DNA of 64,000 bases. It comes from a virus. Of the stretch, positions 1 through 64,000 are shown piece after piece. How positions within the stretch are numbered: the first letter of the stretch is position 1; each line of letters opens with the position of its first letter. Made by a program: the position numbers and the translations under genes. The DNA is taken from positions 1 through 64,000 of the IMG/VR virus record IMGVR_UViG_3300025137_005412; one strand, 5' to 3'. The notes below the pieces were generated by a model. That model did no database searches. It saw only the letters and a list, made by a program, of their open reading frames with translations, and had not been told where the DNA came from.

Positions 1-86
1 AAGTCAAAGAAGCTGCTGAAAAAGTCGAAGAAGTCGACAGATCCAAACTAAAAATTTACGAAGATTTTCTATCAAAAACGTTCTAA
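1..86 (+). CDS. C-terminal end of a gene cut by the window edge
   Basis: An open frame runs from the left edge to a TAA at 84-86. The visible 27 residues are strongly charged (K/E-rich, ending in KTF) and look like the helical tail of a longer protein. No domain can be named from so little. It lies 18 nt before the next start codon and is followed by its own -10-like box, so it probably ends the preceding transcription unit. Confidence 0.6.
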   Translation, partial: VKEAAEKVEEVDRSKLKIYEDFLSKTF

Positions 87-91
87 TGTGG

Positions 92-97
92 TATAAT
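92..97 (+). promoter_or_regulatory. -10 box (TATAAT) directly before the sugar cassette
   Basis: A perfect TATAAT ends 7 nt before the ATG at 105. Transcription normally starts about 7 nt after the hexamer, so the mRNA would begin at or next to the start codon. No Shine-Dalgarno sequence is visible. The same layout is seen at 19836, 22366, 42944 and 46909. Confidence 0.5.
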
Positions 98-104
98 CTA
101 CCTA

Positions 105-971
105 ATGAAGGTAAGTTTATTTACAGCGTACGGTGCTCTTAATTCTCCGCCAATATTCGATGCTCTTGCTAAAGGGATTACTGAGTCTGGCGACACTGTT
201 GTTTACAATGACAGGGATGCTGATGTTGCTGTTATTTGGAGTATTCTTTTCGCTGGCAGAATGGAGCCTAACAAAGACGTCTATGCTGATTTCAAAGCTA
301 GAGGAAAACCAGTCGTTGTCATCGAGGTCGGACAACTAAGAAGAGGCATTACCTGGAGATTAGGTATCAATGCAGTCAATAATTCAGGAATATTTCCAAA
401 ACCACCACACGAAAATACTAAAAGATGGGATAAGTTCAATATACCATTAAAGCCTTGGCGTGAATCTGGTATGTTTGATTATGTAGTTATAGCTACACAA
501 AGACAAGATAGTATGCAATGGCATGGATTACCACCAACTGAAAAATGGGTAGTGCAATGGATTGATGCTATAAAAAGATATTCAAAAAGACCTATTGTTG
601 TAAGACCACATCCAAGAGATTACCTTACTGATTTAACTTATGTAAGTTATAAACATCCAGACACATTAATATCTACACCTAAATCTATAAACGATAAAGA
701 CAGAATGGATTTTCCAGCACTGTTAGAAAGAACACATTTAGTTATTAATTGGTCTTCAGGACCAGCAGTAGAATCTATTATAAATGGTGTACCGGTTCTT
801 GTGAGTGAAGATTCATTTGCACACAGTGTCAGTACAGATTCAATAACACAAATCGATAATCCAAGTAAACCAGACAGAAAATATTGGTGTGAAAAAATGG
901 CATACACTGAATGGTACGAGGAAGAACTAGCGGAAGGAGAACCATGGAGATTACTGAAAGAACATCTTTAA
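105..971 (+). CDS. GT-B-like glycosyl/glycerophosphotransferase-type protein, copy 1
   Basis: This 288-residue protein is the first of three tandem genes with the same plan. The C-terminal half contains VVRPHPRDY (about residue 165), then VINWSSGPAVESIINGVPV (about 220-240). This layout, a basic HP motif followed by a Ser/Gly-rich loop and a G-x-P strand, is typical of the C-terminal nucleotide-sugar domain of capsule-polysaccharide and CDP-glycerol transferase-like GT-B proteins. The N-terminal half is divergent. It likely transfers a sugar or sugar-phosphate to a surface glycan, but donor and acceptor cannot be read. It opens the cassette leading into gmd and has a -10 box immediately upstream with no ribosome binding site. 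Family-level assignment is from motifs only. Confidence 0.55.
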   Translation: MKVSLFTAYGALNSPPIFDALAKGITESGDTVVYNDRDADVAVIWSILFAGRMEPNKDVYADFKARGKPVVVIEVGQLRRGITWRLGINAVNNSGIFPKPPHENTKRWDKFNIPLKPWRESGMFDYVVIATQRQDSMQWHGLPPTEKWVVQWIDAIKRYSKRPIVVRPHPRDYLTDLTYVSYKHPDTLISTPKSINDKDRMDFPALLERTHLVINWSSGPAVESIINGVPVLVSEDSFAHSVSTDSITQIDNPSKPDRKYWCEKMAYTEWYEEELAEGEPWRLLKEHL

Positions 972-1750
972 TACAACCACGTCCATCACCAAAGATGGAT
1001 AGAATATTTGCTGCACTACAGGAAGGTTGGCCTAAAGCTAACATAAATGATGGTATGGCAAAACAATATGTTCTATGGGGATTGATAGGTGAAAATCCTA
1101 GAATAATGCAATCAGATCCATACATATTTTGTGATATGCCTTATAACGGTAGATACAATCCAAAAAATGAAGATTGGGATAATACATTTTGGAGATGGTG
1201 TTTTAATAGTTTACATGATCATAGAAGATTAAATGTACCTGCAGATAGATTTTTAGCATGGGAAAATTATGAAGTAAAACCATGGGATACAAGTGGTGAA
1301 CATATATTAATATGTCCATCTTCACAGACAATGACACACTACATGACTGGTAAGACAGTTGAACAATGGGTACAAGAAGTAGTTGACTATGTATCAGAAC
1401 AAACAAACAGACCTATAAAATTAAGATTAAAACCAAGACGTAATGGTACATCTGGACCAGCAGCTCGGCCAAAAAGAAGTATTGAAGAAGATTTAGAGAA
1501 CGCTTATTGTGTTATTACTGAAGGTTCATTAACATCAATTGATGCATTGAAAGCCGGTGTACCTGTAATATCTACTAACAAAAAGTTTGCACCATCTGCT
1601 TGGTGTAGCAACTCTTTACATCAAATAAATAATATAAAACTATATGATAGAGAACAGCTATTTTATAATCTAGCTTATAAACAATACTCTATTAAAGAAA
1701 TGCGCGAAGGAATTTGTTATGAAAATAGTAAGCTATACCTCGTCAATTAA
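944..1750 (+). CDS. GT-B-like transferase-type protein, copy 2
   Basis: I place the start at ATG 944 (268 aa) because AAGGAG sits 6-7 nt upstream; an ATG at 911 in the same frame lacks one. The gene overlaps copy 1 by 28 nt. The protein carries ILICPSSQTMTHYM, KLRLKPR, and YCVITEGSLTSIDALKAGVPV near the C terminus, the same Ser-loop plus GVPV arrangement as its neighbours. Sequence identity to the flanking copies is low outside these motifs, so the three are old paralogues or members of one superfamily, not a recent duplication. The predicted role is glycan transfer in the same pathway. Confidence 0.5.
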   Translation: MEITERTSLIQPRPSPKMDRIFAALQEGWPKANINDGMAKQYVLWGLIGENPRIMQSDPYIFCDMPYNGRYNPKNEDWDNTFWRWCFNSLHDHRRLNVPADRFLAWENYEVKPWDTSGEHILICPSSQTMTHYMTGKTVEQWVQEVVDYVSEQTNRPIKLRLKPRRNGTSGPAARPKRSIEEDLENAYCVITEGSLTSIDALKAGVPVISTNKKFAPSAWCSNSLHQINNIKLYDREQLFYNLAYKQYSIKEMREGICYENSKLYLVN

Positions 1751-2693
1751 AGCGAGTAAGAGGCTAAACGCCCACAATCCAATCACATCCGCCTTAGATG
1801 CAATAGTGTCTGCTGCAAATAATTCTAAAGGTGAATTTGTAGCATATAAACATGAAGGTACTAATACAGTAGGAGGTGATGTAGGATTTTGTTTTGGTTC
1901 ATATACACAGAGAAAACTTGAAGTTGAAAGAGCGGTATTAATTAGAAATATTGAAGCTGCAAAACAACCATGCTTTTTTCTAGATTCAGCAGCATTCTCA
2001 ACACACATTAGAAACTCACTTAATAGTAGTGAAACATTTATGTTTAGGCTTGGTCTTAATTCATGTACTGGTGAAGGTGTATTTTGGAATAGACCATTAC
2101 CATCTGAAAGATATGATGCTATGAAAAAGCAATTTAACTTTACAGAAAAGGATCCACAAAATAATGTCACAGGACCAATTGTATTTCTTGCACAAACAGA
2201 AACAGGTTGGCAGTTTGATGATTTAGAACCATACTATAAGTTTGCTAATAAGACACTTAAAGAGATAAGAGAACATACAGATAGAAAAATTATCTATAGA
2301 ACACATCCAAAATTAGATCCAAGATCACCATTAGAAAAATGTATTGAAGGTATTGAAAATCTTGAAGTACATAATTGTCCAGTATCAAGACGAACACTAT
2401 TTGAATCATTAGACGGTGCTTATGCCGTCGTAACTCACAGCTCATCAGGTGCACTAGAAGCGGTGCTTGAAGGATTACCTACATTTGCAATGAGTCCAAG
2501 AACATTTGGTTCTCCAATGTATCTTACAGACATAAGTAAAATAGGAAATGCATTCCATGAATTCGCTTGGAATGAAAGACAACAATGGCTATATAACCTT
2601 GCGTATACATCTTGGAGTGTAGAAGAACTGAAAACTATTGAGGTTCTAAGGTATTATACTAATATGCTCAAAGGAATAGAAAATGAAAAATAA
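1719..2693 (+). CDS. GT-B-like transferase-type protein, copy 3
   Basis: This is the longest of the three (324 aa). It starts inside the end of copy 2 (32 nt overlap) behind AAGGAA. Motifs: [16 protein letters not shown] (about 185-200) and [21 protein letters not shown] (about 233-253), the clearest version of the HP motif and SSGALEA donor-binding loop seen in capsule-type GT-B enzymes. It overlaps gmd by 11 nt, so it is translationally coupled to nucleotide-sugar synthesis. A glycosyltransferase role fits sequence and context; specificity is unknown. Confidence 0.55.
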
Positions 2694-3708
2694 GAAGGCA
2701 ATTATTACGGGTATTACTGGACAGGATGGTCCATATCTTGCTGATCTTTTATTAGAAAATGGTTATGAAGTTCATGCTATTAGAAGAAGAGGTGCAACAG
2801 ATAATACTACAAGAATTAAACACATATTAGACCATGAAAATTTTTGGCTACACTATGGTGATCTTACTGATTCATCAAGTTTAGTTAAGATTGTGAATAT
2901 GGTTCAACCAGATGAAATTTATAACTTAGGTGCAATGTCACATGTAAGAATATCTTTTGATATTCCTGAATACACTGGAGATACTGGTGGTTTAGGCGTG
3001 ACTAGAATGCTTGAAGCTATACGATCAGCTGGTTTAGAAAAGACATGTAAATTTTATCAAGCATCAACATCTGAGCTATACGGAAAAGTAGTTGAAACAC
3101 CACAAACTGAAACAACACCATTTTGGCCAAGATCGCCTTATGGTGTTGCTAAGTTATATGCTTATTGGATTGTAAGAAACTATAGAGAATCGTATGGTAT
3201 GTTTGCAGCTAATGGTATCTTATTCAATCATGAATCACCTAAACGAGGTGATGATTTTGTGACACAAAAGATTGTTAAAGGTGCAGTAGATATATCTTAT
3301 GGTGATCAAAAGAAACTTACGCTTGGTAATTTAGATGCACAAAGAGATTGGGGACATGCAAAAGATTATGTAAAAGGTATGTGGTTAATGATGCAACAAG
3401 ATAAACCTGAAGATTATGTATTAGCTACTGGCGAAATACATTCAGTTAGAGAATGTTGTGAGTATGTATTTAAAAAATTAGGAATGCCATTAAGATGGGT
3501 AGGCAAAGGTATCGAAGAAAAAGGATACTCAGGCGATAAACTTATGATTGATTGTAGTGAAGAATTCTATAGACCAGCTGAAGTACAATTACTACATGGT
3601 GATTCTACAAAGGCTCAAGAAGAATTAGGTTGGGAATTTGAACACGATTTTTATTCACTTATGAATGATATGATTGATTCAGCATTAATGAAACATTTAG
3701 TAAAATGA
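2683..3708 (+). CDS. gmd: GDP-mannose 4,6-dehydratase
   Basis: This converts GDP-D-mannose to GDP-4-keto-6-deoxy-D-mannose, the entry step to fucose, colitose, perosamine and rhamnose-type sugars. It is an extended SDR of 341 aa, close to the usual length. The N terminus has the NAD(P) motif ITGITGQDG (residues 8-16) followed by RRRG, which binds the NADP phosphate in this family. The catalytic region has STSELYG and then [10 protein letters not shown], giving the Tyr-x3-Lys pair (about residue 157). [10 protein letters not shown] is the family signature. It overlaps genes on both sides by 4-11 nt. The following gene consumes its product, which makes the assignment firm. Confidence 0.93.
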
Positions 3709-4892
3709 CAATAAAATATCCTTTAAGCTGCGATACTTGGAATAACCAAGAAATCGGAGCAATCAATAGAGTTATGAGAAATGGCCGTTATACTATGGGT
3801 CCAGAAGTTGTTAAGTTTGAAGAAGAGTTTGCTGGATATATGGGTGTAAACCATGCAAGAATGGTAAACAGTGGTTCATCAGCAAATTTACTTATGATTG
3901 CTTCAGCAATATTCTCACCTGAATATGATTTAAAAGCTGGTGATAAAGTTATTGTACCATCAGTATCTTGGTCAACTACATATTATCCATTACAACAGTA
4001 TGGTTTAGAACTTGTATTTGTAGATGTAGATCTATACACTCTTAATTTATGTCCTACAAAGACTGCTCAGGCACTCGAGGAAATTGAAGGTATCAAGGCA
4101 ATATTAACTGTAAACTTACTTGGTAATCCATCACAGATTGATGAATTAAAAGACCTAGCAGACAACTATAGTATACTTTTATTTGAAGATAATTGCGAAT
4201 CATTTGGTTCAAGTTTTGAAGGTAAAATGATGGGTACTTATGGTTCTATGGGTACACATTCATTCTTCTTTAGTCATCATCTTCAAACTATGGAAGGTGG
4301 TATGATACTTACTAATTCTGAAGAGACTGCTCAATACATTGACTCTCTTAGAGCTCATGGATGGTTAAGAACTTTACCTGATAAGAATTTTATTCATGAT
4401 AAAACAGGTGATCCATTTGAAGATAGCTTTAGATTTGTATTACCAGGTTATAGTGTAAGACCACTTGAAATGAGTGGTGCTATTGGTCAAGTACAACTTG
4501 CTAAATGGCCTGAAATGATGAAGCAAAGAGTAAAGAATGCTGAGTATTTTAAATGGAAGTTTGAAACTTTACCTATCATCATACAAAAAGAAATTGGTAT
4601 ATCATCGTGGTTTGGATTCTCATGTATAGTACCACATATAATTGGTAGAAAAAAATTCACAGATGCATTACAAGAAGGTGGTGTAGAGATCAGACCGATT
4701 GTAGCAGGTAATTTTTTAAGAAATCCAGTTATGAAACATATTGACCATCAGATAAGTGGTACTATGGAAAATGCAGATACTATTCATGATCAAGGATTCT
4801 TTTTAGGAAATGATTCAGAAGATATTAGAGAAAAAATAGATCATGCTTATAATATTATCAATGCAGTAATTCTTGACGGAGGTATGGAATGA
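3705..4892 (+). CDS. colD: PLP-dependent sugar 3-dehydratase of the ColD type (His in place of Lys)
   Basis: A fold-type I DegT/DnrJ/EryC1/StrS family protein of 395 aa. Aminotransferases of this family hold PLP through a Lys in SFxxxKxxxxGEGG. Here the motif reads [14 protein letters not shown] (about residues 185-198), with His-His where the Lys should be. That replacement is the hallmark of GDP-4-keto-6-deoxy-mannose 3-dehydratase (ColD) and of the RfbH/E1 3-dehydrases. Other family features are conserved: [10 protein letters not shown] near 55-65, VDVDLYTLN, and ED-N-x-ES for PLP-ring binding. Directly after gmd, its substrate would be the Gmd product and its product GDP-4-keto-3,6-dideoxymannose. 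A C3/C5 reductase-epimerase (ColC) is not obvious here. The alternative is another His-type 3-dehydrase on a different nucleotide sugar. Confidence 0.75.
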
Positions 4893-5647
4893 GTAAATAT
4901 TCAGTAGTAATGACATTAGGTCCACACAATTGGAAACAATATGGTTCTAAATCTGTAGAAGCTTTTGACAAATATTGGCCTAAAGATATTAATCTATATG
5001 TTTATTTTGAAGGTACACCACCAGACTTTTCTTCTGAAAGAGTACATTTCTTAGATTACAATGCAGAAATACCAGAACATAAAAAATTCATGGAAAGAAA
5101 TAAAGACAGGCATCCACACGTTAATGATGTGCATGTAAATAACATCACACACCAGGCAAGTAAATTTGCTTTTAAAGTATATGCACAATTACAAGAATTA
5201 GATTCACCAAAAACTAGATATGTAATTTATCTTGATGGTGATAACGTGACTATGAAAGATATAAAAGAGGATCTATTAGCAAAATTAGTAAATGATGAAG
5301 TATACTTATCTTTTGTAAACAGAATGCCTGCAAAATATACTGAAACAAGTATTATGATATGGGATACAGAGAACGAATACCACGCAGAATGGTGTAAGAC
5401 ATATCGATCTATGTATGATGATGATAATATATTTCAATATCCAGCTTGGCACGATTGTATTGCATTTGACGAGACAACATTTCCCATGATTAAAGCAAAG
5501 AAAATTAAAGCAATTGACTTAGGCTTTGGTGCACCATCTAAACATCCACTCGTTGTTGGACCATTAGGTGAATACTTTGACCATTTAAAAGGTCCATCAA
5601 GAAAACAATTAGGTTATTCTAAGGAAAGAAAGCATGCAGGATTTTAA
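4889..5647 (+). CDS. DxD glycosyltransferase-like protein (GT-A)
   Basis: A 252-aa protein starting 4 nt inside colD (ATGA overlap). YVIYLDGDNVTM near residue 112-123 is a hydrophobic strand ending in D-G-D, as expected of a GT-A metal/nucleotide-binding DxD. It is followed by LSFVNRMPAKYTETSIMIWD and a late WHDCIAFDE segment, compatible with an acceptor site. No family can be named with certainty. It sits with two further DxD proteins, so sequential sugar addition is the likely job. Confidence 0.55.
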   Translation: MSKYSVVMTLGPHNWKQYGSKSVEAFDKYWPKDINLYVYFEGTPPDFSSERVHFLDYNAEIPEHKKFMERNKDRHPHVNDVHVNNITHQASKFAFKVYAQLQELDSPKTRYVIYLDGDNVTMKDIKEDLLAKLVNDEVYLSFVNRMPAKYTETSIMIWDTENEYHAEWCKTYRSMYDDDNIFQYPAWHDCIAFDETTFPMIKAKKIKAIDLGFGAPSKHPLVVGPLGEYFDHLKGPSRKQLGYSKERKHAGF

Positions 5648-6302
5648 AGTCTTTATTGGTTATGATTCAAGAGAAGATATAGCTTATCAGGTTTGTAGGC
5701 ATTCTATACTTAAACATAATCCCGATGTAGAAGTAGTACCACTTAAATTACATGAATTAAGAGAACAAGGTTTTTATACTAGAGCTGATGATAAGAAAGG
5801 TTCTACAGAATTTACTATTTCAAGATTCTTATGTCCAGCACTCATGAATTATCATGGATATGCTTTATTTATGGATTGTGATATGATAGTTCAAGCAGAT
5901 GTAAAACATATATTTAAAGAAGCATGTGGTGAGTTTGATTTATCTTGTGTACAGCATGATTATAATCCAAAAAGCATGACAAAGATGGATGGTAAGATGC
6001 AACATGCATATCCAAGAAAAAACTGGTCAAGTGTTATGTTGTTTAATAATGAAAAATGTACAGATCTTACACCAGAATTAGTAAATACAGAAACACCACT
6101 TTATCTACATAGAATGTTATGGGCAGAAAAAGTTGGTAAATTAAATCATAAATGGAATCATCTAATTGGTTATTATGAAAAACCAGAAGATGCTTTGATT
6201 GTACATTATACAGATGGTGGTCCATGGTTTGAGAACTATAGAAACTGTGAATATGCCGATGTATGGAAACAACATGTAAAAGAATGGTTAGAACTTGATT
6301 AA
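5634..6302 (+). CDS. GT8-like glycosyltransferase
   Basis: 222 aa, overlapping the previous gene by 14 nt. The N-terminal VFIGYDSREDIAYQVCRHSI resembles family-8-like transferases (GYDxRE). ALFMDCDMIVQADV (about 80-93) supplies the D-C-D metal-binding motif. The C-terminal half has KWNHLIGYYE and LIVHYTDGGPW; the latter corresponds to the late His-x-Gly/Asp element that binds the diphosphate in GT8 enzymes. It is probably cytosolic. Donor and acceptor are unknown. Confidence 0.7.
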   Translation: MQDFKVFIGYDSREDIAYQVCRHSILKHNPDVEVVPLKLHELREQGFYTRADDKKGSTEFTISRFLCPALMNYHGYALFMDCDMIVQADVKHIFKEACGEFDLSCVQHDYNPKSMTKMDGKMQHAYPRKNWSSVMLFNNEKCTDLTPELVNTETPLYLHRMLWAEKVGKLNHKWNHLIGYYEKPEDALIVHYTDGGPWFENYRNCEYADVWKQHVKEWLELD

Positions 6303-6996
6303 TGTAGTTTGCGTAAATTGGGGTACTAAGTATCCTAAATCATATACAGAACGATTGTACAATATGGTCAAGCGTAATACAACACGTGACTTTAATTTCT
6401 ATGTGTTAACAGATCAACACATTTATAAAGAACCAATAAAGACAATTGAACTAAAATCTGGTATGACCGGTTGGTGGAATAAACTTCAGATGTTTGATAG
6501 AGAAGTAATGCCAGAAGGTGAGTATCTATACTTTGATTTAGATGTAGTAATAGTAGATAATATTGATTGCTTCTTTGATTCACCAAAGTTTGGTATACTA
6601 AGAGATTTTATTAGACCTGATGATGGTTTACTTCCTGGTAAAGAGTATAATTCATCAATATTAAGGTTCAATAATTTTGAATATTCCTCAATCTATGAGT
6701 ATTATCTATCTAATAAGCAGGTATTTCATGGTATGCAAAAACAAATTAACTTCTTTGGTGATCAAAATGTTATCAGTAGTTATTTTAATGCTTATCCCGA
6801 TTACGTTAAGCCATTCCCAGATGAATGGTCATGGTCTTATAAAAAAGGAGTTGTACGAGGTGCCACTGCAGGAGATCGAAGTGAAATGTTTGGAAGAAAA
6901 ATTCCTGATGGCGGGAAGATCTGTGTATTCCACGGAGAACCTAATCCTGAACAGGTGCTGGACAAACATGATTGGATAAAGGAGAACTATAAATGA
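6295..6996 (+). CDS. DxD glycosyltransferase-like protein
   Basis: 233 aa starting with TTG at 6295 (8 nt overlap); no ATG lies nearby in frame that keeps the first strand INVVCVNWGTKY. It has KLQMFDREVMPEGEYLYFDLDVVIVD, giving D-L-D near residue 80, then KEYNSSILRFNN and a C-terminal KICVFHGEPNP. This order is typical of small GT-A transferases found in T4-like marine phages and bacterial capsule loci. It closes the run of three DxD transferases. Confidence 0.6.
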   Translation: MINVVCVNWGTKYPKSYTERLYNMVKRNTTRDFNFYVLTDQHIYKEPIKTIELKSGMTGWWNKLQMFDREVMPEGEYLYFDLDVVIVDNIDCFFDSPKFGILRDFIRPDDGLLPGKEYNSSILRFNNFEYSSIYEYYLSNKQVFHGMQKQINFFGDQNVISSYFNAYPDYVKPFPDEWSWSYKKGVVRGATAGDRSEMFGRKIPDGGKICVFHGEPNPEQVLDKHDWIKENYK

Positions 6997-7199
6997 ACCA
7001 ATTAAATGAAGAGATGGTGCAAGCCTTAGCACTTAAATTTGAAGGTCTTAAACAAGCACACATTGTAAATGTTAAAACGCTTTTACATAATGGTGTAGGT
7101 GTAGCTGAGCATCCTGATAGTGTATTAACTGTTGAAGGTGAAATTGCAAAGGTTGCAGAATATGATGATAAGCTTGAAGCACTTAAAAAATATTTCTAA
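6993..7199 (+). CDS. small conserved-looking phage protein
   Basis: 68 aa, ATGA-coupled to the preceding transferase and overlapping the next start by 1 nt, so it is almost certainly translated. It is predicted helical and charged, with repeated Leu and Glu/Lys and no Cys or membrane segment. No function is recognised. Its position suggests a small accessory or linker protein for the cassette. Confidence 0.5.
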   Translation: MNQLNEEMVQALALKFEGLKQAHIVNVKTLLHNGVGVAEHPDSVLTVEGEIAKVAEYDDKLEALKKYF

Positions 7200-8053
7200 T
7201 GGCATTTGAAAATAAAAAGATTTGTATAACGGGTCACACTAAAGGTGTTGGCAAGGCTATTAAAGATAGGCTTGAAGCTAATCACTATACAGTTGTTGGT
7301 GGTTCAAGATCTAATGGTGTAAATGTAGGTAAAGCTAAATCAGTAATTAATTGGGTACTTTCTGAAAACCCTGATATCTTTATTAATAATGTATATTGGC
7401 CTGATTCACAAGCAAAGATTTGTTATCAACTTTATAATAAATGGCAAAGTGAAAAGAAACATATTATCAATATGAGTTCTACTAGCGGTATGGCTCATAC
7501 TAATTTTAGTGAAATGGCAAATAGTGATATCACTAGATCATTTTATAACGAGTTCTGGGGACCATACGTATCAGAAAAAAATAGATTAGAATTTATTAGT
7601 AAACAATTAGCTCATAAATTTAGTAGAAGATTTCCATGTAAGGTCACAGCTTTAATGCCTGGATTTGTAGATACTAATGCAGTTGCTTTATTCAAACCAG
7701 TATTTACACCTGAAAGTTTCTTAACTGCTGAAGAAGTTGCTCAACAAGTTCATTGGCTTATTGAACAACCTGATCATATTCAAGTTCAATCATTAGCTTT
7801 TGGTACATACTTTGAAATATCACAAGCAGCAGCAAGACAAAGATTAAAAGACTTTGATAATATGGTAGAGAATCAACAAAACAATGCTTATGGCCTTGAT
7901 GAAGAAGCAGTTGAAGCGGGTAAAGAAGGTAGAGGAGCATTAAAGAAACTTATTAATGAAAGAATCTATAAGACTACAGCAGAAGCAAGTAGAAAAGTGA
8001 AAGATTCAGTTGAACAATTAAGTCAGGAGTCATTCGATGGCAAAGACGAATAG
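7199..8053 (+). CDS. short-chain dehydrogenase/reductase
   Basis: 284 aa. The Rossmann motif TGHTKGVGKAI (10-20) matches TGxxxGxG, with NNVYWPDSQ replacing NNAG, INMSSTSGMA carrying the catalytic Ser, and YVSEK giving Tyr-x3-Lys (about 130). All catalytic elements are therefore present. The C-terminal 60 residues extend beyond the usual SDR core and are charged. It overlaps the following beta-ketoacyl synthase by 17 nt. That pairing suggests a beta-ketoacyl (FabG-like) reductase, but a nucleotide-sugar ketoreductase acting after Gmd/ColD is equally compatible. Confidence 0.75.
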   Translation: MAFENKKICITGHTKGVGKAIKDRLEANHYTVVGGSRSNGVNVGKAKSVINWVLSENPDIFINNVYWPDSQAKICYQLYNKWQSEKKHIINMSSTSGMAHTNFSEMANSDITRSFYNEFWGPYVSEKNRLEFISKQLAHKFSRRFPCKVTALMPGFVDTNAVALFKPVFTPESFLTAEEVAQQVHWLIEQPDHIQVQSLAFGTYFEISQAAARQRLKDFDNMVENQQNNAYGLDEEAVEAGKEGRGALKKLINERIYKTTAEASRKVKDSVEQLSQESFDGKDE

Positions 8054-9281
8054 ATTAGCCGTAACTGGTGTTGCTATTGCAGATTGTATGGGCGATGATG
8101 GTATTGAAAATAATTTCAATAGATATATGGCAAATGATACATCTCATCCGATGGATATTGAGAATATCAAACAATCAATTACTGAAAAAGGTTTACTAAG
8201 AAAAGCACTTACTAAATATTATGATAGATCATCAATGGCTATTATTGATCTTGTTGATAAAGCTATTAATATGGCAGACTTAGATGTCAAGTCAGATACT
8301 GAAGCACCTATCATGACTGGTACAACAAGAGGTCCTATTACTTCTACACTTGAATACTTTAAACAATATTGGTTTGAGAAATGGAAAGAAGAATTTGAAA
8401 CAGATCCAACAAAGAAACAAGAAATCTATGCAGGTCTAATTAAAAAGTTTCAAAGAATGAATCCATATTTTCTTTTAAATGTAAATGTAGATTTTATTCA
8501 AACACAATTAAGTGCTCATTACGGTATCAATGGTCCAGTATTTCAATCAGCAGCAACATGTAGTAGTGGTATTTACCTATTAGATATTGCTAAGGCTTAT
8601 TTAGATAGAGGTAATAAGTATGCTATTCTTACCGGTTATGAACAACTTGATGCTCATGAATTAACAAGATGGTTCTTTATGTCATTAGGTGCAGCAGCTC
8701 CTAGCGGTGTTTGTAGACCATTTGATAATAATAGAGACGGTACAGTATTAAAGAATTCGTATGCAGCTATGATTGTAGAACGAGAAGATGAAGCTAAGAA
8801 AAGAGGTGCAACAATCTTAGCTTATGTTGAAGATGTAAGAAATAGAAATGATGCCGGTCATGCATTAGCACCAGCTGAAGATGGTAAAGCATATCGCATT
8901 GCATTGGAATCCTTAATGAAAGACAAAGACATTACGTATGATGATATTGATTACGTAAATGCGCACGCCACAGGTACTCCAAAAGGTGATGAGATAGAAC
9001 TTAATACACTTAAAGATTATCTTAAAAAAGATACAGTAGTTTCTGCATTGAAAGGTCATATTGGCCACGCTATGGGTGCGTGTTCTTTAGCAGAAATGAC
9101 ATATACTATTATGATGATGAATAAAGGTATTGCTTTACATACGGCACATTTAACCGATCCATGTGATGATTACTTTAATCTTATTACAGAACCAAAAGAA
9201 ATGGAAATTAAGTATGCACTTAAGAATAGTTTTGGTTTTGGTGGTAGATCTTCCGTGGCATTACTATCGAAAGCAGATTAA
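8037..9281 (+). CDS. beta-ketoacyl-ACP synthase (FabF/KAS II-like)
   Basis: A thiolase-fold condensing enzyme of 414 aa, the normal FabF length. The complete Cys-His-His triad is visible: SAATCSSGIYLLD (Cys near 175), VNAHATGTPKGD (His near 308) and LKGHIGHAMGAC (His near 343). The glycine-rich end NSFGFGGRSSVALL is also present. The enzyme extends an acyl chain by Claisen condensation using malonyl-ACP. A complete condensing enzyme is unusual in a phage. The neighbouring SDR could reduce its product, and the surrounding glycosyltransferases suggest an acyl group for a lipid or glycan. I see no ACP or malonyl transferase in the window. Confidence 0.88.
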   Translation: MAKTNRLAVTGVAIADCMGDDGIENNFNRYMANDTSHPMDIENIKQSITEKGLLRKALTKYYDRSSMAIIDLVDKAINMADLDVKSDTEAPIMTGTTRGPITSTLEYFKQYWFEKWKEEFETDPTKKQEIYAGLIKKFQRMNPYFLLNVNVDFIQTQLSAHYGINGPVFQSAATCSSGIYLLDIAKAYLDRGNKYAILTGYEQLDAHELTRWFFMSLGAAAPSGVCRPFDNNRDGTVLKNSYAAMIVEREDEAKKRGATILAYVEDVRNRNDAGHALAPAEDGKAYRIALESLMKDKDITYDDIDYVNAHATGTPKGDEIELNTLKDYLKKDTVVSALKGHIGHAMGACSLAEMTYTIMMMNKGIALHTAHLTDPCDDYFNLITEPKEMEIKYALKNSFGFGGRSSVALLSKAD

Positions 9282-10324
9282 TGGAACTTATAAAACACGA
9301 TCATTATGCAGAATTAAAGGTTGATTCACCTGATAATGATAAAGATATAATTGAATTAGGTCTAGCATGTAGAGAATACTTGTTAGACCACCAAGTTTTA
9401 GTACTTAAAAAACAGAATGTTGATTCAGTATACTATTCTAAGTTGTGTCATTCAATAGCAAAGAGTGGTATATACAATTGGAGACAATGTTCATGGACTC
9501 CTGATGGTGAGTTATTTAGTATGGGTGAACAACTCATGGCAAATGTGGGTTATACATCAAAAGAAGCTTCTAATATAGAGATGCCTAAATCAGGTCCATT
9601 AAATCAAATAAAACCTACATCATCATTACAAGATAAGAATCATGAATATTTAGATCCATTTGAATTTAAAGAATTTAACTCATATCCAGTACAACGAGTG
9701 ACTGGTGAACAGAAAGGAAAATACGGTGGTGGTATATTTGGTACTGGCGACTTGGATTGGCATTGCAATCTTGGAGGTTATCACGAGGCTGATGGCGTAG
9801 CGCTACAAGGAATTAAAGATGTGGAAGGTGCTTCAACCTTCTTTGCAAATAGTGTACCTGCTTTAAGAGATATGCCTGATAATTTATTAGGTCAAATACA
9901 AGATAGAAAAGCACACTTCAAATTTGATCATAAGAAATGGTCAGACGTAAAGAAGATGCATCCCATGCAGAGAATTACTATGCAACTCTTATATCTTAAT
10001 AATAAGAGAGCAGAAATGGATTTGTATATCATACAAGAAAATCTAAAGAAGATTAAAGGTATATACTTTCATAGACTTAACAATATGGATATTGATGGAG
10101 ATGATGGTACATTAGTAAAGGCTTTATATGACCACATGTTTCAAGAACAATATGTATATGAACACGAGTGGGAAGTTGGAGATATAGTTCTAATGGACCA
10201 ATTAATTACACAACATAAAAGAGAATTTGTAGAACCAACTCTCTTAGAGAAAAGAGTACTACACAGACTTACATTTATGTTGAACAACGATGATGACTAT
10301 GTCTACAATTATAACAACACTTGA
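9281..10324 (+). CDS. TauD/TfdA-like Fe(II)/2-oxoglutarate dioxygenase family protein, copy 1
   Basis: 347 aa. The jelly-roll core aligns by motif with TauD: LDWHCNLGGYHEADG (first metal His), ASTFFANSVPAL, then WEVGDIVLMDQLITQHKRE (distal His) and KRVLHRLTF (2OG-binding Arg). The residue normally Asp in HxD is Asn here (H-C-N). The start overlaps the KAS stop by 1 nt. Substrate is unknown; hydroxylation of a sugar, lipid or amino acid in the cassette is possible. The Asn could be family-typical or could change the chemistry. Confidence 0.7.
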   Translation: MELIKHDHYAELKVDSPDNDKDIIELGLACREYLLDHQVLVLKKQNVDSVYYSKLCHSIAKSGIYNWRQCSWTPDGELFSMGEQLMANVGYTSKEASNIEMPKSGPLNQIKPTSSLQDKNHEYLDPFEFKEFNSYPVQRVTGEQKGKYGGGIFGTGDLDWHCNLGGYHEADGVALQGIKDVEGASTFFANSVPALRDMPDNLLGQIQDRKAHFKFDHKKWSDVKKMHPMQRITMQLLYLNNKRAEMDLYIIQENLKKIKGIYFHRLNNMDIDGDDGTLVKALYDHMFQEQYVYEHEWEVGDIVLMDQLITQHKREFVEPTLLEKRVLHRLTFMLNNDDDYVYNYNNT

Positions 10325-11270
10325 TACTGACATTACTAACATGGTCGATCCAGACTATGATAGAATTAAAAGATCAGTTGAAACTGATGGTATAGTATTA
10401 ATAAAAAAACAAAATACTAATCCAATACACTTCAGTAAAATCATAAGCAAAATATGGGGTATTGATAACTACAGATTCCTAGCATGGAATACTGATGGTT
10501 CATCTGCTAAGAATGCAATAGCAGCATTCACACAAAAACAAATGCCAAATCCAAATGCTGGTGATTATTGGGGACACGATGATTTTAGAGACAATGATGA
10601 TTATCCAGATCCATTTAATTTTCCAGCACATAAAACATATCCAGTACAACGTGTGACAGGAGAAAAGAGAGAAGGTAAGTGGACAGGAATATTCCAACTA
10701 GGTAAATTAGATTGGCATTGTAATTTAAACCAATTACATGGTGCAGATGGTGTAGCATTACAATCAATTCGAGGTTGTGAGAATACACCGACATTATTTA
10801 TGAATACAATTCCAGCATTAAAAGAAATGCCAGAAGATTTAAGAAAGAAAATAGAAGGTAGATATGCAACCTACATTTATGACTATGAAAAATGGGGTAA
10901 GGTTATGTCAAAAGAACAAGCAATGGTGTTTAAACTTGCTGGAAAGAAACCATTTAAGTTGTGGTTGATTCAGGAAAATGCTGGTGGTACTAAAGGTATC
11001 TATTGGCATAAGTTTAATCACATGCAAATCAATGATGATGAAGGACATAAGCTACGAGATGAATTAGAAGAATACTTATTTCAAGATAAGTATATCTACA
11101 CACATAATTGGGAGGTAGGTGATGTCATAATAATGGATCAATTACTAACTCAACACAAGAGAGTACCCGAAAAAGATGAGGTACTAGAAAATAGAGTTCT
11201 ACATAGGTTATCATTTAGGTTAACAAACCGAGGTGTACCGAGAGCTCTTGAATTGGCTAACCGGATATAA
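10290..11270 (+). CDS. TauD/TfdA-like dioxygenase family protein, copy 2
   Basis: 326 aa, a paralogue of the preceding gene with the same motif order: LDWHCNLNQLHGADG, PTLFMNTIPAL, WEVGDVIIMDQLLTQHKR and NRVLHRLSF. It also has His-Cys-Asn instead of HxD. It overlaps copy 1 by 35 nt; the start could instead be ATG 10299. PYPVQRVTGE-type stretches upstream of the metal site are shared by both copies, showing a duplication. It ends just after a late promoter motif that serves the next gene. Confidence 0.7.
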   Translation: MMTMSTIITTLDTDITNMVDPDYDRIKRSVETDGIVLIKKQNTNPIHFSKIISKIWGIDNYRFLAWNTDGSSAKNAIAAFTQKQMPNPNAGDYWGHDDFRDNDDYPDPFNFPAHKTYPVQRVTGEKREGKWTGIFQLGKLDWHCNLNQLHGADGVALQSIRGCENTPTLFMNTIPALKEMPEDLRKKIEGRYATYIYDYEKWGKVMSKEQAMVFKLAGKKPFKLWLIQENAGGTKGIYWHKFNHMQINDDEGHKLRDELEEYLFQDKYIYTHNWEVGDVIIMDQLLTQHKRVPEKDEVLENRVLHRLSFRLTNRGVPRALELANRI

Positions 11271-11273
11271 ATA
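11266..11273 (+). promoter_or_regulatory. T4-type late promoter (TATAAATA)
   Basis: An exact TATAAATA lies at the end of the preceding gene, 31 nt before the ATG at 11305. T4 late promoters consist of this -10 motif, recognised by gp55-type sigma with the sliding clamp; both proteins are encoded in this window. Confidence 0.65.
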
Positions 11274-11304
11274 CAGTATCCAAATAAACAAAGGAGAAAA
11301 ATAT

Positions 11305-11505
11305 ATGGAATCGATTAAAGAAATTGTAATGATGGGAGTAGACTGGGTAAAAGACAGACTATCTGAGAGAACATCTTGGGATGGTATTGTACTTATTGCT
11401 ATTGGAAGTTTAATTCTTATCGCATCTCCATTGACTAAAATTGCAGCACTTATCGCAATTGGTTATGGAGCATTTACTATCTTAAAAGATGAAGGTGTAT
11501 TTTAA
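11305..11505 (+). CDS. small membrane protein
   Basis: 66 aa. The start at 11305 follows AAAGGAGAAA and a late promoter; longer in-frame starts would overlap that promoter and are rejected. The N terminus is a charged amphipathic segment. Residues about 28-55 form one or two hydrophobic segments (IVLIAIGSLILIA, AALIAIGYGAF). It is expressed late and followed by a hairpin terminator, so it is monocistronic. Small late membrane proteins of this kind may be lysis- or virion-associated; nothing specific is recognised. Confidence 0.75.
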   Translation: MESIKEIVMMGVDWVKDRLSERTSWDGIVLIAIGSLILIASPLTKIAALIAIGYGAFTILKDEGVF

Positions 11506-11511
11506 TTATTT

Positions 11512-11531
11512 GGGGTAGCTTCGGCTACCCC
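11512..11531 (+). terminator. hairpin terminator with TTCG tetraloop
   Basis: GGGGTAGC-TTCG-GCTACCCC is a perfect 8-bp GC-rich stem closed by a very stable UUCG loop, 7 nt after the preceding stop codon. Only a short T run follows, so termination efficiency is uncertain, but position and stability support a transcript end. Confidence 0.8.
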
Positions 11532-11547
11532 TACTTGCGAGATTAAT

Positions 11548-11859
11548 ATGATAAGAGATTGGGGATACTGGGAAGTACTCAACGAAGGTAAAAACTACAA
11601 AGTCAAAAAACTGGTAATTCTACCAGATAAATCACTATCAATGCAGAAACACTATAAGAGAGCCGAGTATTGGACTCTGGTCAAGGGTGAGTGTTATGTA
11701 GAGAATGAATATGGTGTATCTACCAAACTTATACCATTTAAAGTATATCACATACCCGTGCAGGCATGGCACAAGGCATATAATAATGGATATGAAGAAG
11801 CCGAGGTCATAGAGATATGGGAAGGTGAATCTGACGAAAACGATATAGAAAGGTCCTAG
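11548..11859 (+). CDS. cupin of the type II mannose-6-phosphate isomerase family
   Basis: 103 aa. W-G-Y-W near the start, YKVKKLVILPDKSLSMQKH, RAEYWTLVKGE and HIPVQAWHKAYN follow the consensus of the stand-alone type II phosphomannose isomerase domain (the C-terminal part of ManC-like proteins). The family interconverts fructose-6-P and mannose-6-P, feeding GDP-mannose. It could therefore supply the Gmd/ColD branch upstream. The metal-binding His/Glu positions (QKH, RAEYW) are kept. No ManC pyrophosphorylase domain is attached, and none is seen in the window. Confidence 0.75.
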   Translation: MIRDWGYWEVLNEGKNYKVKKLVILPDKSLSMQKHYKRAEYWTLVKGECYVENEYGVSTKLIPFKVYHIPVQAWHKAYNNGYEEAEVIEIWEGESDENDIERS

Positions 11860-11925
11860 AAGCTGTGTTTTGCTCGAGACAGCCTTCCAAAGCATGATCC
11901 GAGCACCATCTCGAGGCTGTTAAAA
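11860..11925 (+). ncRNA. structured intergenic element with mutually exclusive pairings
   Basis: The stretch is far less AT-rich than its surroundings and contains three complementary pairings that share strands. GCTGT (11862-11866) can pair with ACAGC (11879-11883). ACAGCCT (11879-11885) can pair with AGGCTGT (11914-11920). CTCGAGA (11873-11879) can pair with TCTCGAG (11909-11915). Such switching stems are typical of attenuators or regulatory RNAs, but no known class is recognised. Confidence 0.35.
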
Positions 11926-11975
11926 TAAGGATTCTCACATATATATCATAATGTATAGTTATTAGTAAATAGAGC

Positions 11976-12012
11976 AAAAAGCACCAAATATCACACCATG
12001 CTGCTTTTTTTT
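11976..12012 (+). terminator. AT-rich stem with T run
   Basis: AAAAAGCA (11976-11983) pairs perfectly with TGCTTTTT (12002-12009) across an 18-nt loop and runs into a T tract. It lies between the structured element and the next promoter. The stem is weak, so this is a tentative Rho-independent terminator. Confidence 0.4.
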
Positions 12013-12042
12013 GATTATTTTAAAAAAAACTCGCTTATAGAG

Positions 12043-12048
12043 TATAAT
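12043..12048 (+). promoter_or_regulatory. -10 box (TATAAT) for the DUF932 gene
   Basis: The context CGCTTATAGAGTATAATATT closely resembles CGCTTTAAGAGTATAATATT upstream of the gene at 51353, so this is more than a chance hexamer. The start codon is 45 nt downstream with AGGAGGAT as ribosome binding site. Confidence 0.5.
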
Positions 12049-12093
12049 ATTTATGTATCATTAAAAATCATAGCAAAAACAGGAGGATAATAT

Positions 12094-13032
12094 ATGGCAC
12101 ATCAAGTAGAAACAATGGCGTATGCAGGTGAATTACCATGGCATGGTCTTGGAGTTAAGGTCAACGATGACCTTTCACCAGCTGAAATACAAAGAGAAGC
12201 TGGATTAGAATGGGAAGTTGAAAAAATTCCTATGTTTGCAAGGTCTGGTGAATCTGAAATAAAGATTCCTAATCAGACTGCGCTGGTCCGTGAATCGGAT
12301 AATAAAGTCTTATCAATTGTAGGTGATAACTGGGAGCCAGTACAAAACAGTACAGCTTTTGAGTTCTTCACAGACTTTGTAAAACAAGGTAAAATGAAAA
12401 TGCACACAGCAGGTTCATTACTTGACGGTAAGATGGTATGGGCATTAGCTAAAGTAGAAGATGACTTTGAACTATTCAATGGTGACAAAGTAGAATCTTA
12501 TTTACTTTTCTCTAACCCACACCAATATGGTAAATCTATTGATGTTAGATTTTCACCAATCAGAGTTGTATGCAATAATACATTGACAATGGCTCTTGGT
12601 GGTAAATCTGGTGTCACACTAGATCACCGTAAAGCTTTTGATTCTCAAACAGTTCAACAAACTATGGGACTGGCACATGAGTCAATGGACGAATACAAAG
12701 AAGTTGCAGAATTTCTTGGTTCTAAACGTTATACTAAAGATACATTGAATCAGTACTTCTCTGATGTCTTTGGTAAATCATCCAAATCAGATGACAATGA
12801 GCTTATACTTACTCGTAATGGTAATAAAGCTCTTGATATTATCGACACCCAACCAGGTGCTGATTTTCAACGAGGTTCATTCTGGCAAGCACTGAATGCA
12901 GTGACTTACTTAGCTGATCATGAATTAGCTAATACCAGAGACATGAGAATGTATGCCTCTTGGTTTGGAGCAAATCGTGTTAAAAAGATTAATGCGGTTA
13001 AAAAAGCTGTAGAATATGCAAAAGCTGCATAA
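12094..13032 (+). CDS. DUF932 (phage/plasmid-like TIGR03299) protein
   Basis: 312 aa, full length for the family. The N terminus MAHQVETMAYAGELPWHGLGVKV is the family hallmark, followed by FSPIRVVCNNTLTMAL near the middle and AVTYLADHE toward the end. The family is widespread in phages and plasmids; its molecular function is not established. A strong ribosome binding site (AGGAGG) and its own -10 box suggest independent, abundant expression. It overlaps the next gene by 17 nt. Confidence 0.85.
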   Translation: MAHQVETMAYAGELPWHGLGVKVNDDLSPAEIQREAGLEWEVEKIPMFARSGESEIKIPNQTALVRESDNKVLSIVGDNWEPVQNSTAFEFFTDFVKQGKMKMHTAGSLLDGKMVWALAKVEDDFELFNGDKVESYLLFSNPHQYGKSIDVRFSPIRVVCNNTLTMALGGKSGVTLDHRKAFDSQTVQQTMGLAHESMDEYKEVAEFLGSKRYTKDTLNQYFSDVFGKSSKSDDNELILTRNGNKALDIIDTQPGADFQRGSFWQALNAVTYLADHELANTRDMRMYASWFGANRVKKINAVKKAVEYAKAA

Positions 13033-13909
13033 CACTAAAGCTTTAACCCTAGATAGCGTGGCCATAGAGCCACGCTACTCTACAATATTAAAGTCAGACA
13101 AAATAGATTTGGAGATCAATGAAAGACCTCCAATATGGGCATCTTCTGATCCTGCTACAGGAACAATGGAGATAGCAAAAATTTTATCAGCATCAAAATT
13201 AGGTACATTATTACATACAAATTATGACATAGATTCTTTATACGATTTCTTCTTTGAAGAAAAACCTTATGTTGCATTATCCATTGGTGACACTGAAGGT
13301 CAATTACAAAAATGGAATAAACTAAAAAGTAAGTTGCCTGCAGGTAATATAAAGTATGTGAACTTAGAGACAAACAATGCACATAGTATAGAGTATCTTT
13401 ATAAGGTAGCTAAATTTAAAGAGGAGAATGAAAATGTCAGAATCATCGCAGGACCCGTTTCAGATGAAACAGCCACAAGGAAACTTTTCGAAGTGGGTGC
13501 AGAAATTACAAGGATTGGATTTGATGCTCGTTTCGATAACGAAAATTTTATGGAGACTGGTGTTGGTAGTCCTCACGCTAGTGTTCTTCTTAGTAATGGT
13601 GAAATTGCTAGGGAGCATAATGGGTATATCATGGCTTCTGGATTCTATCCTGATGCAGCTGACATTGCCAAGTGTATAGCTTGCGGAGCTTCATCAGTAG
13701 AGATATCTAATATGTTCTTTGGTCATGATGAATGTGCTGGTGCTACACATGCGGACAAAGGTACAATGACTAAGAATGGTGTAGTGTTCAGAGGTAAAAT
13801 TATAAATACAGTATATTCGATTCTACATATTTTAGAGAAATCATGTAGACAAGCAGGCTTTAAATCATTAACTAAATTTAGAGATGAAGCCAAGCTAGTT
13901 ATCATTTAA
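13016..13909 (+). CDS. IMP dehydrogenase/GMP reductase-like TIM-barrel protein
   Basis: 297 aa. The fold is suggested by TLDSVAIEPRYSTI near the start, PIWASSDPATGTMEIAKIL, ITRIGFDA, then TGVGSPHASVLL, and GFYPDAADIAKCIACGASSVEISNMFFGHDE. The latter parallels the phosphate-binding G-G-I-R...GDIxKAxALGAxxVMxGxxxAG element of GuaB/GuaC. In those enzymes the catalytic Cys lies in GSxCxTR; here the equivalent loop reads GSPHAS without Cys. It may therefore bind a purine nucleotide without classical chemistry, or use another nucleophile. It overlaps DUF932 by 17 nt. Confidence 0.6.
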   Translation: MQKLHNTKALTLDSVAIEPRYSTILKSDKIDLEINERPPIWASSDPATGTMEIAKILSASKLGTLLHTNYDIDSLYDFFFEEKPYVALSIGDTEGQLQKWNKLKSKLPAGNIKYVNLETNNAHSIEYLYKVAKFKEENENVRIIAGPVSDETATRKLFEVGAEITRIGFDARFDNENFMETGVGSPHASVLLSNGEIAREHNGYIMASGFYPDAADIAKCIACGASSVEISNMFFGHDECAGATHADKGTMTKNGVVFRGKIINTVYSILHILEKSCRQAGFKSLTKFRDEAKLVII

Positions 13910-13917
13910 TATAAATA
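13910..13917 (+). promoter_or_regulatory. T4-type late promoter (TATAAATA)
   Basis: Exact TATAAATA overlapping the end of the IMPDH-like gene's 3' flank, about 100 nt before ATG 14019. The long leader between them (13918-14018) has no recognisable gene. Confidence 0.55.
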
Positions 13918-14018
13918 TAGTATACAAAACAGTTGGTACACTGCTTATAAAACAACCGCAAAGCTACTAAATTAAATTTAACTTCATTATTTTAAATCAT
14001 TTTATAAGAGATATTAAC

Positions 14019-14207
14019 ATGGGATTATACGAAAGCCTTTTCATAACAACAATGATTACCTTTATTGGTTTTCTGGCATGGCGTGTTTATCTCATCGAAA
14101 CAAATCACCTTACACATATTGAAAAAGCCATCACCGAAATACAAACCGATATGAAATGGCTTATCAAATTTCATCAAGAAGAAAAATCCCCCAAGAAAAA
14201 AAAATAA
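14019..14207 (+). CDS. small single-pass membrane protein
   Basis: 62 aa. Residues 5-25 are hydrophobic (LFITTMITFIGFLAWRVYLI). The remainder is a helical cytoplasmic-type tail ending in a poly-Lys stretch (SPKKKK). The layout, an N-out anchor with a basic helical tail, resembles small phage membrane proteins of unknown role. It is preceded by a late promoter and followed at once by a separate promoter. Confidence 0.6.
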   Translation: MGLYESLFITTMITFIGFLAWRVYLIETNHLTHIEKAITEIQTDMKWLIKFHQEEKSPKKKK

Positions 14208-14215
14208 GATCGTAG

Positions 14216-14221
14216 TATAAT
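14216..14221 (+). promoter_or_regulatory. -10 box (TATAAT) before the gene at 14241
   Basis: GTAGTATAATCTC lies 20 nt before ATG 14241, with AAGGAG at 14230-14235 as ribosome binding site. This is a conventional short leader, in contrast to the leaderless layout elsewhere. Confidence 0.5.
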
Positions 14222-14240
14222 CTCTATACAAGGAGATTTT

Positions 14241-15464
14241 ATGGCACTATCTAAAAAACGGTCTAAGAATGCGGCTCTGTTAAAGGAGCTACGCAACCCT
14301 ACAGAACCAATTGCACCTACTCAATTAGAACTTGACAAATGGTCAGGCTACGAATATCAACGGCATAAAAGAAATGCTGAGGATTGGTATCGCATGGAAA
14401 AAGGCAAGAAAGATATGAAAGCCTATGTCATGGAATATGTAAAGAATACCAGACCTGATCAATATAAGATTATAAAGAACAATGTTGAATGGAGATTTGG
14501 TGCAGTCACAGGTTATTCATGTCGTATGCAAACAAAAGGCTGGCCAGATTATCATAAGAAAGAAGCAGATTATTGGAAAACTCTTGGTGGTACAATTGGA
14601 GAAATGAAACCAATTAGTGTTTACATCAATAGAAGACTAGATGAATTATATGACAATGGTCTTAAAGAACAGGTAGATGAAGATGAAGATGATAAACCAA
14701 CTGTTATACGTAAATCACCTATAGAACTATATAAAGAAAAAGTTTGGAACACTGTCATGACAGATCTTATTAAGATGGAAGATGATTGGATTGATGGTAA
14801 ACAAACAACATTGAATATTTATGATCTGTATCAGAAATATGGTCTTACTTCTAAAGCCAATGTAATTGTAGAAGAACAAATTAATAAGTGGCATGAAGAG
14901 TATACTGAATTATTAAAAGTAAGAAAGATTAAAGATCGTACTGATTGGGACGAGCAACTCGTTGAAGGTTATTCTCATCTTACAGATAAAGAAGCTAAGT
15001 TTAGAGTAAAGTCTTTAGATAATATTAAAGCTGATCTTGAAAGTATTAAAAAGTCTACACAAACACAGCGTAAGTCAAGAGTTAAGAAAGCACCATCAGC
15101 TGAAAGGCAAGTTAAGAATCTTAATTATGAACCAGAGAATCGTGACTTTAAAGTAGTATCATTAAATCCTGAACAGATTATTGGTACTCATAGATTATTA
15201 GTCTTCAGTACAAAATATCAAAGACTTGAAGAATATCTTTCAGATCGAGTAGATGGTTTTGAAATCAAAGGTCAAGCATTACAACATATTGATAAGATGA
15301 GAGGTAAGAAGCTTCGAAAGCCTTTAGAATTCTTGCCAATCGCGCTATCAAAGACTGAGCGACAGTTTGATAAAGAATATGAAAAACTGACTACTAAGGA
15401 GTATAAACCTAATGGAAGGTTCAATAAAGCTCTCATTATTTTAAGAGCTGAGAAAAGGAGATAA
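14241..15464 (+). CDS. conserved-type phage protein of unknown function, upstream of gp45
   Basis: 407 aa, no signal peptide or membrane segment. It is rich in Lys, Glu, Asp and aromatic residues. An acidic linker (EQVDEDEDD, about 145-153) divides it into a compact N-terminal part and a helical middle, and a basic stretch (QRKSRVKKAPSAER, about 275-290) precedes the C-terminal part. The C terminus is again basic. These features suggest nucleic-acid contact. It stands one nucleotide before the sliding clamp gene in the replication cluster, which makes a DNA-metabolism role plausible, but I recognise no family. Confidence 0.6.
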   Translation: MALSKKRSKNAALLKELRNPTEPIAPTQLELDKWSGYEYQRHKRNAEDWYRMEKGKKDMKAYVMEYVKNTRPDQYKIIKNNVEWRFGAVTGYSCRMQTKGWPDYHKKEADYWKTLGGTIGEMKPISVYINRRLDELYDNGLKEQVDEDEDDKPTVIRKSPIELYKEKVWNTVMTDLIKMEDDWIDGKQTTLNIYDLYQKYGLTSKANVIVEEQINKWHEEYTELLKVRKIKDRTDWDEQLVEGYSHLTDKEAKFRVKSLDNIKADLESIKKSTQTQRKSRVKKAPSAERQVKNLNYEPENRDFKVVSLNPEQIIGTHRLLVFSTKYQRLEEYLSDRVDGFEIKGQALQHIDKMRGKKLRKPLEFLPIALSKTERQFDKEYEKLTTKEYKPNGRFNKALIILRAEKRR

Positions 15465-15465
15465 T

Positions 15466-16122
15466 ATGAAAATAAGTAAACGTACATTATCAATACTAAA
15501 AAACTTTGCGACTATAAATCAGTCCATTGTTATTAATGAAGGTAATGTCATTGAAACAATATCAAATGTAAAAGATATATTTGCTAAAGCCGAAGTTGAT
15601 GAAACATTCGATAAGGAATTTGCAATTTATGATTTAAACGAGTTCTTAGGTACTATATCTCTATTTGATTTAGATGCTGACTTTAAGTTTGGTGATGATT
15701 CAGTTATTATCTCTGATGGTACTGCACAACAAAAATACTTCTATGCAGATAAAAGTATAGTTGCAACACCACCTGAAAAAGGTATCACCTTACCATCTGT
15801 TGAAGTTGAAAAGAATATTACTAAAGAAGATCTAACTAGATTAGCTAAAGCAGCTTCAATTAATAATGCTTCAGATATTACGTTTACAGAAGCAGGTATA
15901 CTTGTCCATGATAAAACAATACCTACATCAAATAAATTTACTATCAGTCAGAAAGAAAAAGGTTCTGCCAAATATAATCTATCAATCTCAGTAGATAAAC
16001 TTAAGTTTATTCTTGATGATTACAAAATATCTATTTGTGCTAAAGGATTATCTTTATTTTCTGGTGCCAGTGGTATTGATTACTTTGTAGCACTACAACC
16101 TGATGGTGAATATGGCAATTGA
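15466..16122 (+). CDS. 45: DNA polymerase sliding clamp gp45
   Basis: 218 aa (T4 gp45 is 228). The start follows AAGGAGATAAT. KISKRTLSILKNFATINQSIVI and the repeating strand pattern (IYDLNEFLGTISLFD, FKFGDDSVIISDG) match T4-type clamps, which form a trimeric ring. The clamp tethers gp43 and, in T4, also activates late transcription with gp55 at TATAAATA promoters. Both partners are in this window. It overlaps the next small gene by about 11-20 nt. Confidence 0.9.
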   Translation: MKISKRTLSILKNFATINQSIVINEGNVIETISNVKDIFAKAEVDETFDKEFAIYDLNEFLGTISLFDLDADFKFGDDSVIISDGTAQQKYFYADKSIVATPPEKGITLPSVEVEKNITKEDLTRLAKAASINNASDITFTEAGILVHDKTIPTSNKFTISQKEKGSAKYNLSISVDKLKFILDDYKISICAKGLSLFSGASGIDYFVALQPDGEYGN

Positions 16123-16381
16123 GTTAGAAGATGAAGATCGTCAGGGTCTTGAAGATGCTATTGAAGATGCTACACATGCCGCTGAAAGGTATCTTACATC
16201 TGAAAAGCAGATACATAAAAAATTATTAGAAGTCACAGTAGATGATGCATTACACGCATTATCTTTATATAAAGATTTATTGGTAGATGATCCTAAGAAA
16301 GAAACTTATAAGATTCATTTATTAGTACCCGTACAAATTATAGAAATGTTAAAGGAAAAAGATGAAAATACAAAAGGCTGA
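16112..16381 (+). CDS. small acidic protein between gp45 and dCMP deaminase
   Basis: 89 aa from ATG 16112, with GGTGA upstream; ATG 16103 is an alternative. It is predicted all-helical, starts very acidic (ELEDEDRQGLEDAIEDA), and contains Cys-free amphipathic repeats. It overlaps gp45 and the deaminase on either side, so it is co-translated with the clamp. No function is recognised. Confidence 0.6.
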   Translation: MAIELEDEDRQGLEDAIEDATHAAERYLTSEKQIHKKLLEVTVDDALHALSLYKDLLVDDPKKETYKIHLLVPVQIIEMLKEKDENTKG

Positions 16382-16796
16382 TAAGTTATACGGTGAATTA
16401 GCAGATTTCATTGGCCAACAATCTACAAGCAGACGCTTTAAGTGTGGAGCTGTATTAGTAGAAGATGGTCTAGAAAATATTATTGCTTTTGGTTATAATG
16501 GTACTCCACGTGGTTGGGATAATAACTGCGAACATTATAATGACAGTTCTGAAGAACTGGAAACTAAAAGAGAGGTTTTGCATGCGGAAACAAACGCAAT
16601 TGCGAAAGTCGCACGAACTACATCTAGCTCTGAGGGATCGACGCTTTATGTCTCACTATCTCCTTGCTATGATTGTGCAAAGCTCGTCTATCAAGCTGGT
16701 GTGGTCCGTGTTGTCTATAATAAAGAATACCGAGATAGATCAGGAATTGATTTTCTATTAGAAGCGGGAGTTGAATGTGAAGAAAGAGAACTTTGA
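16362..16796 (+). CDS. deoxycytidylate (dCMP) deaminase
   Basis: 144 aa. The zinc site is complete: LHAETNAIAK (His and catalytic Glu, about 70-79) and SPCYDCAKLV (PCxxC, about 100-105). The N terminus LADFIGQQSTSRRFKCGAVLV is typical of the family. The enzyme makes dUMP from dCMP, the substrate for ThyX, which is 1.1 kb downstream. T4 has an equivalent (cd). Lengths and motifs agree; a deoxycytidine or related deaminase is less likely given phage context. Confidence 0.9.
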   Translation: MKIQKADKLYGELADFIGQQSTSRRFKCGAVLVEDGLENIIAFGYNGTPRGWDNNCEHYNDSSEELETKREVLHAETNAIAKVARTTSSSEGSTLYVSLSPCYDCAKLVYQAGVVRVVYNKEYRDRSGIDFLLEAGVECEEREL

Positions 16797-17007
16797 TCTG
16801 AAGAAAAAGAAATCTGCATGGTCAAGGAAGACAGAAAAATTAGACAAACAATGGAAAGATGGCTTTAAACCATTAGGTAAACCAGGAACAATAAAAAATT
16901 CTATAGCCATTGAGTATAATGGTAAGATATATGACAGTTTATCTTCAGCGTCTAGAAAGACTGGAAGATCTATTGGTTATATTAAGAAGCATAGCAAGGA
17001 GTTATAA
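16777..17007 (+). CDS. small NUMOD/HTH-like DNA-binding protein
   Basis: 76 aa from GTG 16777 behind GGGAG; a TTG at 16771 is the other option. The N-terminal third is Lys-rich. The C-terminal part (IEYNGKIYDSLSSASRKTG followed by SIGYIKKH) resembles the NUMOD-type DNA-binding helices attached to homing endonucleases. No nuclease domain is present. It overlaps the clamp loader start by 1 nt. It may be a remnant of a homing endonuclease or a regulator. Confidence 0.5.
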   Translation: MKKENFDLKKKKSAWSRKTEKLDKQWKDGFKPLGKPGTIKNSIAIEYNGKIYDSLSSASRKTGRSIGYIKKHSKEL

Positions 17008-17942
17008 TGAAAGAACATTTTTTATGGGTAGAAAAATATCGTCCTAAAACTATAGACGATTGTATTCTACCAGACAAGTTAAAGCAAACGTTTATTAACC
17101 TTAGAGATAAAGGTAATATGATGAACTTGCTTTTATCAGGTTCGGCAGGCACAGGCAAAACTACAGTTGCTCGTGCTCTATGCGAAGAGCAAGGCTGTGA
17201 TTACATTATAATCAACGGTTCAGATGAGGGTAGATCTATAGATATACTCAGAGATAAGATAAAGAAATTCGTCTCTACTGTTTCAACTACTGCTAAGCCG
17301 AAAGTGGTGATTATTGATGAGGCTGATTACTTAGGTATCGCTGTCCAACCTGCTCTTCGCAATTTTATTGAAGAGTTTAGTTCAAATGCTAGATTTATAT
17401 TAACATGTAATTTCAAGCATAAGATTATTCCACCTTTACATTCAAGGTGTAGTGTTATAGACTTTAGTATATCTAAAGCTGATATGGCTGCAAATGCTGG
17501 TGGTATTGCTAAAAGATGCATGCATATTCTTGACAATGAAAAAGTCAAGTATGAAAAACAAGCAGTGCTTGAAGTTGTAAAATCTTATTTCCCTGATAAT
17601 CGTAGAATCATAAATGAATTACAAAGATATTCTCATATTGATAATAACATTGATAGTGGTATCATTGCAGTTGTAAATACAACAAAAGTAAAAACACTTG
17701 TAAAATATATTAAGCAAAAAGATTTTAAATCATGTCGAGCATGGATCGCTGATAATCCTGATGCTGATTCTTTATTCAATGAGTTCTATCAATCTATAAA
17801 TGAATATGTAGAACCATCTTCAATACCAAATCTTATATTGATTATCGGTGAGTACTTACATAGAGCTGCATTCGTCACGAATCAAGAAATTAATTTAGCT
17901 GCATTTGTGGTAGAGGTAATGAAGAATGTCAAGTTCCGTTAA
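17007..17942 (+). CDS. 44: clamp loader large subunit gp44
   Basis: 311 aa (T4 gp44 is 319). It is an AAA+ ATPase: KYRPKTIDDCILP at the start, Walker A GSAGTGKTTV (about 45-54), Walker B VVIIDEADYL (about 100-109), sensor-1 FILTCNF and the SRC motif HSRCSVIDF with the arginine finger. Four copies with one gp62 load the gp45 ring onto primed DNA. It is followed, after ThyX and one unknown gene, by gp62. Confidence 0.92.
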   Translation: MKEHFLWVEKYRPKTIDDCILPDKLKQTFINLRDKGNMMNLLLSGSAGTGKTTVARALCEEQGCDYIIINGSDEGRSIDILRDKIKKFVSTVSTTAKPKVVIIDEADYLGIAVQPALRNFIEEFSSNARFILTCNFKHKIIPPLHSRCSVIDFSISKADMAANAGGIAKRCMHILDNEKVKYEKQAVLEVVKSYFPDNRRIINELQRYSHIDNNIDSGIIAVVNTTKVKTLVKYIKQKDFKSCRAWIADNPDADSLFNEFYQSINEYVEPSSIPNLILIIGEYLHRAAFVTNQEINLAAFVVEVMKNVKFR

Positions 17943-18573
17943 AATAATCAGTTATACCAATGCACCAGGCACTCCTGAGGACAAAGTTTTAACTGATCTA
18001 ATAGCATATACAGCTAGAGTTTCTAATCCATCCAATCAAGACAATAAGGCGACTCAGGACAAGCTCCTTAAATACTTAATGAAGAATCAACATTGGTCAC
18101 CATTCGAAATGGTTAATGTTTGTATGGAAATTAAAACAACAAGAGATATTGCAAGACAAATATTAAGACATAGAAGTTTCTCATTCCAAGAGTTTAGTCA
18201 AAGGTATGCTGTTGCCAACTCCTTTACTCTTAGAGAGGCTAGAATACAAGACACTAAGAACAGACAGAATTCACATGACAATTTAGATATAAAACTAGAA
18301 AGAGACTGGTTGAATAAACAACAAGACTTGGTTGATAAAGCTAGAGAGTTATATGAATGGGCATTGGAAAACAAGATTGCTAAAGAGCAAGCCAGAGCAG
18401 TCTTACCAGAGGGATTAACAAATTCAACTTTATATATGAATGGCACATTGCGAAGTTGGATACATTACATTGATTTGAGAATTGCTAATGGAACTCAAAA
18501 AGAACATAGAGAAGTGGCAGAAAAATGCTTGGAACAGATTTCAAAAATCTTTCCTGCAATCCAAGGTAAATAG
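17926..18573 (+). CDS. thyX: flavin-dependent thymidylate synthase ThyX
   Basis: 215 aa. The ThyX motif RHRSFSFQEFSQRY (RHR-x7-S, about 80-93) is intact. It converts dUMP to dTMP with FAD and methylene-tetrahydrofolate. Further family elements are LKYLMKNQHWSPFEMV and ARAVLPEGLTNSTLYMNGTLRSWIHYIDLR. It overlaps gp44 by 17 nt. It works downstream of dCMP deaminase. A ThyA-family protein elsewhere in the window (58660-59367) appears to be a hydroxymethylase, which would explain why both are present. Confidence 0.94.
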   Translation: MSSSVKIISYTNAPGTPEDKVLTDLIAYTARVSNPSNQDNKATQDKLLKYLMKNQHWSPFEMVNVCMEIKTTRDIARQILRHRSFSFQEFSQRYAVANSFTLREARIQDTKNRQNSHDNLDIKLERDWLNKQQDLVDKARELYEWALENKIAKEQARAVLPEGLTNSTLYMNGTLRSWIHYIDLRIANGTQKEHREVAEKCLEQISKIFPAIQGK

Positions 18574-18622
18574 AATATACTTTTTTAAAAGTACTCACTA
18601 CCCTAGGAAAAGAGCCAAAACC

Positions 18623-19051
18623 ATGGGATATAATGAAATACACCCATGCTATATTGTCAGAAATGGCAATGGATTTTATGCATGGGAAAAAGGTACTTAT
18701 TATAATAGTCATAGAAGAATATCAAAGTTTAGTGGATTAAAGATTGGTATATTAGATTACGGAGTATCATTTGGATTAATCTCTGGTTATAAACCTAGAA
18801 ACTTTATGAAGATACTCTTAAAGTCTGGCAAAATGCCATATATCTTATTTCACTCTTCATCTGCATTTCATATACCAGCATTTATGGTATTTCCTAATCA
18901 ATTTTGGATTGTTTGTAAATATGAAGAAAAAACTATGCTGGGTCAGTATAAAGATCTAGTAAGCCATTGGAGAATAAAGAAAAGTTATGCAAATAGATTT
19001 ATTTGGAAACGTAATAATAAAGCAGGAAGAAGAAGAGTTAAGGGTAAATAA
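18623..19051 (+). CDS. unknown protein between thyX and gp62
   Basis: 142 aa from ATG 18623, behind AGGAAAAG; an upstream frame extension into thyX to 18482 is less credible because it is basic, lacks a ribosome binding site and overlaps thyX by 92 nt. It is aromatic-rich, with several short hydrophobic strands and a very basic C terminus (KRNNKAGRRRVKGK). It may be a small beta-rich domain. Its last 65 nt overlap gp62. No family is recognised. Confidence 0.5.
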   Translation: MGYNEIHPCYIVRNGNGFYAWEKGTYYNSHRRISKFSGLKIGILDYGVSFGLISGYKPRNFMKILLKSGKMPYILFHSSSAFHIPAFMVFPNQFWIVCKYEEKTMLGQYKDLVSHWRIKKSYANRFIWKRNNKAGRRRVKGK

Positions 19052-19415
19052 GCCTTCACCTTTCGACTTTATTAAATCAATATCTAATAAGACATTCAAA
19101 GAAGATCTCTTTGGTTATGTTAAGTACGTAATCAATCTAGGATTTTCTATGAGATCTGATACTGTTCATTATGCAAATGAAATGAACAAATATGATAATG
19201 TATCTGATGCAGAACAATATGCATTTTACTTTCATGCTATGCCAAAGAAAAATTACTTTGCTAAATGGCAGAAGATGAATAAGACTGATGGTATTGATGA
19301 AGTAGCAGAATACTTTTCTATCTCTAAGAGAGCAGCAATTGACTACTGTAAGACACTTAAACCTGATCAAGTAAAATATATCAAATCCTTAAACCTTAAG
19401 GGTGGCATAAAATAA
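18987..19415 (+). CDS. 62: clamp loader small subunit gp62
   Basis: 142 aa, shorter than T4 gp62 (187). The diagnostic middle is present: YVKYVINLGFSMRSDTVHY, then ANEMNKYDN, and FYFHAMPKKNYFAKWQK, ending with IKSLNLKGGIK. In T4-type phages this subunit completes the 4:1 clamp loader with gp44. It precedes RegA and gp43 as in T4. The assignment rests on these motifs and synteny. Confidence 0.82.
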   Translation: MQIDLFGNVIIKQEEEELRVNKPSPFDFIKSISNKTFKEDLFGYVKYVINLGFSMRSDTVHYANEMNKYDNVSDAEQYAFYFHAMPKKNYFAKWQKMNKTDGIDEVAEYFSISKRAAIDYCKTLKPDQVKYIKSLNLKGGIK

Positions 19416-19454
19416 ATACAGTAGGCGTATCTAACATGATTTTTAAAGGTTATA

Positions 19455-19835
19455 ATGTTAGAACAATTACTAGAAGTAAAACTAAAAGAGCGAGATGATT
19501 TCCTTAAAATAGTAGAAACTTTGACAAGAATTGGATTAGAATCAAGAGATAAGAAACTAGTTCAGACTTGCCACATTCTACATAAGAAGGGAAAGTATTA
19601 TATCTGTCACTACAGAGAGCTCTTCAAATTAGATGGATTCGACAGGGAGATCACCGTCGAGGATACAGCACGTCGAAATGGTATAGCTCGTCTTCTAGAA
19701 GAATGGAAATTATGTGAAATCGTAGGTTCAGCCGAACCAGCATCCCTCCAAAAAGTAAAAGTAATCCCTTTCAAAGAGAAATCAGAATGGTTGTTAAAAG
19801 CTAACTATACCATTGGCAAAAAGTCCACAAATTAG
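19455..19835 (+). CDS. regA: RegA translational repressor
   Basis: 126 aa (T4 RegA 122). It follows the T4 protein along its length: DFLKIVETLTRIGLESRDKK, CHILHKKGKYYICHYREL, DGFDREITVEDTARRNGIA, LLEEWKLCEIV and KVIPFKEKSEWLL. RegA binds ribosome-binding regions of early phage mRNAs and blocks their translation. The order gp62-regA-gp43 is as in T4. AAAGG precedes the start. Confidence 0.93.
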   Translation: MLEQLLEVKLKERDDFLKIVETLTRIGLESRDKKLVQTCHILHKKGKYYICHYRELFKLDGFDREITVEDTARRNGIARLLEEWKLCEIVGSAEPASLQKVKVIPFKEKSEWLLKANYTIGKKSTN

Positions 19836-19841
19836 TATAAT
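19836..19841 (+). promoter_or_regulatory. -10 box (TATAAT) 7 nt before the polymerase start
   Basis: AATTAGTATAATC overlaps the end of regA. The hexamer ends 7 nt before ATG 19849, and there is no Shine-Dalgarno sequence in the gap. If used, it gives a leaderless or nearly leaderless polymerase mRNA. Confidence 0.45.
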
Positions 19842-19848
19842 CTAATTA

Positions 19849-22350
19849 ATGTCAGAATACTACACTAATGTTGCCATATATGGCCAAAATCTACTTGTTC
19901 GCGGTATCAGAGATGGTGAAGAGTTTCGTACTAAAGTAAAGTATGATCCTACTCTTTATATTCAATCTTCCAAAGAAACAGGATATACAGATATCTATGG
20001 TAATCATCTCAAGCCATTAGCATTTGATAACATGGTCGATGCTAGAAATTTTGGTAAGCAGAATGAAGAAACTAATTTAAAAGTATACGGCTTCCCATTC
20101 TATAACTCACAATATTGTATTGAATACTATCCAAATGCTGAGAATGATTGGAATCGTGAAGAGATAAGAACATTTACAATTGATATTGAAGTATCTTCAG
20201 AAGCAGGTTTCCCTGAACCAGGTGAAGCTGCTCATCCAATCACAGCAATATGTCTACATGATTCTATAACAGATAAGTTTATTACATTTGGTAATGGTGA
20301 TTGGTCAAGAAATGATTCAGTACTCACTGATCAAGATTTACTTGATAAAATCGTGTATGTACCATGTAATTCTGAAAGACAAATACTTGACTTCTTTGTA
20401 AAGTATTGGCAAGATCATTATCCTCAAATTATTACTGGTTGGAATACTCAATCATTTGATATGCCTTATATTCATAATCGTATGGTAAAACTAGGAATGG
20501 ATATTAAAAGACTCTCGCCATGGGGTGTCACACGTATTAAAGAATTTCCTACAAAACAAGGTAATCAACTTAGAGTTGAGATTATGGGTATTGATGATAT
20601 TGATTATCTTGACAGATATAGAAAGAATGCAGTACAAGAATCATATCGTTTAGATCACATTGCATTTATCGAGCTTGGTGAAAAGAAATTAGATTATAAA
20701 GAAGTTGGATCTCTACATAAGTTATTCTTTGAAGACTTTAATAAGTTTATTGATTATAATATTCAAGATACAAATCTAGTTAAAAGACTTGACGATAAGA
20801 TGGGTTTGATTGATGTTCAGATTGCAGTAGCTTATAAAGCAGGTATCAATTATGAAGATGTATCGGGTGTTGTTAAAACATGGGATGCTATGATTAACAA
20901 AGAAATGTTCTTTGAAAAGAAAATACCACCATTTAGTTTTCCAAGACAAGGTACAACTGAAATGATTCCTGGTGGTTATGTAAAAACTCCACAAGTTGGT
21001 AAACATGGATGGGTAGCTTCATTTGATTTGAATTCTCTATATCCTCACCTTATCATGCAATATAATATATCACCTGAAACTATCATGGATAAGCTTCAGA
21101 TATGGCCTGAAATATCAGAAGAAAAACGTATGCGTGATTTCTTACATGGTAAACCGTTTAAGTCACAAGGTGATTTTGCAATTGCAGCTTCAGGCTGGAC
21201 ATTTAAAAAAGACTTTGAAGGTGTAATTCCAAGAGTTATGAGAAAACTCTATGAAGAACGTAAACAAATTCAAGGTGTAATGAAGAAAAAGCAAAAAGAA
21301 GGTGGTGATATTACTAAGCTCCATCTTGCTCAATACGTTCGTAAGATTCTTCTTAACTCAGGTTATGGTGCAATCACCAACAAATATTATAGATGGTTTG
21401 ATCCAAGACTTGGTTCAAGTATAACATTATCAGGTCAGTTTGTAATTCAACGAGCTGAAATGTCAATTAACAGATATCTTAATAAACTCTTAAAGACAGA
21501 TAAAGTTGATTATGTTATTGCAATTGATACAGATTCAAACTATGTAAATCTTCAACCATTGGTTGATAAGTTCTTCGCAGATAAATCTAAAACTGAAGTT
21601 GTAGATATTCTTGACAGAGTCTGCGAAGAACAACTAACCAAAGCTCTTAATAAAGAGTTTGATTCAATAGCTGAATATCAAAATGTATATGCTCAGAAAA
21701 TGGTTATGGGTAGAGAAGCTATTGCAGATGCTGCATTCTGGACAGCAAAGAAAAGATATGCAATGAACGTATGGGATATTGAAGGTTATAGACCTGAAAA
21801 GCCCAAAGTAAAAATACAAGGTCTTGAAGCAATAAGATCATCTACACCTCAAGGATGTAGAGAACCATTACTTAATCTTATTAAGTTGATTCTTACCACT
21901 GATGAAGAAACAGTTCAGAAAGCCATGGCCAATTATAAGAAACATTTTCTTTCATTGCCTGCAGAAGAAATTGCATTTCCTAGAACTATGAATAATGTAC
22001 ATCAATATACGCCAAGAGATAATATTGGTTTCAAGAAAGGTACTCCACCACATATACGTGGTGCTATATTATTCAATAGACTTCTTAATCAACATAAACT
22101 TACTTATGATTGGGAATATATCAAGAATGGTGAAAAAGGTAAATTCCTATGGCTCAGAGAACCTAATAATGTAGGTGGTGATGTAGTATCTTATTTGACA
22201 TCTCTCCCTGAAGAATTTAAAGTTAGGCAATATATCAATTACGAAAAAATGTTTGAAAAGATTATGGCTGATCCTATTGAAAGTATCTTAAATCCTATTG
22301 GTTGGACTATCGAGAAGCGATTGACTCTAACAAATTTCTTTGGAGAATAG
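19849..22350 (+). CDS. 43: family B DNA polymerase gp43
   Basis: 833 aa, somewhat shorter than T4 gp43 (898) and like marine relatives. Exonuclease motifs: FTIDIEVSSE (about 108), NTQSFDMPYIHNR, and YNIQDTNLVKRL. Polymerase motifs: SFDLNSLYPHLIMQYNI (motif A, about 390), KILLNSGYGAITN (motif B, about 500) and AIDTDSNYVNL (motif C, about 563). T4's DTDS-V is D-T-D-S-N here; both catalytic Asp are kept. It is the replicative polymerase with proofreading. Start choice is clear despite no ribosome binding site. Confidence 0.96.
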   Translation: MSEYYTNVAIYGQNLLVRGIRDGEEFRTKVKYDPTLYIQSSKETGYTDIYGNHLKPLAFDNMVDARNFGKQNEETNLKVYGFPFYNSQYCIEYYPNAENDWNREEIRTFTIDIEVSSEAGFPEPGEAAHPITAICLHDSITDKFITFGNGDWSRNDSVLTDQDLLDKIVYVPCNSERQILDFFVKYWQDHYPQIITGWNTQSFDMPYIHNRMVKLGMDIKRLSPWGVTRIKEFPTKQGNQLRVEIMGIDDIDYLDRYRKNAVQESYRLDHIAFIELGEKKLDYKEVGSLHKLFFEDFNKFIDYNIQDTNLVKRLDDKMGLIDVQIAVAYKAGINYEDVSGVVKTWDAMINKEMFFEKKIPPFSFPRQGTTEMIPGGYVKTPQVGKHGWVASFDLNSLYPHLIMQYNISPETIMDKLQIWPEISEEKRMRDFLHGKPFKSQGDFAIAASGWTFKKDFEGVIPRVMRKLYEERKQIQGVMKKKQKEGGDITKLHLAQYVRKILLNSGYGAITNKYYRWFDPRLGSSITLSGQFVIQRAEMSINRYLNKLLKTDKVDYVIAIDTDSNYVNLQPLVDKFFADKSKTEVVDILDRVCEEQLTKALNKEFDSIAEYQNVYAQKMVMGREAIADAAFWTAKKRYAMNVWDIEGYRPEKPKVKIQGLEAIRSSTPQGCREPLLNLIKLILTTDEETVQKAMANYKKHFLSLPAEEIAFPRTMNNVHQYTPRDNIGFKKGTPPHIRGAILFNRLLNQHKLTYDWEYIKNGEKGKFLWLREPNNVGGDVVSYLTSLPEEFKVRQYINYEKMFEKIMADPIESILNPIGWTIEKRLTLTNFFGE

Positions 22351-22365
22351 GACTCCCCTTTCTTT

Positions 22366-22371
22366 TATAAT
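22366..22371 (+). promoter_or_regulatory. -10 box (TATAAT) 9 nt before ATG 22381
   Basis: TTTTATAATAAATAATAC lies between gp43 and the next gene. There is no ribosome binding site before ATG 22381, so this is another candidate leaderless start. The overlapping TAATAAATA also resembles a degenerate late promoter. Confidence 0.4.
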
Positions 22372-22380
22372 AAATAATAC

Positions 22381-22776
22381 ATGGTAAGCAAAGTCAAAAT
22401 AGAAGATCTTTTAAAGACTTATGAAGGTGATATAGATTCATTCATCGAGACTATTCAAAAAATAGCTGAAGATGATGGTGAACAAATATCTAATGGTAAG
22501 AATCCTTTAGAAAAATCTGACGACGAAGAAGAGCAGGAAGTAAGTGATGGAGAAGCGGTACCAGCAGGTGCTGCTGAGCCTCAAGCTGCTTTATCGGTCC
22601 CAGGCGAAGTTCCTGGTGCAAATGTTGCTATTGGTAATAAACAATTTGATAATGACAAAGCGGATGCTGATGAAACTCAAGAGATAAAGTTAAGCGGCAA
22701 AAAAGATAAGATCGATACTAAACCACAGACGAAAGTAAATCCGTCTGAATATGGTCATATCGATGCAGCTGGATAA
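22381..22776 (+). CDS. acidic low-complexity protein after gp43
   Basis: 131 aa. The N-terminal 45 residues are helical. The rest is acidic and disordered, with runs of Glu/Asp (KSDDEEEQEVSDGEAV, about 48-63), an Ala/Pro-rich stretch and Lys/Asp repeats. No hydrophobic core is evident. It may be a scaffold or partner protein of the replisome. It overlaps the next gene by 26 nt. No family is recognised. Confidence 0.5.
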   Translation: MVSKVKIEDLLKTYEGDIDSFIETIQKIAEDDGEQISNGKNPLEKSDDEEEQEVSDGEAVPAGAAEPQAALSVPGEVPGANVAIGNKQFDNDKADADETQEIKLSGKKDKIDTKPQTKVNPSEYGHIDAAG

Positions 22777-23122
22777 GAAAAATTTTGAGAAGTATGCTTT
22801 CGAAGCCTATCGAAATGCTATAGCTGATAAAACAGAATTCAAAGAAGATTTGCGTAAAGCTCAACACGCAAGAAAATTAGCCACTAAAATTGTAAACGGT
22901 AAAGATGTCAATATAAGACTTCTTGTTAACCACGTTATATTATTCTTTAATGTATTCCAACCTAAAGCCGCAAAGGAGCTTCTTTTATTTCATTCTAATG
23001 ATGCTGAGAAAAGAGTATTCAAGACTATATATGAATACTTATCCTACCTTGAATCACATGAATATCCAGAAATTAAATTTTGTTTAGAGACCGCGGTATT
23101 ATTAAAAAGATTAAGGAATTAA
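22751..23122 (+). CDS. helical protein of unknown function, gp43 downstream operon
   Basis: 123 aa, alternatively starting at ATG 22763. It is helical: RNAIADKTEFKEDLRKAQHARKLATKIVNGKD (shown only in outline around residues 20-50) and RLLVNHVILFFNVFQPKAA. The pattern recurs in marine T4-like phages next to replication genes, but its role is not known to me. It overlaps the previous gene and precedes another unknown by 7 nt. Confidence 0.55.
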   Translation: MVISMQLDKKNFEKYAFEAYRNAIADKTEFKEDLRKAQHARKLATKIVNGKDVNIRLLVNHVILFFNVFQPKAAKELLLFHSNDAEKRVFKTIYEYLSYLESHEYPEIKFCLETAVLLKRLRN

Positions 23123-23129
23123 ATAACTC

Positions 23130-23705
23130 ATGGCTGGTAAATCAATTGTAGACACGTTATTCGTTTTTAGACTACTTCGTAAATTAACTATGAGGTATAC
23201 TAAATGGGATGCCTACAAAACTGGTGTAATCGATGATAAAGGTAATATATTAGTCAAGAAAAAAGAAAGAGATAAGAAACAAAAAGACTCTTTCAATATG
23301 CTTGACAGATTATCTTGGAATCTTAAAAGACTTTTAGGTAAAGTACCTGGCGGTAAATCACAATTAGCTTCATATATAGCGGCACTAGCTCTTATCAAAG
23401 AGTATGTAATTGTCAATAAAGGTGAAGCAACTTCGGAATATCTAGCAGAGAGATTAGAAGAGCATGGTCTAGTAAATAAGAAAGACTATGATCTATCAAA
23501 TGCTGAAGGATATTGGAATGCTATGCTTGATGCAATGGAAGAAAGCATGACAAGTGGAGCATCTTTTGGTGGTCCATTATCTGGAGCCAATACAAATGCA
23601 GCAGTCAATGCTGGTGGTTTAGCTGGTATGGATTCACTCTTAGATGGTGGAACAAAGAAAAAGAAAAAGAAAGATTCTCTCGAGAAAATTCTAGACCAGT
23701 TATAG
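23130..23705 (+). CDS. conserved-type marine T4-like phage protein of unknown function
   Basis: 191 aa. The N-terminal two-thirds are helical and basic (TLFVFRLLRKLTMRYTKWDA; VPGGKSQLASYIAALALIKEY near 75-95). The C-terminal third is Gly/Ala/Ser-rich (about 143-175) and ends with poly-Lys followed by a short helix. The split between an ordered core and a glycine-rich linker suggests a virion or assembly protein. Function is unknown. Confidence 0.55.
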   Translation: MAGKSIVDTLFVFRLLRKLTMRYTKWDAYKTGVIDDKGNILVKKKERDKKQKDSFNMLDRLSWNLKRLLGKVPGGKSQLASYIAALALIKEYVIVNKGEATSEYLAERLEEHGLVNKKDYDLSNAEGYWNAMLDAMEESMTSGASFGGPLSGANTNAAVNAGGLAGMDSLLDGGTKKKKKKDSLEKILDQL

Positions 23706-23711
23706 TATTAT
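23706..23711 (+). promoter_or_regulatory. -10-like TATTAT 6 nt before the primase start
   Basis: The overlap with the previous stop (TATAGTATTATTATACTATGG) places TATTAT 6 nt and TATACT 0 nt before ATG 23718. Only the former gives a sensible start point. No Shine-Dalgarno sequence is visible. Confidence 0.3.
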
Positions 23712-23717
23712 TATACT

Positions 23718-24563
23718 ATGGTAATGGAAGTCTCGTGCCCGTCTTGCGGTACACACCCTAGTTTTGTCTATAGTGATAGTGATACAGAAATGTTTCTGTG
23801 TCATGGGTGCCAGCGCAATGCTAAATGGGAGTTTATACAGAATGCTTTTGATAATAACAACATCACTGATCCTACTAGGGATCGCATTCACATCAAAGTC
23901 ACAACAAACCATAATAACCTGTTATCTGATATGCAGAGGGTTATTGATATGGACGACTCTCATATATGCTTTCAGTTTATACGGGATAGGAGGATTCCTC
24001 TTCACTATCGCGGCCTCTTTTACTATACTAAAAATCTTGGAAAACTCGTTAATCGGTACGGGTACAATTTCAAAGATGACCAAGAAAAAGTAATTATTCC
24101 ATTCTTTGATGAAGATGGAAAGTTATTTGCTCTTCAAGCAAGAGCATTAGATAATACATTACCAAAATATATTACTGTATTATTGGATAAAGATAGAGGT
24201 AAGATCTTTGGTCTTGAAAGATGGAACAAAGATGATATAACTTACCTTGTTGAAGGTCCTATTGACAGTTTATTTTTACCTAATGCTCTTGCAATGGCTG
24301 GTTCAGACATCAGCAAAAATAAATATAGTAATTCAGACATGATAATATGTCTAGATAATGAACAGCGTAATGCAGAAGTAATTTCCAAATATAGCAAGTT
24401 CATCGATAGGGGTTTCAAAATCGTAATTTGGCCTGATAATATAAAAGAAAAAGATATAAATGATATGATACTACAAGACCTCAACCCCCTAAAAATAATT
24501 CAAGAAAATACATACGAAGGCTTAACAGCCAAAATTAAACTAGACAACTGGAAGCGAGTATAA
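23718..24563 (+). CDS. 61: primase-like protein with zinc ribbon and TOPRIM domain (gp61-type)
   Basis: 281 aa. The N terminus has a Cys4 ribbon: CPSCG (6-10) and CHGCQ (30-34). The middle has YYTKNLGKLVNRYGYNFKD and VIIPFFDEDGKLFALQARAL, typical of primase/DnaG-like proteins. The TOPRIM core includes YLVEGPIDSLFL (Glu, about 175) and MIICLDNEQRN (DxD-type region, about 210). It should make RNA primers with helicase gp41 (33900). T4 gp61 is 342 aa, so this version is compact. A second primase-type zinc ribbon is encoded at 60739. Confidence 0.78.
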   Translation: MVMEVSCPSCGTHPSFVYSDSDTEMFLCHGCQRNAKWEFIQNAFDNNNITDPTRDRIHIKVTTNHNNLLSDMQRVIDMDDSHICFQFIRDRRIPLHYRGLFYYTKNLGKLVNRYGYNFKDDQEKVIIPFFDEDGKLFALQARALDNTLPKYITVLLDKDRGKIFGLERWNKDDITYLVEGPIDSLFLPNALAMAGSDISKNKYSNSDMIICLDNEQRNAEVISKYSKFIDRGFKIVIWPDNIKEKDINDMILQDLNPLKIIQENTYEGLTAKIKLDNWKRV

Positions 24564-24564
24564 G

Positions 24565-26553
24565 ATGGTATCTATCAATAAAAAACAGGATCAGTTGTTA
24601 GCTGATTATGCCGTTGGCATGCTCAAAGATTTCTATATGAGACCGAGTGAAAAGTCTCCACAAGAAGCTTATGCTAGAGCAGCAGAAGCATGGTCAAAAT
24701 TCAATGGTAAATTAGATAAAGATCTTGCACAAAGAATTTATGATTATGCAAGTAAGAAATGGTTTATGTTTGCTTCACCTGTATTATCAAATGCACCTAA
24801 TGGTAAACCTAATGAAGATAAAGGTATGCCTATTAGTTGCTTTCTTACATATGTTCCTGATACGCTTGAAGGTTTAATTAGTCATTCATCTGAATTGAGG
24901 TGGTTATCTGTTTATGGTGGTGGTGTAGGTGGACACTGGTCAGATGTAAGAACAATATCTGATGTAGCTCCTGGTCCTATTCCATTTTTACATACCGTAG
25001 ATGCTGATATGATTGCATACAGACAAGGTAAAACACGTAAAGGTTCTTATGCTGCTTATATGGATATAAGACATCCAGACATTTTAGAATTTATGCAACT
25101 TAGAATTCCTACTGGTGATGTTCAAAGAAAAGCATTAAATATACATAATGCAGTTAATATTTCAGATGACTTTATGCAGGCAGTCATGGAAAATAAAGAT
25201 TGGGAATTTAAAGATCCTCATGATAAAAGAATTACAGATACTATGCCTGCAAGAAAAGTTTGGCAACAACTTTTAGAAACAAGATTTAGAACAGGTGAAC
25301 CATATCTAAACTTTATTGATACTGCTAATAAAGATTTACCTGAACCATTAAAGAAAAAAGGTTTAAAGATTAATGGTTCTAATCTATGTAATGAAATACA
25401 TCTGCCAACAAGCGATGATAGAACAGCCGTATGTTGTTTATCATCTTTGAATTTAGAATATTATGATGATTGGAAAGATACTACTATTGTACAAGATCTA
25501 ATCACCATGCTAGATAATGTATTAGAGTACTTTATACAAAATGCACCTGATACAATTACAAGAGCTAAATATTCTGCATCACGAGAGAGATCATTAGGTC
25601 TTGGTGCTATGGGTTTCCATTCTTACTTACAAAGAAAGGGATGTTCTTGGCAAACGGAGGTAGCTCGTGAGTATAATACTAATATATTTAAGGTAATAAA
25701 GGAGAGAGCAAATGAACAAACAGAAAAACTTGCAAAAGCAAGAGGCGAATACTTAGACGGTCATGGAAGTGGTAAACGTAATTCTCACTTATTGGCAATC
25801 GCTCCCAACGCTTCTTCTGGTATCATTCTTTCTACTTCTCCTAGTATTGAACCGTTAAAAGCAAATGCTTATACACATAGAACAAGAGCTGGTAGCTTCC
25901 TAGTAAAAAACAAATACTTAGATAAACTCTTAGAAAGTAAGAATGAGAATAAAAAAGGCGTATGGAAGAGTATTATTACTAATAAGGGTTCTGTACAACA
26001 CCTAACATTTTTATCAGATGAAGAAAAAACATTATTCAAAACAGCCGATGAACTCGATCAAAGATGGGTTGTTCAACACGCAGCTGATAGACAAAAGTTT
26101 ATTTGTCAAGGCCAAAGCGTGAATTTATTCTTTCCATCTGGTTGTGATAGATCCTATGTAAATGATGTACATTTAAAAGCATGGGAAGGTGGATTAAAAG
26201 GTTTATATTACTTAAGAACAGAATCTAAAGTAAGAGCTGAAACAATAGCTAATTCAGTTGCAAGAGTAGCTCTTGTTGATGACTCAAGGAACATTATCTA
26301 TGGTAAAGATGATTGTCCATTTTGTCATATGGCTAAAGAAGAATTCAGAATTCTAGGAATTCCTTATGACTTTATCGATATTGAAAAACTCGGTAAGTCA
26401 GCAGCGGAAGTGACTGGAAGGAAGGATGTCAAAACTGTCCCACAAATTTACTTAAAAGGTGAATATGTAGGTGGTTATGATGAGTTTATGTCTCATATAA
26501 ATAAAGGACATGAAGATAATAACGATGATGAATGTCGAGCCTGTGAGGGTTAG
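24565..26553 (+). CDS. nrdA: class I ribonucleotide reductase alpha subunit with fused glutaredoxin
   Basis: 662 aa. Core cysteines are recognisable: GMPISCFLTY (about 94), GSNLCNEIHLP (radical Cys, about 274) and AVCCLSSLNL (about 290). There is no N-terminal ATP-cone, so activity control is probably lost. After about residue 565 comes a glutaredoxin domain with YGKDDCPFCHMAKEE (CPFC, about 583-586) and VKTVPQIYLKGEYVGGYDE (TVP and GG motifs). The C-terminal tail DECRACEG holds the redox-active Cys pair beyond the glutaredoxin. It reduces NDPs to dNDPs with NrdB (26764). Confidence 0.93.
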   Translation: MVSINKKQDQLLADYAVGMLKDFYMRPSEKSPQEAYARAAEAWSKFNGKLDKDLAQRIYDYASKKWFMFASPVLSNAPNGKPNEDKGMPISCFLTYVPDTLEGLISHSSELRWLSVYGGGVGGHWSDVRTISDVAPGPIPFLHTVDADMIAYRQGKTRKGSYAAYMDIRHPDILEFMQLRIPTGDVQRKALNIHNAVNISDDFMQAVMENKDWEFKDPHDKRITDTMPARKVWQQLLETRFRTGEPYLNFIDTANKDLPEPLKKKGLKINGSNLCNEIHLPTSDDRTAVCCLSSLNLEYYDDWKDTTIVQDLITMLDNVLEYFIQNAPDTITRAKYSASRERSLGLGAMGFHSYLQRKGCSWQTEVAREYNTNIFKVIKERANEQTEKLAKARGEYLDGHGSGKRNSHLLAIAPNASSGIILSTSPSIEPLKANAYTHRTRAGSFLVKNKYLDKLLESKNENKKGVWKSIITNKGSVQHLTFLSDEEKTLFKTADELDQRWVVQHAADRQKFICQGQSVNLFFPSGCDRSYVNDVHLKAWEGGLKGLYYLRTESKVRAETIANSVARVALVDDSRNIIYGKDDCPFCHMAKEEFRILGIPYDFIDIEKLGKSAAEVTGRKDVKTVPQIYLKGEYVGGYDEFMSHINKGHEDNNDDECRACEG

Positions 26554-26573
26554 ACCAAGCGAAGGAGGATATT

Positions 26574-26750
26574 ATGGCTAAAAGCAAAGCAATTAGTTAT
26601 ACTGACGAGCTTCAAAAGATGCTTGATCGTACAATCGCTAGAGGTAATCCGAATGCACAAGATATTAAATCTTTGTGTTCTGTTATTTTTAGAATGAATG
26701 AACGTATCAAGAATCTTGAAGAGCAAATCGTCTTAGACGAAAAAAAATAA
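26574..26750 (+). CDS. 58-residue helical protein between nrdA and nrdB
   Basis: A short open frame starts at ATG 26574 behind AGGAGGAT and ends 13 nt before nrdB, whose own AGGAGG site follows. The product is charged and helical (DELQKMLDRTIARG; RMNERIKNLEEQIVLDEKK), possibly a coiled coil. Strong ribosome binding sites on both sides of this slot argue that it is a real gene co-expressed with ribonucleotide reductase. No function is recognised. Confidence 0.65.
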   Translation: MAKSKAISYTDELQKMLDRTIARGNPNAQDIKSLCSVIFRMNERIKNLEEQIVLDEKK

Positions 26751-26763
26751 ACAGGAGGATAAA

Positions 26764-27726
26764 ATGACTGTATTAGAAGACAGTAAAGCATACAAACCTT
26801 TCCATTATCCGTGGGCTGTAGAGCTTACGAAGAAACATGAAGAGGTACATTGGGTTGAGGATGAAGCTGAGCTATCTGAGGATGTTCAAGATTGGCGTAC
26901 TAAATTATCAAAACAAGAAAAAGACTTTATTGTGAATGTATTGCGGTTATTTACTCAGTCAGATGTCCAGGTAGGTGCTAACTATCATGACTTTCTTATT
27001 CCAAAGATGAGAAACAATGAAGTTAGAACTATGCTTGCATCATTTGCTGGTAGAGAAGGTGTTCATCAAAGAGCTTATGCTCTTTTAAATGATACACTAG
27101 GTTTACCTGAATCAGAATTTCATAAATTCTTAGAGTTCAGTGAGATGTCAGATAAGTTAGACTTTATGGCTAACAACAATATCACATCTCATACTGGTCT
27201 AGCATTAGCGCTAGCACAGTCTGTATTCAATGAAGGTATGAGTCTGTTTGCATCTTTCGTAATGCTACTTAATTTCCAACGTTTCGGTAAAATGAAAGGT
27301 ATGGGTACAATTGTTGAGTGGTCTATTAGAGATGAAACACTTCACGTTCAAGGTAATGCTAAATTATTTAGAACATTCTGTGAAGAGCATCCACGTATTG
27401 TGAATGATGAACTAAAATCTAAAATTTATCAAATGGCAAGAAATGCTGTTAAGTTAGAAGATAGATTTATTGATCTTGCTTATGATAATAACAAAGTCGA
27501 AGGACTTGCTATTGATGAAGTAAAACAATACATCAGGCACATCGCTGATAGAAGACTATTACAATTAGGATTAAAGGCTAAATTCAAAGCTAAAGAAAAT
27601 CCACTTCCATGGTTAGATTGGGTACTCAATGGAGTATCTCATGATAATTTCTTTGAGAAAAGAGTGACTGAATATTCAGTTAACGGTATGGACGGTGATT
27701 GGGGTTGGAAAGAAAGAGCTGCTTAA
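26764..27726 (+). CDS. nrdB: class I ribonucleotide reductase beta subunit
   Basis: 320 aa, shorter than E. coli NrdB (375) but complete in core motifs. Di-iron ligands appear in order: QSDVQVGANYHDFL region, FAGREGVHQRAYALL (Glu-x2-His, about 96-99), NEGMSLFASFVMLLNF and RDETLHVQGNAKLF (Glu-x2-His, about 192-195). The C terminus supplies the peptide for NrdA docking. It is the last gene of the rightward replication/nucleotide block and converges with the leftward oxygenase island. Confidence 0.93.
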   Translation: MTVLEDSKAYKPFHYPWAVELTKKHEEVHWVEDEAELSEDVQDWRTKLSKQEKDFIVNVLRLFTQSDVQVGANYHDFLIPKMRNNEVRTMLASFAGREGVHQRAYALLNDTLGLPESEFHKFLEFSEMSDKLDFMANNNITSHTGLALALAQSVFNEGMSLFASFVMLLNFQRFGKMKGMGTIVEWSIRDETLHVQGNAKLFRTFCEEHPRIVNDELKSKIYQMARNAVKLEDRFIDLAYDNNKVEGLAIDEVKQYIRHIADRRLLQLGLKAKFKAKENPLPWLDWVLNGVSHDNFFEKRVTEYSVNGMDGDWGWKERAA

Positions 27727-28409
27727 ATATAATCTGTCAGATCTTGATCTGTAGTTATAGTAGCCGCCAATCTTGGCATTCTCCAACCATCATTCAATAC
27801 TTGATGTGGAATATCTACTCTTAGCAAGGTGGCCTTATCCAAGGTCATCTCTGCTATTTTATCACACTCATTCGGTGTATAAGTTCTAAACATTTTCTGT
27901 TGAGGTTCTTTTTCTTTATGTGGTTTCCACCATATAGTTCTTGATTTTTCACAATTAAAGATAGGTATATTAATACGAGTCTTGATAGGCCAAGGTGGAA
28001 AGTCTTCATAATAAAATTCATGTTTAGGATCCATTCTAAATCTTTGTGATTTTAAATCCATTACAATATCATCAGAATGTATAGGTGAATCTTTTTGCCA
28101 TAAACAAAAGAATGCTACATTAACAACTTTACCATATTCTTGTAATGATTTTTGTAGTGTAGGACATTCATCTAACATATCTTGATAAACATCTGGATAT
28201 GAGTTTCTCCAGAATCCAGCATTCTCCTGTAATTCCTTAACAAACTTATCAACCATTATTGCCTTAGCAATTGATTGTGCAGTATTCACTGCTCGGTACA
28301 AACCTGGATGTAAATTCTGTGTATAGTTCTGTAGCTCAGATATGACTTTATCTAAATCTGGTATATCTATTTTTTTATATGGTAAGTCTGTCTTCATCTT
28401 TGAATCCAA
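27723..28409 (-). CDS. 2OG-Fe(II) oxygenase-like protein, island copy A
   Basis: 228 aa; ATG 28397 is an alternative start. The jelly-roll metal motif is SPIHSDDIVMDL (His-x-Asp), followed by IKTRINIPIFNCEKSRTIWW. The distal part is LLRVDIPHQVLNDGWRMPRLAATI, carrying the second His (PHQV) and a downstream Arg. The whole set resembles its neighbour at 28375. The family hydroxylates proteins, nucleic acids or small molecules; the substrate cannot be read. It overlaps nrdB's stop codon by 4 nt on the opposite strand and copy B by 35 nt. Confidence 0.65.
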   Translation of the reverse strand: MDSKMKTDLPYKKIDIPDLDKVISELQNYTQNLHPGLYRAVNTAQSIAKAIMVDKFVKELQENAGFWRNSYPDVYQDMLDECPTLQKSLQEYGKVVNVAFFCLWQKDSPIHSDDIVMDLKSQRFRMDPKHEFYYEDFPPWPIKTRINIPIFNCEKSRTIWWKPHKEKEPQQKMFRTYTPNECDKIAEMTLDKATLLRVDIPHQVLNDGWRMPRLAATITTDQDLTDYI

Positions 28410-29199
28410 TTGTTGCTGCTACTCTTGGAAATCTCCATTTATCTTCATCAATAACCACCTGATGTGGTTCATTTACTCTTATGATTGTAGGTCTTTTTAA
28501 TTCTACTCTTGATACTTCAGTCACATCTTTCTCATCAAAAGTATTATAATGTGTACCATCTGGTACAAATACTTTTTTACCATCAGCAGTTTTTAAACCT
28601 GCATATTCTGGTATGTGTGATTTGCCGCTTACAGTTTGTTTTTCACCTGTAAGATGTTCACCATACATTGTACCCATTACCATTCTTAATGATTCAGCAT
28701 TTTCCATCTTCTTTAAATCTATTGGCTTAGCGATAGGTAAGATTTTATTTACTCCATCGTATGAAGCAATACTTGGTACGTCATGAGCTACAAACCATCT
28801 GGTGTGTGTTAAATCACAGTTCTGAATAGGAATATTAATTCTTTTAGTAGCTTCTGGTAAACCATCACCTACAGCATCATAATTATCTGTATGTATAGAA
28901 CAATCTCTAGATAACATTACAAAGAAACCTACACTTCTAATCTCACCAAAGAGTGGTTCAAACATATCCCATAAAGTTGGACAAAGATTTCTTAAACCTA
29001 CATACGGTTCAGGCCAACATCTTCTCCATATTGGTTTACCCATACCAAGAGAAATTTCAGGTCTTGTCTTTGTAGTAAATTCAAACATCTCATCTCTGAC
29101 TTTTTCCCATCCAGGTATATCTAGTTCTCTATAATATTTGTAGTTCTTTGTATAGTCTTCAATATCTAGATTAGTCTTAAGATCTTCATATTCTTTCAT
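28375..29199 (-). CDS. 2OG-Fe(II) oxygenase-like protein, island copy B
   Basis: 274 aa, a paralogue of copy A. CSIHTDNYDAVGDGLPE gives His-x-Asp (about 107-109), then ATKRINIPIQNCDLTHTRWF. The end has IIRVNEPHQVVIDEDKWRFP and RVAATIGF for the distal His and Arg. An insertion of about 60 residues between the two halves (SLRMVMGTMYGEHLTGEK and following) distinguishes it. It is transcribed leftward, coupled to copy C by a 14-nt overlap. Function is unspecified hydroxylation. Confidence 0.65.
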   Translation of the reverse strand: MKEYEDLKTNLDIEDYTKNYKYYRELDIPGWEKVRDEMFEFTTKTRPEISLGMGKPIWRRCWPEPYVGLRNLCPTLWDMFEPLFGEIRSVGFFVMLSRDCSIHTDNYDAVGDGLPEATKRINIPIQNCDLTHTRWFVAHDVPSIASYDGVNKILPIAKPIDLKKMENAESLRMVMGTMYGEHLTGEKQTVSGKSHIPEYAGLKTADGKKVFVPDGTHYNTFDEKDVTEVSRVELKRPTIIRVNEPHQVVIDEDKWRFPRVAATIGFKDEDRLTI

Positions 29200-29977
29200 A
29201 GTCTATTTCCTCATCTAATGATTTATTTAATTCTGTATTGGCACCTTTACATTCAGGTAAACCGACTCTTTCTCTTTCCATATCCATCATCCATATAACT
29301 CTATATTCATCAGTCAAATTACAAGCACTATGAACATATTCATCATTAAATCCAAACGGTCCATCTTTCCAATAAATTGGCTTGCCATTAATTTCTAAAA
29401 AGCATCTACCTTCAGGAATAAAAATAGGTAGATGTATTCTTACTCTATTAGAACCTATATTTGTAGCACCAGTATGTCTTGATAGTATTGCACCTGGTTT
29501 TAACATAACATAATCCATAATTGGGCAATCATCACCAAACTTTTTAAGTAGGCTAGCTGCGGTAGGAAATCTTTTGTTTACCCATATCATTGGTGCAGGA
29601 TCACTTATCTTATCTGGTCCATCAGAAAAATATTTTATCTGTGTACTAGTCCAACCACTATAATCTGTTTCACCATTTACTTTAACAGCATCTTTTAAAG
29701 CATACCTAGCTTCTTTTGGCGGTGCCCATCTTTCATTTTGAAAATTATATTGTTGTATAGTTCTAGGTTTAGCATTTTCAAATCCTTCTTGTTTAACTAC
29801 ATCGGCTATAGTTTGATTTTCATTTCTCAAGAAATCCTCTCTTAAAGCTTCTTGAAATGTTAGTAGATAATCTAAAAAATTATCAAACTCAGTCTTAGTA
29901 TCATACTGATTGTGTAAGAAGTATTGATCCTCAGGCTGGTACATCTCTTGGTTTCCAATCAATTGGTTTAAATTCAC
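29186..29977 (-). CDS. aspartyl/asparaginyl beta-hydroxylase-like protein, island copy C
   Basis: 263 aa. The C-terminal half matches the AspH family: MLKPGAILSRHTGATNIGSN, VRIHLPIFIPEGRCFLEING and GPFGFNDEYVHSACNLTDE, with first His (SRHTG), Arg in RIHLP and second His (YVHSA) in the expected order. The AspH metal site uses two His without an Asp, which fits. The N-terminal 110 residues are unrelated. It may hydroxylate a protein side chain. It is the clearest hydroxylase of the island. Confidence 0.78.
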   Translation of the reverse strand: MNLNQLIGNQEMYQPEDQYFLHNQYDTKTEFDNFLDYLLTFQEALREDFLRNENQTIADVVKQEGFENAKPRTIQQYNFQNERWAPPKEARYALKDAVKVNGETDYSGWTSTQIKYFSDGPDKISDPAPMIWVNKRFPTAASLLKKFGDDCPIMDYVMLKPGAILSRHTGATNIGSNRVRIHLPIFIPEGRCFLEINGKPIYWKDGPFGFNDEYVHSACNLTDEYRVIWMMDMERERVGLPECKGANTELNKSLDEEIDYERI

Positions 29978-30260
29978 TAAGATGCTTTAATCTTAATCTC
30001 AAATGTATCATATCATTTATACAATCAGGGCAATTTCTCTGTTGCCATTGTAATAGGAATTCCTGCATCTTAGCTTCATTCTTCTTTACACTTTCAAAGA
30101 TAACATCTTTGTGTAAGTCATTCTCTTTATATTCTTTTATAAGAGTGGATGAGCCGTAATACTTTTTGAATTGCTTATCTGGTTTACCTGAATAGCCGAT
30201 ATAATACCTGCCATCTGGAAAATAGGTGCAATAAACTCTGTGAATTTTTTTAGTCGCCAT
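29931..30260 (-). CDS. GIY-YIG domain nuclease-like protein
   Basis: 109 aa. KIHRVYCTYFPDGRYYIGYS followed by KQFKKYYGSSTLIKEY matches the GIY-YIG core (here Y-C...YYIGYS) with the conserved G-S-S segment; a downstream Glu is in NEAKMQEFLLQW. Such small proteins in T4-like phages are often free-standing homing or nicking nucleases. It is first in the leftward operon, with a late promoter 29 nt upstream. It may have carried or marked the island's insertion. Confidence 0.72.
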   Translation of the reverse strand: MATKKIHRVYCTYFPDGRYYIGYSGKPDKQFKKYYGSSTLIKEYKENDLHKDVIFESVKKNEAKMQEFLLQWQQRNCPDCINDMIHLRLRLKHLSEFKPIDWKPRDVPA

Positions 30261-30283
30261 TTGAAATAATCTCCATAATATAG

Positions 30284-30289
30284 TATTAT
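30284..30289 (+). promoter_or_regulatory. -10-like TATTAT 6 nt before ATG 30296
   Basis: AGTATTATATTTATATG gives a TATTAT whose end is 6 nt before the cupin start. No ribosome binding site lies between. It overlaps the late promoter of the opposite strand. Confidence 0.35.
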
Positions 30290-30296
30290 ATTTATA
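30289..30296 (-). promoter_or_regulatory. T4-type late promoter (TATAAATA), leftward
   Basis: Read on the minus strand, TATAAATA ends 29 nt before the GIY-YIG start codon, with GGAG as ribosome binding site in between. It faces the 27.7-30.3 kb oxygenase island and shares bases with the start of the rightward cupin gene, so the two divergent units may compete. Confidence 0.6.
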
Positions 30297-30649
30297 TGAG
30301 TATCAAAGCTGGAAAAATTTGGGGTCAAACAGAGCTAATTCATGCGAATGGCGTGCTTGAATTCCACCGCATAGAATACAAAGCGGGATATAAATGTAGT
30401 GAACATGAACATCAATTCAAATGGAATGGCTTCTTTGTTGAGTCAGGAAAAATGTTGATAAGAGTTTGGCAAGAAGATCAAGAAGGTCTTGTTGATGAAA
30501 CTATCTTAGGTCCAGGAGAATTTACGCAAGTAAAACCTGGTAAGATACACCAATTTGAAGGTATTGAAGATGGTGTAGCTTTTGAGTTATATTGGGCAGA
30601 GTTCAATCATAATGATATTATAAGAAGAACTGTAGGAACTAAAACATAA
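30296..30649 (+). CDS. cupin-domain protein
   Basis: 117 aa. YKAGYKCSEHEHQFKWNGFF gives the first cupin motif (H-x-H), and GEFTQVKPGKIHQFEG the second with its His. The fold binds a metal. The sequence resembles small sugar-related or regulatory cupins, but no specific enzyme is recognisable. Its start is preceded by a -10-like box and not by a Shine-Dalgarno sequence. It ends 1 nt into the next gene. Confidence 0.65.
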   Translation: MSIKAGKIWGQTELIHANGVLEFHRIEYKAGYKCSEHEHQFKWNGFFVESGKMLIRVWQEDQEGLVDETILGPGEFTQVKPGKIHQFEGIEDGVAFELYWAEFNHNDIIRRTVGTKT

Positions 30650-30891
30650 TGGGTAAATTTTTAAAAACATCTATGGATGAAAAAGTAATTCACTATCTAG
30701 CAATTGAACTACACAAGCTAGATCCTGATAACGATACATTAAATAGATTAAAGTCAATGCAAAATGACAATGGCTTTGAATTAGATAAAGTACTAAAAGA
30801 ATATGACAAAACGAAAACCTATCCAACGCATTACAATACCGATGGTACATGGAAAAACCCGCCAGGCAAAAGTACTATTTGGCCAGGATAG
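30649..30891 (+). CDS. small unknown protein after the cupin
   Basis: 80 aa, coupled by a 1-nt overlap. It is helical in the first half (IHYLAIELHKLDPDNDTLNRLK) with a Pro/Trp/Gly-rich end (WKNPPGKSTIWPG). A second frame (30803-30967) overlaps its 3' end. No function is recognised. Confidence 0.45.
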   Translation: MGKFLKTSMDEKVIHYLAIELHKLDPDNDTLNRLKSMQNDNGFELDKVLKEYDKTKTYPTHYNTDGTWKNPPGKSTIWPG

Positions 30892-30967
30892 TCCATACGG
30901 TCATAAAGTAGAAAAAGACAAAACAAAAGTAATACCACGAAAATCTAAATATAACAAAAAGTTATAA
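30803..30967 (+). CDS. 54-residue basic protein (overlapping frame)
   Basis: ATG 30803 opens a frame of 54 codons ending at TAA 30965-30967, overlapping the previous gene by 89 nt. It is strongly basic (KRKPIQRIT; KVIPRKSKYNKKL) with FGQDSPYGHKVEKDK in the middle. The length, charge and position past the previous stop suggest a real small nucleic-acid-binding gene. AAAAGA is a weak ribosome binding site, so confidence is moderate. Confidence 0.45.
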   Translation: MTKRKPIQRITIPMVHGKTRQAKVLFGQDSPYGHKVEKDKTKVIPRKSKYNKKL

Positions 30968-31048
30968 AAGGAATAATCTTTAGATCAATGCCAGTTTGTC
31001 ACACTATATAAGTGATAAATTATTTTAACCCGATTATATATCTAGTAA

Positions 31049-31192
31049 ATGACAATGACCTTTAAAAAATACAAAGCTGAACATCCGAAAATTTGCCGAT
31101 TCTGTGAAGTAGCTCGCGATATTAGTATCCTAGTTGGTACTATATTCATGCCACTTCTACTCGCAATGATCGGACACTACAGCTACTACTGA
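31049..31192 (+). CDS. 47-residue protein with CRFC motif and hydrophobic C terminus
   Basis: ATG 31049 begins a frame that ends at TGA 31190-31192. The product has CRFC near residue 16-19, followed by a hydrophobic stretch (ISILVGTIFMPLLLAMIG) of about 18 residues. A single membrane helix with an N-terminal Cys pair is likely. It has no good ribosome binding site, and a TATATAT-rich -10-like region lies directly upstream. The gaps around it (30968-31048 and 31193-31236) hold nothing else I can identify. Confidence 0.4.
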   Translation: MTMTFKKYKAEHPKICRFCEVARDISILVGTIFMPLLLAMIGHYSYY

Positions 31193-31236
31193 CCAAGCTA
31201 TACTGAATAGCTAACAAAAAAATAGGGGCACATAGG

Positions 31237-31244
31237 TATAAATA
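31237..31244 (+). promoter_or_regulatory. T4-type late promoter (GGTATAAATATA)
   Basis: Exact TATAAATA, 59 nt before the hsp20 start. The same extended GGTATAAATATA occurs at 31755-31766 before uvsX. Confidence 0.65.
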
Positions 31245-31303
31245 TAATAGACTTGCTGATAATCAGGAGTCTTTTGTAAACTTGCTTTAATAAGGAGGAA
31301 ACT

Positions 31304-31732
31304 ATGAACGCAATTACATTCCCACGATCGGCCTTTATCGGATTCGATCAACTCTTCAACGAACTAGAATCATCTGTATGGAAAGACACACAGTCTTATC
31401 CACCACACAACATCATTAAGATTAGTGAAGAAAAATTTGCTATCGAATTGGCTGTTGCTGGATTTAGTATGGATGCAATCGATATTACTGTCAAAGACGG
31501 TGAGTTGTTTGTTGCAGGCAAAGCTGAAAAGAAAGATAAGAACTATGTACACAAAGGTATTAGTTCAAGACACTTTCAAAAAGCTTTTAAACTTCAAGAA
31601 CATGTTGAAGTCACTGATGCCAATTTATCTGATGGTATTTTAAGCATCTCTTTGGAACTAAAAGTTCCTGAAGAGAAGAAGCCAAAGTCTATTAAGATTA
31701 ATAAAGGCGAGCCTGAATATCTGAAAGGATAA
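31304..31732 (+). CDS. hsp20: small heat shock protein Hsp20
   Basis: 142 aa, with AAGGAGGAAA just upstream. The alpha-crystallin domain spans about 35-125: KISEEKFAIELAVAGFSMDAI, GELFVAGKAEKK, HKGISSRHFQKAFKLQEHVE, ANLSDGILSISLELKVPEEKKP. The N terminus (FDQLFNELE) and the I-x-I-like end (SIKI) are typical. It is an ATP-independent chaperone and is widespread in T4-like marine phages, probably assisting virion assembly. The late promoter upstream agrees with that. Confidence 0.9.
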   Translation: MNAITFPRSAFIGFDQLFNELESSVWKDTQSYPPHNIIKISEEKFAIELAVAGFSMDAIDITVKDGELFVAGKAEKKDKNYVHKGISSRHFQKAFKLQEHVEVTDANLSDGILSISLELKVPEEKKPKSIKINKGEPEYLKG

Positions 31733-31756
31733 TCAAAAAAAAATCTCTAGTAGTGG

Positions 31757-31764
31757 TATAAATA
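31757..31764 (+). promoter_or_regulatory. T4-type late promoter (GGTATAAATATA)
   Basis: Exact TATAAATA between hsp20 and uvsX, 49 nt before the uvsX ATG. Its presence before a recombination gene suggests that uvsX is also expressed late. Confidence 0.6.
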
Positions 31765-31813
31765 TATCATGGAGTTGGTATACTCTTCATAAAACAACCA
31801 ACAAAGGAATATT

Positions 31814-32884
31814 ATGTCACTACTAGAAAAACTCAAAAAAACGTCAACGGTAAAATCAACAGCCGTTCTTGCTGAATCAGCATTATTCAACAAAAAAGAT
31901 ATGGTCCCAACAGATATACCTGTTGTTAACATTGCACTATCTGGAAAAGTTGAAGGTGGTCTTACTTCAGGCCTTACAATACTTGCTGGTCCATCAAAAC
32001 ATTTCAAATCAAACTTAGCTTTACTTATGGCTTCTGCATATCTTAGAAAATATGAAGATGCTGTATGTCTATTATATGATACAGAATTCGGTATCACACC
32101 TGAATATCTTCAAAGTATGAATGTAGATCCTAAAAGATGTATGCATACACCAATAGAACATGTAGAACAACTTAAGTTTGATATTACAAAACAATTAGAA
32201 CAAATTGACAAAGGCGATAAGGTCATTATACTTATTGATTCAGTTGGTAATTTAGCTTCAAAGAAAGAACTTGAAGATGCACTTGATGGTAAGTCAGTTG
32301 CTGATATGTCAAGAGCTAAAGCAATTAAATCTTTATTTAGAATAATTACACCTTACCTAACAACAAGAGATATACCATTAGTTGCGGTAAATCATACATA
32401 TAAAGAGATTGGCATGTTCCCTAAAGACATTATGTCTGGTGGTTCAGGTATTTACTACTCAGCCAATCAAATATTATTTATGGGTAGGCAACAAGAAAAA
32501 GATGGTACAGAAATCTCAGGTTATAACTTTATGATGGGTGTTGAAAAATCTAGATTTGTAAGAGAAAAAACAAGACTTCCATTATCAATATCATGGGAAG
32601 GTGGCATTAACAAATGGTCAGGCCTTCTTGATATCGGACTAGAACTTGGATGGATTACTAAACCATCTGTTGGTTGGTTCGAAGGTACTAATCCTAATAC
32701 AGGTGAAGTATTTTTAAAGAAAAGACGAGCAGAAACTAATTCATCAGAGTATTGGCTACCATTACTTAAGTCTGGTTTTAGTGATGCTATTGAAAAAAGA
32801 TATGCAATTGGTTCTATTCAATCAGTAGTGGAGGAAAATGTCGAAGTTGTCGAAGAAGATTCAACCGTTGATAACGATCAATGA
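31814..32884 (+). CDS. uvsX: UvsX recombinase (RecA-like)
   Basis: 356 aa (T4 UvsX 391). After a short N-terminal helix come TILAGPSKHFKSNLAL (Walker A-like, T4-type G-x4-x-K-S, about 55-70), VCLLYDTEFGI, VIILIDSVGNLASKKE (Walker B, about 137-152) and LVAVNHTYKEIGMFP. The C-terminal region is acidic. It forms filaments for strand exchange and recombination-dependent replication. AAGGAA precedes the start. It overlaps the following oxygenase-like gene by 47 nt. Confidence 0.92.
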   Translation: MSLLEKLKKTSTVKSTAVLAESALFNKKDMVPTDIPVVNIALSGKVEGGLTSGLTILAGPSKHFKSNLALLMASAYLRKYEDAVCLLYDTEFGITPEYLQSMNVDPKRCMHTPIEHVEQLKFDITKQLEQIDKGDKVIILIDSVGNLASKKELEDALDGKSVADMSRAKAIKSLFRIITPYLTTRDIPLVAVNHTYKEIGMFPKDIMSGGSGIYYSANQILFMGRQQEKDGTEISGYNFMMGVEKSRFVREKTRLPLSISWEGGINKWSGLLDIGLELGWITKPSVGWFEGTNPNTGEVFLKKRRAETNSSEYWLPLLKSGFSDAIEKRYAIGSIQSVVEENVEVVEEDSTVDNDQ

Positions 32885-33641
32885 TCAGCCGTATCTTCAT
32901 ATAGATCTATTAGATAATAATACTGCAAGTGAAATTCATCAAGAAGTAGTATGGGGTATGTCAATGACTGACAATACTATATTTAGTGTTGGTGATGACT
33001 ATAGTCGTGGTGATGCATATACCAAATATTTTGATTCAGATTTTTTAGATGTAAAATATGCTAGGCAGGCATTATCAGAAGATGAAGAACAAAGAATCAA
33101 GTCATTACCAGTTGATGATTTTAAAAAGCAAAAGATTATGGAAAGGTATCTTAAGTTCTCTAAAGGTGCTTATTACCCATGGAGAGATGTATATCCAATC
33201 ATGTGGTCTCAATGGAATGAACAAGAACATATTCATGGTAAGTATATTCCAGATGAAGCAAAGAAATTATTTCCTGGTACAATTAAATGGATATGGTCAA
33301 AGCTACCATTTAAGCAAATTGGTAGAGTGAATATATTTGGTGTAGATAGTTCTCAACATATTACGGTACATAGAGATAATAATCCATTTGTAATGGGTAG
33401 TGATCATCATTCAATTATGTTAAGTCCAGCAAAAAACAAAAGGAGTTTTATATACGACCAAGAAAATGATAAGAAACATTATGTAGATAGCAACTGTTAT
33501 GTATTTCATGATCTTAATTATCATGGTGTTGATCCTAATCCACAATGGACATACACTATTAGAGTAGATGGAATATTTACAGACACATTTTTAAACAACT
33601 TAGAATATAGGAGGCCATGGAATGTCAAAAAACAATCCTAA
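32838..33641 (+). CDS. 2OG-Fe(II) oxygenase-like protein
   Basis: 267 aa, starting inside uvsX behind GGAGGAAA. The distal half shows HITVHRDNNPFVMG (His-x-Asp, about 175), SFIYDQENDKKHYV, and YVFHDLNYHGVDPNPQWTYT ending with IRVDG. This gives the HxD...H...R order of 2OG oxygenases. The first 140 residues are unrelated and aromatic-rich. It is placed in the recombination/replication block, so a nucleic-acid or protein substrate is conceivable but not shown. Confidence 0.6.
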   Translation: MSKLSKKIQPLITINDQPYLHIDLLDNNTASEIHQEVVWGMSMTDNTIFSVGDDYSRGDAYTKYFDSDFLDVKYARQALSEDEEQRIKSLPVDDFKKQKIMERYLKFSKGAYYPWRDVYPIMWSQWNEQEHIHGKYIPDEAKKLFPGTIKWIWSKLPFKQIGRVNIFGVDSSQHITVHRDNNPFVMGSDHHSIMLSPAKNKRSFIYDQENDKKHYVDSNCYVFHDLNYHGVDPNPQWTYTIRVDGIFTDTFLNNLEYRRPWNVKKQS

Positions 33642-33903
33642 GAATTTTAAATCATATATAGACCCTGAAGGTGGTGAATGGATAGAAGTCACCGGTAAAG
33701 GTCATAAATATAATGGTGTTATATGGAGACCAGTAGATATGGATCTTAAAGAAGATAAGATTAAATTTCAAGTAGAGTTTCTCACTATCGAAGATGCTGA
33801 GAAATATGCTAAAGAATCAAAGTTTGAACAAATGGCATCTGATATTATAGCAGACATATTAAACGTGAAAAAGAATGATGCACCGAGTATAATTATTCCA
33901 TGA
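33622..33903 (+). CDS. small unknown protein between oxygenase and helicase
   Basis: 93 aa behind TAGGAGG, overlapping its neighbours by 20 and 4 nt. It has a beta-rich start (YIDPEGGEWIEVTGKGHKYNG) and a helical end. It may be a small loader or accessory factor of gp41 by position, since T4 gp59 is a helicase loader; the sequence does not show this. Confidence 0.5.
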   Translation: MSKNNPKNFKSYIDPEGGEWIEVTGKGHKYNGVIWRPVDMDLKEDKIKFQVEFLTIEDAEKYAKESKFEQMASDIIADILNVKKNDAPSIIIP

Positions 33904-35270
33904 GTGTTGATTCAACAGAACTTAGAAAAGGTATCTTATACAATATGATGGTCAACGAAGACTATTGTAGAAAAGTTGCACCATTTCTTAAAGATGATTA
34001 TTTTACAGAAAAGCATGAGAAAGTTATTCTCGAAGAAGTTGTAAGATACTTTAATAAGAACAATGCATTACCTAGTTCTGCTGCACTTAAAATTGAAGTT
34101 GAATCAAGAACTGATTTGACTGAGCCAATTTATAACTCTATTCAAGATTTTCTAAATAAAGATATACAGCCAATTAATAAAACTGATTGGTTAGTTGATA
34201 AAACAGAAATGTGGTGTCAAGAGCGTGCAATAGTAAATGCAGTATATAAAGCTGTTAATGTTATTGGTGGTGATGATAAGAAAACTCCAATGACAGCATT
34301 ACCTGAATTATTACATGATGCTATTGGTACTTCATTTGATAAATCTGTAGGTCATGATTATACAGAACAAGTTGAAGAAAGATGGGATTACTATAATAAG
34401 AAAGAAAACAAATTAGAAACTGGTCTTGAACATTTAGATTATATCTTACGTGGTGGTATTCCTGAAAAAACACTTGGTGTTATTATGGCTGGTACTGGTG
34501 TAGGTAAATCTTTATTTATGTGTTCAGTATCATCAAGTTTACTTGAACGTGGTAAAAATATTCTTTATATTACTATGGAAATGGCAGAAGAAAAGATTGC
34601 ACAAAGAATTGATCAGAATTTACTTGACATGACTCAAGAAGAATTAGATTCTGTTGGTAAAGATAACTTCTTAAAAAGATTCCAAACATTAAGAACAAAA
34701 ACACAAGGTAGATTAGTTGTAAAAGAATATCCTACTGGTATGGCTACTGCAGCACACTTCAGATCTTTACTTAAAGAACTTGATATGAAGAAAACATTTG
34801 TACCTGATTTAATATGTATTGATTATCTTAATATTTGTAATTCTCTTAGTATAGGTAAAAATGCAAACAGCTATGAAAAGATAAAAGCTATTGCTGAAGA
34901 ACTTCGTGCATTAGCTATGGAATACAATGTTCCTGTATTAACTGCTACACAAACAAATAGACAAGGCATGAATGATGCTGATGTTGGTATGACTGATGTT
35001 TCAGAATCATTTGGTTTACCTATGACAGCGGATTACTTCTTTGCTATGACTACAAATGATCAACTTAGAAATGATATGATGATTAGATTCAGTCAACTTA
35101 AGAATCGTTATGGTGATCCAGCAGATAGAAAAAACTGGCTACTCGGTGTTGATTATGAACATATGAAAGTCACTGATATAAAAGATCAACCTACACATAT
35201 AGAAGCACAAAATCATGCAGCCAAAAATCCACAAACTGCTCAGCCTACCCTCAATATTGATTGGACCTAA
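33900..35270 (+). CDS. 41: replicative DNA helicase gp41 (DnaB family)
   Basis: 456 aa (T4 gp41 475). The N-terminal helical domain precedes GGIPEKTLGVIMAGTGVGKS (Walker A, about 185-205), ILYITMEMAEEKIAQRID, and LICIDYLNICNS (Walker B-like, about 300). Then VLTATQTNRQGMNDADVG and DVSESFGLPMTADYFFAMTT follow, with an Arg-finger region FSQLKNRYGDP. It forms the hexameric helicase with the primase-like protein. It starts 4 nt inside the previous gene. Confidence 0.93.
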   Translation: MSVDSTELRKGILYNMMVNEDYCRKVAPFLKDDYFTEKHEKVILEEVVRYFNKNNALPSSAALKIEVESRTDLTEPIYNSIQDFLNKDIQPINKTDWLVDKTEMWCQERAIVNAVYKAVNVIGGDDKKTPMTALPELLHDAIGTSFDKSVGHDYTEQVEERWDYYNKKENKLETGLEHLDYILRGGIPEKTLGVIMAGTGVGKSLFMCSVSSSLLERGKNILYITMEMAEEKIAQRIDQNLLDMTQEELDSVGKDNFLKRFQTLRTKTQGRLVVKEYPTGMATAAHFRSLLKELDMKKTFVPDLICIDYLNICNSLSIGKNANSYEKIKAIAEELRALAMEYNVPVLTATQTNRQGMNDADVGMTDVSESFGLPMTADYFFAMTTNDQLRNDMMIRFSQLKNRYGDPADRKNWLLGVDYEHMKVTDIKDQPTHIEAQNHAAKNPQTAQPTLNIDWT

Positions 35271-35282
35271 ACCATTCTCTTA

Positions 35283-35301
35283 GAGTATAAAAAATATACT
35301 C
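35283..35301. repeat. inverted repeat GAGTATA-N5-TATACTC
   Basis: A perfect 7-bp inverted repeat with a 5-A spacer lies just after the gp41 stop and 9 nt before the -10 box of rnh. It could be a weak transcript end for gp41 or an operator. GAGTATA also recurs in the -10 regions at 12043 and 51318. Confidence 0.45.
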
Positions 35302-35309
35302 AGAACTAG

Positions 35310-35315
35310 TATAAT
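35310..35315 (+). promoter_or_regulatory. -10 box (TATAAT) for RNase H
   Basis: CTAGTATAATATTA, 22 nt before ATG 35338, with AAGGAG at about 35327 as ribosome binding site. Confidence 0.5.
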
Positions 35316-35337
35316 ATTAATAGCAAAAGGAGATAAT

Positions 35338-36186
35338 ATGATTTTATTAGATTTTAGTTCAATAGCCATGTCAGCCATGTTCCCACGTATCGAGGAGTTT
35401 GATGAGGAAAAAGAACTTATAAGACACACGATGATTAACATTATTCGTAAGTATAATGTAGAACATAGAGATGAATATGGTGAAACAATAGTATGTATGG
35501 ATGCTGCTAATTCATGGCGTAGACAATACTTTACACCATATAAAGCTAATCGTAGAAAGAATAGAAGTAATAGTATACACGATTGGGATGGTATCTTTAA
35601 GATGATCAATCAGGTACGTGATGATATTATACAGTATAGTCCATTTAAATGTGTATGGGTAGACACATGTGAAGCAGATGATGCTATAGGAACTATTGTA
35701 GAAAAGAATAATACACCTCAGCCAGTACTTATTGTATCTCCTGATGGTGATTTCAAACAATTACAGAAATATCCTAATGTAAAACAATGGTCAAATATAC
35801 AGAAAAAATGGGTAAAATCAGATAATCCTGAAGAAGAACTATTTGAAAAGATATGTAGAGGTGACACTGGTGATGGTGTTCCTAATGTATTATCTGATGA
35901 TGAAGTACTTATTACTGAAGGTGCAAGACAAACACCTGTCACAAAGAAACAAATGACAATGTTAAAAGGTGATCCATTAGAATGGCCACTACAAGTACAA
36001 CGTAGATTTATTAGAAATAAACAACTTATTGATCTAACTCAGACTCCAGAGCTGAAAAAAGATGAAATCATGAAGCAATATAATGGTGATACGCGTGGTT
36101 CTATACAGAAATGGATGAGTTATCTCATGAAACACCAAATGAAGCTTCATTTAGAGTCATTGACTGATTTCGAAGTTCGAAAATAA
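35338..36186 (+). CDS. rnh: T4-type RNase H (5'-3' exonuclease)
   Basis: 282 aa (T4 Rnh 305). LLDFSSIAMSAMFP gives the first metal Asp, CMDAANSWRRQYFTPYKANR the conserved D...R...YK region (about 45-65), VDTCEADDAIGTIVE the acidic pair (about 105-115) and ICRGDTGDGVPNVLS the GDxGDGxPN helix-hairpin-helix region. It removes RNA primers during lagging-strand synthesis. Following gp41 agrees with a replication role. Confidence 0.9.
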   Translation: MILLDFSSIAMSAMFPRIEEFDEEKELIRHTMINIIRKYNVEHRDEYGETIVCMDAANSWRRQYFTPYKANRRKNRSNSIHDWDGIFKMINQVRDDIIQYSPFKCVWVDTCEADDAIGTIVEKNNTPQPVLIVSPDGDFKQLQKYPNVKQWSNIQKKWVKSDNPEEELFEKICRGDTGDGVPNVLSDDEVLITEGARQTPVTKKQMTMLKGDPLEWPLQVQRRFIRNKQLIDLTQTPELKKDEIMKQYNGDTRGSIQKWMSYLMKHQMKLHLESLTDFEVRK

Positions 36187-36230
36187 TAAATACTATGTCG
36201 ACAATTTAACATTATTTAAGGAGACTCCAA

Positions 36231-36881
36231 ATGGCATATAAAGGTTATAGAAAACCAATCGTATTTCGAGGTACAGATTCAGAGACATCTCTGCAATATG
36301 TAGGTTCGGTAGATACGACTACCACTGGAACTACTGATTCTGACGATAATACACTTGCTACGGTCGGCGGATTTGGAGTCACTCATGCAGTCACTTCTAG
36401 AAAAGCATCCGGTAATACTGTAGCAACTGCCGATTCCGATGGAAACAAAGGAACAGTCAAATCATTAGAGATATTGGAAGCGCTGCCAGGTTGGTACATG
36501 AAAGGTGATTCATCAAAAGGAAATACAGCAATACTGGATTCCGATGCTGAAGGCAACTTTGGTACAGACCTAGGTACTTCTACTGATGTTCAGGTTGAAA
36601 ATGGTATATACACATTAAGTTTCGCTACTAGAGATTCAGACTGTGGTGTAGGTGACTACATCGTAGCTGTTCAAGGTGGTGGAGTTTACTATGAAGGCTA
36701 TGTCACTGGCAAAACAACAGGAAACAATGATATCCAGATTCGTCCGGTATCAGGAAACTGGAAAGGTTTTGACGGTACAGCAGCTTGGAAATATACCACT
36801 TCAAACAAACAGCATAAAGGTCAAGATATCGAATTTGCTGGAACAGTAGTAGATGCACCAACAGCTAAATTCAAAATTTAG
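36231..36881 (+). CDS. probable virion-associated protein, Asp/Thr/Gly-rich
   Basis: 216 aa. It is rich in Thr, Gly, Asp, Ser and Val and poor in Cys and Leu, with repeated D-S-D-x-N/T motifs (TTDSDDNT, TADSDGNK, ILDSDAEGN, ATRDSD). This composition and predicted beta structure suggest a decoration, fibre-associated or structural protein. AAGGAG precedes the start, and a degenerate AATAAATA lies about 40 nt upstream. Function is inferred from composition only. Confidence 0.45.
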   Translation: MAYKGYRKPIVFRGTDSETSLQYVGSVDTTTTGTTDSDDNTLATVGGFGVTHAVTSRKASGNTVATADSDGNKGTVKSLEILEALPGWYMKGDSSKGNTAILDSDAEGNFGTDLGTSTDVQVENGIYTLSFATRDSDCGVGDYIVAVQGGGVYYEGYVTGKTTGNNDIQIRPVSGNWKGFDGTAAWKYTTSNKQHKGQDIEFAGTVVDAPTAKFKI

Positions 36882-36893
36882 AGGTAGTTAATT

Positions 36894-37430
36894 ATGGCAA
36901 CAGCGGTTATTACATGGGGCAGAATGAACCCACCAACCGCTGGTCATGAAAAACTGGTAAACAAATTAAGAAAGGCTTCTCGCTTTCACGGTGGGAAGCC
37001 TTTCGTGTTTCTAACGAAGACATTCAAAAAACCAAAAGACCCACTTCCATATAGAGATAAAGTCAAGCTTGCAAAGAAAGCATTTGGTAATATTGTAAAA
37101 GATCATAAAGGTAAAACACTTATTGATCTTATGAAAGAACTAGAAAAGAAGTATGATGACCTATATGTAGTTGTAGGCTCTGATAGAGTAAGTGAATTCG
37201 AAACACTCTTAAACAAATATAATGGAAAAGATTATACATTTTCTAGTATAACTATATTATCTGCAGGAGAAAGAGACCCTGATGCAGAAGGTGTTTCTGG
37301 TATATCTGCAAGTAAGATGAGAAAATTTGCAGCTGATGATGATTATGATTCATTTGCTAAAGGTTTACCATCATTAATAAGAGGATCAACTGCTAAAAAA
37401 GCATTTGATTTAGTAAGAAAAAATTTATAA
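36894..37430 (+). CDS. NMN adenylyltransferase/cytidylyltransferase-like protein
   Basis: 178 aa. TWGRMNPPTAGHEKLVNKL (7-25) has the HxGH-type nucleotidyltransferase signature (here T-A-G-H). VVVGSDRVSEF and the C-terminal GVSGISASKMRKFAADDD (ISxSxxR) complete the fold. The family includes NadM/NadR and CTP-dependent cytidylyltransferases. Marine T4-like phages carry such a gene under the cytidylyltransferase label. It could restore NAD or activate a sugar/lipid headgroup; substrate is not decided by sequence. A 9-bp perfect hairpin lies in its coding region (36971-37003). Confidence 0.78.
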   Translation: MATAVITWGRMNPPTAGHEKLVNKLRKASRFHGGKPFVFLTKTFKKPKDPLPYRDKVKLAKKAFGNIVKDHKGKTLIDLMKELEKKYDDLYVVVGSDRVSEFETLLNKYNGKDYTFSSITILSAGERDPDAEGVSGISASKMRKFAADDDYDSFAKGLPSLIRGSTAKKAFDLVRKNL

Positions 37431-37445
37431 AAAAAAGGTTATATT

Positions 37446-38030
37446 ATGACTATAAAAACTCAAGACATGCAAGTCTTTGAAATCTTAAATGAACTAGATG
37501 CTTGCACAACAAAACAACGTAAAGTTGATCTCATAAACACTAAGTATAATTCACATACTCCATTACAATATATTCTGAGATGGAACTATGATGATAGCAT
37601 TAAATCAATGATGCCTGAAGGTGAACCACCATTTGATAAAGAAAGAAAAGATGGATCATCTCCACAATCATTATGGACATACTTAAAGATGTTTCCTAAT
37701 TTTGTTGAGTCAGCTCAATCTAAACAACTACCTGAATTGAAAAGAGAAAATCTATTCATTGAAATGCTTGATGCCTTGGATGTAGAAGAATCCGTAACGG
37801 TATGTCTTGCTAAAGACGGTAAGCTTGAGGATAAGTATAATATATCTTTAGATGTAGTAAATGCTGCATACCCTGATATTGGTTTAGTATCAGAACCCCT
37901 ACCTGAACCAACTCCAAAAGAACAAAAAGATGACCTTTTATCGCAAGCAAAGGCAGTAAAGGAACAAGTAAAAGAATTAAATAGTTTAGCAAAAGAGCTA
38001 ACTGATAAAGCAAAAGCGATAACGGAGTAA
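37446..38030 (+). CDS. DUF6433-like phage protein
   Basis: 194 aa. The N terminus (QVFEILNELDACTTKQRKVD then NSHTPLQYILRWNYDD) and the segment LWTYLKMFPNF...ENLFIEMLDALDVEE recall DUF6433 proteins of marine T4-like phages. It is helical and acidic, with a charged coiled tail after a Pro-rich linker (SEPLPEPTPKEQ). Function is unknown. It sits between two accessory enzymes with spacings of 3-15 nt. Confidence 0.65.
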   Translation: MTIKTQDMQVFEILNELDACTTKQRKVDLINTKYNSHTPLQYILRWNYDDSIKSMMPEGEPPFDKERKDGSSPQSLWTYLKMFPNFVESAQSKQLPELKRENLFIEMLDALDVEESVTVCLAKDGKLEDKYNISLDVVNAAYPDIGLVSEPLPEPTPKEQKDDLLSQAKAVKEQVKELNSLAKELTDKAKAITE

Positions 38031-38033
38031 AAT

Positions 38034-38546
38034 ATGGCATTATTAGAATGCGTGAAATTTGGTCACGATATAGGCCAATTAAAGCCTGCAATAAATGAAG
38101 TAGGTTTTGATATACATTATAACAAAATCTACATGAAGTTAGTGGAAGATTTTAATAAAGGTATTGGCGATTTTGCTTTTAACAAAGCCGGAGCACACCT
38201 TCACGGGTTGTACTTCGAAAATTTAAGGGAACGAAGAGAAAACAATATCCCTATTGGAAAAGCGGAACATATCATTACACAAAGGTATGGGAATTTTGAT
38301 AATTTTAAGAAGCAAGTTCAAGAACAAGCTTCGAGATTACAAGGTTCTGGTTGGGTATTTATGAACATGCAAGGTTATGTGAATATTATACCTAATTATA
38401 GAATTGTAGATAATGTTGGAATGATTATAAACTGTTGGGAACATGCTTACGCATATACTTTCGGTCATGATCGAGCAGCATTTGTTGATTCTATATTTGA
38501 TATTATTGATTGGGATAAAGTTAACTCACGTTTGAATGGTGAGTAA
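38034..38546 (+). CDS. iron/manganese superoxide dismutase-like protein with altered metal ligand
   Basis: 170 aa. GFDIHYNKIYMKLVEDFN gives the first His, NKAGAHLHGLYFENLR the second, GSGWVFMNMQG the G-S-G-W segment, and NCWEHAYAYTFGHDRAAFVD the last. In Fe/Mn SOD this reads D-x-W-E-H-x-Y; here the Asp ligand is Asn. The end IIDWDKVNSRL matches N-W-x2-V-x2-R/N. The protein is slightly shorter than bacterial SOD. It would detoxify superoxide if active; the Asn may reduce or alter activity. Confidence 0.78.
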   Translation: MALLECVKFGHDIGQLKPAINEVGFDIHYNKIYMKLVEDFNKGIGDFAFNKAGAHLHGLYFENLRERRENNIPIGKAEHIITQRYGNFDNFKKQVQEQASRLQGSGWVFMNMQGYVNIIPNYRIVDNVGMIINCWEHAYAYTFGHDRAAFVDSIFDIIDWDKVNSRLNGE

Positions 38547-39605
38547 ATGTGTGTTGTTGCTGCAAAGCACTTCAAAGGACATGGTTGGATTTTAGTAAAA
38601 AATCGTGACCGTAATTATCCTACTGAGGTAAAATTAGTTCAATCAAAACGTTCAGGCATTGAACGCTTATTCCTACGTGATACAACTACGGGTTATAGTG
38701 AAGGTCTAAATGAAACAGGCTTATCAATAGTATCTGCTTCAGTGATGGTTAAAAAAGATGAGAAAGAAGGTGGTGGTAGAGCATCTGATTCTCAAAACTG
38801 GACATCACCTGATGGACAAAGAATAAGAAGAGCACTATATCAAAAGACTGTAAAAGGTGCAGTCAAATCATTATTAGATTCACAGATTCCTGGAAACACT
38901 ATTATTTCTGATGGTAAAGAATGCTATCTTATTGAAGCTGCATTTACTAATTACGAAAAACCTGATCAAAAATATCACAGCATAGTTAAAAAGATTCAAC
39001 CAAAAGATATTTGTGTAAGAACAAATCATGGTATAGCATTACCATGGACAGGTTATGATATAAAAGACCCTGAACAAAAACCTGATAGGTTATCTTCAGA
39101 AAGCAGATTGAAAATAGCAACTGCAGAAATTAAAAAAGCTAAGGATCCACAAGCATTATTGAACGCCTTAGGTGTAGCACCTGAAAAAGACCCACAAATG
39201 AATCCTATAAGAATCAATAAAGGTAAAGGTGTTATGAGAACTACAGGTCAAATCATGTTAAATCCATTAGAAAGAGTATTTACATATAGACCTACAATGT
39301 CAGAAGTAGAATTAAGCAACTACAATAAGATCAATGCAGAAACATCTAAGACTTTCTTTGAGATCATATCAAACAGAGAACTAATTAGCTTTGGTTCTTT
39401 TAGTGAAGGTACAGAATCATGGGAAGCAGGATATAAAAGACGTGTAGTAAAGACTACTAAAGCAGAGCATAAAGACAAAGGTCTTATGTGGAGAATTAAA
39501 GGTAAAGACAGACCAGAAATTAGTATCAAACTATATAAAGACAAACCATCTTTTGCAGAATTCAAAAAACAAATGAAAAGAGTGGCTGGACATGAATTTG
39601 GCTAG
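38547..39605 (+). CDS. Ntn-hydrolase-like protein with N-terminal Cys
   Basis: 352 aa. The protein begins Met-Cys, and removal of Met would expose Cys2 as nucleophile. It is followed by HGWILVKNRDRNY, the N-R-D segment seen in the acyl-CoA:6-APA acyltransferase/choloylglycine hydrolase group of Ntn hydrolases. GLNETGLSIVSASV (about 57-70) and ICVRTNHGIALPWTG (about 150) follow the family order. Likely chemistry is amide-bond hydrolysis or transfer. The C-terminal 120 residues are extra. It follows the SOD-like gene without a gap. Confidence 0.6.
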   Translation: MCVVAAKHFKGHGWILVKNRDRNYPTEVKLVQSKRSGIERLFLRDTTTGYSEGLNETGLSIVSASVMVKKDEKEGGGRASDSQNWTSPDGQRIRRALYQKTVKGAVKSLLDSQIPGNTIISDGKECYLIEAAFTNYEKPDQKYHSIVKKIQPKDICVRTNHGIALPWTGYDIKDPEQKPDRLSSESRLKIATAEIKKAKDPQALLNALGVAPEKDPQMNPIRINKGKGVMRTTGQIMLNPLERVFTYRPTMSEVELSNYNKINAETSKTFFEIISNRELISFGSFSEGTESWEAGYKRRVVKTTKAEHKDKGLMWRIKGKDRPEISIKLYKDKPSFAEFKKQMKRVAGHEFG

Positions 39606-40812
39606 TTTCTTATCTGAAGCTGCTGACAGCTCACAGAATCTACATCTTACACATGTAGATGAAGACCTATTTGAAAGAGGAGATGAAGGTGCTAAGGCAT
39701 CTATTGAATCTTGTAGAAATGTATTGGATGGCATTGGTACGGGTGAGACAGCACTTACAATCAAATGGGATGGTGCACCTGCTATATTTGCTGGTGTAGA
39801 TCCTGCTGATGGTAAATTCTTTGTATCAACAAAATCAGCATTCAACAAAACACCAATACTATATAAGAGTGCATCTGATAAGAAAAAATTTAAAACAGGT
39901 GATAAGCTTGCAATTGCTCATAAAGAGTTTCAAAAGATTGGTATACCATCAGGAGTTGTATTACAAGGTGACCTTATGTTTACTAAAGGTGATCAGAAAT
40001 ATGAGACTATTGATGATAAAAGATACATAACAGCTCATCCGAATACTATTGTTTATGCTTGGGATGCTGAAAGTGATGTAGGTAAACAAATAAGAAATGC
40101 AAACATAGGTGTTGTTTGGCATACTACATATTCAGGTAAAGACTTACAAAGTATGAAAGCAAGATTCGGAGTAAACGTAAATAAATTAAAAAGCTCACGT
40201 TCTATATGGATGGATGATGCATATTTTAAAGGTGCTAATGTTGCCTTTACTGATGCTGAGAAAATTAAAGTAGAAAAAATCTTATCATCAGCAGAAAGTA
40301 AAATTGGCAAGTTTGATAAGCTTAAAGAAATAATGGCAATGATACCATCAGCTGCTGTTGGTGCTGGAATAAAAACATTTATAAACTCTAATATTAGAAA
40401 AGGTCAATTGCCTACAGCAAGAAAAAATCCAGTAAAAGATTATATTGAATATGTAGATACATATTACGAAGATAAGATTATCAGTAAGTTAAAGACAGAT
40501 AAAGCTATAGACTCTAAGAGAGCTGCAAAGAGACAATTAAGATCTGATCTTGGTAAGAATGCTGCTATTTTAAAAGCTGCATTTGAATATGTAGATCTCA
40601 TTACTCAAGCTAAAGTACAAATAATTAAAAAACTAGTATCGTTGGATAAACAAAAGCAATTTGTTAAAACAAGTAGTGGTTTTAAAGTGACTAATCCAGA
40701 AGGTTATGTAGCTATAAATTCTAAAAAAGGTGAAGCTGTTAAATTTGTAGACAGATTAGAATTTAGCTATAATAATTTTTCTGACAGTGTAATCAAAGGA
40801 TGGCAAAAATGA
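39592..40812 (+). CDS. ligase-like nucleotidyltransferase (DUF6267-type)
   Basis: 406 aa. Motifs of covalent nucleotidyltransferases occur in order: LTIKWDGAPAIFAG (motif I, KxDG with Lys near 62), GVVLQGDLMF (motif III region, about 125), NPEGYVAI (motif IV, E-G-x-V, about 378) and AVKFVDR (motif V, K-F). The spacing is long because of a helical insertion of about 150 residues. It may adenylate an RNA or other end. Marine T4-like phages carry DUF6267 proteins of this kind, whose activity is not known to me. It overlaps the previous gene by 14 nt. Confidence 0.55.
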   Translation: MNLASFLSEAADSSQNLHLTHVDEDLFERGDEGAKASIESCRNVLDGIGTGETALTIKWDGAPAIFAGVDPADGKFFVSTKSAFNKTPILYKSASDKKKFKTGDKLAIAHKEFQKIGIPSGVVLQGDLMFTKGDQKYETIDDKRYITAHPNTIVYAWDAESDVGKQIRNANIGVVWHTTYSGKDLQSMKARFGVNVNKLKSSRSIWMDDAYFKGANVAFTDAEKIKVEKILSSAESKIGKFDKLKEIMAMIPSAAVGAGIKTFINSNIRKGQLPTARKNPVKDYIEYVDTYYEDKIISKLKTDKAIDSKRAAKRQLRSDLGKNAAILKAAFEYVDLITQAKVQIIKKLVSLDKQKQFVKTSSGFKVTNPEGYVAINSKKGEAVKFVDRLEFSYNNFSDSVIKGWQK

Positions 40813-41045
40813 AAACTATTGTAGTAATAACTGCTTTGTTATGGTATGCAAATAATCCTGTCCAAATGCAAACAGACTGGCCAGGTGGTGAATTTGAAAC
40901 GTTATATGAATGTAGAGAGTTTCTGCACTCTAATAAAGTAATGCTTACATTAGGCTTATTTGAAAAGCACATAGAAGATGAAGAAGGTAATCATCTGTTA
41001 AGTTGGGAGTACTTCTGCGAATCTAGATCTTTTACTGATACATAG
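40800..41045 (+). CDS. small exported-looking protein
   Basis: 81 aa, or 78 aa from ATG 40809. A short basic start and hydrophobic core (KTIVVITALLWYA) suggest a signal peptide or anchor. Two Cys (ECREF and YFCES) could form a periplasmic disulfide. It overlaps the preceding gene by 13 nt. Function is unknown. Confidence 0.5.
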   Translation: MAKMKTIVVITALLWYANNPVQMQTDWPGGEFETLYECREFLHSNKVMLTLGLFEKHIEDEEGNHLLSWEYFCESRSFTDT

Positions 41046-41059
41046 GAATTAAATATAGT

Positions 41060-41968
41060 ATGAGTATATTAGATGGCCTTACAAAAGAATACATCATGGA
41101 AAATAGCTCCTTATTAGGAGATTATAAACATGTGATACACAACCTTGATATTCCATTATTTTTCAATCCAGCCAATACAGATCCTATTAACTTTGGTTTG
41201 GCTTTTGATCTAGTGGTAGCTGGTTGGATTAATTCATTTCCAGCAGTAAGAGGTGTAAATGTCTTTCACCCTGTTCAAGAAGGAAAAACATTAATGAGAT
41301 TTGATGAAACCCAAGAAAACTTTGAGAATCAAAAATATATTAGATTTCCACCACATTCACCTATTAATTATGAACCCTATATACATGTCTCTGAAAATGG
41401 TATTGATTTTAAGTCAAAAGCTAAAGCCGCTAGAGGTGAAACAACTAAAGACACAGTAGATTTTGAATTAGAGAATGTTATGGTTGGATTTAATAATGAA
41501 ATAGTCAGAAGTCATGAACATTCAGGTGATGATAATAATGCACGTATATTTTTAGGTCCACAAAGATGTCTAGATACTAACTGGAGATTACCTGAAGCAT
41601 CATATAAACGCAGATTAGTAAAAGATAAAGATATATTTGATATAGGTTATCATTTTAGTTCTACTGATGGTGATAAACAAATGTCAGGTAGATATGAAGA
41701 AAAATGTTTTGCAGGTAAAAACACATTTAACTTTATGAATTGGCATAACAAATATCTTGGTTCGCCTAAACTTGATAAGGTTATAAGAAGAATGGCACAA
41801 TGTAAAGAATTCCATGGTACACTCGGAGGTTTATCCTTCTTAGCATTATCAATGAAGATACCTACAACAATACACACAAATCCAAGAATGACTTGGACAC
41901 CACAAAAGAAAGTTATGAAAACATTAGCACGTAGAAGTGGTGCAACATTTATGGAGGCAACAGCATAA
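41060..41968 (+). CDS. glycosyltransferase-like protein, pair member 1
   Basis: 302 aa. The C-terminal segment QCKEFHGTLGGLSFLALSMKIPTTIH resembles the donor-site loop of GT-B enzymes such as heptosyltransferases (G-x-x-G-L-x-x-L-A...P-T). RIFLGPQRCLDTNWRLPE lies in the middle. The same segment recurs in its neighbour. No membrane helix. A transferase role is inferred; it is not proven by motifs. A weak TATAGT is near the start. Confidence 0.4.
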   Translation: MSILDGLTKEYIMENSSLLGDYKHVIHNLDIPLFFNPANTDPINFGLAFDLVVAGWINSFPAVRGVNVFHPVQEGKTLMRFDETQENFENQKYIRFPPHSPINYEPYIHVSENGIDFKSKAKAARGETTKDTVDFELENVMVGFNNEIVRSHEHSGDDNNARIFLGPQRCLDTNWRLPEASYKRRLVKDKDIFDIGYHFSSTDGDKQMSGRYEEKCFAGKNTFNFMNWHNKYLGSPKLDKVIRRMAQCKEFHGTLGGLSFLALSMKIPTTIHTNPRMTWTPQKKVMKTLARRSGATFMEATA

Positions 41969-42933
41969 TGTCATCAGGTAAACTAGACAATCTAATAATT
42001 CAAATGGGTTGGAGATCAGCTCAAAAAGGTTTTGCACGTAGACGTAATGGAACACAAAGAGAAATTGCAGATACATACAATTTTGGTTTAGGTCATACAT
42101 TATTAGCCATGACATTTATTGGTGAAACATATCCGACTAAAGCACAAAGAGATGCAGGTGTATATAACCCACATATTGAAGTACTATATCCTGATTCAGA
42201 CACATCAGGTAATATCATGTTTAGATACCACGATGTTAAGTCTATATTAGATTCAGATCTAATGAATGCACCTAACTTAGTATTCGAAGCATATACACCA
42301 CTTACTGGTGATCCTGACTCAAGATTTTTAGGATTAAATGATGGTACTGCTGTTTACAATGTAGACTCAGATAAGGAATTGGTAGCTAACCTAGTAGAGT
42401 ATAACTGGGAACAAATATCAAGCTTTGGTGGTACAGATAAAAATATTGACATGTACTCATATGATATATTTCAATCACAATTTTCTAGAGCTGGTACACC
42501 AGCATTAAACTTCCCTAAATTAAGATCAGATCTTATTCCACGCTATCGAAGTGGAGAAGATCATTATACACATTGCTTTAAATTCAGTAATGATAGCGAT
42601 GGTATGGGTGTATCAGATGAGATGATTGCTAAATGGAAAACTGAGAATGAGTCGACTGCATGGAATTTTGACTCAGATACATCCTCGACACTCGAGAATG
42701 TAGTCAAAAAAATGAAGAATAGTAGATATTATCATGGTACCTTGAATGGTTTAGCCATCCTAGCATTAGTCTGTGGTGTTCCTGCAACTGTTTATATGCC
42801 AACTGCAGTATCTCTCAGCCAAGAACAGAAAGCTCTTAAAAAGATATTCCTTAATAATGGTGGCACCATAATGACTCAAGAGAATTTCATGCTGGCAAAT
42901 CAGTCTATTGGATTTACTGAAGGTAATTTATAG
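41968..42933 (+). CDS. glycosyltransferase-like protein, pair member 2
   Basis: 321 aa, starting at the last base of its partner. It shares SRYYHGTLNGLAILALVCGVPAT (about 252-275) with partner's FHGTLGGL...IPTT, and both end with an alpha-helical KALKKIFLNNGGT/KTLARRSGAT segment. The N-terminal two-thirds differ. The pair is therefore an old duplication of a GT-B-like protein. Donor and acceptor are unknown. Confidence 0.4.
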   Translation: MSSGKLDNLIIQMGWRSAQKGFARRRNGTQREIADTYNFGLGHTLLAMTFIGETYPTKAQRDAGVYNPHIEVLYPDSDTSGNIMFRYHDVKSILDSDLMNAPNLVFEAYTPLTGDPDSRFLGLNDGTAVYNVDSDKELVANLVEYNWEQISSFGGTDKNIDMYSYDIFQSQFSRAGTPALNFPKLRSDLIPRYRSGEDHYTHCFKFSNDSDGMGVSDEMIAKWKTENESTAWNFDSDTSSTLENVVKKMKNSRYYHGTLNGLAILALVCGVPATVYMPTAVSLSQEQKALKKIFLNNGGTIMTQENFMLANQSIGFTEGNL

Positions 42934-42943
42934 AAAAAACTAG

Positions 42944-42949
42944 TATAAT
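42944..42949 (+). promoter_or_regulatory. -10 box (TATAAT) 6 nt before ATG 42956
   Basis: ACTAGTATAATACTAGTATG is nearly palindromic (ACTAGTAT/ATACTAGT). The hexamer ends 6 nt before the start codon and there is no ribosome binding site, a further leaderless candidate. Confidence 0.45.
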
Positions 42950-42955
42950 ACTAGT

Positions 42956-43375
42956 ATGACAATGCATTTATTAAGAGGTACACCTGGCCTCAACACCAAA
43001 AAAGCTAATGTAAAATACACAAAGGCTAAACTGGCCTCTCTAAGAGTATCACATAGAAATCATAACAAATGGGCTAAAGCTAATCGCATGCCTGATCTTA
43101 TATTAGACTTCGAAGATTATAAGTTATACACTCGTGGTCTATGGAAACCTAAAACTAACACTGATATTGTCATTAACAAACTTCCCACGTTATCAAGAGA
43201 TAAGGGTCCAGAATATCCATCACTTAACAGCGGTAAATACAATGCTTTTAAGAAAGAACCAATGAAATATACTGGTACCCTTATCAAGGGAATTGCACAA
43301 ATGCATAAGTCTAATGCTGTGCCTATAATTAATAAACAACAAGCAATTGATGTTGCTAAGATGAGAAGAGGATAA
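42956..43375 (+). CDS. basic phage protein of unknown function
   Basis: 139 aa, very basic (Lys/Arg/His-rich) with HLLRGTPGLNTKKANVK at the start, followed by KAKLASLRVSHRNHN and DFEDYKLYTRGLWKP. This type recurs in T4-like marine phages, often near DNA-metabolism genes. A nucleic-acid-binding role is likely from charge alone. It lies 1 nt before the next gene. Confidence 0.55.
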   Translation: MTMHLLRGTPGLNTKKANVKYTKAKLASLRVSHRNHNKWAKANRMPDLILDFEDYKLYTRGLWKPKTNTDIVINKLPTLSRDKGPEYPSLNSGKYNAFKKEPMKYTGTLIKGIAQMHKSNAVPIINKQQAIDVAKMRRG

Positions 43376-43376
43376 G

Positions 43377-43634
43377 ATGATGATGAAAGAAGATTTATAC
43401 AGAGTATATGCAGATGTAGTCAGGTCAGATCAAATGCAAGCTTCTGAAGTAATAGCATTATTTAAAGATGAACCAGGATTTGCTGATTGGTATCGCAAAA
43501 AATATTTAGATGAAAAGTCATCAGTTCAGAAGATTGAAAGATGGGCTGAAAGAAATCCAAAAAACTCTTGGGTACAAGACACTGCTTTATTACTAATTAG
43601 AAAATTGACCAGTGTCACTAATTGCAGAAAGTAA
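43377..43634 (+). CDS. small helical protein
   Basis: 85 aa, starting with three Met. Mixed-charge helices (DLYRVYADVVRSDQM; WAERNPKNSWVQDTALLLIRKL). It overlaps the nitroreductase gene by 23 nt. No function is recognised. Confidence 0.45.
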   Translation: MMMKEDLYRVYADVVRSDQMQASEVIALFKDEPGFADWYRKKYLDEKSSVQKIERWAERNPKNSWVQDTALLLIRKLTSVTNCRK

Positions 43635-44193
43635 TTCCACACAAAGAAACTGGAATTTAGATAAAGATTTAGATGCAGACATTGATCTACTTCTAATAGA
43701 TGCATTACAAAATGCACCATCCAAACAAAATCTACCATTCTATATTGCTCACTTATGTAGTGACAGAGATCTTATTGAAAAGATACATGCTAATACCATG
43801 GGTTATAGTGATGCAAGTAATATAATAAGACCTAATGATCAAGTTCTTGCTCATAGATTGATCGCTTTCGAAGCATACGAAGAGCCAAATAAGTATTATG
43901 AAAATATGGATGTTGAGCAGTATAATACTTTAGTAAGGAGAGATCAATTGATGGCAGTAGGCATTGCTTCTGGTTATGTAAATTTAGTAGCACACCAACA
44001 TGGTTTGAAAACAGGATATTGTGCATGCCATAATGACACTGCTGTACGTGATTTGTTAGAAGCTGATGGTGAAATAATTACAATGATTGGTGTAGGTTAT
44101 CCTGACACAAGTAAAGATAAGAATGATTCTATGTATGGTGACTATAAGTATAAATCAAGACCAAAGAAAAAAATAGAGGTATTAATTAAATGA
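43612..44193 (+). CDS. nitroreductase-family flavoprotein-like protein
   Basis: 193 aa, GTG start at 43612. LMAVGIASGYVNLVAHQHGLK (about 118-138), the central helix of nitroreductases, is followed by TGYCACHND, EIITMIGVGYPD and the end KYKSRPKKKIEVL (family ends R-K...). FMN-binding residues at the N terminus are less clear. It may reduce flavin, quinone or nitro substrates, or serve another redox step. It overlaps the next gene by 4 nt. Confidence 0.7.
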   Translation: MSLIAESNSTQRNWNLDKDLDADIDLLLIDALQNAPSKQNLPFYIAHLCSDRDLIEKIHANTMGYSDASNIIRPNDQVLAHRLIAFEAYEEPNKYYENMDVEQYNTLVRRDQLMAVGIASGYVNLVAHQHGLKTGYCACHNDTAVRDLLEADGEIITMIGVGYPDTSKDKNDSMYGDYKYKSRPKKKIEVLIK

Positions 44194-44561
44194 CACAAAT
44201 TGTAATTGTTGGTCATTCACCTGGTAAGGTAGATGCAGAGAAATCTATGACACTTAAACGTGTAAAAGATTGGATGGAATCATGCGATATATTAATGTAT
44301 GATTGGTATAATCTTGTAGATCATCATGCACCTGATTTAAAGTTAAAAGAAGCTACACTGAAACCAGAAACACTAAAAAAATATAGTGTAATTATATCAA
44401 TTGGCAATTTAGCTGATGATTGGTGTAAGAAGAATGACATAAATAACTATAAGATGCCACATCCATCAGGACTGAATAGAATATGGAATGATAAGAGAAG
44501 AGCTAATAAGATTATAAGAGAATTAAAGAGACATATATATGCAAACTACGCAGCTATCTAG
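44190..44561 (+). CDS. uracil-DNA glycosylase superfamily-like protein
   Basis: 123 aa. IVIVGHSPGK near the start replaces the G-E-x-P-G motif, VIISIGNLADDWCKK resembles the central hydrophobic strand, and MPHPSGLNR matches the H-P-S-x-x-N/R leucine-loop motif. The protein is much shorter than known UDGs (about 200 aa) and lacks the segment between the first motifs. It may therefore be a minimal or inactive relative. It is ATGA-coupled to the nitroreductase-like gene. Confidence 0.45.
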   Translation: MTQIVIVGHSPGKVDAEKSMTLKRVKDWMESCDILMYDWYNLVDHHAPDLKLKEATLKPETLKKYSVIISIGNLADDWCKKNDINNYKMPHPSGLNRIWNDKRRANKIIRELKRHIYANYAAI

Positions 44562-45207
44562 TATATTTTCAGATGAAGAAAGACAAGCTCTATTAGAGAT
44601 ATACTACTCACATAAAGAGTATGATACTGAAGCTATGAAGAAAGCACCAGTATGTGATCATACATTAGATATAGTACAGGACAGAATCAGGCAGCTCATA
44701 GGCACTGATTATGAATACGTTTCTGGTAATTACTATGAACATACTAAACCGTTTTATCCTCACACTGACTTCAGAAAAGAATGGGTAGAAAGTATTAATA
44801 TGGTAATACCATTAAAGAATAGAACAGAAAACTATAATGGTAAGCTTGTTATATTTGATCAGATGTGGGAAGATGATAGTCAGACATGGATGATGACACA
44901 TCCAACAACTCAGTTTACAGTAAATACAGCACTAAGCGGATGTCCATTTGATTATCCTATTACAAACAAAACAGGCGAGAAGATGGATCAAATGTTTTGG
45001 GAAACTCATCTTAAACAATTCCCTTCATGGTGTTGGAATGAATTATCAGGTCATACTTATAGATACGAAGAGAACAGCATAATAATATTCAATAATAAGA
45101 AAATACACTGCACTAATAATTTTAAAGGCAGTAAGACTGGTCTTACATTAAGATATAAGAAGAGACATACAAATCCATTATTTAAGGAGTATGCAAATGT
45201 TAGTTGA
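44539..45207 (+). CDS. 2OG-Fe(II) oxygenase (prolyl-hydroxylase-like)
   Basis: 222 aa. KPFYPHTDFRKEWVESINMV gives the His-x-Asp metal pair (about 75), GKLVIFDQMW the strand, IIIFNNKKIHCTNN the distal His, and KTGLTLRYKKR the 2OG-binding Arg/Lys. The order matches 2OG oxygenases closely. The long central segment (KMDQMFWETHLKQFPSW) is unique. Substrate is unknown. It overlaps its neighbours by 11-23 nt. Confidence 0.7.
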   Translation: MQTTQLSSIFSDEERQALLEIYYSHKEYDTEAMKKAPVCDHTLDIVQDRIRQLIGTDYEYVSGNYYEHTKPFYPHTDFRKEWVESINMVIPLKNRTENYNGKLVIFDQMWEDDSQTWMMTHPTTQFTVNTALSGCPFDYPITNKTGEKMDQMFWETHLKQFPSWCWNELSGHTYRYEENSIIIFNNKKIHCTNNFKGSKTGLTLRYKKRHTNPLFKEYANVS

Positions 45208-45892
45208 TATACAAGGTGTTGGTACGGTAGGTATGGCAATGAGACATATCTTTAGGCATTGCTTTCATGAAAGTTTAACTGATGTAGATGCAGTGATCAT
45301 TACAAATCATGAAGATTACTTGTATGATGTACTTACTGATGTATTGAAATGGCATACAGGTTTAGTCATAATCAAATGTACTGTAAGACCTGATATATTA
45401 AAAAAGATTATGGGTCTACATGACAAGATATGTTATGTACCTGAATTTCTTAGAGAAAAGCATTCACTTACAGATGCTACATTACCAGAGTTCAGAATAT
45501 TTGGTGGTACCAAAGAAAATATTGCATTAGCAGAAAAAGTGTTTGCTGATTCACACTCACATGCACATAGAATATTCCACATGTCCGCAGAAGAAGCTGC
45601 GTTTGTCAAGTATAGCATTAACTCTTATCTTGCTCTTAAAGTAGGTTTCTTTAATGATCTATATGATAAGGCTAAAAAAGAAAATTTGAATTGGTATAAT
45701 ATTAGTCAAGCAATTATAGCAGATGAAAGAATTGGTTCATCACATTCAGAAGTACCTGGTCATGATGGTGAGTTTGGTTTTGGTGGTAAATGTTTACCTA
45801 AAGACTTAGAAGCTTTTATAGATTATACAAAGTCTGATTTGCTTAAAGAAGTAAGAAATAGTAATGAAGGCAGGAGAGCATTAAACAAATGA
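45197..45892 (+). CDS. truncated UDP-glucose/GDP-mannose dehydrogenase-like protein
   Basis: 231 aa from ATG 45197, with AAGGAG upstream. GVGTVGMAM is a Rossmann G-x-G-x-x-G; VPEFLREKHSLTDATLPEFR and FGGT match the family's E-F-L-R-E-G...P-x-R. GEFGFGGKCLPKDLEAF contains the catalytic Cys. The family is about 390-440 aa; here the N-terminal fold is shortened and the C-terminal sugar-binding domain is absent. It may be a partial enzyme or have a new role. A full-length relative is at 57398. Confidence 0.72.
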   Translation: MLVDIQGVGTVGMAMRHIFRHCFHESLTDVDAVIITNHEDYLYDVLTDVLKWHTGLVIIKCTVRPDILKKIMGLHDKICYVPEFLREKHSLTDATLPEFRIFGGTKENIALAEKVFADSHSHAHRIFHMSAEEAAFVKYSINSYLALKVGFFNDLYDKAKKENLNWYNISQAIIADERIGSSHSEVPGHDGEFGFGGKCLPKDLEAFIDYTKSDLLKEVRNSNEGRRALNK

Positions 45893-46122
45893 AGAGAGAT
45901 ATATTAGAGAGTATGATGGATATTGGTAGTGGTTTCATTATAGCCATTATAATTCAATTAACAATATTTCCTTTCTATGGTATTACAGTTTCAATATTTG
46001 AGAATTTTCAAATTGCACTAATATTCTTAATAGTGTCAATGACAAGATCAGCTTTATGGAGAAGATTTTTTAGAAGGAGAAAAGACTATGATGATAGACT
46101 TAAATATAGTAGGTATCAATGA
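45889..46122 (+). CDS. small two-helix membrane protein (DUF7220-like)
   Basis: 77 aa, ATGA-coupled. SMMDIGSGFIIAIIIQLTIF and NFQIALIFLIVSMTRSAL are two membrane segments followed by a basic RRFFRRRKD end. It resembles small membrane proteins of DUF7220 type found in many phages and prophages; no function is established. Its end overlaps the zincin gene by 35 nt. Confidence 0.7.
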   Translation: MKRDILESMMDIGSGFIIAIIIQLTIFPFYGITVSIFENFQIALIFLIVSMTRSALWRRFFRRRKDYDDRLKYSRYQ

Positions 46123-46570
46123 TCCAAGACAAGGTGTAGCAATCAAAGACGCAGTTGAAAATGCTATGCTTACATTAATGCCTAAACGTGAGAAGCCAAT
46201 ATACATCAATGTAGAAATTGGTTTAGATGAAGATATGGGTGCAGCTGTAGGTTTTATGATTGAAGGTGGTGAACCTGATGAATTTGACATGTTCTTACGT
46301 AAAGATATATTAAATGATATGGAAGAGTTGATAGTCACAGTGACACATGAATGTGTACATATAAAACAATATTTACGTAAAGAGTTAAGAGATATTAGTG
46401 CTGATAAAAAGATTTGGCATGGTGTTGAATACAATACGTCAGAAGAAGATTATAATAAATGTCCATGGGAAGTAGAAGCATATTTTCTACAATTACCAGT
46501 GGCTAATAGTATACTAAAGGAGTATGAAAAGATATGGCATTCAGGACAAACAGCAGTAGCACAGCAGTAA
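46088..46570 (+). CDS. zincin-like metalloprotease (HExxH)
   Basis: 160 aa behind AAGGAG. VTVTHECVHIKQYLRKEL contains the HExxH zinc motif (about 94-98), and CPWEVEAYFLQLPVA supplies the downstream Glu expected of a third ligand (about 140). There is no signal peptide. The size and W-E-x-E-A motif suggest a small intracellular peptidase like those in T4-like phages, possibly for virion maturation or host-protein cleavage. Substrate is unknown. Confidence 0.72.
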   Translation: MMIDLNIVGINDPRQGVAIKDAVENAMLTLMPKREKPIYINVEIGLDEDMGAAVGFMIEGGEPDEFDMFLRKDILNDMEELIVTVTHECVHIKQYLRKELRDISADKKIWHGVEYNTSEEDYNKCPWEVEAYFLQLPVANSILKEYEKIWHSGQTAVAQQ

Positions 46571-46920
46571 GCTGGGAAGAAATGATGGATTGGTCAAGAC
46601 AATTGGCCGATAAAATTAAACAATCAGATGACAAAGATGTCAAGTCAATATTTCCTGTTGATCATGAGGATATCATACCTGCTTGGATGGTTGCAAAAAA
46701 CCTAGGTATTGGTATCCTTCCAGGTCATGCAGATTTGAATGCAAAGTATTTAGCATTTCATGTAGATAACAGTGTGTTCTCTGATATTGCATTTGTCAAT
46801 TACCATTTAGAAGGTGCAGATACACAGATCTTATCTGTTCCAAAGCATTTCGTTCTCAATGAAAGTTATATTGATGAAGAACCTAAGAAAACTTATCAGT
46901 ATCCATGGTATAATATCTAG
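46534..46920 (+). CDS. phosphoribosyltransferase-like small protein
   Basis: 128 aa, overlapping the zincin by 37 nt. SIFPVDHEDIIPAWMVAKNL recalls the N-terminal strand of type I phosphoribosyltransferases (G-x-x-R-G-G-x-x-P-A), and the protein lacks a clear PRPP-binding motif afterwards. The call is weak; it could be an unrelated fold. It is followed by a -10 box in its last codons. Confidence 0.35.
   Translation: MAFRTNSSSTAVSWEEMMDWSRQLADKIKQSDDKDVKSIFPVDHEDIIPAWMVAKNLGIGILPGHADLNAKYLAFHVDNSVFSDIAFVNYHLEGADTQILSVPKHFVLNESYIDEEPKKTYQYPWYNI
46909..46914 (+). promoter_or_regulatory. -10 box (TATAAT) 9 nt before ATG 46924
   Basis: CATGGTATAATATCTAGTATATG. The hexamer lies in the last codons of the preceding gene and ends 9 nt before the next start, with no ribosome binding site. 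Confidence 0.4.
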
Positions 46921-46923
46921 TAT

Positions 46924-47490
46924 ATGAATATTTTTATTCTTGATGAAAGTCCAGTAATTGCAGCACAAATGCATTGTGACAAGCATGTACCTAAAATGAT
47001 AGTTGAATCTGCACAAATGATATGCACAGCTCATCGTATGCTTGATGGTTCTACAATAAGAAAGCCATCTAAATCAGGTAAGCGTATTATAAACTATTGG
47101 CAACACCCTGATCCAAATGATGAAGAGTTGCTATATAAAGCTGTTCATCATAATCATCCATGTACCGTATGGGCTAGACAAACTACAGGTAATTATGATT
47201 GGCACTATGAATTGTTTGCTGAATTATGCAATGAATTTACCAAACGATTTGGTAAAACCCATCTAACAGAATCCCTTCTCTTAGAGCGACTAAAGAAATA
47301 TCCAGTCAATTTACCTAAAGGTGATATTACACCATTTGCACTAGCAATGAGTAATAAACCAGAATGCGTAGTTGAAGGTGATGCTATACAATCATACAAA
47401 AACTACTACAAGTCTAAGCTTGAGTATATGCCAATGGATTGGACACGTGCTCAAATGAAACCTGAGTGGTTTGATGCAATCGCAATATAA
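46924..47490 (+). CDS. conserved-type phage protein with H/W-rich motifs
   Basis: 188 aa. DESPVIAAQMHCDKHVPKMI, VESAQMICTAHRM, HHNHPCTVWARQTTGNYDWH and KNYYKSKLEYMPMDWTRAQM recur in proteins of many marine T4-like phages. The family is of unknown function to me. Many His, Cys and Trp and no membrane helix suggest an enzyme or nucleic-acid-binding role. A predicted leaderless start precedes it. Confidence 0.6.
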   Translation: MNIFILDESPVIAAQMHCDKHVPKMIVESAQMICTAHRMLDGSTIRKPSKSGKRIINYWQHPDPNDEELLYKAVHHNHPCTVWARQTTGNYDWHYELFAELCNEFTKRFGKTHLTESLLLERLKKYPVNLPKGDITPFALAMSNKPECVVEGDAIQSYKNYYKSKLEYMPMDWTRAQMKPEWFDAIAI

Positions 47491-47665
47491 GATAGTACCT
47501 GCATTCACAGGTGGATACAACATAATAGCAATAAATAATAGTAGCTGGCAAGAAGTGGCAGGTCCATACTTGACAGAGAAAGAAGCTCTAACTGATTTAA
47601 CATTGTATGAGCAAGGCGAAGTAGTAGATAATGACAAACAAAACAAGAACTATAATAGATCTTAG
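47474..47665 (+). CDS. 63-residue hypothetical protein
   Basis: Starts at ATG 47474, overlapping the previous gene by 17 nt and the next by 35. It is beta-like in the first half (YKIVPAFTGGYNIIAIN) and charged at the end. The pattern of overlaps supports translation, though it lacks a clear ribosome binding site. Function unknown. Confidence 0.45.
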   Translation: MQSQYKIVPAFTGGYNIIAINNSSWQEVAGPYLTEKEALTDLTLYEQGEVVDNDKQNKNYNRS

Positions 47666-49148
47666 AAAACTTCCAGTTAAAGACTTGACTGATATAAGTT
47701 ATGGTGGTAAGTCATCATCTCTTGAAGAGATTGATACTGAAACATTTGCTACAGCAATAAACAAAATATCCAATACATTCTGTATAGCTAAATGGAAGCA
47801 AACAACATTACACCTACAAAATGGTCATACACATTCGTGTCACCATCCACAAACACATAAGATACCATGGCAAGAGTTGCAAACAAGACCATCAGCATTA
47901 CATAATACTACTAAGAAGATGATGATGCGTGATCAGATGAAGAACAATGTAAGACCACGTGAATGTGAGTATTGTTGGAGAGTAGAAGATGCTCGTAAAA
48001 AGAAAGGTGATCCTTGGTCAGATAGAATACATAAGAGTAGAGATCATTGGGCATTAAAACATTTACCTGAGATATTAAAGAATGATTCTACTTATGATGT
48101 ACCACCTTCATATCTTGAAGTATCATTCAGTAATGTATGTAATTTTAAATGTGCGTATTGTGCACCACATATATCATCTCAATGGATGCAGGAAATTAAA
48201 GCGAAAGGTGCATATCCAACATCAGCAAAATTCAACAACTTAGATTGGATTCAAAAAGAAGGTCTAATGCCAATACCAAACAATAAGCCAAATGTATATG
48301 TTGAAGCATTTTGGAAATGGTTCCCTGAAATATACAAACACCTTGAAGTATTTCGTATTACAGGTGGTGAACCGTTTATGTCTAAAGATACTATCAAGGT
48401 ACTAGACTTTTTAACAGATAATCCTGCACCTAACATGTCATTTGCTATCAATACTAATCTATGCATACCTGATAAGTTATTTGAACAAGTCATGGGTAAA
48501 TTAAAAAGACTTGTGGTTGAGAAGAAGATCAAGAATTTACACCTATTCACAAGTGCAGAAGCATACGGTAAGGCATCAGACTATATACGATTTGGTATGG
48601 ACTATGAGCTATGGTACAGAAATTGTCAATGGGTTATAAACAACATACCTGATGTAGATGAAAACAATCCTACAGTATTGACTATAATGTCTACAGTAAA
48701 CCTATTGAGTCTACCATCATATGTAAAGTTTATTCAAGATGTAAGTATGCTAAAGAAAGAAGCTAGTGTAAACATGAAGAATCCTAAGCTCTATGAAAGA
48801 GACTTAAAAAACATGTGTCCAGTAAGAGTTGACTTTCCATATCTTAGAAATCCTGAATTCTTGACTATGTTCCTATATCAAAATCCTAAGTTTAAGCTAG
48901 AAGGTAAGAAATGGATAGACAATGCCATATTTGCAGCTAAAATGGGTGGCTTTAATGAATATGAAATAGACAGAATGACTAGGCTCCTAAACACCTATAT
49001 GGGTGACCAAAGATGGACTGAGGTACAACGTACCAAGCATGAAAGAGACTTTAAAAAGTACATTATTGAATACGATAAGAGAAGAAGTGTTGATTTTGAT
49101 ACTGTTTTTCCTGAGTTAAAAACCTTTAAAGATAGTATAATACTATAG
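47631..49148 (+). CDS. radical SAM protein with N-terminal Cys-rich (twitch-like) domain
   Basis: 505 aa. VSFSNVCNFKCAYCAPHIS carries the C-x3-C-x2-C [4Fe-4S]-SAM motif (about 169-176; written CNFKCAYC). VFRITGGEPFMSKDTIKVL is the G-G-E-P SAM-binding strand. The N-terminal part has HSCHHPQTHK and CEYCWRVED, which are cluster-binding sequences of twitch/SPASM-type enzymes that modify peptides. A peptide or tRNA substrate is likely but not identified. No precursor peptide is seen next to it. The gene after it is a short coiled-coil peptide. Confidence 0.78.
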   Translation: MTNKTRTIIDLRKLPVKDLTDISYGGKSSSLEEIDTETFATAINKISNTFCIAKWKQTTLHLQNGHTHSCHHPQTHKIPWQELQTRPSALHNTTKKMMMRDQMKNNVRPRECEYCWRVEDARKKKGDPWSDRIHKSRDHWALKHLPEILKNDSTYDVPPSYLEVSFSNVCNFKCAYCAPHISSQWMQEIKAKGAYPTSAKFNNLDWIQKEGLMPIPNNKPNVYVEAFWKWFPEIYKHLEVFRITGGEPFMSKDTIKVLDFLTDNPAPNMSFAINTNLCIPDKLFEQVMGKLKRLVVEKKIKNLHLFTSAEAYGKASDYIRFGMDYELWYRNCQWVINNIPDVDENNPTVLTIMSTVNLLSLPSYVKFIQDVSMLKKEASVNMKNPKLYERDLKNMCPVRVDFPYLRNPEFLTMFLYQNPKFKLEGKKWIDNAIFAAKMGGFNEYEIDRMTRLLNTYMGDQRWTEVQRTKHERDFKKYIIEYDKRRSVDFDTVFPELKTFKDSIIL

Positions 49149-49174
49149 TAAAACAATTTAAAGTGAGGTAAATT

Positions 49175-49327
49175 ATGGAAGCACATCCAGAAGTAGAATC
49201 GCTGAAGCATAGAATACAAGAACTTGAGCGTGATATTGGCAATTACAGAGTTCAGATTGCCGAATACAGGCAAATCGTACATGAACTATCTAACAAAAAT
49301 AAAAAAGAATATTGGAGAACACCATGA
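49175..49327 (+). CDS. 50-residue coiled-coil protein
   Basis: ATG 49175 follows GAGGT. The product (HPEVESLKHRIQELERDIGN, then AEYRQIVHELSNKNKKEYW) has heptad-like Leu/Ile spacing and no Cys or membrane part. Its stop overlaps the next start (ATGA). It is too short for automatic detection but well placed. Downstream of the radical SAM gene, it is conceivably a substrate, though nothing proves it. Confidence 0.6.
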   Translation: MEAHPEVESLKHRIQELERDIGNYRVQIAEYRQIVHELSNKNKKEYWRTP

Positions 49328-49602
49328 GAGAACATTATGATTCTATAATGAATGATAAGGTAAATGCACTTAAAGATTTACCTTTTCAAGTCAAGTTCAT
49401 GTCTATGCAGATATTAGCATGGATGTGGTCTGCTGTTTTTGGTATCTACATCATAGAGAGTATATATGCATTTGGCATATCAGCTCTTGCACATGCACTG
49501 TTTATTGCAATGACTGGCCTAACGGCTATATACTTTAAGCAAGTACAAAGAGAAAGAGTAGATGGTATACTAACAAGAGGTAAAGGCGGAGAACATGAGT
49601 AG
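49324..49602 (+). CDS. small membrane protein (holin-like candidate)
   Basis: 92 aa from ATG 49324 (GGAGA upstream; the TTG at 49312 is not needed). Residues about 24-72 contain two hydrophobic segments (MQILAWMWSAVFGIYIIESI and FGISALAHALFIAMTGLTAI). The C terminus is basic and charged. Two helices with a short loop and its place 400 nt before a cell-wall hydrolase suit a class II holin, but similar proteins have other roles. Confidence 0.55.
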   Translation: MREHYDSIMNDKVNALKDLPFQVKFMSMQILAWMWSAVFGIYIIESIYAFGISALAHALFIAMTGLTAIYFKQVQRERVDGILTRGKGGEHE

Positions 49603-49690
49603 TAAAGAAAGATTACTTTGGTTTATATTTGGTTTTATGCCTTTCATATTTTTAATAATAGCATTAGCTGAAGGATGGATAGTTATATGA
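49595..49690 (+). CDS. 31-residue membrane peptide
   Basis: ATG 49595 opens a frame overlapping the previous stop; it ends at TGA 49688-49690, overlapping the next ATG. Most of it is hydrophobic (LLWFIFGFMPFIFLIIALAE). GGCGGAG lies upstream. Stop-start overlaps on both sides argue for translation. It could be an antiholin or pinholin-like partner. Confidence 0.5.
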   Translation: MSSKERLLWFIFGFMPFIFLIIALAEGWIVI

Positions 49691-49989
49691 GTGATGAAAA
49701 AATCTATATATCACCTGATGGTGGTAAAACAATATATGAACAAATAGATGGTAAGCGTGGTCCATTAGTAGATAAAAAGAGTGATGACTTTGATGTACCA
49801 AGCTGGAAGTACATTCGAGTAGAGTACGAGGAAAGTATCATACAAATAAATAAATTAATAGAACTTCACGAAATGAAATACAACAAGACTCGTGAAGAGT
49901 TTCATAAAAAGGCTTATGAATCTTTAATCTCGTACATGCATGAATTAAAAGCTTACATTGTAAAGAAAGAGGAGGATTACTTTAAATGA
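49687..49989 (+). CDS. hypothetical protein before the lysin
   Basis: 100 aa from ATG 49687 (ATGA coupling). The N-terminal third is DEKIYISPDGGKTIYEQIDG, a beta-like D-G-G segment; the remainder is helical and coiled-coil-like. No membrane segment. It ends 4 nt inside the lysin gene. Role unknown, possibly a lysis accessory. Confidence 0.5.
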   Translation: MSDEKIYISPDGGKTIYEQIDGKRGPLVDKKSDDFDVPSWKYIRVEYEESIIQINKLIELHEMKYNKTREEFHKKAYESLISYMHELKAYIVKKEEDYFK

Positions 49990-50573
49990 AAATGTTCAAA
50001 GACGGCACATGGTTGATGTGGTTGGCACTTACCATGATGTTTATGTTTTTTGTTATGTTGCCTACAGGTGCAGCAACCGAGCCAAAACAACCCATCATAG
50101 AATATACTAATCAAGATGAATTCATAACATCAGTCCAGTCATGTGCTACATTTGAGAATTCACTCTTAAATGAAAATGATCATGTACCAGTAGAGATCAT
50201 TACTGCAATGGCAGTATTAGAAACCGGTTATGGTAAGAGTAGATTCGCTAATGTTGCAAACAACTTGTTTGGTATCAGAACATGGGATCTATCAACACCA
50301 CATGTCAAGCCACTTGGTTATGAAGGTAATGAAATAAAGTGGGCTGTAAAGAAGTACGATACTAAATGTGATAGTGTCAAGCACATGATCAGTATACTAA
50401 ATAACCTACATTTCTATGAGAAGTTTAGAGAAGCAAGAGAACAGTTCTTTAATTTCAGAGGTGTAAGTCTATATGACATGGTCCATACATTACATCCATG
50501 GAGCACCAATCCAGAATATACCAACCTTATAAACAATAGAGTCAAGCACATCGAAGTCGCATTTTCTGACTAA
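49986..50573 (+). CDS. GH73-type peptidoglycan hydrolase (lysin) with N-terminal membrane segment
   Basis: 195 aa. Residues about 9-30 (TWLMWLALTMMFMFFVMLPT) form a signal/anchor. The rest is a Bax/FlgJ-like glucosaminidase domain: VPVEIITAMAVLETGYGKSR (catalytic Glu, about 78), ANNLFGIRTWD, EIKWAVKKYDTKCDSVKHMI. An endo-beta-N-acetylglucosaminidase activity is expected. The anchor suggests a signal-arrest-release type endolysin. GAGGAT precedes the start. Confidence 0.8.
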   Translation: MKMFKDGTWLMWLALTMMFMFFVMLPTGAATEPKQPIIEYTNQDEFITSVQSCATFENSLLNENDHVPVEIITAMAVLETGYGKSRFANVANNLFGIRTWDLSTPHVKPLGYEGNEIKWAVKKYDTKCDSVKHMISILNNLHFYEKFREAREQFFNFRGVSLYDMVHTLHPWSTNPEYTNLINNRVKHIEVAFSD

Positions 50574-50633
50574 AACTCACATTTTACTGTGATATATTTG
50601 TCACAGTTGTCAATAAAAACACTCTTAAAGTAC

Positions 50634-50756
50634 TAAGTAGTTGTTTTCTAATAACAAAATAATCTAAAAAAACTGCAGTTTAATGTAAAAAACGTTGTAC
50701 ATTACCGTATAACCTGTATAGAATAGTACATATAACTGATTAACAAAGGAGAATAT
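50634..50756 (+). promoter_or_regulatory. conserved early-type regulatory cassette, copy A
   Basis: The region runs TAAGTAGTTG (50634-50643), then TTCTAATAACAAAATAATC, then TTGTAC (50695-50700), TATAGAAT (50717-50724) and ends in TTAACAAAGGAGAATATATG. The same blocks in the same order stand before 53957 and, inverted, before 62915. It reads as a promoter (-35 TTGTAC, -10 TATAGA/TAGAAT) with an upstream repeat and a shared ribosome binding site. The leftover part of the gap (50574-50633) has a short TGTGATATATTTGTCACA imperfect inverted repeat. Confidence 0.75.
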
Positions 50757-51038
50757 ATGACAATTAATATAACTACAGGATATGAATACACTGGTTCAAA
50801 TGCAGATGCATGCGGTGATATTGAAGAAGTTTGTACATTTAAACAAGGTATCAAACACTTTGGCATTAGCGGTGGACAAGTTAAAGGCATGAAAGCAGTT
50901 GCTAGATTGGTAAGATACAGAATAGAAGAAGATGATGACGGTAAAGAAATCAAACGTCCAGTATACTTCTCAGTATTTGATGCTAATGAGTTTGCTGCTA
51001 GAAAAGCTTTACTTAAACCAACTAAGAGGGTAGCATAA
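50757..51038 (+). CDS. small early-type protein
   Basis: 93 aa behind the conserved cassette and AAAGGAGA. It is beta-rich with a D-D-D-G acid loop (EEDDDGKEIKRP). It is likely an immediate-early host-takeover protein by its promoter. No family is recognised. It overlaps the next start by 1 nt. Confidence 0.6.
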   Translation: MTINITTGYEYTGSNADACGDIEEVCTFKQGIKHFGISGGQVKGMKAVARLVRYRIEEDDDGKEIKRPVYFSVFDANEFAARKALLKPTKRVA

Positions 51039-51304
51039 TGCATGAAACATTTGAAACAACTGTTGATACTTATCATCATATGACTAAGATGGTAATAGAC
51101 AAATTTAAAGTGAAATATAGAAGCCCATACTGCGAGAGCTCATTATGGAAAGGTATACCTATTGAGTTCTTACCCACATTCAAACAATTGTTTGGTACTG
51201 GGTACTTAATCAAGTATAGAGGCACCTCTAAAGACTATTACAGCAGACCACAAGCACATTGTCATAAACAATATGCAGATACATTTGCAGTATACAGAAA
51301 ATAA
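51038..51304 (+). CDS. small early-type protein, His/Tyr-rich
   Basis: 88 aa, coupled to the preceding gene. It is rich in His, Tyr, Lys and Cys with no membrane segment (SPYCESSLWKGIPIEFLPTF). Function unknown. Confidence 0.5.
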   Translation: MHETFETTVDTYHHMTKMVIDKFKVKYRSPYCESSLWKGIPIEFLPTFKQLFGTGYLIKYRGTSKDYYSRPQAHCHKQYADTFAVYRK

Positions 51305-51317
51305 TTCGCTTTAAGAG

Positions 51318-51323
51318 TATAAT
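51318..51323 (+). promoter_or_regulatory. -10 box (TATAAT) before 51353
   Basis: CGCTTTAAGAGTATAATATT matches the promoter at 12043 (CGCTTATAGAGTATAATATT) almost base for base. AAGGGAG lies before ATG 51353. Confidence 0.55.
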
Positions 51324-51352
51324 ATTAATAACAATCAAGCAAGGGAGACATC

Positions 51353-51796
51353 ATGCAACTTATAATAGAAACACAATATATGGAAAACTACAATGTAGAA
51401 AATCCTGGCCAAGGTCAAGATAGATGGAAATATAAAGGTGGTTCCACTTATAAGGTGCAGGATGTTGACATTAACATGGACTTTAAGAAATACATTAAGA
51501 CACATCTAGCTCCGAAGATAGAGTATGAGTCAGATATGTCTCAAGAATATATTCTTGACTGGTCCATCGTGTCAGATGACTATCTGTCAGACTTTGAAAA
51601 GTCTCAACTTGAATATGAAGGTTTTAAGGGCTATCAAGAACCTAAGATCTATATTGAAGATGATAAGATGACTAAGATCAAAGAGTTTGAGGGTCATCGT
51701 GGTAGAAATAGACACGTGTGGGAATGGTTTGCTGATGGTTCTGAATGGGTATACAATAAAGCATTATCATTTGAACTAACAAGAAGGGTAGCATAA
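51353..51796 (+). CDS. hypothetical protein of the early region
   Basis: 147 aa. It has no signal or membrane segment, is acidic, and contains IIETQYMENYNVENPGQGQD at the start and WEWFADGSEWVYNK near the end. Such a Q-Y-M-E-N-Y start is seen in other phage proteins of unknown function. It overlaps the next gene by 1 nt. Confidence 0.5.
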   Translation: MQLIIETQYMENYNVENPGQGQDRWKYKGGSTYKVQDVDINMDFKKYIKTHLAPKIEYESDMSQEYILDWSIVSDDYLSDFEKSQLEYEGFKGYQEPKIYIEDDKMTKIKEFEGHRGRNRHVWEWFADGSEWVYNKALSFELTRRVA

Positions 51797-52245
51797 TGGG
51801 CGATTACGTAATATTCGATGTAGATGGTACATTGATGGACATTACTCACAGACGTAAGTTTGTACAGAGTAGTCCAAAAGACTGGGATTCATTCAATGAT
51901 CCTAAGAATGTAGAGAAAGATACACCTATTGAAGAGGTGTTTGAGCTTGCTAGACTATTATCTAAGCGAAACTATATAGTCATATCAAGTGGTAGAAAGA
52001 AGAAGCTAAGGGATCTGACTATGAAGCAGATAAGAGCCAATGGACTTGACCCTGAACTAGCACTCTTTCGAAGTGATACAGACTTTAGGCCAGATCATGA
52101 GCTTAAACGTGATCATCTGCAGAAGATGATACTTCACTTTAATGACGAGTTCCCACGTATGGCCTTTGATGATAGAGATTCAGTGGTAGATATGTGGCGA
52201 GAGAATGGTATCAAGACCTTTCAGCCTGAAAGAGGTAATTTTTAA
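51796..52245 (+). CDS. polynucleotide kinase 3'-phosphatase-like HAD protein
   Basis: 149 aa. VIFDVDGTLMDITHRRKFV contains the HAD motif I D-x-D-G-T (7-11). VISSGRKKKLRDLTMKQI is motif II-like, LFRSDTDFRPDHELKRD gives the conserved R-x3-D-x-R-x-D loop, and FDDRDSVVDMWRENGIKTFQ is motif IV. This set matches the phosphatase half of T4 Pnkp. The kinase half is missing. It could act in RNA/DNA end repair. Confidence 0.82.
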   Translation: MGDYVIFDVDGTLMDITHRRKFVQSSPKDWDSFNDPKNVEKDTPIEEVFELARLLSKRNYIVISSGRKKKLRDLTMKQIRANGLDPELALFRSDTDFRPDHELKRDHLQKMILHFNDEFPRMAFDDRDSVVDMWRENGIKTFQPERGNF

Positions 52246-52255
52246 CACAATAAGG

Positions 52256-52261
52256 TATAAT
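52256..52261 (+). promoter_or_regulatory. -10 box (TATAAT) before 52284
   Basis: AAGGTATAATAATAATACAGG, with AGGAGA before ATG 52284. A normal short leader of about 16 nt is implied. Confidence 0.4.
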
Positions 52262-52283
52262 AATAATACAGGAGAAAACACAC

Positions 52284-52451
52284 ATGATTGACGTACTTAA
52301 TGAGATAGAATATCTAGAAAAGATCAAAGACGCTGCAGAAGATAAAGACTTCGCAAAGGTTATAGAGCTATGTAGAGACAAGATACATGATAATGTCAAG
52401 GTAGTAAAAGACTTTGAATTTGCAAATCACCTAGATGAAAACAGCAACTAA
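52284..52451 (+). CDS. 55-residue acidic helical protein
   Basis: ATG 52284 follows CAGGAGAAAA and the frame ends at TAA 52449-52451, 17 nt inside the next gene. The product is helical and acidic (LNEIEYLEKIKDAAEDKDFA). A clean ribosome binding site and promoter make it a likely real gene. Function unknown. Confidence 0.6.
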   Translation: MIDVLNEIEYLEKIKDAAEDKDFAKVIELCRDKIHDNVKVVKDFEFANHLDENSN

Positions 52452-52878
52452 TAGAGAGATAATGGGTAGGCTAGGTGAAGAAGCCCTAGCCGCCAAGTAC
52501 AATTTTACCCTGTCGGATGACAAGTACGATATGGAAAAAGATGCGATAGATGAGAGTGGTAATCGAGTAGAGATTAAGACTCAGAATCGTCATCCTGCCG
52601 GGTATTTTACGGTCAACCTTGCCAATGTTAATCAGTTGAAGAAGTGTGTAGAGGTTGACCGTCTTTTGTTTCTCGAGTATGACAACAGTGATACTCTTAA
52701 AGTATGGGAATGTCCAAAGAATGATAAGGCCAGAAGAGCTAAGACAATCAGAACACGTGATGGTAGAGCCATGGCTGGATTCCCAATAGATGAGATGGAG
52801 ATGATCGAGGAGATGCAAGATAAGGAACTATCACGCATGTTTAAGCAACTATCACAGTCAAAGGTCATTGATGTATAA
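52435..52878 (+). CDS. PD-(D/E)xK nuclease-like protein
   Basis: 147 aa. MGRLGEEALAAKY is the Glu-bearing helix (E near 15-16), followed by a D (KYDMEKDAID) and VEIKTQNR, giving E-x-K (about 47-49). Together with GYFTVNLANVNQLKK, this is the order of PD-(D/E)xK nucleases. Residues after 100 are helical. It may nick or cut DNA/RNA or be a regulator with the same fold. From here to about 57 kb the DNA is visibly richer in G and C. Confidence 0.6.
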   Translation: MKTATNREIMGRLGEEALAAKYNFTLSDDKYDMEKDAIDESGNRVEIKTQNRHPAGYFTVNLANVNQLKKCVEVDRLLFLEYDNSDTLKVWECPKNDKARRAKTIRTRDGRAMAGFPIDEMEMIEEMQDKELSRMFKQLSQSKVIDV

Positions 52879-53188
52879 TCCACTTCCACAGTTTCTTACT
52901 CTTAAAGAGTCAGTAATACATGGTCTTGGATGCTTTGCACGAGAGAGTATACCATCACAGTTCATTATCGGTGTGACACATGTATACCTTGATCATAAGA
53001 TCATAAGAACACCACTTGGTGGTTTTATCAACCATGCCGTACTCTCAAACTGTGTACTCGAAGATGGATATCTCAACCAGGATGATGAGATTATCAACAT
53101 GTACAAGTGTAAACGAATCATGACAACAAGATTAATTAACCCCGGTGAGGAGCTAACACTCACCTACAAGATGTACGACCCGACATGA
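52871..53188 (+). CDS. SET-domain protein
   Basis: 105 aa from ATG 52871. ESVIHGLGCFARESIP (about 14-29) is the G-x-G SAM loop, GGFINHAVLSNCVL the N-H-x-x-x-N motif, and LINPGEELTLTYKMYD the G-E-E-L-T-x-x-Y end. This is a minimal SET fold, of the size seen in phage and viral lysine methyltransferases. The target protein is unknown. It overlaps the preceding nuclease-like gene by 8 nt. Confidence 0.78.
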   Translation: MYNPLPQFLTLKESVIHGLGCFARESIPSQFIIGVTHVYLDHKIIRTPLGGFINHAVLSNCVLEDGYLNQDDEIINMYKCKRIMTTRLINPGEELTLTYKMYDPT

Positions 53189-53259
53189 CACCATTAGAAA
53201 CACTCTTAATTCTATATCTCGGCACACTCATACTTTTCAGTGGTACGCCGAAGATCTAA
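53185..53259 (+). CDS. possible 24-residue hydrophobic peptide
   Basis: ATG 53185 overlaps the SET stop (ATGA). The frame encodes a mostly hydrophobic peptide (TLLILYLGTLILF) and ends at 53257-53259 inside the next gene. It could be a toxin-like membrane peptide or noise. Only the coupling supports it. Confidence 0.25.
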   Translation: MTPLETLLILYLGTLILFSGTPKI

Positions 53260-53614
53260 CAAGCTCGGTAAGGCCTATGTAAGACTCTTTTGTTTTGCAG
53301 GGATAGGCGTTAAACAGAGTAAAGATCAGAAGAATTCACATGAACACGAGGTTCGCGCCAGAAACATATACCCAGGAGAGTACGTAGGTGGTCCCATTGA
53401 CCCCATTCATAACGATTCTGACCTGTATCCACAGATACTATACAACTATAACAACAAGAAAGATAGTAAACCAATCGTGTATATACCATTAGATGATACA
53501 CCGATACACTTAGAACCATTCAAATCATTATGTCTATATCTACTACTCAGCACTATATCAATACTGTTTATAGGTGGTCTGATGTACCTCCTAAGTGTTC
53601 TGATCACTCCCTGA
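53240..53614 (+). CDS. membrane-anchored hypothetical protein
   Basis: 124 aa from GTG 53240. It is basic at the N terminus (RRRSNKLGKAYVRLF) and has a C-terminal hydrophobic helix (LYLLLSTISILFIGGLMYLL). No ATG start is available near the beginning and no ribosome binding site is clear. Function unknown. Confidence 0.4.
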   Translation: MVRRRSNKLGKAYVRLFCFAGIGVKQSKDQKNSHEHEVRARNIYPGEYVGGPIDPIHNDSDLYPQILYNYNNKKDSKPIVYIPLDDTPIHLEPFKSLCLYLLLSTISILFIGGLMYLLSVLITP

Positions 53615-53845
53615 GCTCCCGTGCATTGGTGCTCGGTGTTCAATGTGTATTTAAAAATACAGCTGAAAATAGCCGGTACGAGGGCTCTATAGACCCTTCT
53701 AAACACCACCGAGAGATGCCGACTAAATCCACAGGGAGCCTCGGAATATCACGGCCGACACCCCTCTATAGCACACGAGTACAAAAAACTCATAAAAACA
53801 GTGATAAAAATGTCACAGTAGGGAATAAAAATGACGGCTGTGGTC
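53615..53845. other. noncoding gap, 231 nt
   Basis: No credible gene. The only long frame crossing it lacks a start signal and has composition unlike the neighbours. The DNA is richer in G and C than most of the window and contains short inverted pieces (for example CTCTATAG near 53688 and 53763), perhaps an RNA or regulatory spacer. Just before the cassette it has GTGATAAAAATGTCAC, similar to the TGTGAT...GTCACA at the same position in copy A. Confidence 0.4.
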
Positions 53846-53956
53846 TAAGTGGTTGATTTCTAATAACAAAATAATCTAAAAAAATGCATAAAGTTGTTTA
53901 CATGCTCGCCGAACTGTATAGAATAGGCTATATCAATGATTAACAAAGGTAAATAT
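53846..53956 (+). promoter_or_regulatory. conserved early-type regulatory cassette, copy B
   Basis: TAAGTGGTTG (53846-53855), TTTCTAATAACAAAATAATC, then TTTACAT, CTGTATAGAATAGG (TATAGA at 53917-53922) and GATTAACAAAGG before ATATATG. The blocks and spacing match copy A; the -35 region is the most diverged part (TTTACA instead of TTGTAC). Confidence 0.72.
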
Positions 53957-54136
53957 ATGACAGAAAAAATGAAAGCGGCATTTCAAAAAGCCGTAACCAA
54001 CCCAGAAAACTTGAATCTTGATGGTTCAATTAACTGGAACTTTGTAGATGCAGATGTGTATCATGAAGTAGACCCTGATGAAACTACTGTACATTACAAT
54101 AAGTTTCATATGCTTTGTAATTCTTTTAAACTTTAA
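53957..54136 (+). CDS. small early-type protein
   Basis: 59 aa from ATG 53957. An earlier ATG at 53936 is in the conserved leader and is rejected as a start because the same ATGATTAACAAAGG leader occurs upstream of an unrelated gene at 62915. The product is acidic/neutral with KAAFQKAVTNPENLNLDGS. Function unknown. Confidence 0.55.
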   Translation: MTEKMKAAFQKAVTNPENLNLDGSINWNFVDADVYHEVDPDETTVHYNKFHMLCNSFKL

Positions 54137-54153
54137 CAGCGAGGACAATAACC

Positions 54154-54342
54154 ATGAGTAAAATGAATCAACTATACCTAGAACTAAGCGAACGTGCACA
54201 GGACTATATCAGCGACTTTGCTGATAAGAAGTACTTCACATTATTAGATGCCAAGGATGCCTACCTTGATATATACGGCGAGTCAGCTGCTCCCATCTTT
54301 GAACAAGAATGCGAAACAGCTAGCGAGATAGGTATCATATAA
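54154..54342 (+). CDS. small hypothetical protein
   Basis: 62 aa, with GAGGA upstream. Acidic and helical (YLELSERAQDYISDFADKKY) with one Cys near the end. It overlaps the next start by 1 nt (TAATG). No function recognised. Confidence 0.5.
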   Translation: MSKMNQLYLELSERAQDYISDFADKKYFTLLDAKDAYLDIYGESAAPIFEQECETASEIGII

Positions 54343-54455
54343 TGCTTGAAACAATCTTATACTGGGTAATATTCCCAACTATGGGCTTCACATTCTATTG
54401 TGCATGTGTAGCCCTATACCTACATACAAAAGAAATCTTTAAGGAGGATATATAA
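54342..54455 (+). CDS. 37-residue membrane peptide before gp55
   Basis: ATG 54342 overlaps the preceding stop as TAATG, and its own TAA overlaps the gp55 start as TAATG. It contains one hydrophobic helix (LYWVIFPTMGFTFYCACVAL). The AAGGAGG of gp55 lies in its last codons. The double overlap argues for translation. Confidence 0.55.
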   Translation: MLETILYWVIFPTMGFTFYCACVALYLHTKEIFKEDI

Positions 54456-54964
54456 TGGCTAAATCAGGCTACAAACAACCAAATACAATCGAAGAAGCTG
54501 TCAAGGGTCTTACCCCTGTGGTAAAGAAATTTGCAAGACAGTATACCCGTAATCACTATCACCTGTACGAAGACCTCATGCAGGATGGTTTTATGGGTAT
54601 CTGTGAGGCATGGGAAAAGTTTGACCATACCAAGGGTGCCAGCTTTACCACCTACGCATGGTTCTATATCCGTAAGAAGATGCAGACCACGGTAGATCCC
54701 TTTTGGAAATGGGATAATAAGACGGTGCCAGAAGACTGGGCTCCCGATAGTGGCTATGAGCATAGCTTCGATGGCTTCGCCGCAGTACAGGCATTCCATC
54801 AGTTAAATGAGTATGAGCAGAAGCTTATCATGCTCAGAACCGAGGGCTATACCTTTAGTGAGATAGCTAAGACCCTTAATAAAGAATCACCTAAGAAGCG
54901 ATCTCTGAATAAGATCAGGTCTGAAATACTTGAGATACAAGATCGCCTGGTAGCAGAAGAATAG
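54455..54964 (+). CDS. 55: late transcription sigma factor gp55
   Basis: 169 aa (T4 gp55 185). It has a reduced sigma-70 fold: VKKFARQYTRNHYHLYEDLM then QDGFMGICEAWEKFD (region 2), FTTYAWFYIRKKM (2.3-2.4) and a C-terminal LNEYEQKLIMLRTEGYTFSE helix-turn-helix. It directs host RNA polymerase to TATAAATA promoters with clamp gp45. Its DNA is clearly richer in G and C than the replication genes. It is followed by a strong hairpin and T run. Confidence 0.9.
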   Translation: MAKSGYKQPNTIEEAVKGLTPVVKKFARQYTRNHYHLYEDLMQDGFMGICEAWEKFDHTKGASFTTYAWFYIRKKMQTTVDPFWKWDNKTVPEDWAPDSGYEHSFDGFAAVQAFHQLNEYEQKLIMLRTEGYTFSEIAKTLNKESPKKRSLNKIRSEILEIQDRLVAEE

Positions 54965-54979
54965 TACTAGGTAGGTAAT

Positions 54980-55067
54980 CCCATCAAATACCCGAGACCG
55001 TTAGGTATTTGGTGGGGCAAAAGTCCCGGGAAGGTCGTCCGTGCTTAGCTCCGAAGAGATTTTTTTT
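54980..55067 (+). terminator. strong hairpin plus structured GC-rich RNA ending in T8
   Basis: CCCATCAAATACC (54980-54992) pairs with GGTATTTGGTGGG (55004-55016) over 13 bp with one G-T, with an 11-nt loop. Then follows 43 nt of GC-rich sequence containing TCCCGGGA and GCTCCGAAGAG, closing with eight T (55060-55067). It separates rightward gp55 from the leftward operon that ends at 55081, so it can end transcripts from both sides. The middle part is more elaborate than a simple terminator and might be a small RNA. Confidence 0.7.
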
Positions 55068-55080
55068 CACCAGGATTTTT

Positions 55081-56328
55081 TTACCCGAGTATTGGTGGTA
55101 ATGGTAGAGAGGATTCGTTATCACTTGCCCTCTGGGGATGTTCGGCTAGTATTGGTTTAGCTCCCTCTATATAGGGTGGAGGTGGTGGATTCAATATGAT
55201 CTTCTTCGGTGGTTCTATACCCATAGATTGAAAGTTATTCGGTATCTGTTGTAGTGTATCATTTGAACCGGTAATAGCATGTCTCATTGCATTTCTTTCA
55301 TTCATTTCCTTCTCGAATTGTTGTCTCTGCTGCTCATCTGTTGGATATACTGTATTACCTCCCTGGTCGAATAGACCCATCCAAGGTATATGTATCCTTA
55401 CCGGACCGATAGGAGTATCAATATCGCATTCTAATACCGTGTCTTTACCCTTCGGACCGGCCTTGATCTGTTCGTGCTTCGCCTGTATTCGAAGCTGCAG
55501 TACATCTTTCGGATGCATAAGATCGGGGTAGATGATATTCTCCTGACCCGCCAGCTGTCTCTCGATACTCGCCCGGATATCATCCGGATTATCCTCATAG
55601 GCGATACCTCGGACCTCGGGAGTTATCTTCTTAATATCTACGAGCTCCTCATCATTCTCTATATGTGCCATCAGGTTCTCCCATGTTATCTGATGAAAGT
55701 TATCAAATCCAATGAGTCTCGGAGGTGACTTACCATCGAGTGGATTGACGTGATAGAACTCGGTATCGGGGAACTGTTTAATAATCCACTGATATCTTCT
55801 CTGCCAGTTACGAAATGTAGGTGCTCCGTTGATTACACCTTCCTTCTTCTTGGCATAGTGCTTCATACCCTCATAGAGGTTATTCATCAGGCCATTACTA
55901 TCGGGATTATTGATATCGGCATCGGACTTGATACCAAAGAAGTCATTACCGATGAGAAAGATCTTCTTATGTTCATGTACCTTACAGGCCACATAGGTGG
56001 CGGATGGTCCGGCTGCAAACTTCTCGGGTGTTGGTATCTTCTTGGCTCCGCTTCCAGGTTTAGGAAACCACGTATAGAACCAGTTCGATCTCGGCCAGTT
56101 AGGTGTAGTCTTCAATATAGTACGAGTCATAGGCTCATCAGATGCTACTAATACATGTGGTGCAAACTCTTCTCGATAGAACCAGTTGCAGGCATAGAGT
56201 ATTCCATACTCTTTAAGTGTCTTAATATCCTTATCTTTTCTTGTGATACCGTTACCAATTACCCATGCGTACTGACCGGTCGGTAGTGTCTTCTTACCGG
56301 TACCCTTAATCTTTGGAAGCTTCTTCAT
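55081..56328 (-). CDS. DUF115/motility-type glycan protein-like
   Basis: 415 aa. YAWVIGNGITRKDKDIKTLK then YGILYACNWFYREEFAPHV and KKIFLIGNDFFG resemble the N-terminal nucleotide-binding half of the DUF115/MAF-like or sialyltransferase-type GT. The C-terminal 100 residues are Pro-rich and disordered (NPPPPPYIEGAK). It is last in a leftward operon that includes a GT10-like gene and a UDP-sugar dehydrogenase, so glycan synthesis fits. Family assignment is from short motifs. Confidence 0.5.
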   Translation of the reverse strand: MKKLPKIKGTGKKTLPTGQYAWVIGNGITRKDKDIKTLKEYGILYACNWFYREEFAPHVLVASDEPMTRTILKTTPNWPRSNWFYTWFPKPGSGAKKIPTPEKFAAGPSATYVACKVHEHKKIFLIGNDFFGIKSDADINNPDSNGLMNNLYEGMKHYAKKKEGVINGAPTFRNWQRRYQWIIKQFPDTEFYHVNPLDGKSPPRLIGFDNFHQITWENLMAHIENDEELVDIKKITPEVRGIAYEDNPDDIRASIERQLAGQENIIYPDLMHPKDVLQLRIQAKHEQIKAGPKGKDTVLECDIDTPIGPVRIHIPWMGLFDQGGNTVYPTDEQQRQQFEKEMNERNAMRHAITGSNDTLQQIPNNFQSMGIEPPKKIILNPPPPPYIEGAKPILAEHPQRASDNESSLPLPPILG

Positions 56329-57410
56329 ATATACCTCTTCATAAATTTGTTAAGACCCGCATCAACATGTAGAGACCTGTTCATGTTATGTTCTCGATCC
56401 TTATTAGTATTATACCATATATCCTGCCATTCTTTATCACTCAGGTGATATAAACGACTGATCTCCTCGTTCAACCTGTTAAGTCTATTAAGTGGATTAC
56501 GTTCGTTGTCGTATGAATGGTCTATATACCGATCAAAGAACTTCCATCCCTTCCTTCGTAGGTTGTTGATATGATGTTGCTGTGCCCAGTACAGAGAAAG
56601 GTTCCCTGATCTGAGAGCACGAAATGTCTTCTCACTTGCAAATGTAGTTAACGGTCCACCATTGACTCGTGTTTCCGATACGATCTCCAGTTGAAAGTTT
56701 GCTCGTGAATCATAGCTATCTACCATGGCACCATTCTCTCCCGCTATCAGGTCCTGTCCCTCATTAGTTATTCTATTCTTAATAGAACCCCAATTATCAA
56801 AGTGTTTCTTTAATGGTTCACTGATATGCGGTCTCTCGAGCTCGGTAAGTACATGTGGACATCTGATCTCCATCTGCATATTACTATTTACAAGTCTCTT
56901 TAAGAGTTCGATACGATATGTATAGTGTCTTCTCATCCAGAAGAACATACGATACTTCCTACTTACCTTCTGATCTCTTCGATTGTTAGATGGTTCAGGC
57001 TGTGACTGTGATAGATTACAATCAACGAACTTCTTCCAGTATGGAATATAGATCCAGTTCTTATCACAATTCTGAGTAAGTGGTCCTGAATTACAATGCC
57101 AGAAGTTTATGTTATCATAGTTCTTAAACTCATTCTTTACATCAAACCATTCAAGAAACCATGGTTCCATACCGACATTGACTATATAGACTACCTGATC
57201 ATTACCATGCTCATCATACATCTTATTCATATAATCACGAGCTACTTTATAGTCATTAAAGCCACCCATATGTTCAAAGTATATTACCTTATGATTCTTT
57301 GAGAGAGTAGCAAGATGTGGTTGAAAGCAGGATAGAGCTTTAGGTTTGAATGGGTACATCGATGTACCCATTTCTCTGATAAATGAGTTTGCTTGTATTA
57401 GTGGAAACAT
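56325..57410 (-). CDS. GT10-like glycosyltransferase
   Basis: 361 aa, coupled to its neighbour by 4 nt. ANFQLEIVSETRVNGGPLTT followed by FASEKTFRALRSGNLSLYWA resembles the alpha-1,3-fucosyltransferase motif (F-x-x-E-N/E-T ... T/S-E-K ... A-L-x-x-G). The N-terminal part is less typical. GDP-fucose or a related 6-deoxy sugar would be the donor in that family, which may connect it with Gmd products. The assignment is moderate. Confidence 0.5.
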   Translation of the reverse strand: MFPLIQANSFIREMGTSMYPFKPKALSCFQPHLATLSKNHKVIYFEHMGGFNDYKVARDYMNKMYDEHGNDQVVYIVNVGMEPWFLEWFDVKNEFKNYDNINFWHCNSGPLTQNCDKNWIYIPYWKKFVDCNLSQSQPEPSNNRRDQKVSRKYRMFFWMRRHYTYRIELLKRLVNSNMQMEIRCPHVLTELERPHISEPLKKHFDNWGSIKNRITNEGQDLIAGENGAMVDSYDSRANFQLEIVSETRVNGGPLTTFASEKTFRALRSGNLSLYWAQQHHINNLRRKGWKFFDRYIDHSYDNERNPLNRLNRLNEEISRLYHLSDKEWQDIWYNTNKDREHNMNRSLHVDAGLNKFMKRYI

Positions 57411-58573
57411 TGTTCGGTTCCATACTTTATAATCTTCTTAGTTCGAGGAATATCAAGATCGACATCATCTCCCCAAGGATCAACGAGTATTGAACCATCG
57501 GCAATGGAATCTATTATAAACTGTGAAGGACCACGGCTACAGAGATATACAGCCGGTTCACTCAGATACTTCTCATAATGAATCTTTGGTTGATTAAACA
57601 TATCTATCTGTGCCTCCATATCTTCAATCCATGCAGCGACTAGGAGAGAAGGAGAACCATCCGTGAGTTCAGATTCTGACTTAAAACCATTATCTAGAAA
57701 TACAATCGGTAGATCAAATGTCAAAAGATACTCGGACATCTTCTTAGCTTGAAAATCTCTTGCTTCCATGACCGATGAGAAGAGATCGTACTTAAGTTTA
57801 AGTTCCTCTGATAGAGACTTTAATGCTATATTATCTCGTGGATGACATGGACCACCGTCACCAAGACCAGGCTTCATGTATTTCTCACTGATAATTCTTT
57901 TCTTTGATTTGGCCAGAGCATTACATACCATGTTAGCATCTGTATGACCAATCTCCATTGCTACATCTTGAATCATATTGACAAAGGATATTTTCATAGA
58001 GATAAAAGTATTATAGAATACCTTTATACATTCAGCCTCCTCATATGAACCAGTTTCCCATCTCACTTTCGTAGTGATAATAGGTTTATAGAATTCTTTC
58101 AGTTCTTTAATATCTTCTTCATCACCACCAGCAATCATCATCTCAGGATTTAGAAAATCTTCCTTTACGGTACCCATTGCAATCAGATATGGATTGTATG
58201 CGAGTCTATAATTTTCAGGTATGTCGATCAATCTGTTTCTAAATGTGGTAGGTAATACAGTAGAGATTACAGTAACGAGTGCGTTGGGAGCGGCATAGTC
58301 ATTGAGATCTATGAGTACATCTTCAAGAGATGAGTAATCAAAATCCATTGCGGGTAAATTGTAAGTAGGTTTTTCACCACCATAGTTTTCATGATGTGGT
58401 GTAGGTACGGCAATAAAGATCATCTCAGCATCTTTACATACTTCAGCCATGTCAGTATTCATTTTTATATCATGAATATGAACATCATAGTATTCATTCA
58501 TTACATCAGCAACTGGTTGACCAAGTTTGCCTGCTCCGATAAATGCTACTTTCTTATTTTTTGCCACTGTCAA
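57398..58573 (-). CDS. UDP-glucose/GDP-mannose 6-dehydrogenase family protein
   Basis: 391 aa, near full length; TTG 58573 or GTG 58567 is the start. Motifs: VAFIGAGKLGQPVADVM (Rossmann), IFIAVPTPHHENYGG, YNPYLIAMGTVKEDFLNP (binding loop), GLGDGGPCHPRDNIALKSL (catalytic Cys, about 236). It oxidises a nucleotide sugar to its uronic acid. It has lost the canonical F-L-R-E-G sequence and may use an unusual substrate. A truncated relative lies at 45197. Confidence 0.8.
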   Translation of the reverse strand: MTVAKNKKVAFIGAGKLGQPVADVMNEYYDVHIHDIKMNTDMAEVCKDAEMIFIAVPTPHHENYGGEKPTYNLPAMDFDYSSLEDVLIDLNDYAAPNALVTVISTVLPTTFRNRLIDIPENYRLAYNPYLIAMGTVKEDFLNPEMMIAGGDEEDIKELKEFYKPIITTKVRWETGSYEEAECIKVFYNTFISMKISFVNMIQDVAMEIGHTDANMVCNALAKSKKRIISEKYMKPGLGDGGPCHPRDNIALKSLSEELKLKYDLFSSVMEARDFQAKKMSEYLLTFDLPIVFLDNGFKSESELTDGSPSLLVAAWIEDMEAQIDMFNQPKIHYEKYLSEPAVYLCSRGPSQFIIDSIADGSILVDPWGDDVDLDIPRTKKIIKYGTEQCFH

Positions 58574-58652
58574 AACCTTTTTTAAGAATACTTAAAACTA
58601 GGATTGTGGCTAAGGAAATGATGAAAGCATCCGCAATAGTTAATAGATCCAT
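58554..58652 (-). CDS. 32-residue membrane peptide
   Basis: On the minus strand an ATG at 58650-58652 starts a frame ending at 58554, 20 nt inside the next gene. It has one membrane helix (DAFIISLATILVLSILKK). It occupies the gap between the hydroxymethylase-like gene and the dehydrogenase, and was probably missed because of its size. Confidence 0.45.
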   Translation of the reverse strand: MDLLTIADAFIISLATILVLSILKKGFDSGKK

Positions 58653-58659
58653 GATTTAT

Positions 58660-59367
58660 TTATTTTACGAGTTTGAAGTGACGCTCGTATACATGAAGAT
58701 TCTGAACTTGCCATACTATCTGGCCAATCTTAACACTAAGATCTTGGGATAAACGTGAAAGAACTTCTTGCTGCCATGCATAATCATTACGATAGCCATA
58801 TATAACATCATTAGATCTCATTTGAACTACTGAATGAATGGAGTTATTACGAATATAATATGTCACAGCATTAGTACAGATGAAATCATTCTTGCCATTT
58901 TCTCGGTATTCTTTCCATATAGATGGACGATTGTATATCATAGCAGCACGTCTGGAATCTGGATTATCAAGAAGTTCTTCGACTACATGTTCATATTGAT
59001 TATGATATAGATCATCGAAGATTAACTTACCGTAATTTGAATTGATATTACCATAATGATCAGCAGACATTTGCCATGCTTTAGGTGGTAGTTTATCTTC
59101 AGGACCATAGATGTCATATATATTTGTAGAGGTTGAATCATACCATTCAATTTCAGCATCTATATACTTTTGATTAGGGATACCAAAGATCGCAGGTTCA
59201 TCGGCTACAAAAGAAGCACCAATTAATTCTATAGTCTTAGAACCAGATCGATCCTTGGTAAACTTTTTTTGATTCAGTTCACTAATAAAGTGAGATCTGA
59301 TATCAGAAACTTTAGGTGTTAGATCATTTTTCAAAGATCTTCGCGAGAATTCCAGTATTTCCGCCAT
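58660..59367 (-). CDS. dCMP/dUMP hydroxymethylase-like protein (ThyA family)
   Basis: 235 aa. DFICTNAVTYYIRNNSIHSV gives the catalytic Cys, and VVQMRSNDVIYGYRNDYAWQ the R-S-x-D and pyrimidine-binding region. In thymidylate synthase the residue after P-F is Asn; in phage dCMP hydroxymethylase (T4 gp42) it is Asp. Here it is Asp (Y-R-N-D). RRAAMIYNRPSIW is also typical of the phage type. So a hydroxymethylase is favoured over a methylase, which would make 5-hydroxymethyl pyrimidine. ThyX already supplies dTMP. Confidence 0.65.
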   Translation of the reverse strand: MAEILEFSRRSLKNDLTPKVSDIRSHFISELNQKKFTKDRSGSKTIELIGASFVADEPAIFGIPNQKYIDAEIEWYDSTSTNIYDIYGPEDKLPPKAWQMSADHYGNINSNYGKLIFDDLYHNQYEHVVEELLDNPDSRRAAMIYNRPSIWKEYRENGKNDFICTNAVTYYIRNNSIHSVVQMRSNDVIYGYRNDYAWQQEVLSRLSQDLSVKIGQIVWQVQNLHVYERHFKLVK

Positions 59368-59746
59368 GGTCAGGTGCCTCCCAATTTGCTGGTTTAGTTA
59401 AGTCCGGTAATCCATAAGGATTAGGACGTGATTCTTTAATTCCAATTTCTTTATTTAAGTTTGCTTTAAGTACTTCTTGCCATGCTTTATTACCATCTAC
59501 TTTGAAAGCATCAAGTGTACCAGCAGCAAATACAATAAGATCAATAAGACCATCTACAATTTCTTTTGTATCACCATCATCAAGTGCTGCTTTAGTTTCA
59601 TCTAATTCTTCTTGACACATTTCTAATCTAAATGCTAGGTACTTACCAAGCATATCTTTATTCATTCTATCTACTACTACAGGTACCATATATTTCATAT
59701 GCATACCTTTCATATCTTCAAATATATCACTCATATCTTGCTCCAT
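59324..59746 (-). CDS. MazG-like nucleotide pyrophosphohydrolase
   Basis: 140 aa. FRLEMCQEELDETKAAL and EIVDGLIDLIVFAAGTLDAF give the E-x2-E...E-x2-D metal motifs of all-alpha NTP pyrophosphohydrolases. The C-terminal part (KESRPNPYGLPDLTKPANWE) is typical of phage MazG-like proteins. It hydrolyses a nucleoside triphosphate, perhaps house-cleaning dNTPs or (p)ppGpp-like signals. It overlaps genes on both sides. Confidence 0.82.
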   Translation of the reverse strand: MEQDMSDIFEDMKGMHMKYMVPVVVDRMNKDMLGKYLAFRLEMCQEELDETKAALDDGDTKEIVDGLIDLIVFAAGTLDAFKVDGNKAWQEVLKANLNKEIGIKESRPNPYGLPDLTKPANWEAPDHGGNTGILAKIFEK

Positions 59747-60041
59747 TAAAAATTGCTGAGAATATTAAAGGTTCTATATCTGTATTATACACTTTATGAA
59801 ACTTATTTGCTGGTACTGGAATAGTATCACCAGGTTTAACTGCAAATGTTTCTTCATCTATTTGCATAAGTCCATTACCTTTTGTAAATACATATACTTC
59901 TTCTTGTTGTTTATCACTGTGTGTATGACCATTTGTTTCACATCCAGGTTGTAAGCAAGTAATTGATGGAACTAATATCTTTAGTTCATCATTATCTAGT
60001 ACGTAGTACCTCTCGTCTTTCTTAGCTATTTTCCAGGTCAT
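59727..60041 (-). CDS. cupin-domain protein
   Basis: 104 aa. CETNGHTHSDKQQEEVYVFTKG has H-x-H...E-x-Y, the first cupin motif, and VKPGDTIPVPANKFHKVYN the second with G-D...P...H. All metal ligands are present. It may be an epimerase/isomerase for sugars or a binding protein. It overlaps its neighbours by about 20 nt, so it shares the operon's regulation. Confidence 0.72.
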   Translation of the reverse strand: MTWKIAKKDERYYVLDNDELKILVPSITCLQPGCETNGHTHSDKQQEEVYVFTKGNGLMQIDEETFAVKPGDTIPVPANKFHKVYNTDIEPLIFSAIFNGARYE

Positions 60042-60312
60042 GTGTATGTAAGGCTATAAGAGCGTAATGTAATATCTTCATGATATCAGCTCTGTTTTTA
60101 CCATCTTTCTTTCCATATCGTTGTGTATATTTTAAAACATTACCTAAACTAAAGCTTAGGCCATGGCCACAATCAATAATAAATTCTGTTGATTGAAACT
60201 TATTCTTAGAGTAATGACCATCATAAGTCTTATCAATATAAGATTGCAGATCATCAATCAGATTCTTTTCATTGAACTTGTATTCTATTTTACTTTGTGA
60301 ATGGCCAGCCAT
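60022..60312 (-). CDS. DUF3310-like protein
   Basis: 96 aa. GHGLSFSLGNVLKYTQRYGKKDG followed by ADIMKILHYALIAL matches DUF3310 (phage SaV-like, G-N-x-x-K-Y-x-x-R-x-x-x-K). The family is common in phages and possibly linked to nucleotide metabolism; activity is not known to me. Coupled to the cupin and the next small gene by overlaps of 20-23 nt. Confidence 0.65.
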   Translation of the reverse strand: MAGHSQSKIEYKFNEKNLIDDLQSYIDKTYDGHYSKNKFQSTEFIIDCGHGLSFSLGNVLKYTQRYGKKDGKNRADIMKILHYALIALHTHDLENS

Positions 60313-60493
60313 TTTTATTTCCTTTTAAGTTTTCAATTCTTTCTTTTAAAAAAGATATAGTAGTATATATGAATCCACAATCATGTGGTTCTAATAATGT
60401 TTCGAAATATTTGATTTCATTTTCTAGTATTTCTATTTTAGCACCATCAGAATATTCCATGGTACCACTATCATTTATTTGTTTATTGTCCAT
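60290..60493 (-). CDS. small helical protein
   Basis: 67 aa: an acidic start (DNKQINDSGTMEYSDGAKIE) and two helices separated by PHDCGF. It overlaps both neighbours. No function recognised. Confidence 0.4.
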   Translation of the reverse strand: MDNKQINDSGTMEYSDGAKIEILENEIKYFETLLEPHDCGFIYTTISFLKERIENLKGNKNGWPFTK

Positions 60494-60767
60494 CCATTTT
60501 TCCTCTCATATATGATACTGCGAATGAGCAGTAATTAATCATGTCTTTATAGGTATCTTCTAGTGATTCAAACTTTACATCACCATCAGCTTCGAGAAGA
60601 GACTGAGCTCTAAGTAGTTTCTGATGAATCATGTCATGAATAGTATCAACACCACGCCTGTAATGCATGGCTTGTTTAATATCTGATTTGGGATTTTGAT
60701 AATCTTGAGACTTAGCTAATTGTAAGTCAATACATTCTTTAAGTATTTTTACTGATTCTTTTTCCAT
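60483..60767 (-). CDS. DUF1599/Nmad1-like protein
   Basis: 94 aa. KSQDYQNPKSDIKQAMHYRR then IHDMIHQKLLRAQSLLE and KFESLEDTYKDMINYCSFAVS match the DUF1599 (nucleotide modification associated domain 1) consensus: D-Y-Q-x-P, T-I-x-D-x-I-x-x-K-x-L-R-x-x-S-L-L-E, D-x-x-N-Y. The family tends to co-occur with base modification genes in phages. With the hydroxymethylase-like gene 1.1 kb away, a modified nucleotide pathway is suggested. Confidence 0.7.
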   Translation of the reverse strand: MEKESVKILKECIDLQLAKSQDYQNPKSDIKQAMHYRRGVDTIHDMIHQKLLRAQSLLEADGDVKFESLEDTYKDMINYCSFAVSYMRGKMDGQ

Positions 60768-61227
60768 GGTGCTCGCTGTGTATGTTTATTAATCTATTAA
60801 TATTATACTTTTTAATTCTAATTTTTTTCTGTACGAGATGATTCATCCATGATTTTTTATTTGTAAACTTATCTCCATAGAATATCTTTAAGAGTGTATC
60901 ATCACTGATACCTTTTCTATCGAATAATCTATCAAGATCAAATGTAGTTGGTAGTACTTCATCAGCAGTATCTCTCTTATAGAGTTCATATGATTGCGGA
61001 TGATAATCTTTAATGTATGATATAAAGTTTGCACTATAACCACAATTAAAGCAATGGCATACAAGACCTTGTTGTTTTGCATCTACCCAGAATCTTGCTT
61101 TACGAGTATTAGTAGCACTATCACCACATACTTGACATGACCAGTTCCATGAGTATTGAGTTTTCTTCTTATAGTTTCTTACTTCGTAAGTAAGACTGTC
61201 AGCAATTGAAATTAAGTTATGAAGCAT
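60739..61227 (-). CDS. primase-type zinc-ribbon protein
   Basis: 162 aa. YSWNWSCQVCGDSATNTRKARF and GLVCHCFNCGYSANFISYI form a Cys4 zinc ribbon (C-x2-C ... C-x2-C) like that at the N terminus of phage primases, with a following helix YHPQSYELYKRD. There is no TOPRIM or catalytic core after it. It may be a detached primase module, paralogous to the ribbon in the protein at 23718, or a regulator with the same fold. Overlaps the neighbours by 16-29 nt. Confidence 0.6.
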   Translation of the reverse strand: MLHNLISIADSLTYEVRNYKKKTQYSWNWSCQVCGDSATNTRKARFWVDAKQQGLVCHCFNCGYSANFISYIKDYHPQSYELYKRDTADEVLPTTFDLDRLFDRKGISDDTLLKIFYGDKFTNKKSWMNHLVQKKIRIKKYNINRLINIHSEHHGKRISKNT

Positions 61228-61988
61228 TCTTGAATTTTATCTATTTGTCTAAGAGTTTCTTCGAACATGTTTGGTGTTAACATGTTTGGTCCATCAGAAG
61301 GTGCTACAGTAGGATTATCATGAACTTCCATAAAGAATCCATCTACACCAACGGCAGCTGCAGCTCTACATAATGGTTGAACGAATTGTCTTTTACCACC
61401 ACTGACTCCATCACCAGCACCAGGTTCTTGTACTGAATGTGTAGCATCGAATATAACTTTCATATTTGGATAATCTTTTTGAAGTACCTGTCTCATATAA
61501 CTTAAACCTCTCATGTCTACTACTAGATTATTATACCCGAAAGTTGTACCTCTTTCTGTAATCCATATAGGAGCATCAGGATCAGGTTTAGATAGTATAC
61601 CTTTAACTTCTTTATATGATAGGAATTGACCTTTCTTTATATTAACAGGTTTCCATGTAGAACATGCTTCTACAATAAGATCTGTTTGTCTGCAAAGAAA
61701 AGCTGGGATTTGGAATACATCTATAATGTCTTGAAGATATTCCACTTGATAGCACTCATGAACATCCGTCAAAAGTTTCATGTCTGGATTTTCATTCTTT
61801 AGAAACTCAAAGTCCTCAACGAATTGTTTTAATCCAACACCTCGTTTACCTTTAACTGAACTTCGGTTTGCCTTATCAAAAGAAGCTTTATAATAAAATT
61901 CACCACTTACAATCTCTTTGATAGCGTCAAACATTTTCTGTGAATGTTCAATACTTTCATGTTGACATGGTCCCGCAATTAAAATCAT
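61212..61988 (-). CDS. kdsA: 3-deoxy-D-manno-octulosonate-8-phosphate synthase
   Basis: 258 aa. LIAGPCQHESIEHSQ at the start, FYYKASFDKANRSS, KPVNIKKGQFLS, WITERGTTFGYNNLVVDMRG, VIFDATHSVQEPG and GFFMEVHDNP are the KdsA signatures. It condenses PEP with arabinose-5-phosphate to KDO-8-P for LPS core. The C in GPC, the H in DATHS, the E in FMEVH and the D in SDGPN match the ligands of the metal-dependent class, unlike the Asn-type E. coli enzyme. A phage copy may boost KDO supply or alter LPS of the host. Confidence 0.93.
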   Translation of the reverse strand: MILIAGPCQHESIEHSQKMFDAIKEIVSGEFYYKASFDKANRSSVKGKRGVGLKQFVEDFEFLKNENPDMKLLTDVHECYQVEYLQDIIDVFQIPAFLCRQTDLIVEACSTWKPVNIKKGQFLSYKEVKGILSKPDPDAPIWITERGTTFGYNNLVVDMRGLSYMRQVLQKDYPNMKVIFDATHSVQEPGAGDGVSGGKRQFVQPLCRAAAAVGVDGFFMEVHDNPTVAPSDGPNMLTPNMFEETLRQIDKIQECFIT

Positions 61989-61991
61989 AAT

Positions 61992-62132
61992 TTAGTTTCT
62001 ATCGTAAAAATCGTCTAAAGGGTTATCAGGTAGATTATACTTCTTTTTACGATCTTTTTCCGCTTGTTCTTTTTCTTCTTTAGTTAGGCCGCGATCTTTC
62101 AGAGGTCTAGCCTCCATAAATCGGTCTGTCAT
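61992..62132 (-). CDS. 46-residue charged protein
   Basis: From ATG 62130-62132 (start chosen because TAATAAATATAG lies just before it). It is extremely Lys/Glu/Asp-rich (KEEKEQAEKDRKKKYNLPD). A longer N-terminal extension to 62192 overlaps the previous gene and is not supported. It ends 3 nt before kdsA. Function unknown. Confidence 0.45.
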   Translation of the reverse strand: MTDRFMEARPLKDRGLTKEEKEQAEKDRKKKYNLPDNPLDDFYDRN

Positions 62133-62142
62133 ACTATATTTA

Positions 62143-62571
62143 TTACCCGATATTATCAAGTGCATCTCTGACAAATTTGATATTATCAGCATTATTATCT
62201 AACACTTTAATAGCATCATCCATATAAGTTATGTAGTCTGTTTCTTGTTCTATCTCTCTAACAATCACATCAACTTTATCATGTATAGGATCATCGTGAT
62301 CTACTAGGTCCCATATCTTATAGCCAATAGATTCAATCTCACTTACTTTTTCTTTGAAAAATTTTTGAGCCTGTTCTTTATTGTAGCTATCCATAATAGT
62401 ATCATAATCTCTGCTACCTTTTTCAGCAACTGAGAGTACTAGCTCATCATCACTTGACCAAGCTTCGTACAGTACATACTCTTTGCCATCTCTGACACCT
62501 TGAACACGAATGATCTTTTCTTCATCAGTATAGTTATCTTCAATAACATTTTTTAAATTTTCTAGTTTCAT
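62143..62571 (-). CDS. hypothetical protein
   Basis: 142 aa, acidic, helical-plus-beta with EDNYTDEEKIIRVQGVRDGK and LYEAWSSDDELVLSV. No membrane part, no recognised motif. Three nt after the previous stop of the early gene at 62574. Confidence 0.5.
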   Translation of the reverse strand: MKLENLKNVIEDNYTDEEKIIRVQGVRDGKEYVLYEAWSSDDELVLSVAEKGSRDYDTIMDSYNKEQAQKFFKEKVSEIESIGYKIWDLVDHDDPIHDKVDVIVREIEQETDYITYMDDAIKVLDNNADNIKFVRDALDNIG

Positions 62572-62573
62572 AT

Positions 62574-62915
62574 TTACCTACTTTCTTGGATTAATCTTGG
62601 AGTGTGAGCATTTCTTTCCATTTTTGAAAAGTATTCTGACCACCATTTATCAGTACTAGTTTCTCTGACTTCAGAGGTCTTGATTACTTGTTTTAAAGTA
62701 ATAAGATCTGCTTCATAAAAATCTAATAACATATCAGTGAATGGATTTCTGTCATTTGATTTCCATTTGATTTCATTGCCATCAGCATAAAAATCATCTT
62801 TATATGTTTCTACTGCATTTTGTGTAGTAGACCATTGATAATTGTAGAACTCATCATTTCTCTTATAGTCTCTACCAGCGATAGTCACTTCATTAAATAA
62901 TTTTTTATCTTTCAT
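62574..62915 (-). CDS. small early-type protein behind cassette copy C
   Basis: 113 aa from ATG 62913-62915. The leader ATGATTAACAAAGGAGAATATATG is the same as copy A, so the upstream ATG at 62936 is part of the leader and is rejected. The protein is charged with KKLFNEVTIAGRDYKRNDEF. Position behind an early-type promoter suggests early expression. Function unknown. Confidence 0.55.
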   Translation of the reverse strand: MKDKKLFNEVTIAGRDYKRNDEFYNYQWSTTQNAVETYKDDFYADGNEIKWKSNDRNPFTDMLLDFYEADLITLKQVIKTSEVRETSTDKWWSEYFSKMERNAHTPRLIQESR

Positions 62916-63030
62916 ATATTCTCCTTTGTTAATCATTTATATGTACCATTCTATACAGGTTATACAGTAATGTACAACGTTTTATGCGTTTCTTTAAGAT
63001 TAAATTGTTATAAGAAAACAACTACTTAGA
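62916..63030 (-). promoter_or_regulatory. conserved early-type regulatory cassette, copy C
   Basis: On the minus strand, TAAGTAGTTG (63019-63028 region), TTTTCTTATAACAATTTAATC, TTGTAC (62972-62977), TATAGA (62950-62955) and GATTAACAAAGGAGAATATATG follow in the same order as copies A and B. Copy C is nearly identical to copy A around the promoter core (GTTGTACATTACYGTATAACC). Confidence 0.75.
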
Positions 63031-63068
63031 CCTAAACTGTTAATAACTTTTAGATTATACTTTAAAAT

Positions 63069-63106
63069 CAACAACTTAAACTTTCGTTTGTTATCAACCA
63101 CTTAAA
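63069..63106 (-). repeat. two further copies of TAAGTNGTTG
   Basis: On the minus strand TAAGTTGTTG (63069-63078) and TAAGTGGTTG (63095-63104) lie upstream of the copy in cassette C, spaced 26 and 50 nt apart. One overlaps the stop codon of the zincin gene. With A and B this makes five occurrences of the motif, all in these three regions. Confidence 0.6.
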
Positions 63107-63734
63107 GTTTTTTCCTCATAGCAGCCATTTTTTGTCTAGCGGTGTGCCATCTTGAAAAGGAATAAGGTGTAGGATGCTTACCTAGCTTGAGACCTTCTTT
63201 TCTAAATTCTGATTTAAGAACATCATGACATTCTCTACCCATAAATGCTGATACTAGTTTTAAGAGTACATTACGGTATTCACGACCATGATGCATCTGA
63301 CCTGCGGCATGAGATAATTCATGAAGTAGAACATATAGATTATAACCATGTTTCTGATCAAGTGTAATCTCATATATGTATGCCCAGCCATGACAACCAC
63401 GACCATTGTAGTTTGCCTTATCTCTAAGCTTTACTTTATGACCACCCTTAGCGTCAGCTTTTATAAATGCTGAGGACTTACAAATCCTATTGCATCTTTG
63501 CTGAGCCTCTTTAAGAGTCTTATAATATTCTTGTTTGTGTTTAAATGCTGGTGTTCTGTATAGTGCTCTTTCTGCTCTATATACTTTACCAGCTTCGGTA
63601 TCTCGTTTATTTTCCATACGAGACATGCTGTGTTTTTTCTTATGCTGATTGAGATATCTGATATAAGCTCGTTGCTCGCCAACAAGGATATCCTCCCTCT
63701 CATTGACATCGTTTTTAAACGACTGATAGTCCAT
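63102..63734 (-). CDS. SprT/WSS1-like zinc metalloprotease
   Basis: 210 aa. LYVLLHELSHAAGQMHHGREY carries the HExxH motif (about 139-143) with a following His (QMHHG) as third ligand, as in SprT/Spartan and Wss1 families. The remainder is strongly basic, rich in Lys, Arg and His. Such proteins cleave DNA-protein crosslinks in cells. It is a plausible DNA-associated protease in the phage. It is preceded by AATAAATAC on the minus strand. Confidence 0.72.
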   Translation of the reverse strand: MDYQSFKNDVNEREDILVGEQRAYIRYLNQHKKKHSMSRMENKRDTEAGKVYRAERALYRTPAFKHKQEYYKTLKEAQQRCNRICKSSAFIKADAKGGHKVKLRDKANYNGRGCHGWAYIYEITLDQKHGYNLYVLLHELSHAAGQMHHGREYRNVLLKLVSAFMGRECHDVLKSEFRKEGLKLGKHPTPYSFSRWHTARQKMAAMRKKL

Positions 63735-63760
63735 ACTTAAGTTGTCCTCTCTGTTAGTAT

Positions 63761-64000
63761 TTATTTCATGTCATTCAAAGTCGTATCGTCAGTAGAGTCT
63801 TTATTAGACTGGCGCTTAGATTGCCAGTTATTGATATGATTTTGAATTTGTTTCTGAGTAAGTTTGATTTTGAAATTCTCAGGAAAGTCTTTTCTTTCTT
63901 GAAGTAGGTTTTCAAGAAATTTGATTTTAGCTTTTTTAGTAGGTAAAGCTTGGAATGGTTGATATAAAGTTTCTGTTTTGTTTTGTTGAGTGTATTTTGT
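63761..64000 (-). CDS. C-terminal end of a gene cut by the right edge
   Basis: The open frame on the minus strand enters from the right edge and ends at TAA 63761-63763. The 79 visible residues are Gln/Asn/Lys-rich and helical (AKIKFLENLLQERKDFPENF; TQKQIQNHINNWQS). No domain is recognised. The stop codon lies within an AATAAATAC sequence that may serve the following zincin gene. Confidence 0.55.
   Translation of the reverse strand, partial: TKYTQQNKTETLYQPFQALPTKKAKIKFLENLLQERKDFPENFKIKLTQKQIQNHINNWQSKRQSNKDSTDDTTLNDMK

What the first reader, a model, noticed from the sequence alone, without database searches (positions are those of the whole stretch)
39592..40812. DUF6267-like protein with ligase/capping-type nucleotidyltransferase motifs
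KWDGAP, GDLMF, EGYV and VKFVD follow motifs I, III, IV and V of covalent nucleotidyltransferases, with a long helical insertion. An unrecognised RNA or DNA end-joining or -capping enzyme is possible. The HAD phosphatase at 51796 could be a partner for end healing.
Basis: inference. Interest (0 to 1): 0.6.

Follow-up and report, generated by a model that had tools for sequence, protein, structure and literature searches.

The report
Overlooked phage ligase-fold enzyme family
A protein of unknown function common in marine T4-like viruses of bacteria has the predicted fold and active-site residues of DNA/RNA ligases, in phages where no other ligase was found, and in many of them it carries a tag that may pack it into the virus particle.

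Summary
The 406-aa ORF at 39592-40812 is Pfam DUF6267. A confident AlphaFold2 model (pLDDT 90) has RNA/DNA ligases in the first 45 of 50 listed structure matches (VIA-align; best Naegleria RNA ligase, Z 8.6; T4 Rnl1 7.6). The predicted nucleotidylated lysine K58 and its partners D60, D127, E370 and K384 are essentially invariant. Motif V is K-x-V, not K-x-K, and no sequence similarity to T4 Rnl1 was found. 'DUF6267' occurs in no paper of the library searched.

New here: (1) 15 of 16 DUF6267 records lack a Pfam ATP-DNA-ligase match and 16 of 16 an RNA-ligase match; 6 of 7 T4-like controls have both. A 2010 review left the missing cyanomyovirus ligase open. (2) In most long forms residues 1-10 look like a T4 capsid-targeting/protease peptide, suggesting virion packaging. 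(3) Neighbours include restriction-enzyme-like proteins, HAD phosphatases and a NMNAT-like enzyme, fused to DUF6267 in one S-PM2 record and found in virions of related phages.

The HAD at 51796 is not a conserved partner. Catalysis and packaging are inferred, not shown.

The parts
39592..40812 (+). DUF6267 ligase-fold protein, 406 aa
39592..39618 (+). Putative capsid-targeting/prohead-protease peptide MNLASFLSE, predicted cut before A10 (L-x-E rule of T4 gp21); disordered in the model
39763..39774 (+). Motif I, K58-W-D60-G61 (predicted nucleotidylated lysine)
39964..39972 (+). Motif III-like, Q125-G126-D127
40039..40065 (+). Motif IIIa-like strand, PNTIVYAWD (residues 150-158)
   Evidence: motif name recalled
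40252..40644 (+). Helical insertion, residues 221-351; shorter in P-SSM4-type relatives
40699..40710 (+). Motif IV, E370-G-Y-V
40741..40755 (+). Motif V, K384-F-V386-D-R (K-x-V in place of K-x-K)
38547..39605 (+). Overlapping upstream gene, Ntn-hydrolase-like (C45 type, starts MC); this position is held by restriction-endonuclease-like genes in other phages
   Evidence: NCBIfam NF040521 E 5.5e-07, below its curated cut-off
36894..37430 (+). NMNAT/cytidylyltransferase-like gene; same PHROGs as the domain fused to or next to DUF6267 elsewhere
51796..52245 (+).

Best explanation
DUF6267 is a divergent family of the lysyl-nucleotide (ligase/capping) nucleotidyltransferase superfamily. Most likely it takes AMP from ATP (or NAD+) onto K58 and passes it to a nucleic-acid 5'-phosphate to seal or activate ends, as the only ligase-fold enzyme detected in most of these T4-like phages. 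In the phages with the N-terminal FLxEA peptide, including this one, it is probably co-packaged in the prohead core, trimmed by the gp21-type protease, and delivered with the DNA at infection, where it would act on broken phage DNA or cleaved tRNA before new proteins are made. Shown: gene, family, predicted fold, conserved active-site residues, ligase census, N-terminal signature. Inferred: adenylylation, nucleic-acid substrate, packaging, injection.
For: Confident model. Ligases fill rows 1-45 of the 50 shown by VIA-align, DNA and RNA ligases alike. Motif order matches, and the E(IV)-to-K(V) spacing is 14 residues, as between E312 and K326 named in the Naegleria ligase entry titles (motif assignment recalled). 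K58, D127, E370, K384 invariant. Ligase census: among 16 DUF6267 records PF01068 in 1, PF09414 in 0, PF09511 in 0, PF01653 in 0; among 7 T4-like controls without DUF6267, PF01068 in 6, PF09511 in 6, PF09414 over cut-off in 5. A review states that g30 DNA ligase homologues are not found in cyanomyoviruses and that distant homologues might exist (PMC2984593, passages). N-terminal L/I-x-E peptide: strict pattern in 56 of 83 distinct long-form N-termini, against 3 of 186 other ORFs of this phage, and in 13 of 20 of a later set; the L/I-x-E rule and 10-residue targeting peptide are from PMC9026906 (passages); a gp21-type protease is encoded in this phage (PF03420, 2.3e-39). The NMNAT-like neighbour has the same kind of peptide in S-SZBM1 and S-SCSM1 and was found in their virions.
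Against: No assay or virion mass spectrometry of a DUF6267 protein was found. Motif V lacks the second lysine (K-x-V) and motif III has D for E, so catalysis may differ or be lost. Foldseek alone found no PDB match at E <= 0.001, Z 8.6 is only just above the tool's noise band, and hhalign finds no profile similarity to Rnl1. The DUF6267 proteins of S-SZBM1 and S-SCSM1 are not among the listed or annotated virion proteins; they also lack the peptide. DLP_6 has both DUF6267 and an ATP DNA ligase. The N-terminal patterns were written after looking at the sequences.
Confidence: 0.58

Rival explanations
1. The ligase fold is used on something other than nucleic-acid joining: 5'-RNA capping, or AMP/GMP transfer to a protein or small molecule (for example a host target met after injection).
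For: The fold is shared by capping enzymes (recalled). Packaged T4 effectors such as Alt modify host proteins (PMC5512222 passages). K-x-V motif V and Q-x-D motif III depart from all six Rnl1 rows. A frequent partner is a NMNAT-like nucleotide enzyme.
Against: No capping-enzyme chain is among the 50 rows shown (that does not exclude the family). Some neighbours are of DNA/RNA type: restriction-enzyme-like, HAD_SAK_1, P-loop kinase.
Confidence: 0.22
2. It is the missing replication DNA ligase of these phages, a cytoplasmic replacement for T4 gp30.
For: Near-exclusive distribution with ATP DNA ligase: 15 of 16 DUF6267 records have no PF01068 match, 6 of 7 controls do. The gene lies next to replication genes in cyanophages. 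The gap is noted in print.
Against: A capsid-targeting-like peptide in most long forms does not fit a replication enzyme. The chain ends 22 residues after K384, so there is no C-terminal OB domain as in DNA ligases (OB domain recalled). DLP_6 has both, S-TIM5 has neither, and host ligase can substitute in T4.
Confidence: 0.12
3. It is a catalytically dead ligase fold that binds ends or nucleotides, as a structural head-core protein or as an antidote for the neighbouring nuclease-like gene.
For: K-x-V motif V; variable neighbours against a constant DUF6267.
Against: The motif-I lysine and the acidic residues are kept in every sequence that covers them, which is unusual for a dead enzyme.
Confidence: 0.08

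Closest known systems
T4 Rnl1 / Naegleria Rnl (ATP-dependent RNA ligases; PF09511, PF09414)
   Same: Nucleotidyltransferase-domain fold (Z 7.6 and 8.6); order of motifs I, III, IIIa, IV, V; K-x-D-G; E(IV)-K(V) spacing.
   Different: No sequence-profile similarity; motif V K-x-V; Q-x-D at motif III; a helical insertion of about 130 residues; N-terminal targeting-like peptide; no ligase family among the 25 Pfam families listed for 85 members.
T4 gp30 and other ATP-dependent DNA ligases (PF01068)
   Same: Same catalytic fold (Z 5.5-6.6).
   Different: Weaker match; the T4-like phages tested had one or the other, except DLP_6 (both) and S-TIM5 (neither).
T4 internal proteins (IPI-III, Alt)
   Same: Short N-terminal peptide ending in L/I-x-E before a small residue, with a gp21-type protease in the genome.
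   Different: Packaging of DUF6267 has not been shown; the fold is a ligase's.
T4 Pnkp-Rnl1 tRNA repair
   Same: In some loci a HAD phosphatase or a P-loop kinase lies next to the ligase-fold gene.
   Different: The window phage has no kinase over the AAA_33 cut-off, and the parts vary between phages.

Membership tests
DUF6267 (PF19782) | Score over the Pfam gathering cut-off | tested here: met
   274.7 bits against 27
Covalent nucleotidyltransferase (ligase/capping) superfamily | Ligase-type nucleotidyltransferase fold | tested here: met
   Predicted model only; VIA-align rows 1-45 are ligases, best Z 8.6, rmsd 3.6, 187 aligned
Covalent nucleotidyltransferase (ligase/capping) superfamily | Invariant motif-I lysine K-x-D/N-G | tested here: met
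   K58 in 182 of 182, plus 12 of 12 covering sequences among those the filter dropped
Covalent nucleotidyltransferase (ligase/capping) superfamily | Motif V K-x-K (recalled as typical; conserved in the six Rnl1 rows) | tested here: not met
   First K kept, second is V in 85 of 85 of A2; in the 182-row set V386 lies inside the selection pattern
Covalent nucleotidyltransferase (ligase/capping) superfamily | Lysyl-nucleotide intermediate | not testable with these tools
   needs protein
RNA_ligase PF09414 / RNA_lig_T4_1 PF09511 | Sequence match to the family model | tested here: not met
   No match in the window's record; hhalign to a 6-sequence Rnl1 alignment, probability 1.1%
ATP-dependent DNA ligase PF01068 | Sequence match to the family model | tested here: not met
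   0 matches in the own record
NAD+-dependent DNA ligase PF01653 | Sequence match to the adenylation-domain model | tested here: not met
   0 of 23 records
T4-type capsid-packaged internal protein | N-terminal targeting peptide with L/I-x-E cleavage motif | tested here: met
   MNLASFLSE|A; family 56 of 83 strict, 72 of 83 loose
T4-type capsid-packaged internal protein | Presence in purified virions | tested here: inconclusive
   No MS for a peptide-bearing DUF6267 found; peptide-less relatives absent from two virion lists
mRNA capping enzyme | Fold match to guanylyltransferases | tested here: inconclusive
   none among the 50 rows shown, which does not exclude it

The most novel reading that the evidence does not exclude
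Marine T4-like phages that lack T4-type ligases carry a virion-delivered nucleic-acid break-and-seal kit: a variable restriction-enzyme-like nuclease or end-healing enzyme paired with a constant ligase-fold DUF6267 and a NMNAT-like cofactor enzyme, targeted into the head by T4-type peptides and injected with the genome.
Probability: 0.25. Interest if true: 0.88.

Novelty: new variant of a known kind. Interest (0 to 1): 0.66.

Why it matters
T4-like phages are abundant in the ocean, and a 2010 review left open how cyanomyoviruses manage without gp30 ligase (PMC2984593). DUF6267 is a concrete, testable candidate for the missing ligase-type activity. If packaging is confirmed, it would be a ligase-type enzyme delivered by the virion, and the N-terminal peptide would give a simple way to list the injected proteins of a large group of uncultured phages. 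Virion-found NMNAT-like proteins of cyanophages, so far discussed as NAD+ enzymes, would gain a partner.

Tried and rejected
Sequence routes to a known fold failed: phmmer and profile searches of PDB sequences, Pfam scan of 85 members (scattered weak hits such as SWI2_SNF2 in 24 of 85, best 8.6e-4, judged noise), hhalign to Rnl1, Foldseek to PDB. Only VIA-align showed the ligase relation. No capping enzyme appeared among its 50 rows.

HAD at 51796 as partner: rejected as conserved. NAD+-dependence through a LigA-type adenylation domain: PF01653 absent; NAD+ use is not excluded. DUF6267 as a cellular gene: 34 hits in the genome collection, nearly all on metagenome-assembled or binned contigs, one isolate assembly (Nonlabens, 188 kb contig, L239), so probably phage contigs; plasmids 0.

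Upstream restriction-endonuclease-like reading: the A3 model is weak (pLDDT 65). HinP1I Z 7.8 and MspI Z 7.6 head the list with unrelated helical rows close by; Foldseek's best is MspI at E 0.18. My D..S/E-x-K pattern hits 120 of 143 upstream ORFs of 200 aa or more, but 57.2 are expected by shuffling and the pattern is loose. Kept as a lead only. The upstream clusters also contain unrelated genes (helicase, SOD-like). In one search one cluster merged upstream and downstream genes; not used.

Papers: seven searches beyond the DUF6267 one led to the passages cited; I read passages only, plus section 3.4 of PMC9146016, and no supplements.

Full report
1. What is there. Window 39592-40812 (+) encodes 406 aa, Pfam DUF6267 at 1.9e-81 and PHROG 455, 'unknown function'. 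The window lies in a 152,041-base virus record with one DUF6267 gene and a T4-type prohead protease (PF03420, 2.3e-39). By tblastn 451 of 50,697 phage records match, most of them Synechococcus/Prochlorococcus T4-like phages, with HTVC008M, Melnitz and Stenotrophomonas DLP_6 among the rest; 135 cover at least 80% of the query. A search of 5.39 million papers for 'DUF6267' found none.

2. Fold. An 85-row alignment (five further rows dropped) gave a model with mean pLDDT 90 and pTM 0.87, residues 1-17 disordered. Foldseek found no PDB match at E <= 0.001, but VIA-align over Foldseek's candidates lists RNA and DNA ligases in rows 1-45 of the 50 shown: Naegleria RNA ligase Z 8.6 (187 aligned, 3.6 A), T. 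brucei REL1 7.9, T4 Rnl1 7.6, Trl1 and T4 Rnl2 7.5, DNA ligases 5.5-6.6. Each score is modest by the tool's own warning; what convinces me is that almost the whole list is one superfamily, the one foretold from motifs. In BFVD the best hits are DUF6267 relatives, the top one a 591-aa S-PM2 protein that also holds a cytidyltransferase-like domain.

3. Active site. K58-x-D60-G, Q125-x-D127, E370-G and K384 line up with motifs I, III, IV and V (motif names recalled). E370 to K384 is 14 residues, as from E312 to K326 in the Naegleria enzyme, whose residues are named in the entry titles. K58, Q125, D127, H177, N265, K341, E370 and K384 are 182 of 182 in a wide alignment, and the 14 genome-contig loci that failed its filter agree wherever they cover the site, but for one Q125H. 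S-SCSM1 gp115 reads K-M-D-G. Two departures are fixed in the family: K-x-V for K-x-K in motif V and D for E in motif III. T4 Rnl1 relatives keep K-x-K in 6 of 6 rows, and profile comparison finds no similarity.

4. Ligase census. Sixteen DUF6267 records (the window's own, seven other IMG/VR records, three of them under 120 kb and so probably partial, and S-PM2, DLP_6, HTVC008M, Melnitz, P-SSM4, P-SSM2, S-SZBM1, S-SCSM1) give PF01068 in 1 (DLP_6), PF09414 in 0, PF09511 in 0 and PF01653 in 0, DUF6267 in 16. Seven T4-like phages picked as controls (T4, KVP40, Aeh1, RB49, Acj9, S-TIM5, phiM12) give DUF6267 in 0, PF01068 in 6, PF09511 in 6, and PF09414 over the cut-off in 5; S-TIM5 has none. The two sets also differ by lineage, so this is not proof of replacement. 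A 2010 review says g30 homologues are not found in cyanomyoviruses, that distant homologues may exist, and that host ligase may serve (PMC2984593, passages).

5. Head-targeting signature. In T4 the first 10 residues of IPIII suffice for packaging, and gp21 cuts after L/I-x-E (PMC9026906, passages). DUF6267 here starts MNLASFLSE|AAD. After reading the N-termini I wrote two patterns: among 83 distinct long-form N-termini 72 fit the loose and 56 the strict one; among 42 distinct S-PM2/P-SSM4-type N-termini 2 and 0; among 186 other ORFs of this phage 20 and 3. In the later genome-contig set, 15 and 13 of 20 fit. One of the three strict background hits is a HAD phosphatase, MKSFAQILQEEAG, at G000:94134-94739. 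The virion data fit so far: S-SZBM1_140 (MRFRQFIIEA) and the S-SCSM1 NMNAT (MKSFLQFLKEA) were found in virions, while the DUF6267 proteins of these two phages, which start MAKNTHLEH and MQNKHQEH, were not listed or not marked as virion proteins (PMC9146016 table 1 and section 3.4, PMC9602691 passages). The T4-GC190 cytidyltransferase was found in S-SM1 virions (PMC3037559 passages) and a cytidylyltransferase in S-CREM2 virions (PMC10665884 passages). PMC10665884 and PMC9602691 both warn that such proteins might be carry-over from the lysate.

6. Neighbours. PHROG 455 itself spans DUF6267 and a cytidyltransferase; the S-PM2 record LN828717 has both in one 591-aa ORF, with K-W-D-G at 50 and a T-F-G-R-F-N-P-P-T-T-G-H motif at 414, while the older S-PM2 record splits the region. 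In the window the cytidyltransferase-like gene lies upstream at 36894-37430, three genes away. The gene just upstream of DUF6267 varies: an Ntn-hydrolase-like gene in the window's clade (15 loci), several families with a D..S-x-K signature, HAD phosphatases in 4, and others (162 loci with an upstream ORF, 22 without). One such family models as MspI/HinP1I-like, weakly. One upstream HAD matches PF10307, 'HAD domain family 1 in Swiss Army Knife RNA repair proteins' (1.6e-06, over cut-off). A P-loop kinase lies close downstream in HTVC008M and G002.

7. Reading. The fold claim I hold at about 0.93, enzymatic nucleotidyl transfer at about 0.75, a nucleic-acid substrate at about 0.6, packaging of the peptide-bearing forms at about 0.6. 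The nuclease-plus-ligase cargo kit is a lead, not a finding.

8. Novelty. The fold and chemistry are of a known kind. What appears new is an unrecognised family of it, with altered motifs III and V, a helical insertion, a head-targeting-like peptide and a place in phages without other ligases.

Noticed in passing
G000:94134-94739 (L191:13134-13739): HAD phosphatase with a capsid-targeting-like N-terminus MKSFAQILQEEAG; PHROG 415 'polynucleotide kinase' 1.3e-11.
   Followed up: partly
G000:138594-139610 (L194:3594-4610): 338-aa protein with N-terminus NFNEFLDEAS; PHROG 13937 (1.7e-40), the family of the gene directly upstream of DUF6267 in phage DLP_6.
   Followed up: partly
window 38547-39605: Ntn-hydrolase-like (C45) gene starting MC, overlapping the DUF6267 start by 14 bases; kept in the window's clade.
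   Followed up: no
window 38034-38546: Fe/Mn superoxide dismutase-like gene (PF02777, 1.9e-17) in a phage.
   Followed up: no
L048:1002-2114 and relatives (L026, L032, L059, L093): Upstream proteins carry a second L-x-E-like site before a C-terminal amphipathic-looking helical tail, as if cut twice by the prohead protease (by eye).
   Followed up: no
L060:2630-4399: Gene upstream of DUF6267 joins a P-loop kinase (AAA_33/Zeta-toxin-like) to a polymerase-beta-type nucleotidyltransferase domain.
   Followed up: no
L101 against L254: DUF6267-cytidyltransferase is split in S-PM2 record AJ630128 and one 591-aa ORF in LN828717; a sequencing or strain difference.
   Followed up: partly
window 2683-9281 and 61212-61988: Sugar-nucleotide, glycosyltransferase, ketosynthase-like and 3-deoxy-octulosonate-synthase-like genes (by eye), suggesting surface-glycan or lipid-related functions.
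   Followed up: no

Follow-up and report, generated by a model that had tools for sequence, protein, structure and literature searches.

The T4-like phage represented by virus contig IMGVR_UViG_3300025137_005412 very probably makes 5-hydroxymethyl-dCMP, replaces the cytosine of its DNA with 5-hydroxymethylcytosine (hmC), and then glycosylates this base, as judged from its predicted proteins. The DNA read (the window) comprises positions 1-64000 of this 152,041-base contig; the downstream part (locus L002) is numbered likewise. A preliminary description of the window had proposed a modified pyrimidine, a hydroxymethyl derivative of either cytosine or uracil. A modified pyrimidine remains the best reading, and the comparisons below narrow the base to 5-hydroxymethylcytosine, hydroxymethyluracil appearing unlikely.

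The contig carries T4-like replication genes, including gp43 (Table 1), uvsX and gp41 (53% and 38% identical to their T4 counterparts, respectively), as well as a T4-like dCMP deaminase. Among cultured phages, cyanophages and Methylophilales phages have the closest polymerases (about 41% identical), and megablast with the 50-64 kb stretch returned no near DNA relative. The related group of T4-like phages to which this contig belongs is probably marine.

Table 1. Main features of the contig, in contig coordinates; bit scores are given against the cut-off of the model.
Feature	Position	Strand	Support
gp45 sliding clamp	15466..16122	+	PF09116; phrog_223 E=1e-64
dCMP deaminase (T4 cd homolog)	16362..16796	+	phrog_174 E=5e-44; T4 cd E=2e-22
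ThyX, flavin-dependent thymidylate synthase	17926..18573	+	TIGR02170 165.6 bits vs 87.9; PF02511
gp43 DNA polymerase	19849..22350	+	31% identity to T4 gp43; C-terminus TLTNFFGE
Co-directional run holding gp42	55081..68481 (window part 55081..64000)	-	gene order and gaps
361-aa protein, possible glycosyltransferase by eye	56325..57410	-	no family above cut-off
UDP-glucose/GDP-mannose dehydrogenase-like	57398..58573	-	PF00984, PF03721
gp42 ortholog, predicted dCMP hydroxymethylase, 235 aa	58660..59367	-	T4 gp42 homology, 1b49, active site, tree
MazG-like all-alpha NTP pyrophosphohydrolase (PRA-PH), candidate dCTPase	59324..59746	-	PF01503 36.4 bits vs 21.3
Cupin-domain protein	59727..60041	-	PF07883
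DUF3310 protein (nucleotide-kinase-associated domain)	60022..60312	-	PF11753, phrog_480
67-aa ORF	60290..60493	-	overlaps both neighbours; no family match
Nmad1 (DUF1599)	60483..60767	-	PF07659 31.6 bits vs 25
T4 DNA alpha-glucosyltransferase (AGT) homolog, just past 64,000	65337..66665	-	PF11440 101.5 bits vs 25
GalE-like epimerase	66662..67543	-	TIGR01179 206 bits, under cut-off 262; PDB 2c20 E=1e-36
Nucleotidyltransferase-like	67531..67938	-	PF01467

The gp42 ortholog and the choice of base

The protein encoded at 58660-59367 matches PF00303 (55.9 bits, cut-off 24.3), is 51% identical to T4 gp42 across 222 residues, which cover the catalytic domain whole, and is matched by the structure of the T4 dCMP hydroxymethylase (PDB 1b49, E=5e-65). 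The nine main active-site residues of gp42 (E60, W82, Y96, C148, T149, N170, D179, H216, and Y218, in T4 numbering) are all kept. Because each of the 80 retained related contigs (the best 80 relatives) encodes a homolog, and these nine residues are invariant in all 80 aligned proteins, the observation is not a matter of chance. The product is, therefore, predicted to be a dCMP hydroxymethylase.

Two positions discriminate between the possible substrates: the contig protein has Asp at T4 D179 (E. coli N177) and Thr at T4 T149 (E. coli H147). In its public record, E. coli ThyA has His at 149 and Asn at 179; the ThyA-type Asn177 is absent from the contig protein, in agreement with the T4-type Asp noted in the preliminary description; the annotated dUMP hydroxymethylase used for comparison has Asn at 149 and Ile at 179. 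Replacing Asn177 by Asp shifts the preference of the enzyme from dUMP to dCMP. In a metagenome study, modified-cytosine contigs display Asp at 177 together with a change at 147, and PF01503 and dCMP deaminase domains co-occur with these Asp177-type genes (PMC8670742). Since both discriminating residues fit this pattern, they argue for cytosine as the base. In a phylogeny including gp42s and ThyA, the protein falls among the gp42s and not the thymidylate synthases, with 100/99 support on the branch parting the ThyA-type enzymes; several distant phage proteins lie on long, unsure branches, including two Microbacterium phage proteins inside the gp42 group.

The same residues bear on two other readings of the enzyme. 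It could be a dCMP methylase that yields 5-methyl-dCMP, like thymidylate synthase carrying the Asn-to-Asp exchange: according to work cited in PMC8670742, this exchange alone makes thymidylate synthase a dCMP methylase, and in some phage proteins outside the gp42 group, such as that of Xp15, both positions likewise hold Asp and Thr. Nevertheless, the identity to T4 gp42, a tree position with the gp42s rather than with Xp15, and the hydroxyl group required on the acceptor of AGT make this very unlikely. Even less credible is a hydroxymethyl-dUMP enzyme or a working thymidylate synthase, with uracil or thymine as the base. The fold family is common to these enzymes and thymidylate synthase models do match the protein, but weakly and far under their cut-offs; moreover, Asp179 and Thr149 contrast with the Ile and Asn of the dUMP hydroxymethylase and the Asn and His of ThyA, and a ThyX is already encoded. 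The presence of this dTMP source, asserted earlier, is borne out by the TIGR02170 match; another gene, at 45191-45892, first read by eye as ThyX, is actually sugar-dehydrogenase-like. The hydroxymethylcytosine half of the original proposal is thus upheld by Asp179, Thr149, the gp42 identity, the tree, and the AGT homolog, while its hydroxymethyluracil half is disfavoured.

Neighbours of gp42 and the alpha-glucosyltransferase homolog

The genes around gp42 abut or overlap in one minus-strand run. As previously described, MazG-like and Nmad1-like genes share this operon, both above the cut-offs of their models, although the three genes that separate them (cupin, DUF3310, and the 67-aa ORF) had been passed over; among the best 80 related loci, the cupin gene is restricted to the three closest relatives. 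These 80 loci, many of which are cut by contig ends, hold homologs of dCMP deaminase (72 loci), MazG (66), and Nmad1 (53). Taken alone, Nmad1 is weak evidence, because the domain also occurs in other phages, which may or may not encode gp42; it becomes supportive through being linked to gp42 both in the related contigs and in Serratia phage Muldoon. A gene for KDO-8-phosphate synthase also lies in the run (61212-61988, minus strand; NF003543, 310 bits vs 242), and is found in just 2 of the 80 related loci (L010 and L029).

Regarding nucleotide supply, no gp56-type dCTPase (PF08761) is matched on the contig, the MazG-like protein belonging to PF01503. Its EELD and EIVD motifs are intact, and a cyanophage MazG favours dGTP and dCTP (PMC6850273), which makes the MazG-like protein a candidate dCTPase. 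Searches for gp1 or any other P-loop NMP kinase found none on the contig, nor was a gp1-type kinase found in ten related records.

The AGT homolog, located in the same co-directional run as gp42, aligns with T4 AGT over its whole length (BLASTP E=6e-42, 26-29% identity) and is also matched by phrog_2888 (E=4e-58) and PDB 1xv5 (E=5.5e-34). It keeps G15, D115, H116, H140, R204, K209, and E306 of T4 AGT, with H114 changed to Val and E311 to Asp; of these, G15, H114, H116, H140, R204, and E311 are donor-site residues in T4. Its gene shares 4 bases with the GalE-like gene, which in turn overlaps the nucleotidyltransferase-like gene. As AGT shares the run of gp42 with these two genes, the DNA product is likely a glycosylated hmC. 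Glucose would be the default sugar, but the GalE-like gene and the changed H114 leave room for galactose or some other derivative of UDP-glucose. The AGT model matches 5 of 50 related records, and a more distant homolog is present in L027 and L028; the structure model of one AGT relative (A2) was set aside, due to its mean pLDDT of 48. The beta-glucosyltransferase (beta-GT) model has no match on the contig, and is silent in control genomes too.

Alternatively, hmC could be incorporated and left bare, the AGT homolog and sugar genes serving a surface glycan. The contig does hold many other sugar genes, and the sister phage L010 keeps gp42 without AGT. However, the homolog is a member of the DNA alpha-glucosyltransferase family rather than a general glycosyltransferase, its donor site is mostly retained, and no other sugar enzyme of the contig bears the polymerase-type tail presented below, while the corresponding slot of L010 is occupied by other tailed enzymes. 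Bare hmC is, therefore, considered unlikely, and glycosylation of the base is retained.

Further sugar genes lie at a distance from AGT. A cluster of sugar, glycosyltransferase, and ketoacyl-synthase-like genes, recognized by eye (105-11270, plus strand), probably serves a surface glycan. A link to DNA modification is doubtful for the dehydrogenase-like and 361-aa genes (57398-58573 and 56325-57410). A role of the dehydrogenase and the two genes downstream (55081-58573) in supplying or attaching the DNA sugar was dropped, because these genes stay in L010 despite its replaced AGT cassette.

Clamp-type tails and possibly exchangeable cassettes

The AGT homolog ends in DLESFFA (motif LESFFA), like the polymerase tail TLTNFFGE of the contig gp43. 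T4 gp43 ends in SLDFLFG, its gp45-binding peptide. Defined strictly as [LI]-[DENST]-x-F-[FL], the tail is found on 52 of 53 gp43s of related contigs and, on this contig, is restricted to gp43 and AGT (0.14 matches expected from shuffled tails). In related phages, it ends proteins of five families: AGT, TET-associated glycosyltransferase (TAGT), SGNH-fold, 5-hmdU-kinase-like, and C5-methyltransferase-like. Among the ORFs downstream of gp42, 50 of 299 carry it, whereas the count for the remaining ORFs is 7 of 412 (Fisher p=1e-13, a value overstated because related contigs are not independent). Four of these seven are AGT, SGNH, and C5-methyltransferase-like proteins from phages in which gp42 has moved. 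What counts is the five families rather than the p-value.

The AGT and beta-GT of T4, as well as the transferases of Muldoon and Acinetobacter phage AB1I1M-1, are without such a tail. T4 AGT binds gp45 in vitro, and a 2026 study found that the share of alpha-glucosylation is set mainly by expression, not by clamp binding (PMC13216743). The AGT homolog is probably held on the gp45 clamp through its C-terminal tail. The clamp link of AGT is thus already known from T4; the seemingly new part is that several families of modification enzymes encode a polymerase-like tail, for which searches of an open-access library found no description, although this is no proof of novelty.

The usual gene order in the related loci is gp43 - MazG - ... 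- Nmad1 - gp42 - dCMP deaminase - sugar/modification genes - uvsX - gp41; in this phage and in L007-L012, gp42 lies in a separate gene run, away from gp43. The gp42-uvsX interval holds TAGT in L055 and L037, 5-hmdU-kinase-like and inositol-phosphate-synthase-like proteins in L044, and a C5-methyltransferase-like protein with conserved CPC and ENAP stretches in L044, L055, and L059. Phrog_13881 proteins are found in such intervals as well. In L010, whose operon is otherwise syntenic with that of this contig, the nucleotidyltransferase-GalE-AGT slot holds an SGNH-fold protein, a C5-methyltransferase-like protein, and two small genes, and both replacement enzymes bear the clamp-type motif.

When a phrog_13881 member was modelled (mean pLDDT 84), SGNH/GDSL hydrolases were the best fold match (E=6e-6); a weak PF09198 match (E=0.009) had suggested a beta-GT-like protein, but the fold search favours the SGNH hydrolase, with beta-GT at rank 43. 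Most proteins of this SGNH/GDSL-like family in the modification interval (for example, L010:515-1525, L044:15122-16108, and L014:8657-9754) carry a clamp-type tail, and phrog_17781 fuses a phrog_13881-type part to a 5-hmdU-kinase-like part. C5-cytosine-methyltransferase-like genes (PF00145) are located at L010:1488-2717, L044:16092-17300, L055:8500-9708, L059:10106-11293, and L085:5572-6801; the PF00145 proteins of these hmC-type phages have the conserved CPC and ENAP and end in clamp-type or similar tails. A myo-inositol-1-phosphate-synthase-like gene, located between gp42 and uvsX and beside a 5-hmdU-kinase-like gene (L044:12417-13697, L085:1839-3146), suggests that hmC may be decorated in an unusual way.

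A joint reading, put forward tentatively, is that hmC constitutes a shared platform and the decorating enzymes exchangeable cassettes, that at least five tailed families would modify DNA at the replication fork, and that some cassettes probably make new cytosine modifications.

Proposed pathway and comparison with known systems

In the proposed pathway, MazG would convert dCTP to dCMP, which the gp42 ortholog, judging from its homology and residues, would convert with methylene-tetrahydrofolate to hydroxymethyl-dCMP. As no gp1-type phage kinase was found, host kinases are assumed to produce hmdCTP, which gp43 would place into DNA. The AGT homolog, probably on the gp45 clamp through its tail, would then add a sugar from a UDP-sugar, either glucose or a UDP-glucose-derived unit such as galactose, and dCMP deaminase and ThyX would supply dTMP separately. 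Two steps rest on assumptions, since neither a gp56-type dCTPase nor gp1 or other P-loop NMP kinases were found. The pathway is favoured by the orthology and active site of gp42, by the PF11440 score and the mostly kept donor-site residues of the AGT homolog, and by the recurrence of MazG, Nmad1, and dCMP deaminase near gp42, with Nmad1 beside gp42 in Muldoon. It is also favoured by the restriction of the tail to gp43 and AGT on this contig, together with the binding of T4 AGT to gp45 (PMC13216743), and by the association of Asp177 and PF01503 with modified cytosine (PMC8670742). The low identity of AGT, the changes at H114 and E311, and the GalE-like gene, which could serve another glycan, weigh against it.

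Under this proposal, cytosine hypermodification of the T4 type would reach into a broad group of uncultured phages, with polymerases nearest those of cyanophages and Methylophilales phages. The clamp-type tail constitutes a simple sequence tag that may set base-modifying enzymes apart from the other sugar enzymes of phages, and it flags SGNH-fold and C5-methyltransferase-like proteins as candidate new DNA-modifying enzymes. For a specialist, the novelty would lie in the clamp-tail pattern and in the replacement of one cassette by another.

Like T4, this phage encodes gp42 (51% identity), AGT (26-29%), dCMP deaminase, and T4-type replication genes, and T4 AGT binds gp45. Unlike T4, it has ThyX, a MazG-like protein in the place of gp56, GalE-like and nucleotidyltransferase genes adjoining AGT, and an AGT whose C-terminal tail, absent from T4 AGT, resembles that of the polymerase; neither a gp1 kinase nor a beta-GT was found here, the beta-GT model being equally silent in the controls.

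The arabinosyl-hmC system of RB69 and the pentose-cytosine system of Shewanella phage Thanatos similarly include phage-encoded genes for sugar supply, which in RB69 lie near the gp42-like gene, as well as a transferase of their own (PMC6024577, PMC12838424), but BLAST found no homologs of RB69 ORF003c, ORF052c/053c, or arabinose-5-phosphate isomerase here. RB69 ORF048c (L092 1498-2214) keeps Cys148 and Asp179. Because it is without Glu60 and Trp82, both present in the gp42 ortholog of this phage, its reaction may differ somewhat from that of T4 gp42.

The cultured, T4-like phage Muldoon shares an Nmad1 (55% identical) directly upstream of gp42 and transferases between gp42 and uvsX, in the order Nmad1, gp42, hypothetical gene, two glucosyltransferases, uvsX. 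It differs in having TAGT and beta-GT instead of AGT in this interval, both without the clamp-type tail. Two transferases likewise follow gp42 in AB1I1M-1. Pelagibacter phage Kolga (L099 2220-3417) has a thymidylate-synthase-like gene whose product combines Asp at 179 with His at 149, and a relative of the MazG of this phage follows it directly. Finally, in the 5-carbamoyloxymethylcytosine contigs found by MetaGPA, PF01503 and dCMP deaminase domains accompany a thymidylate-synthase-like gene of the Asp177 type, as here, but these contigs encode a carbamoyltransferase and this phage an AGT homolog (PMC8670742).
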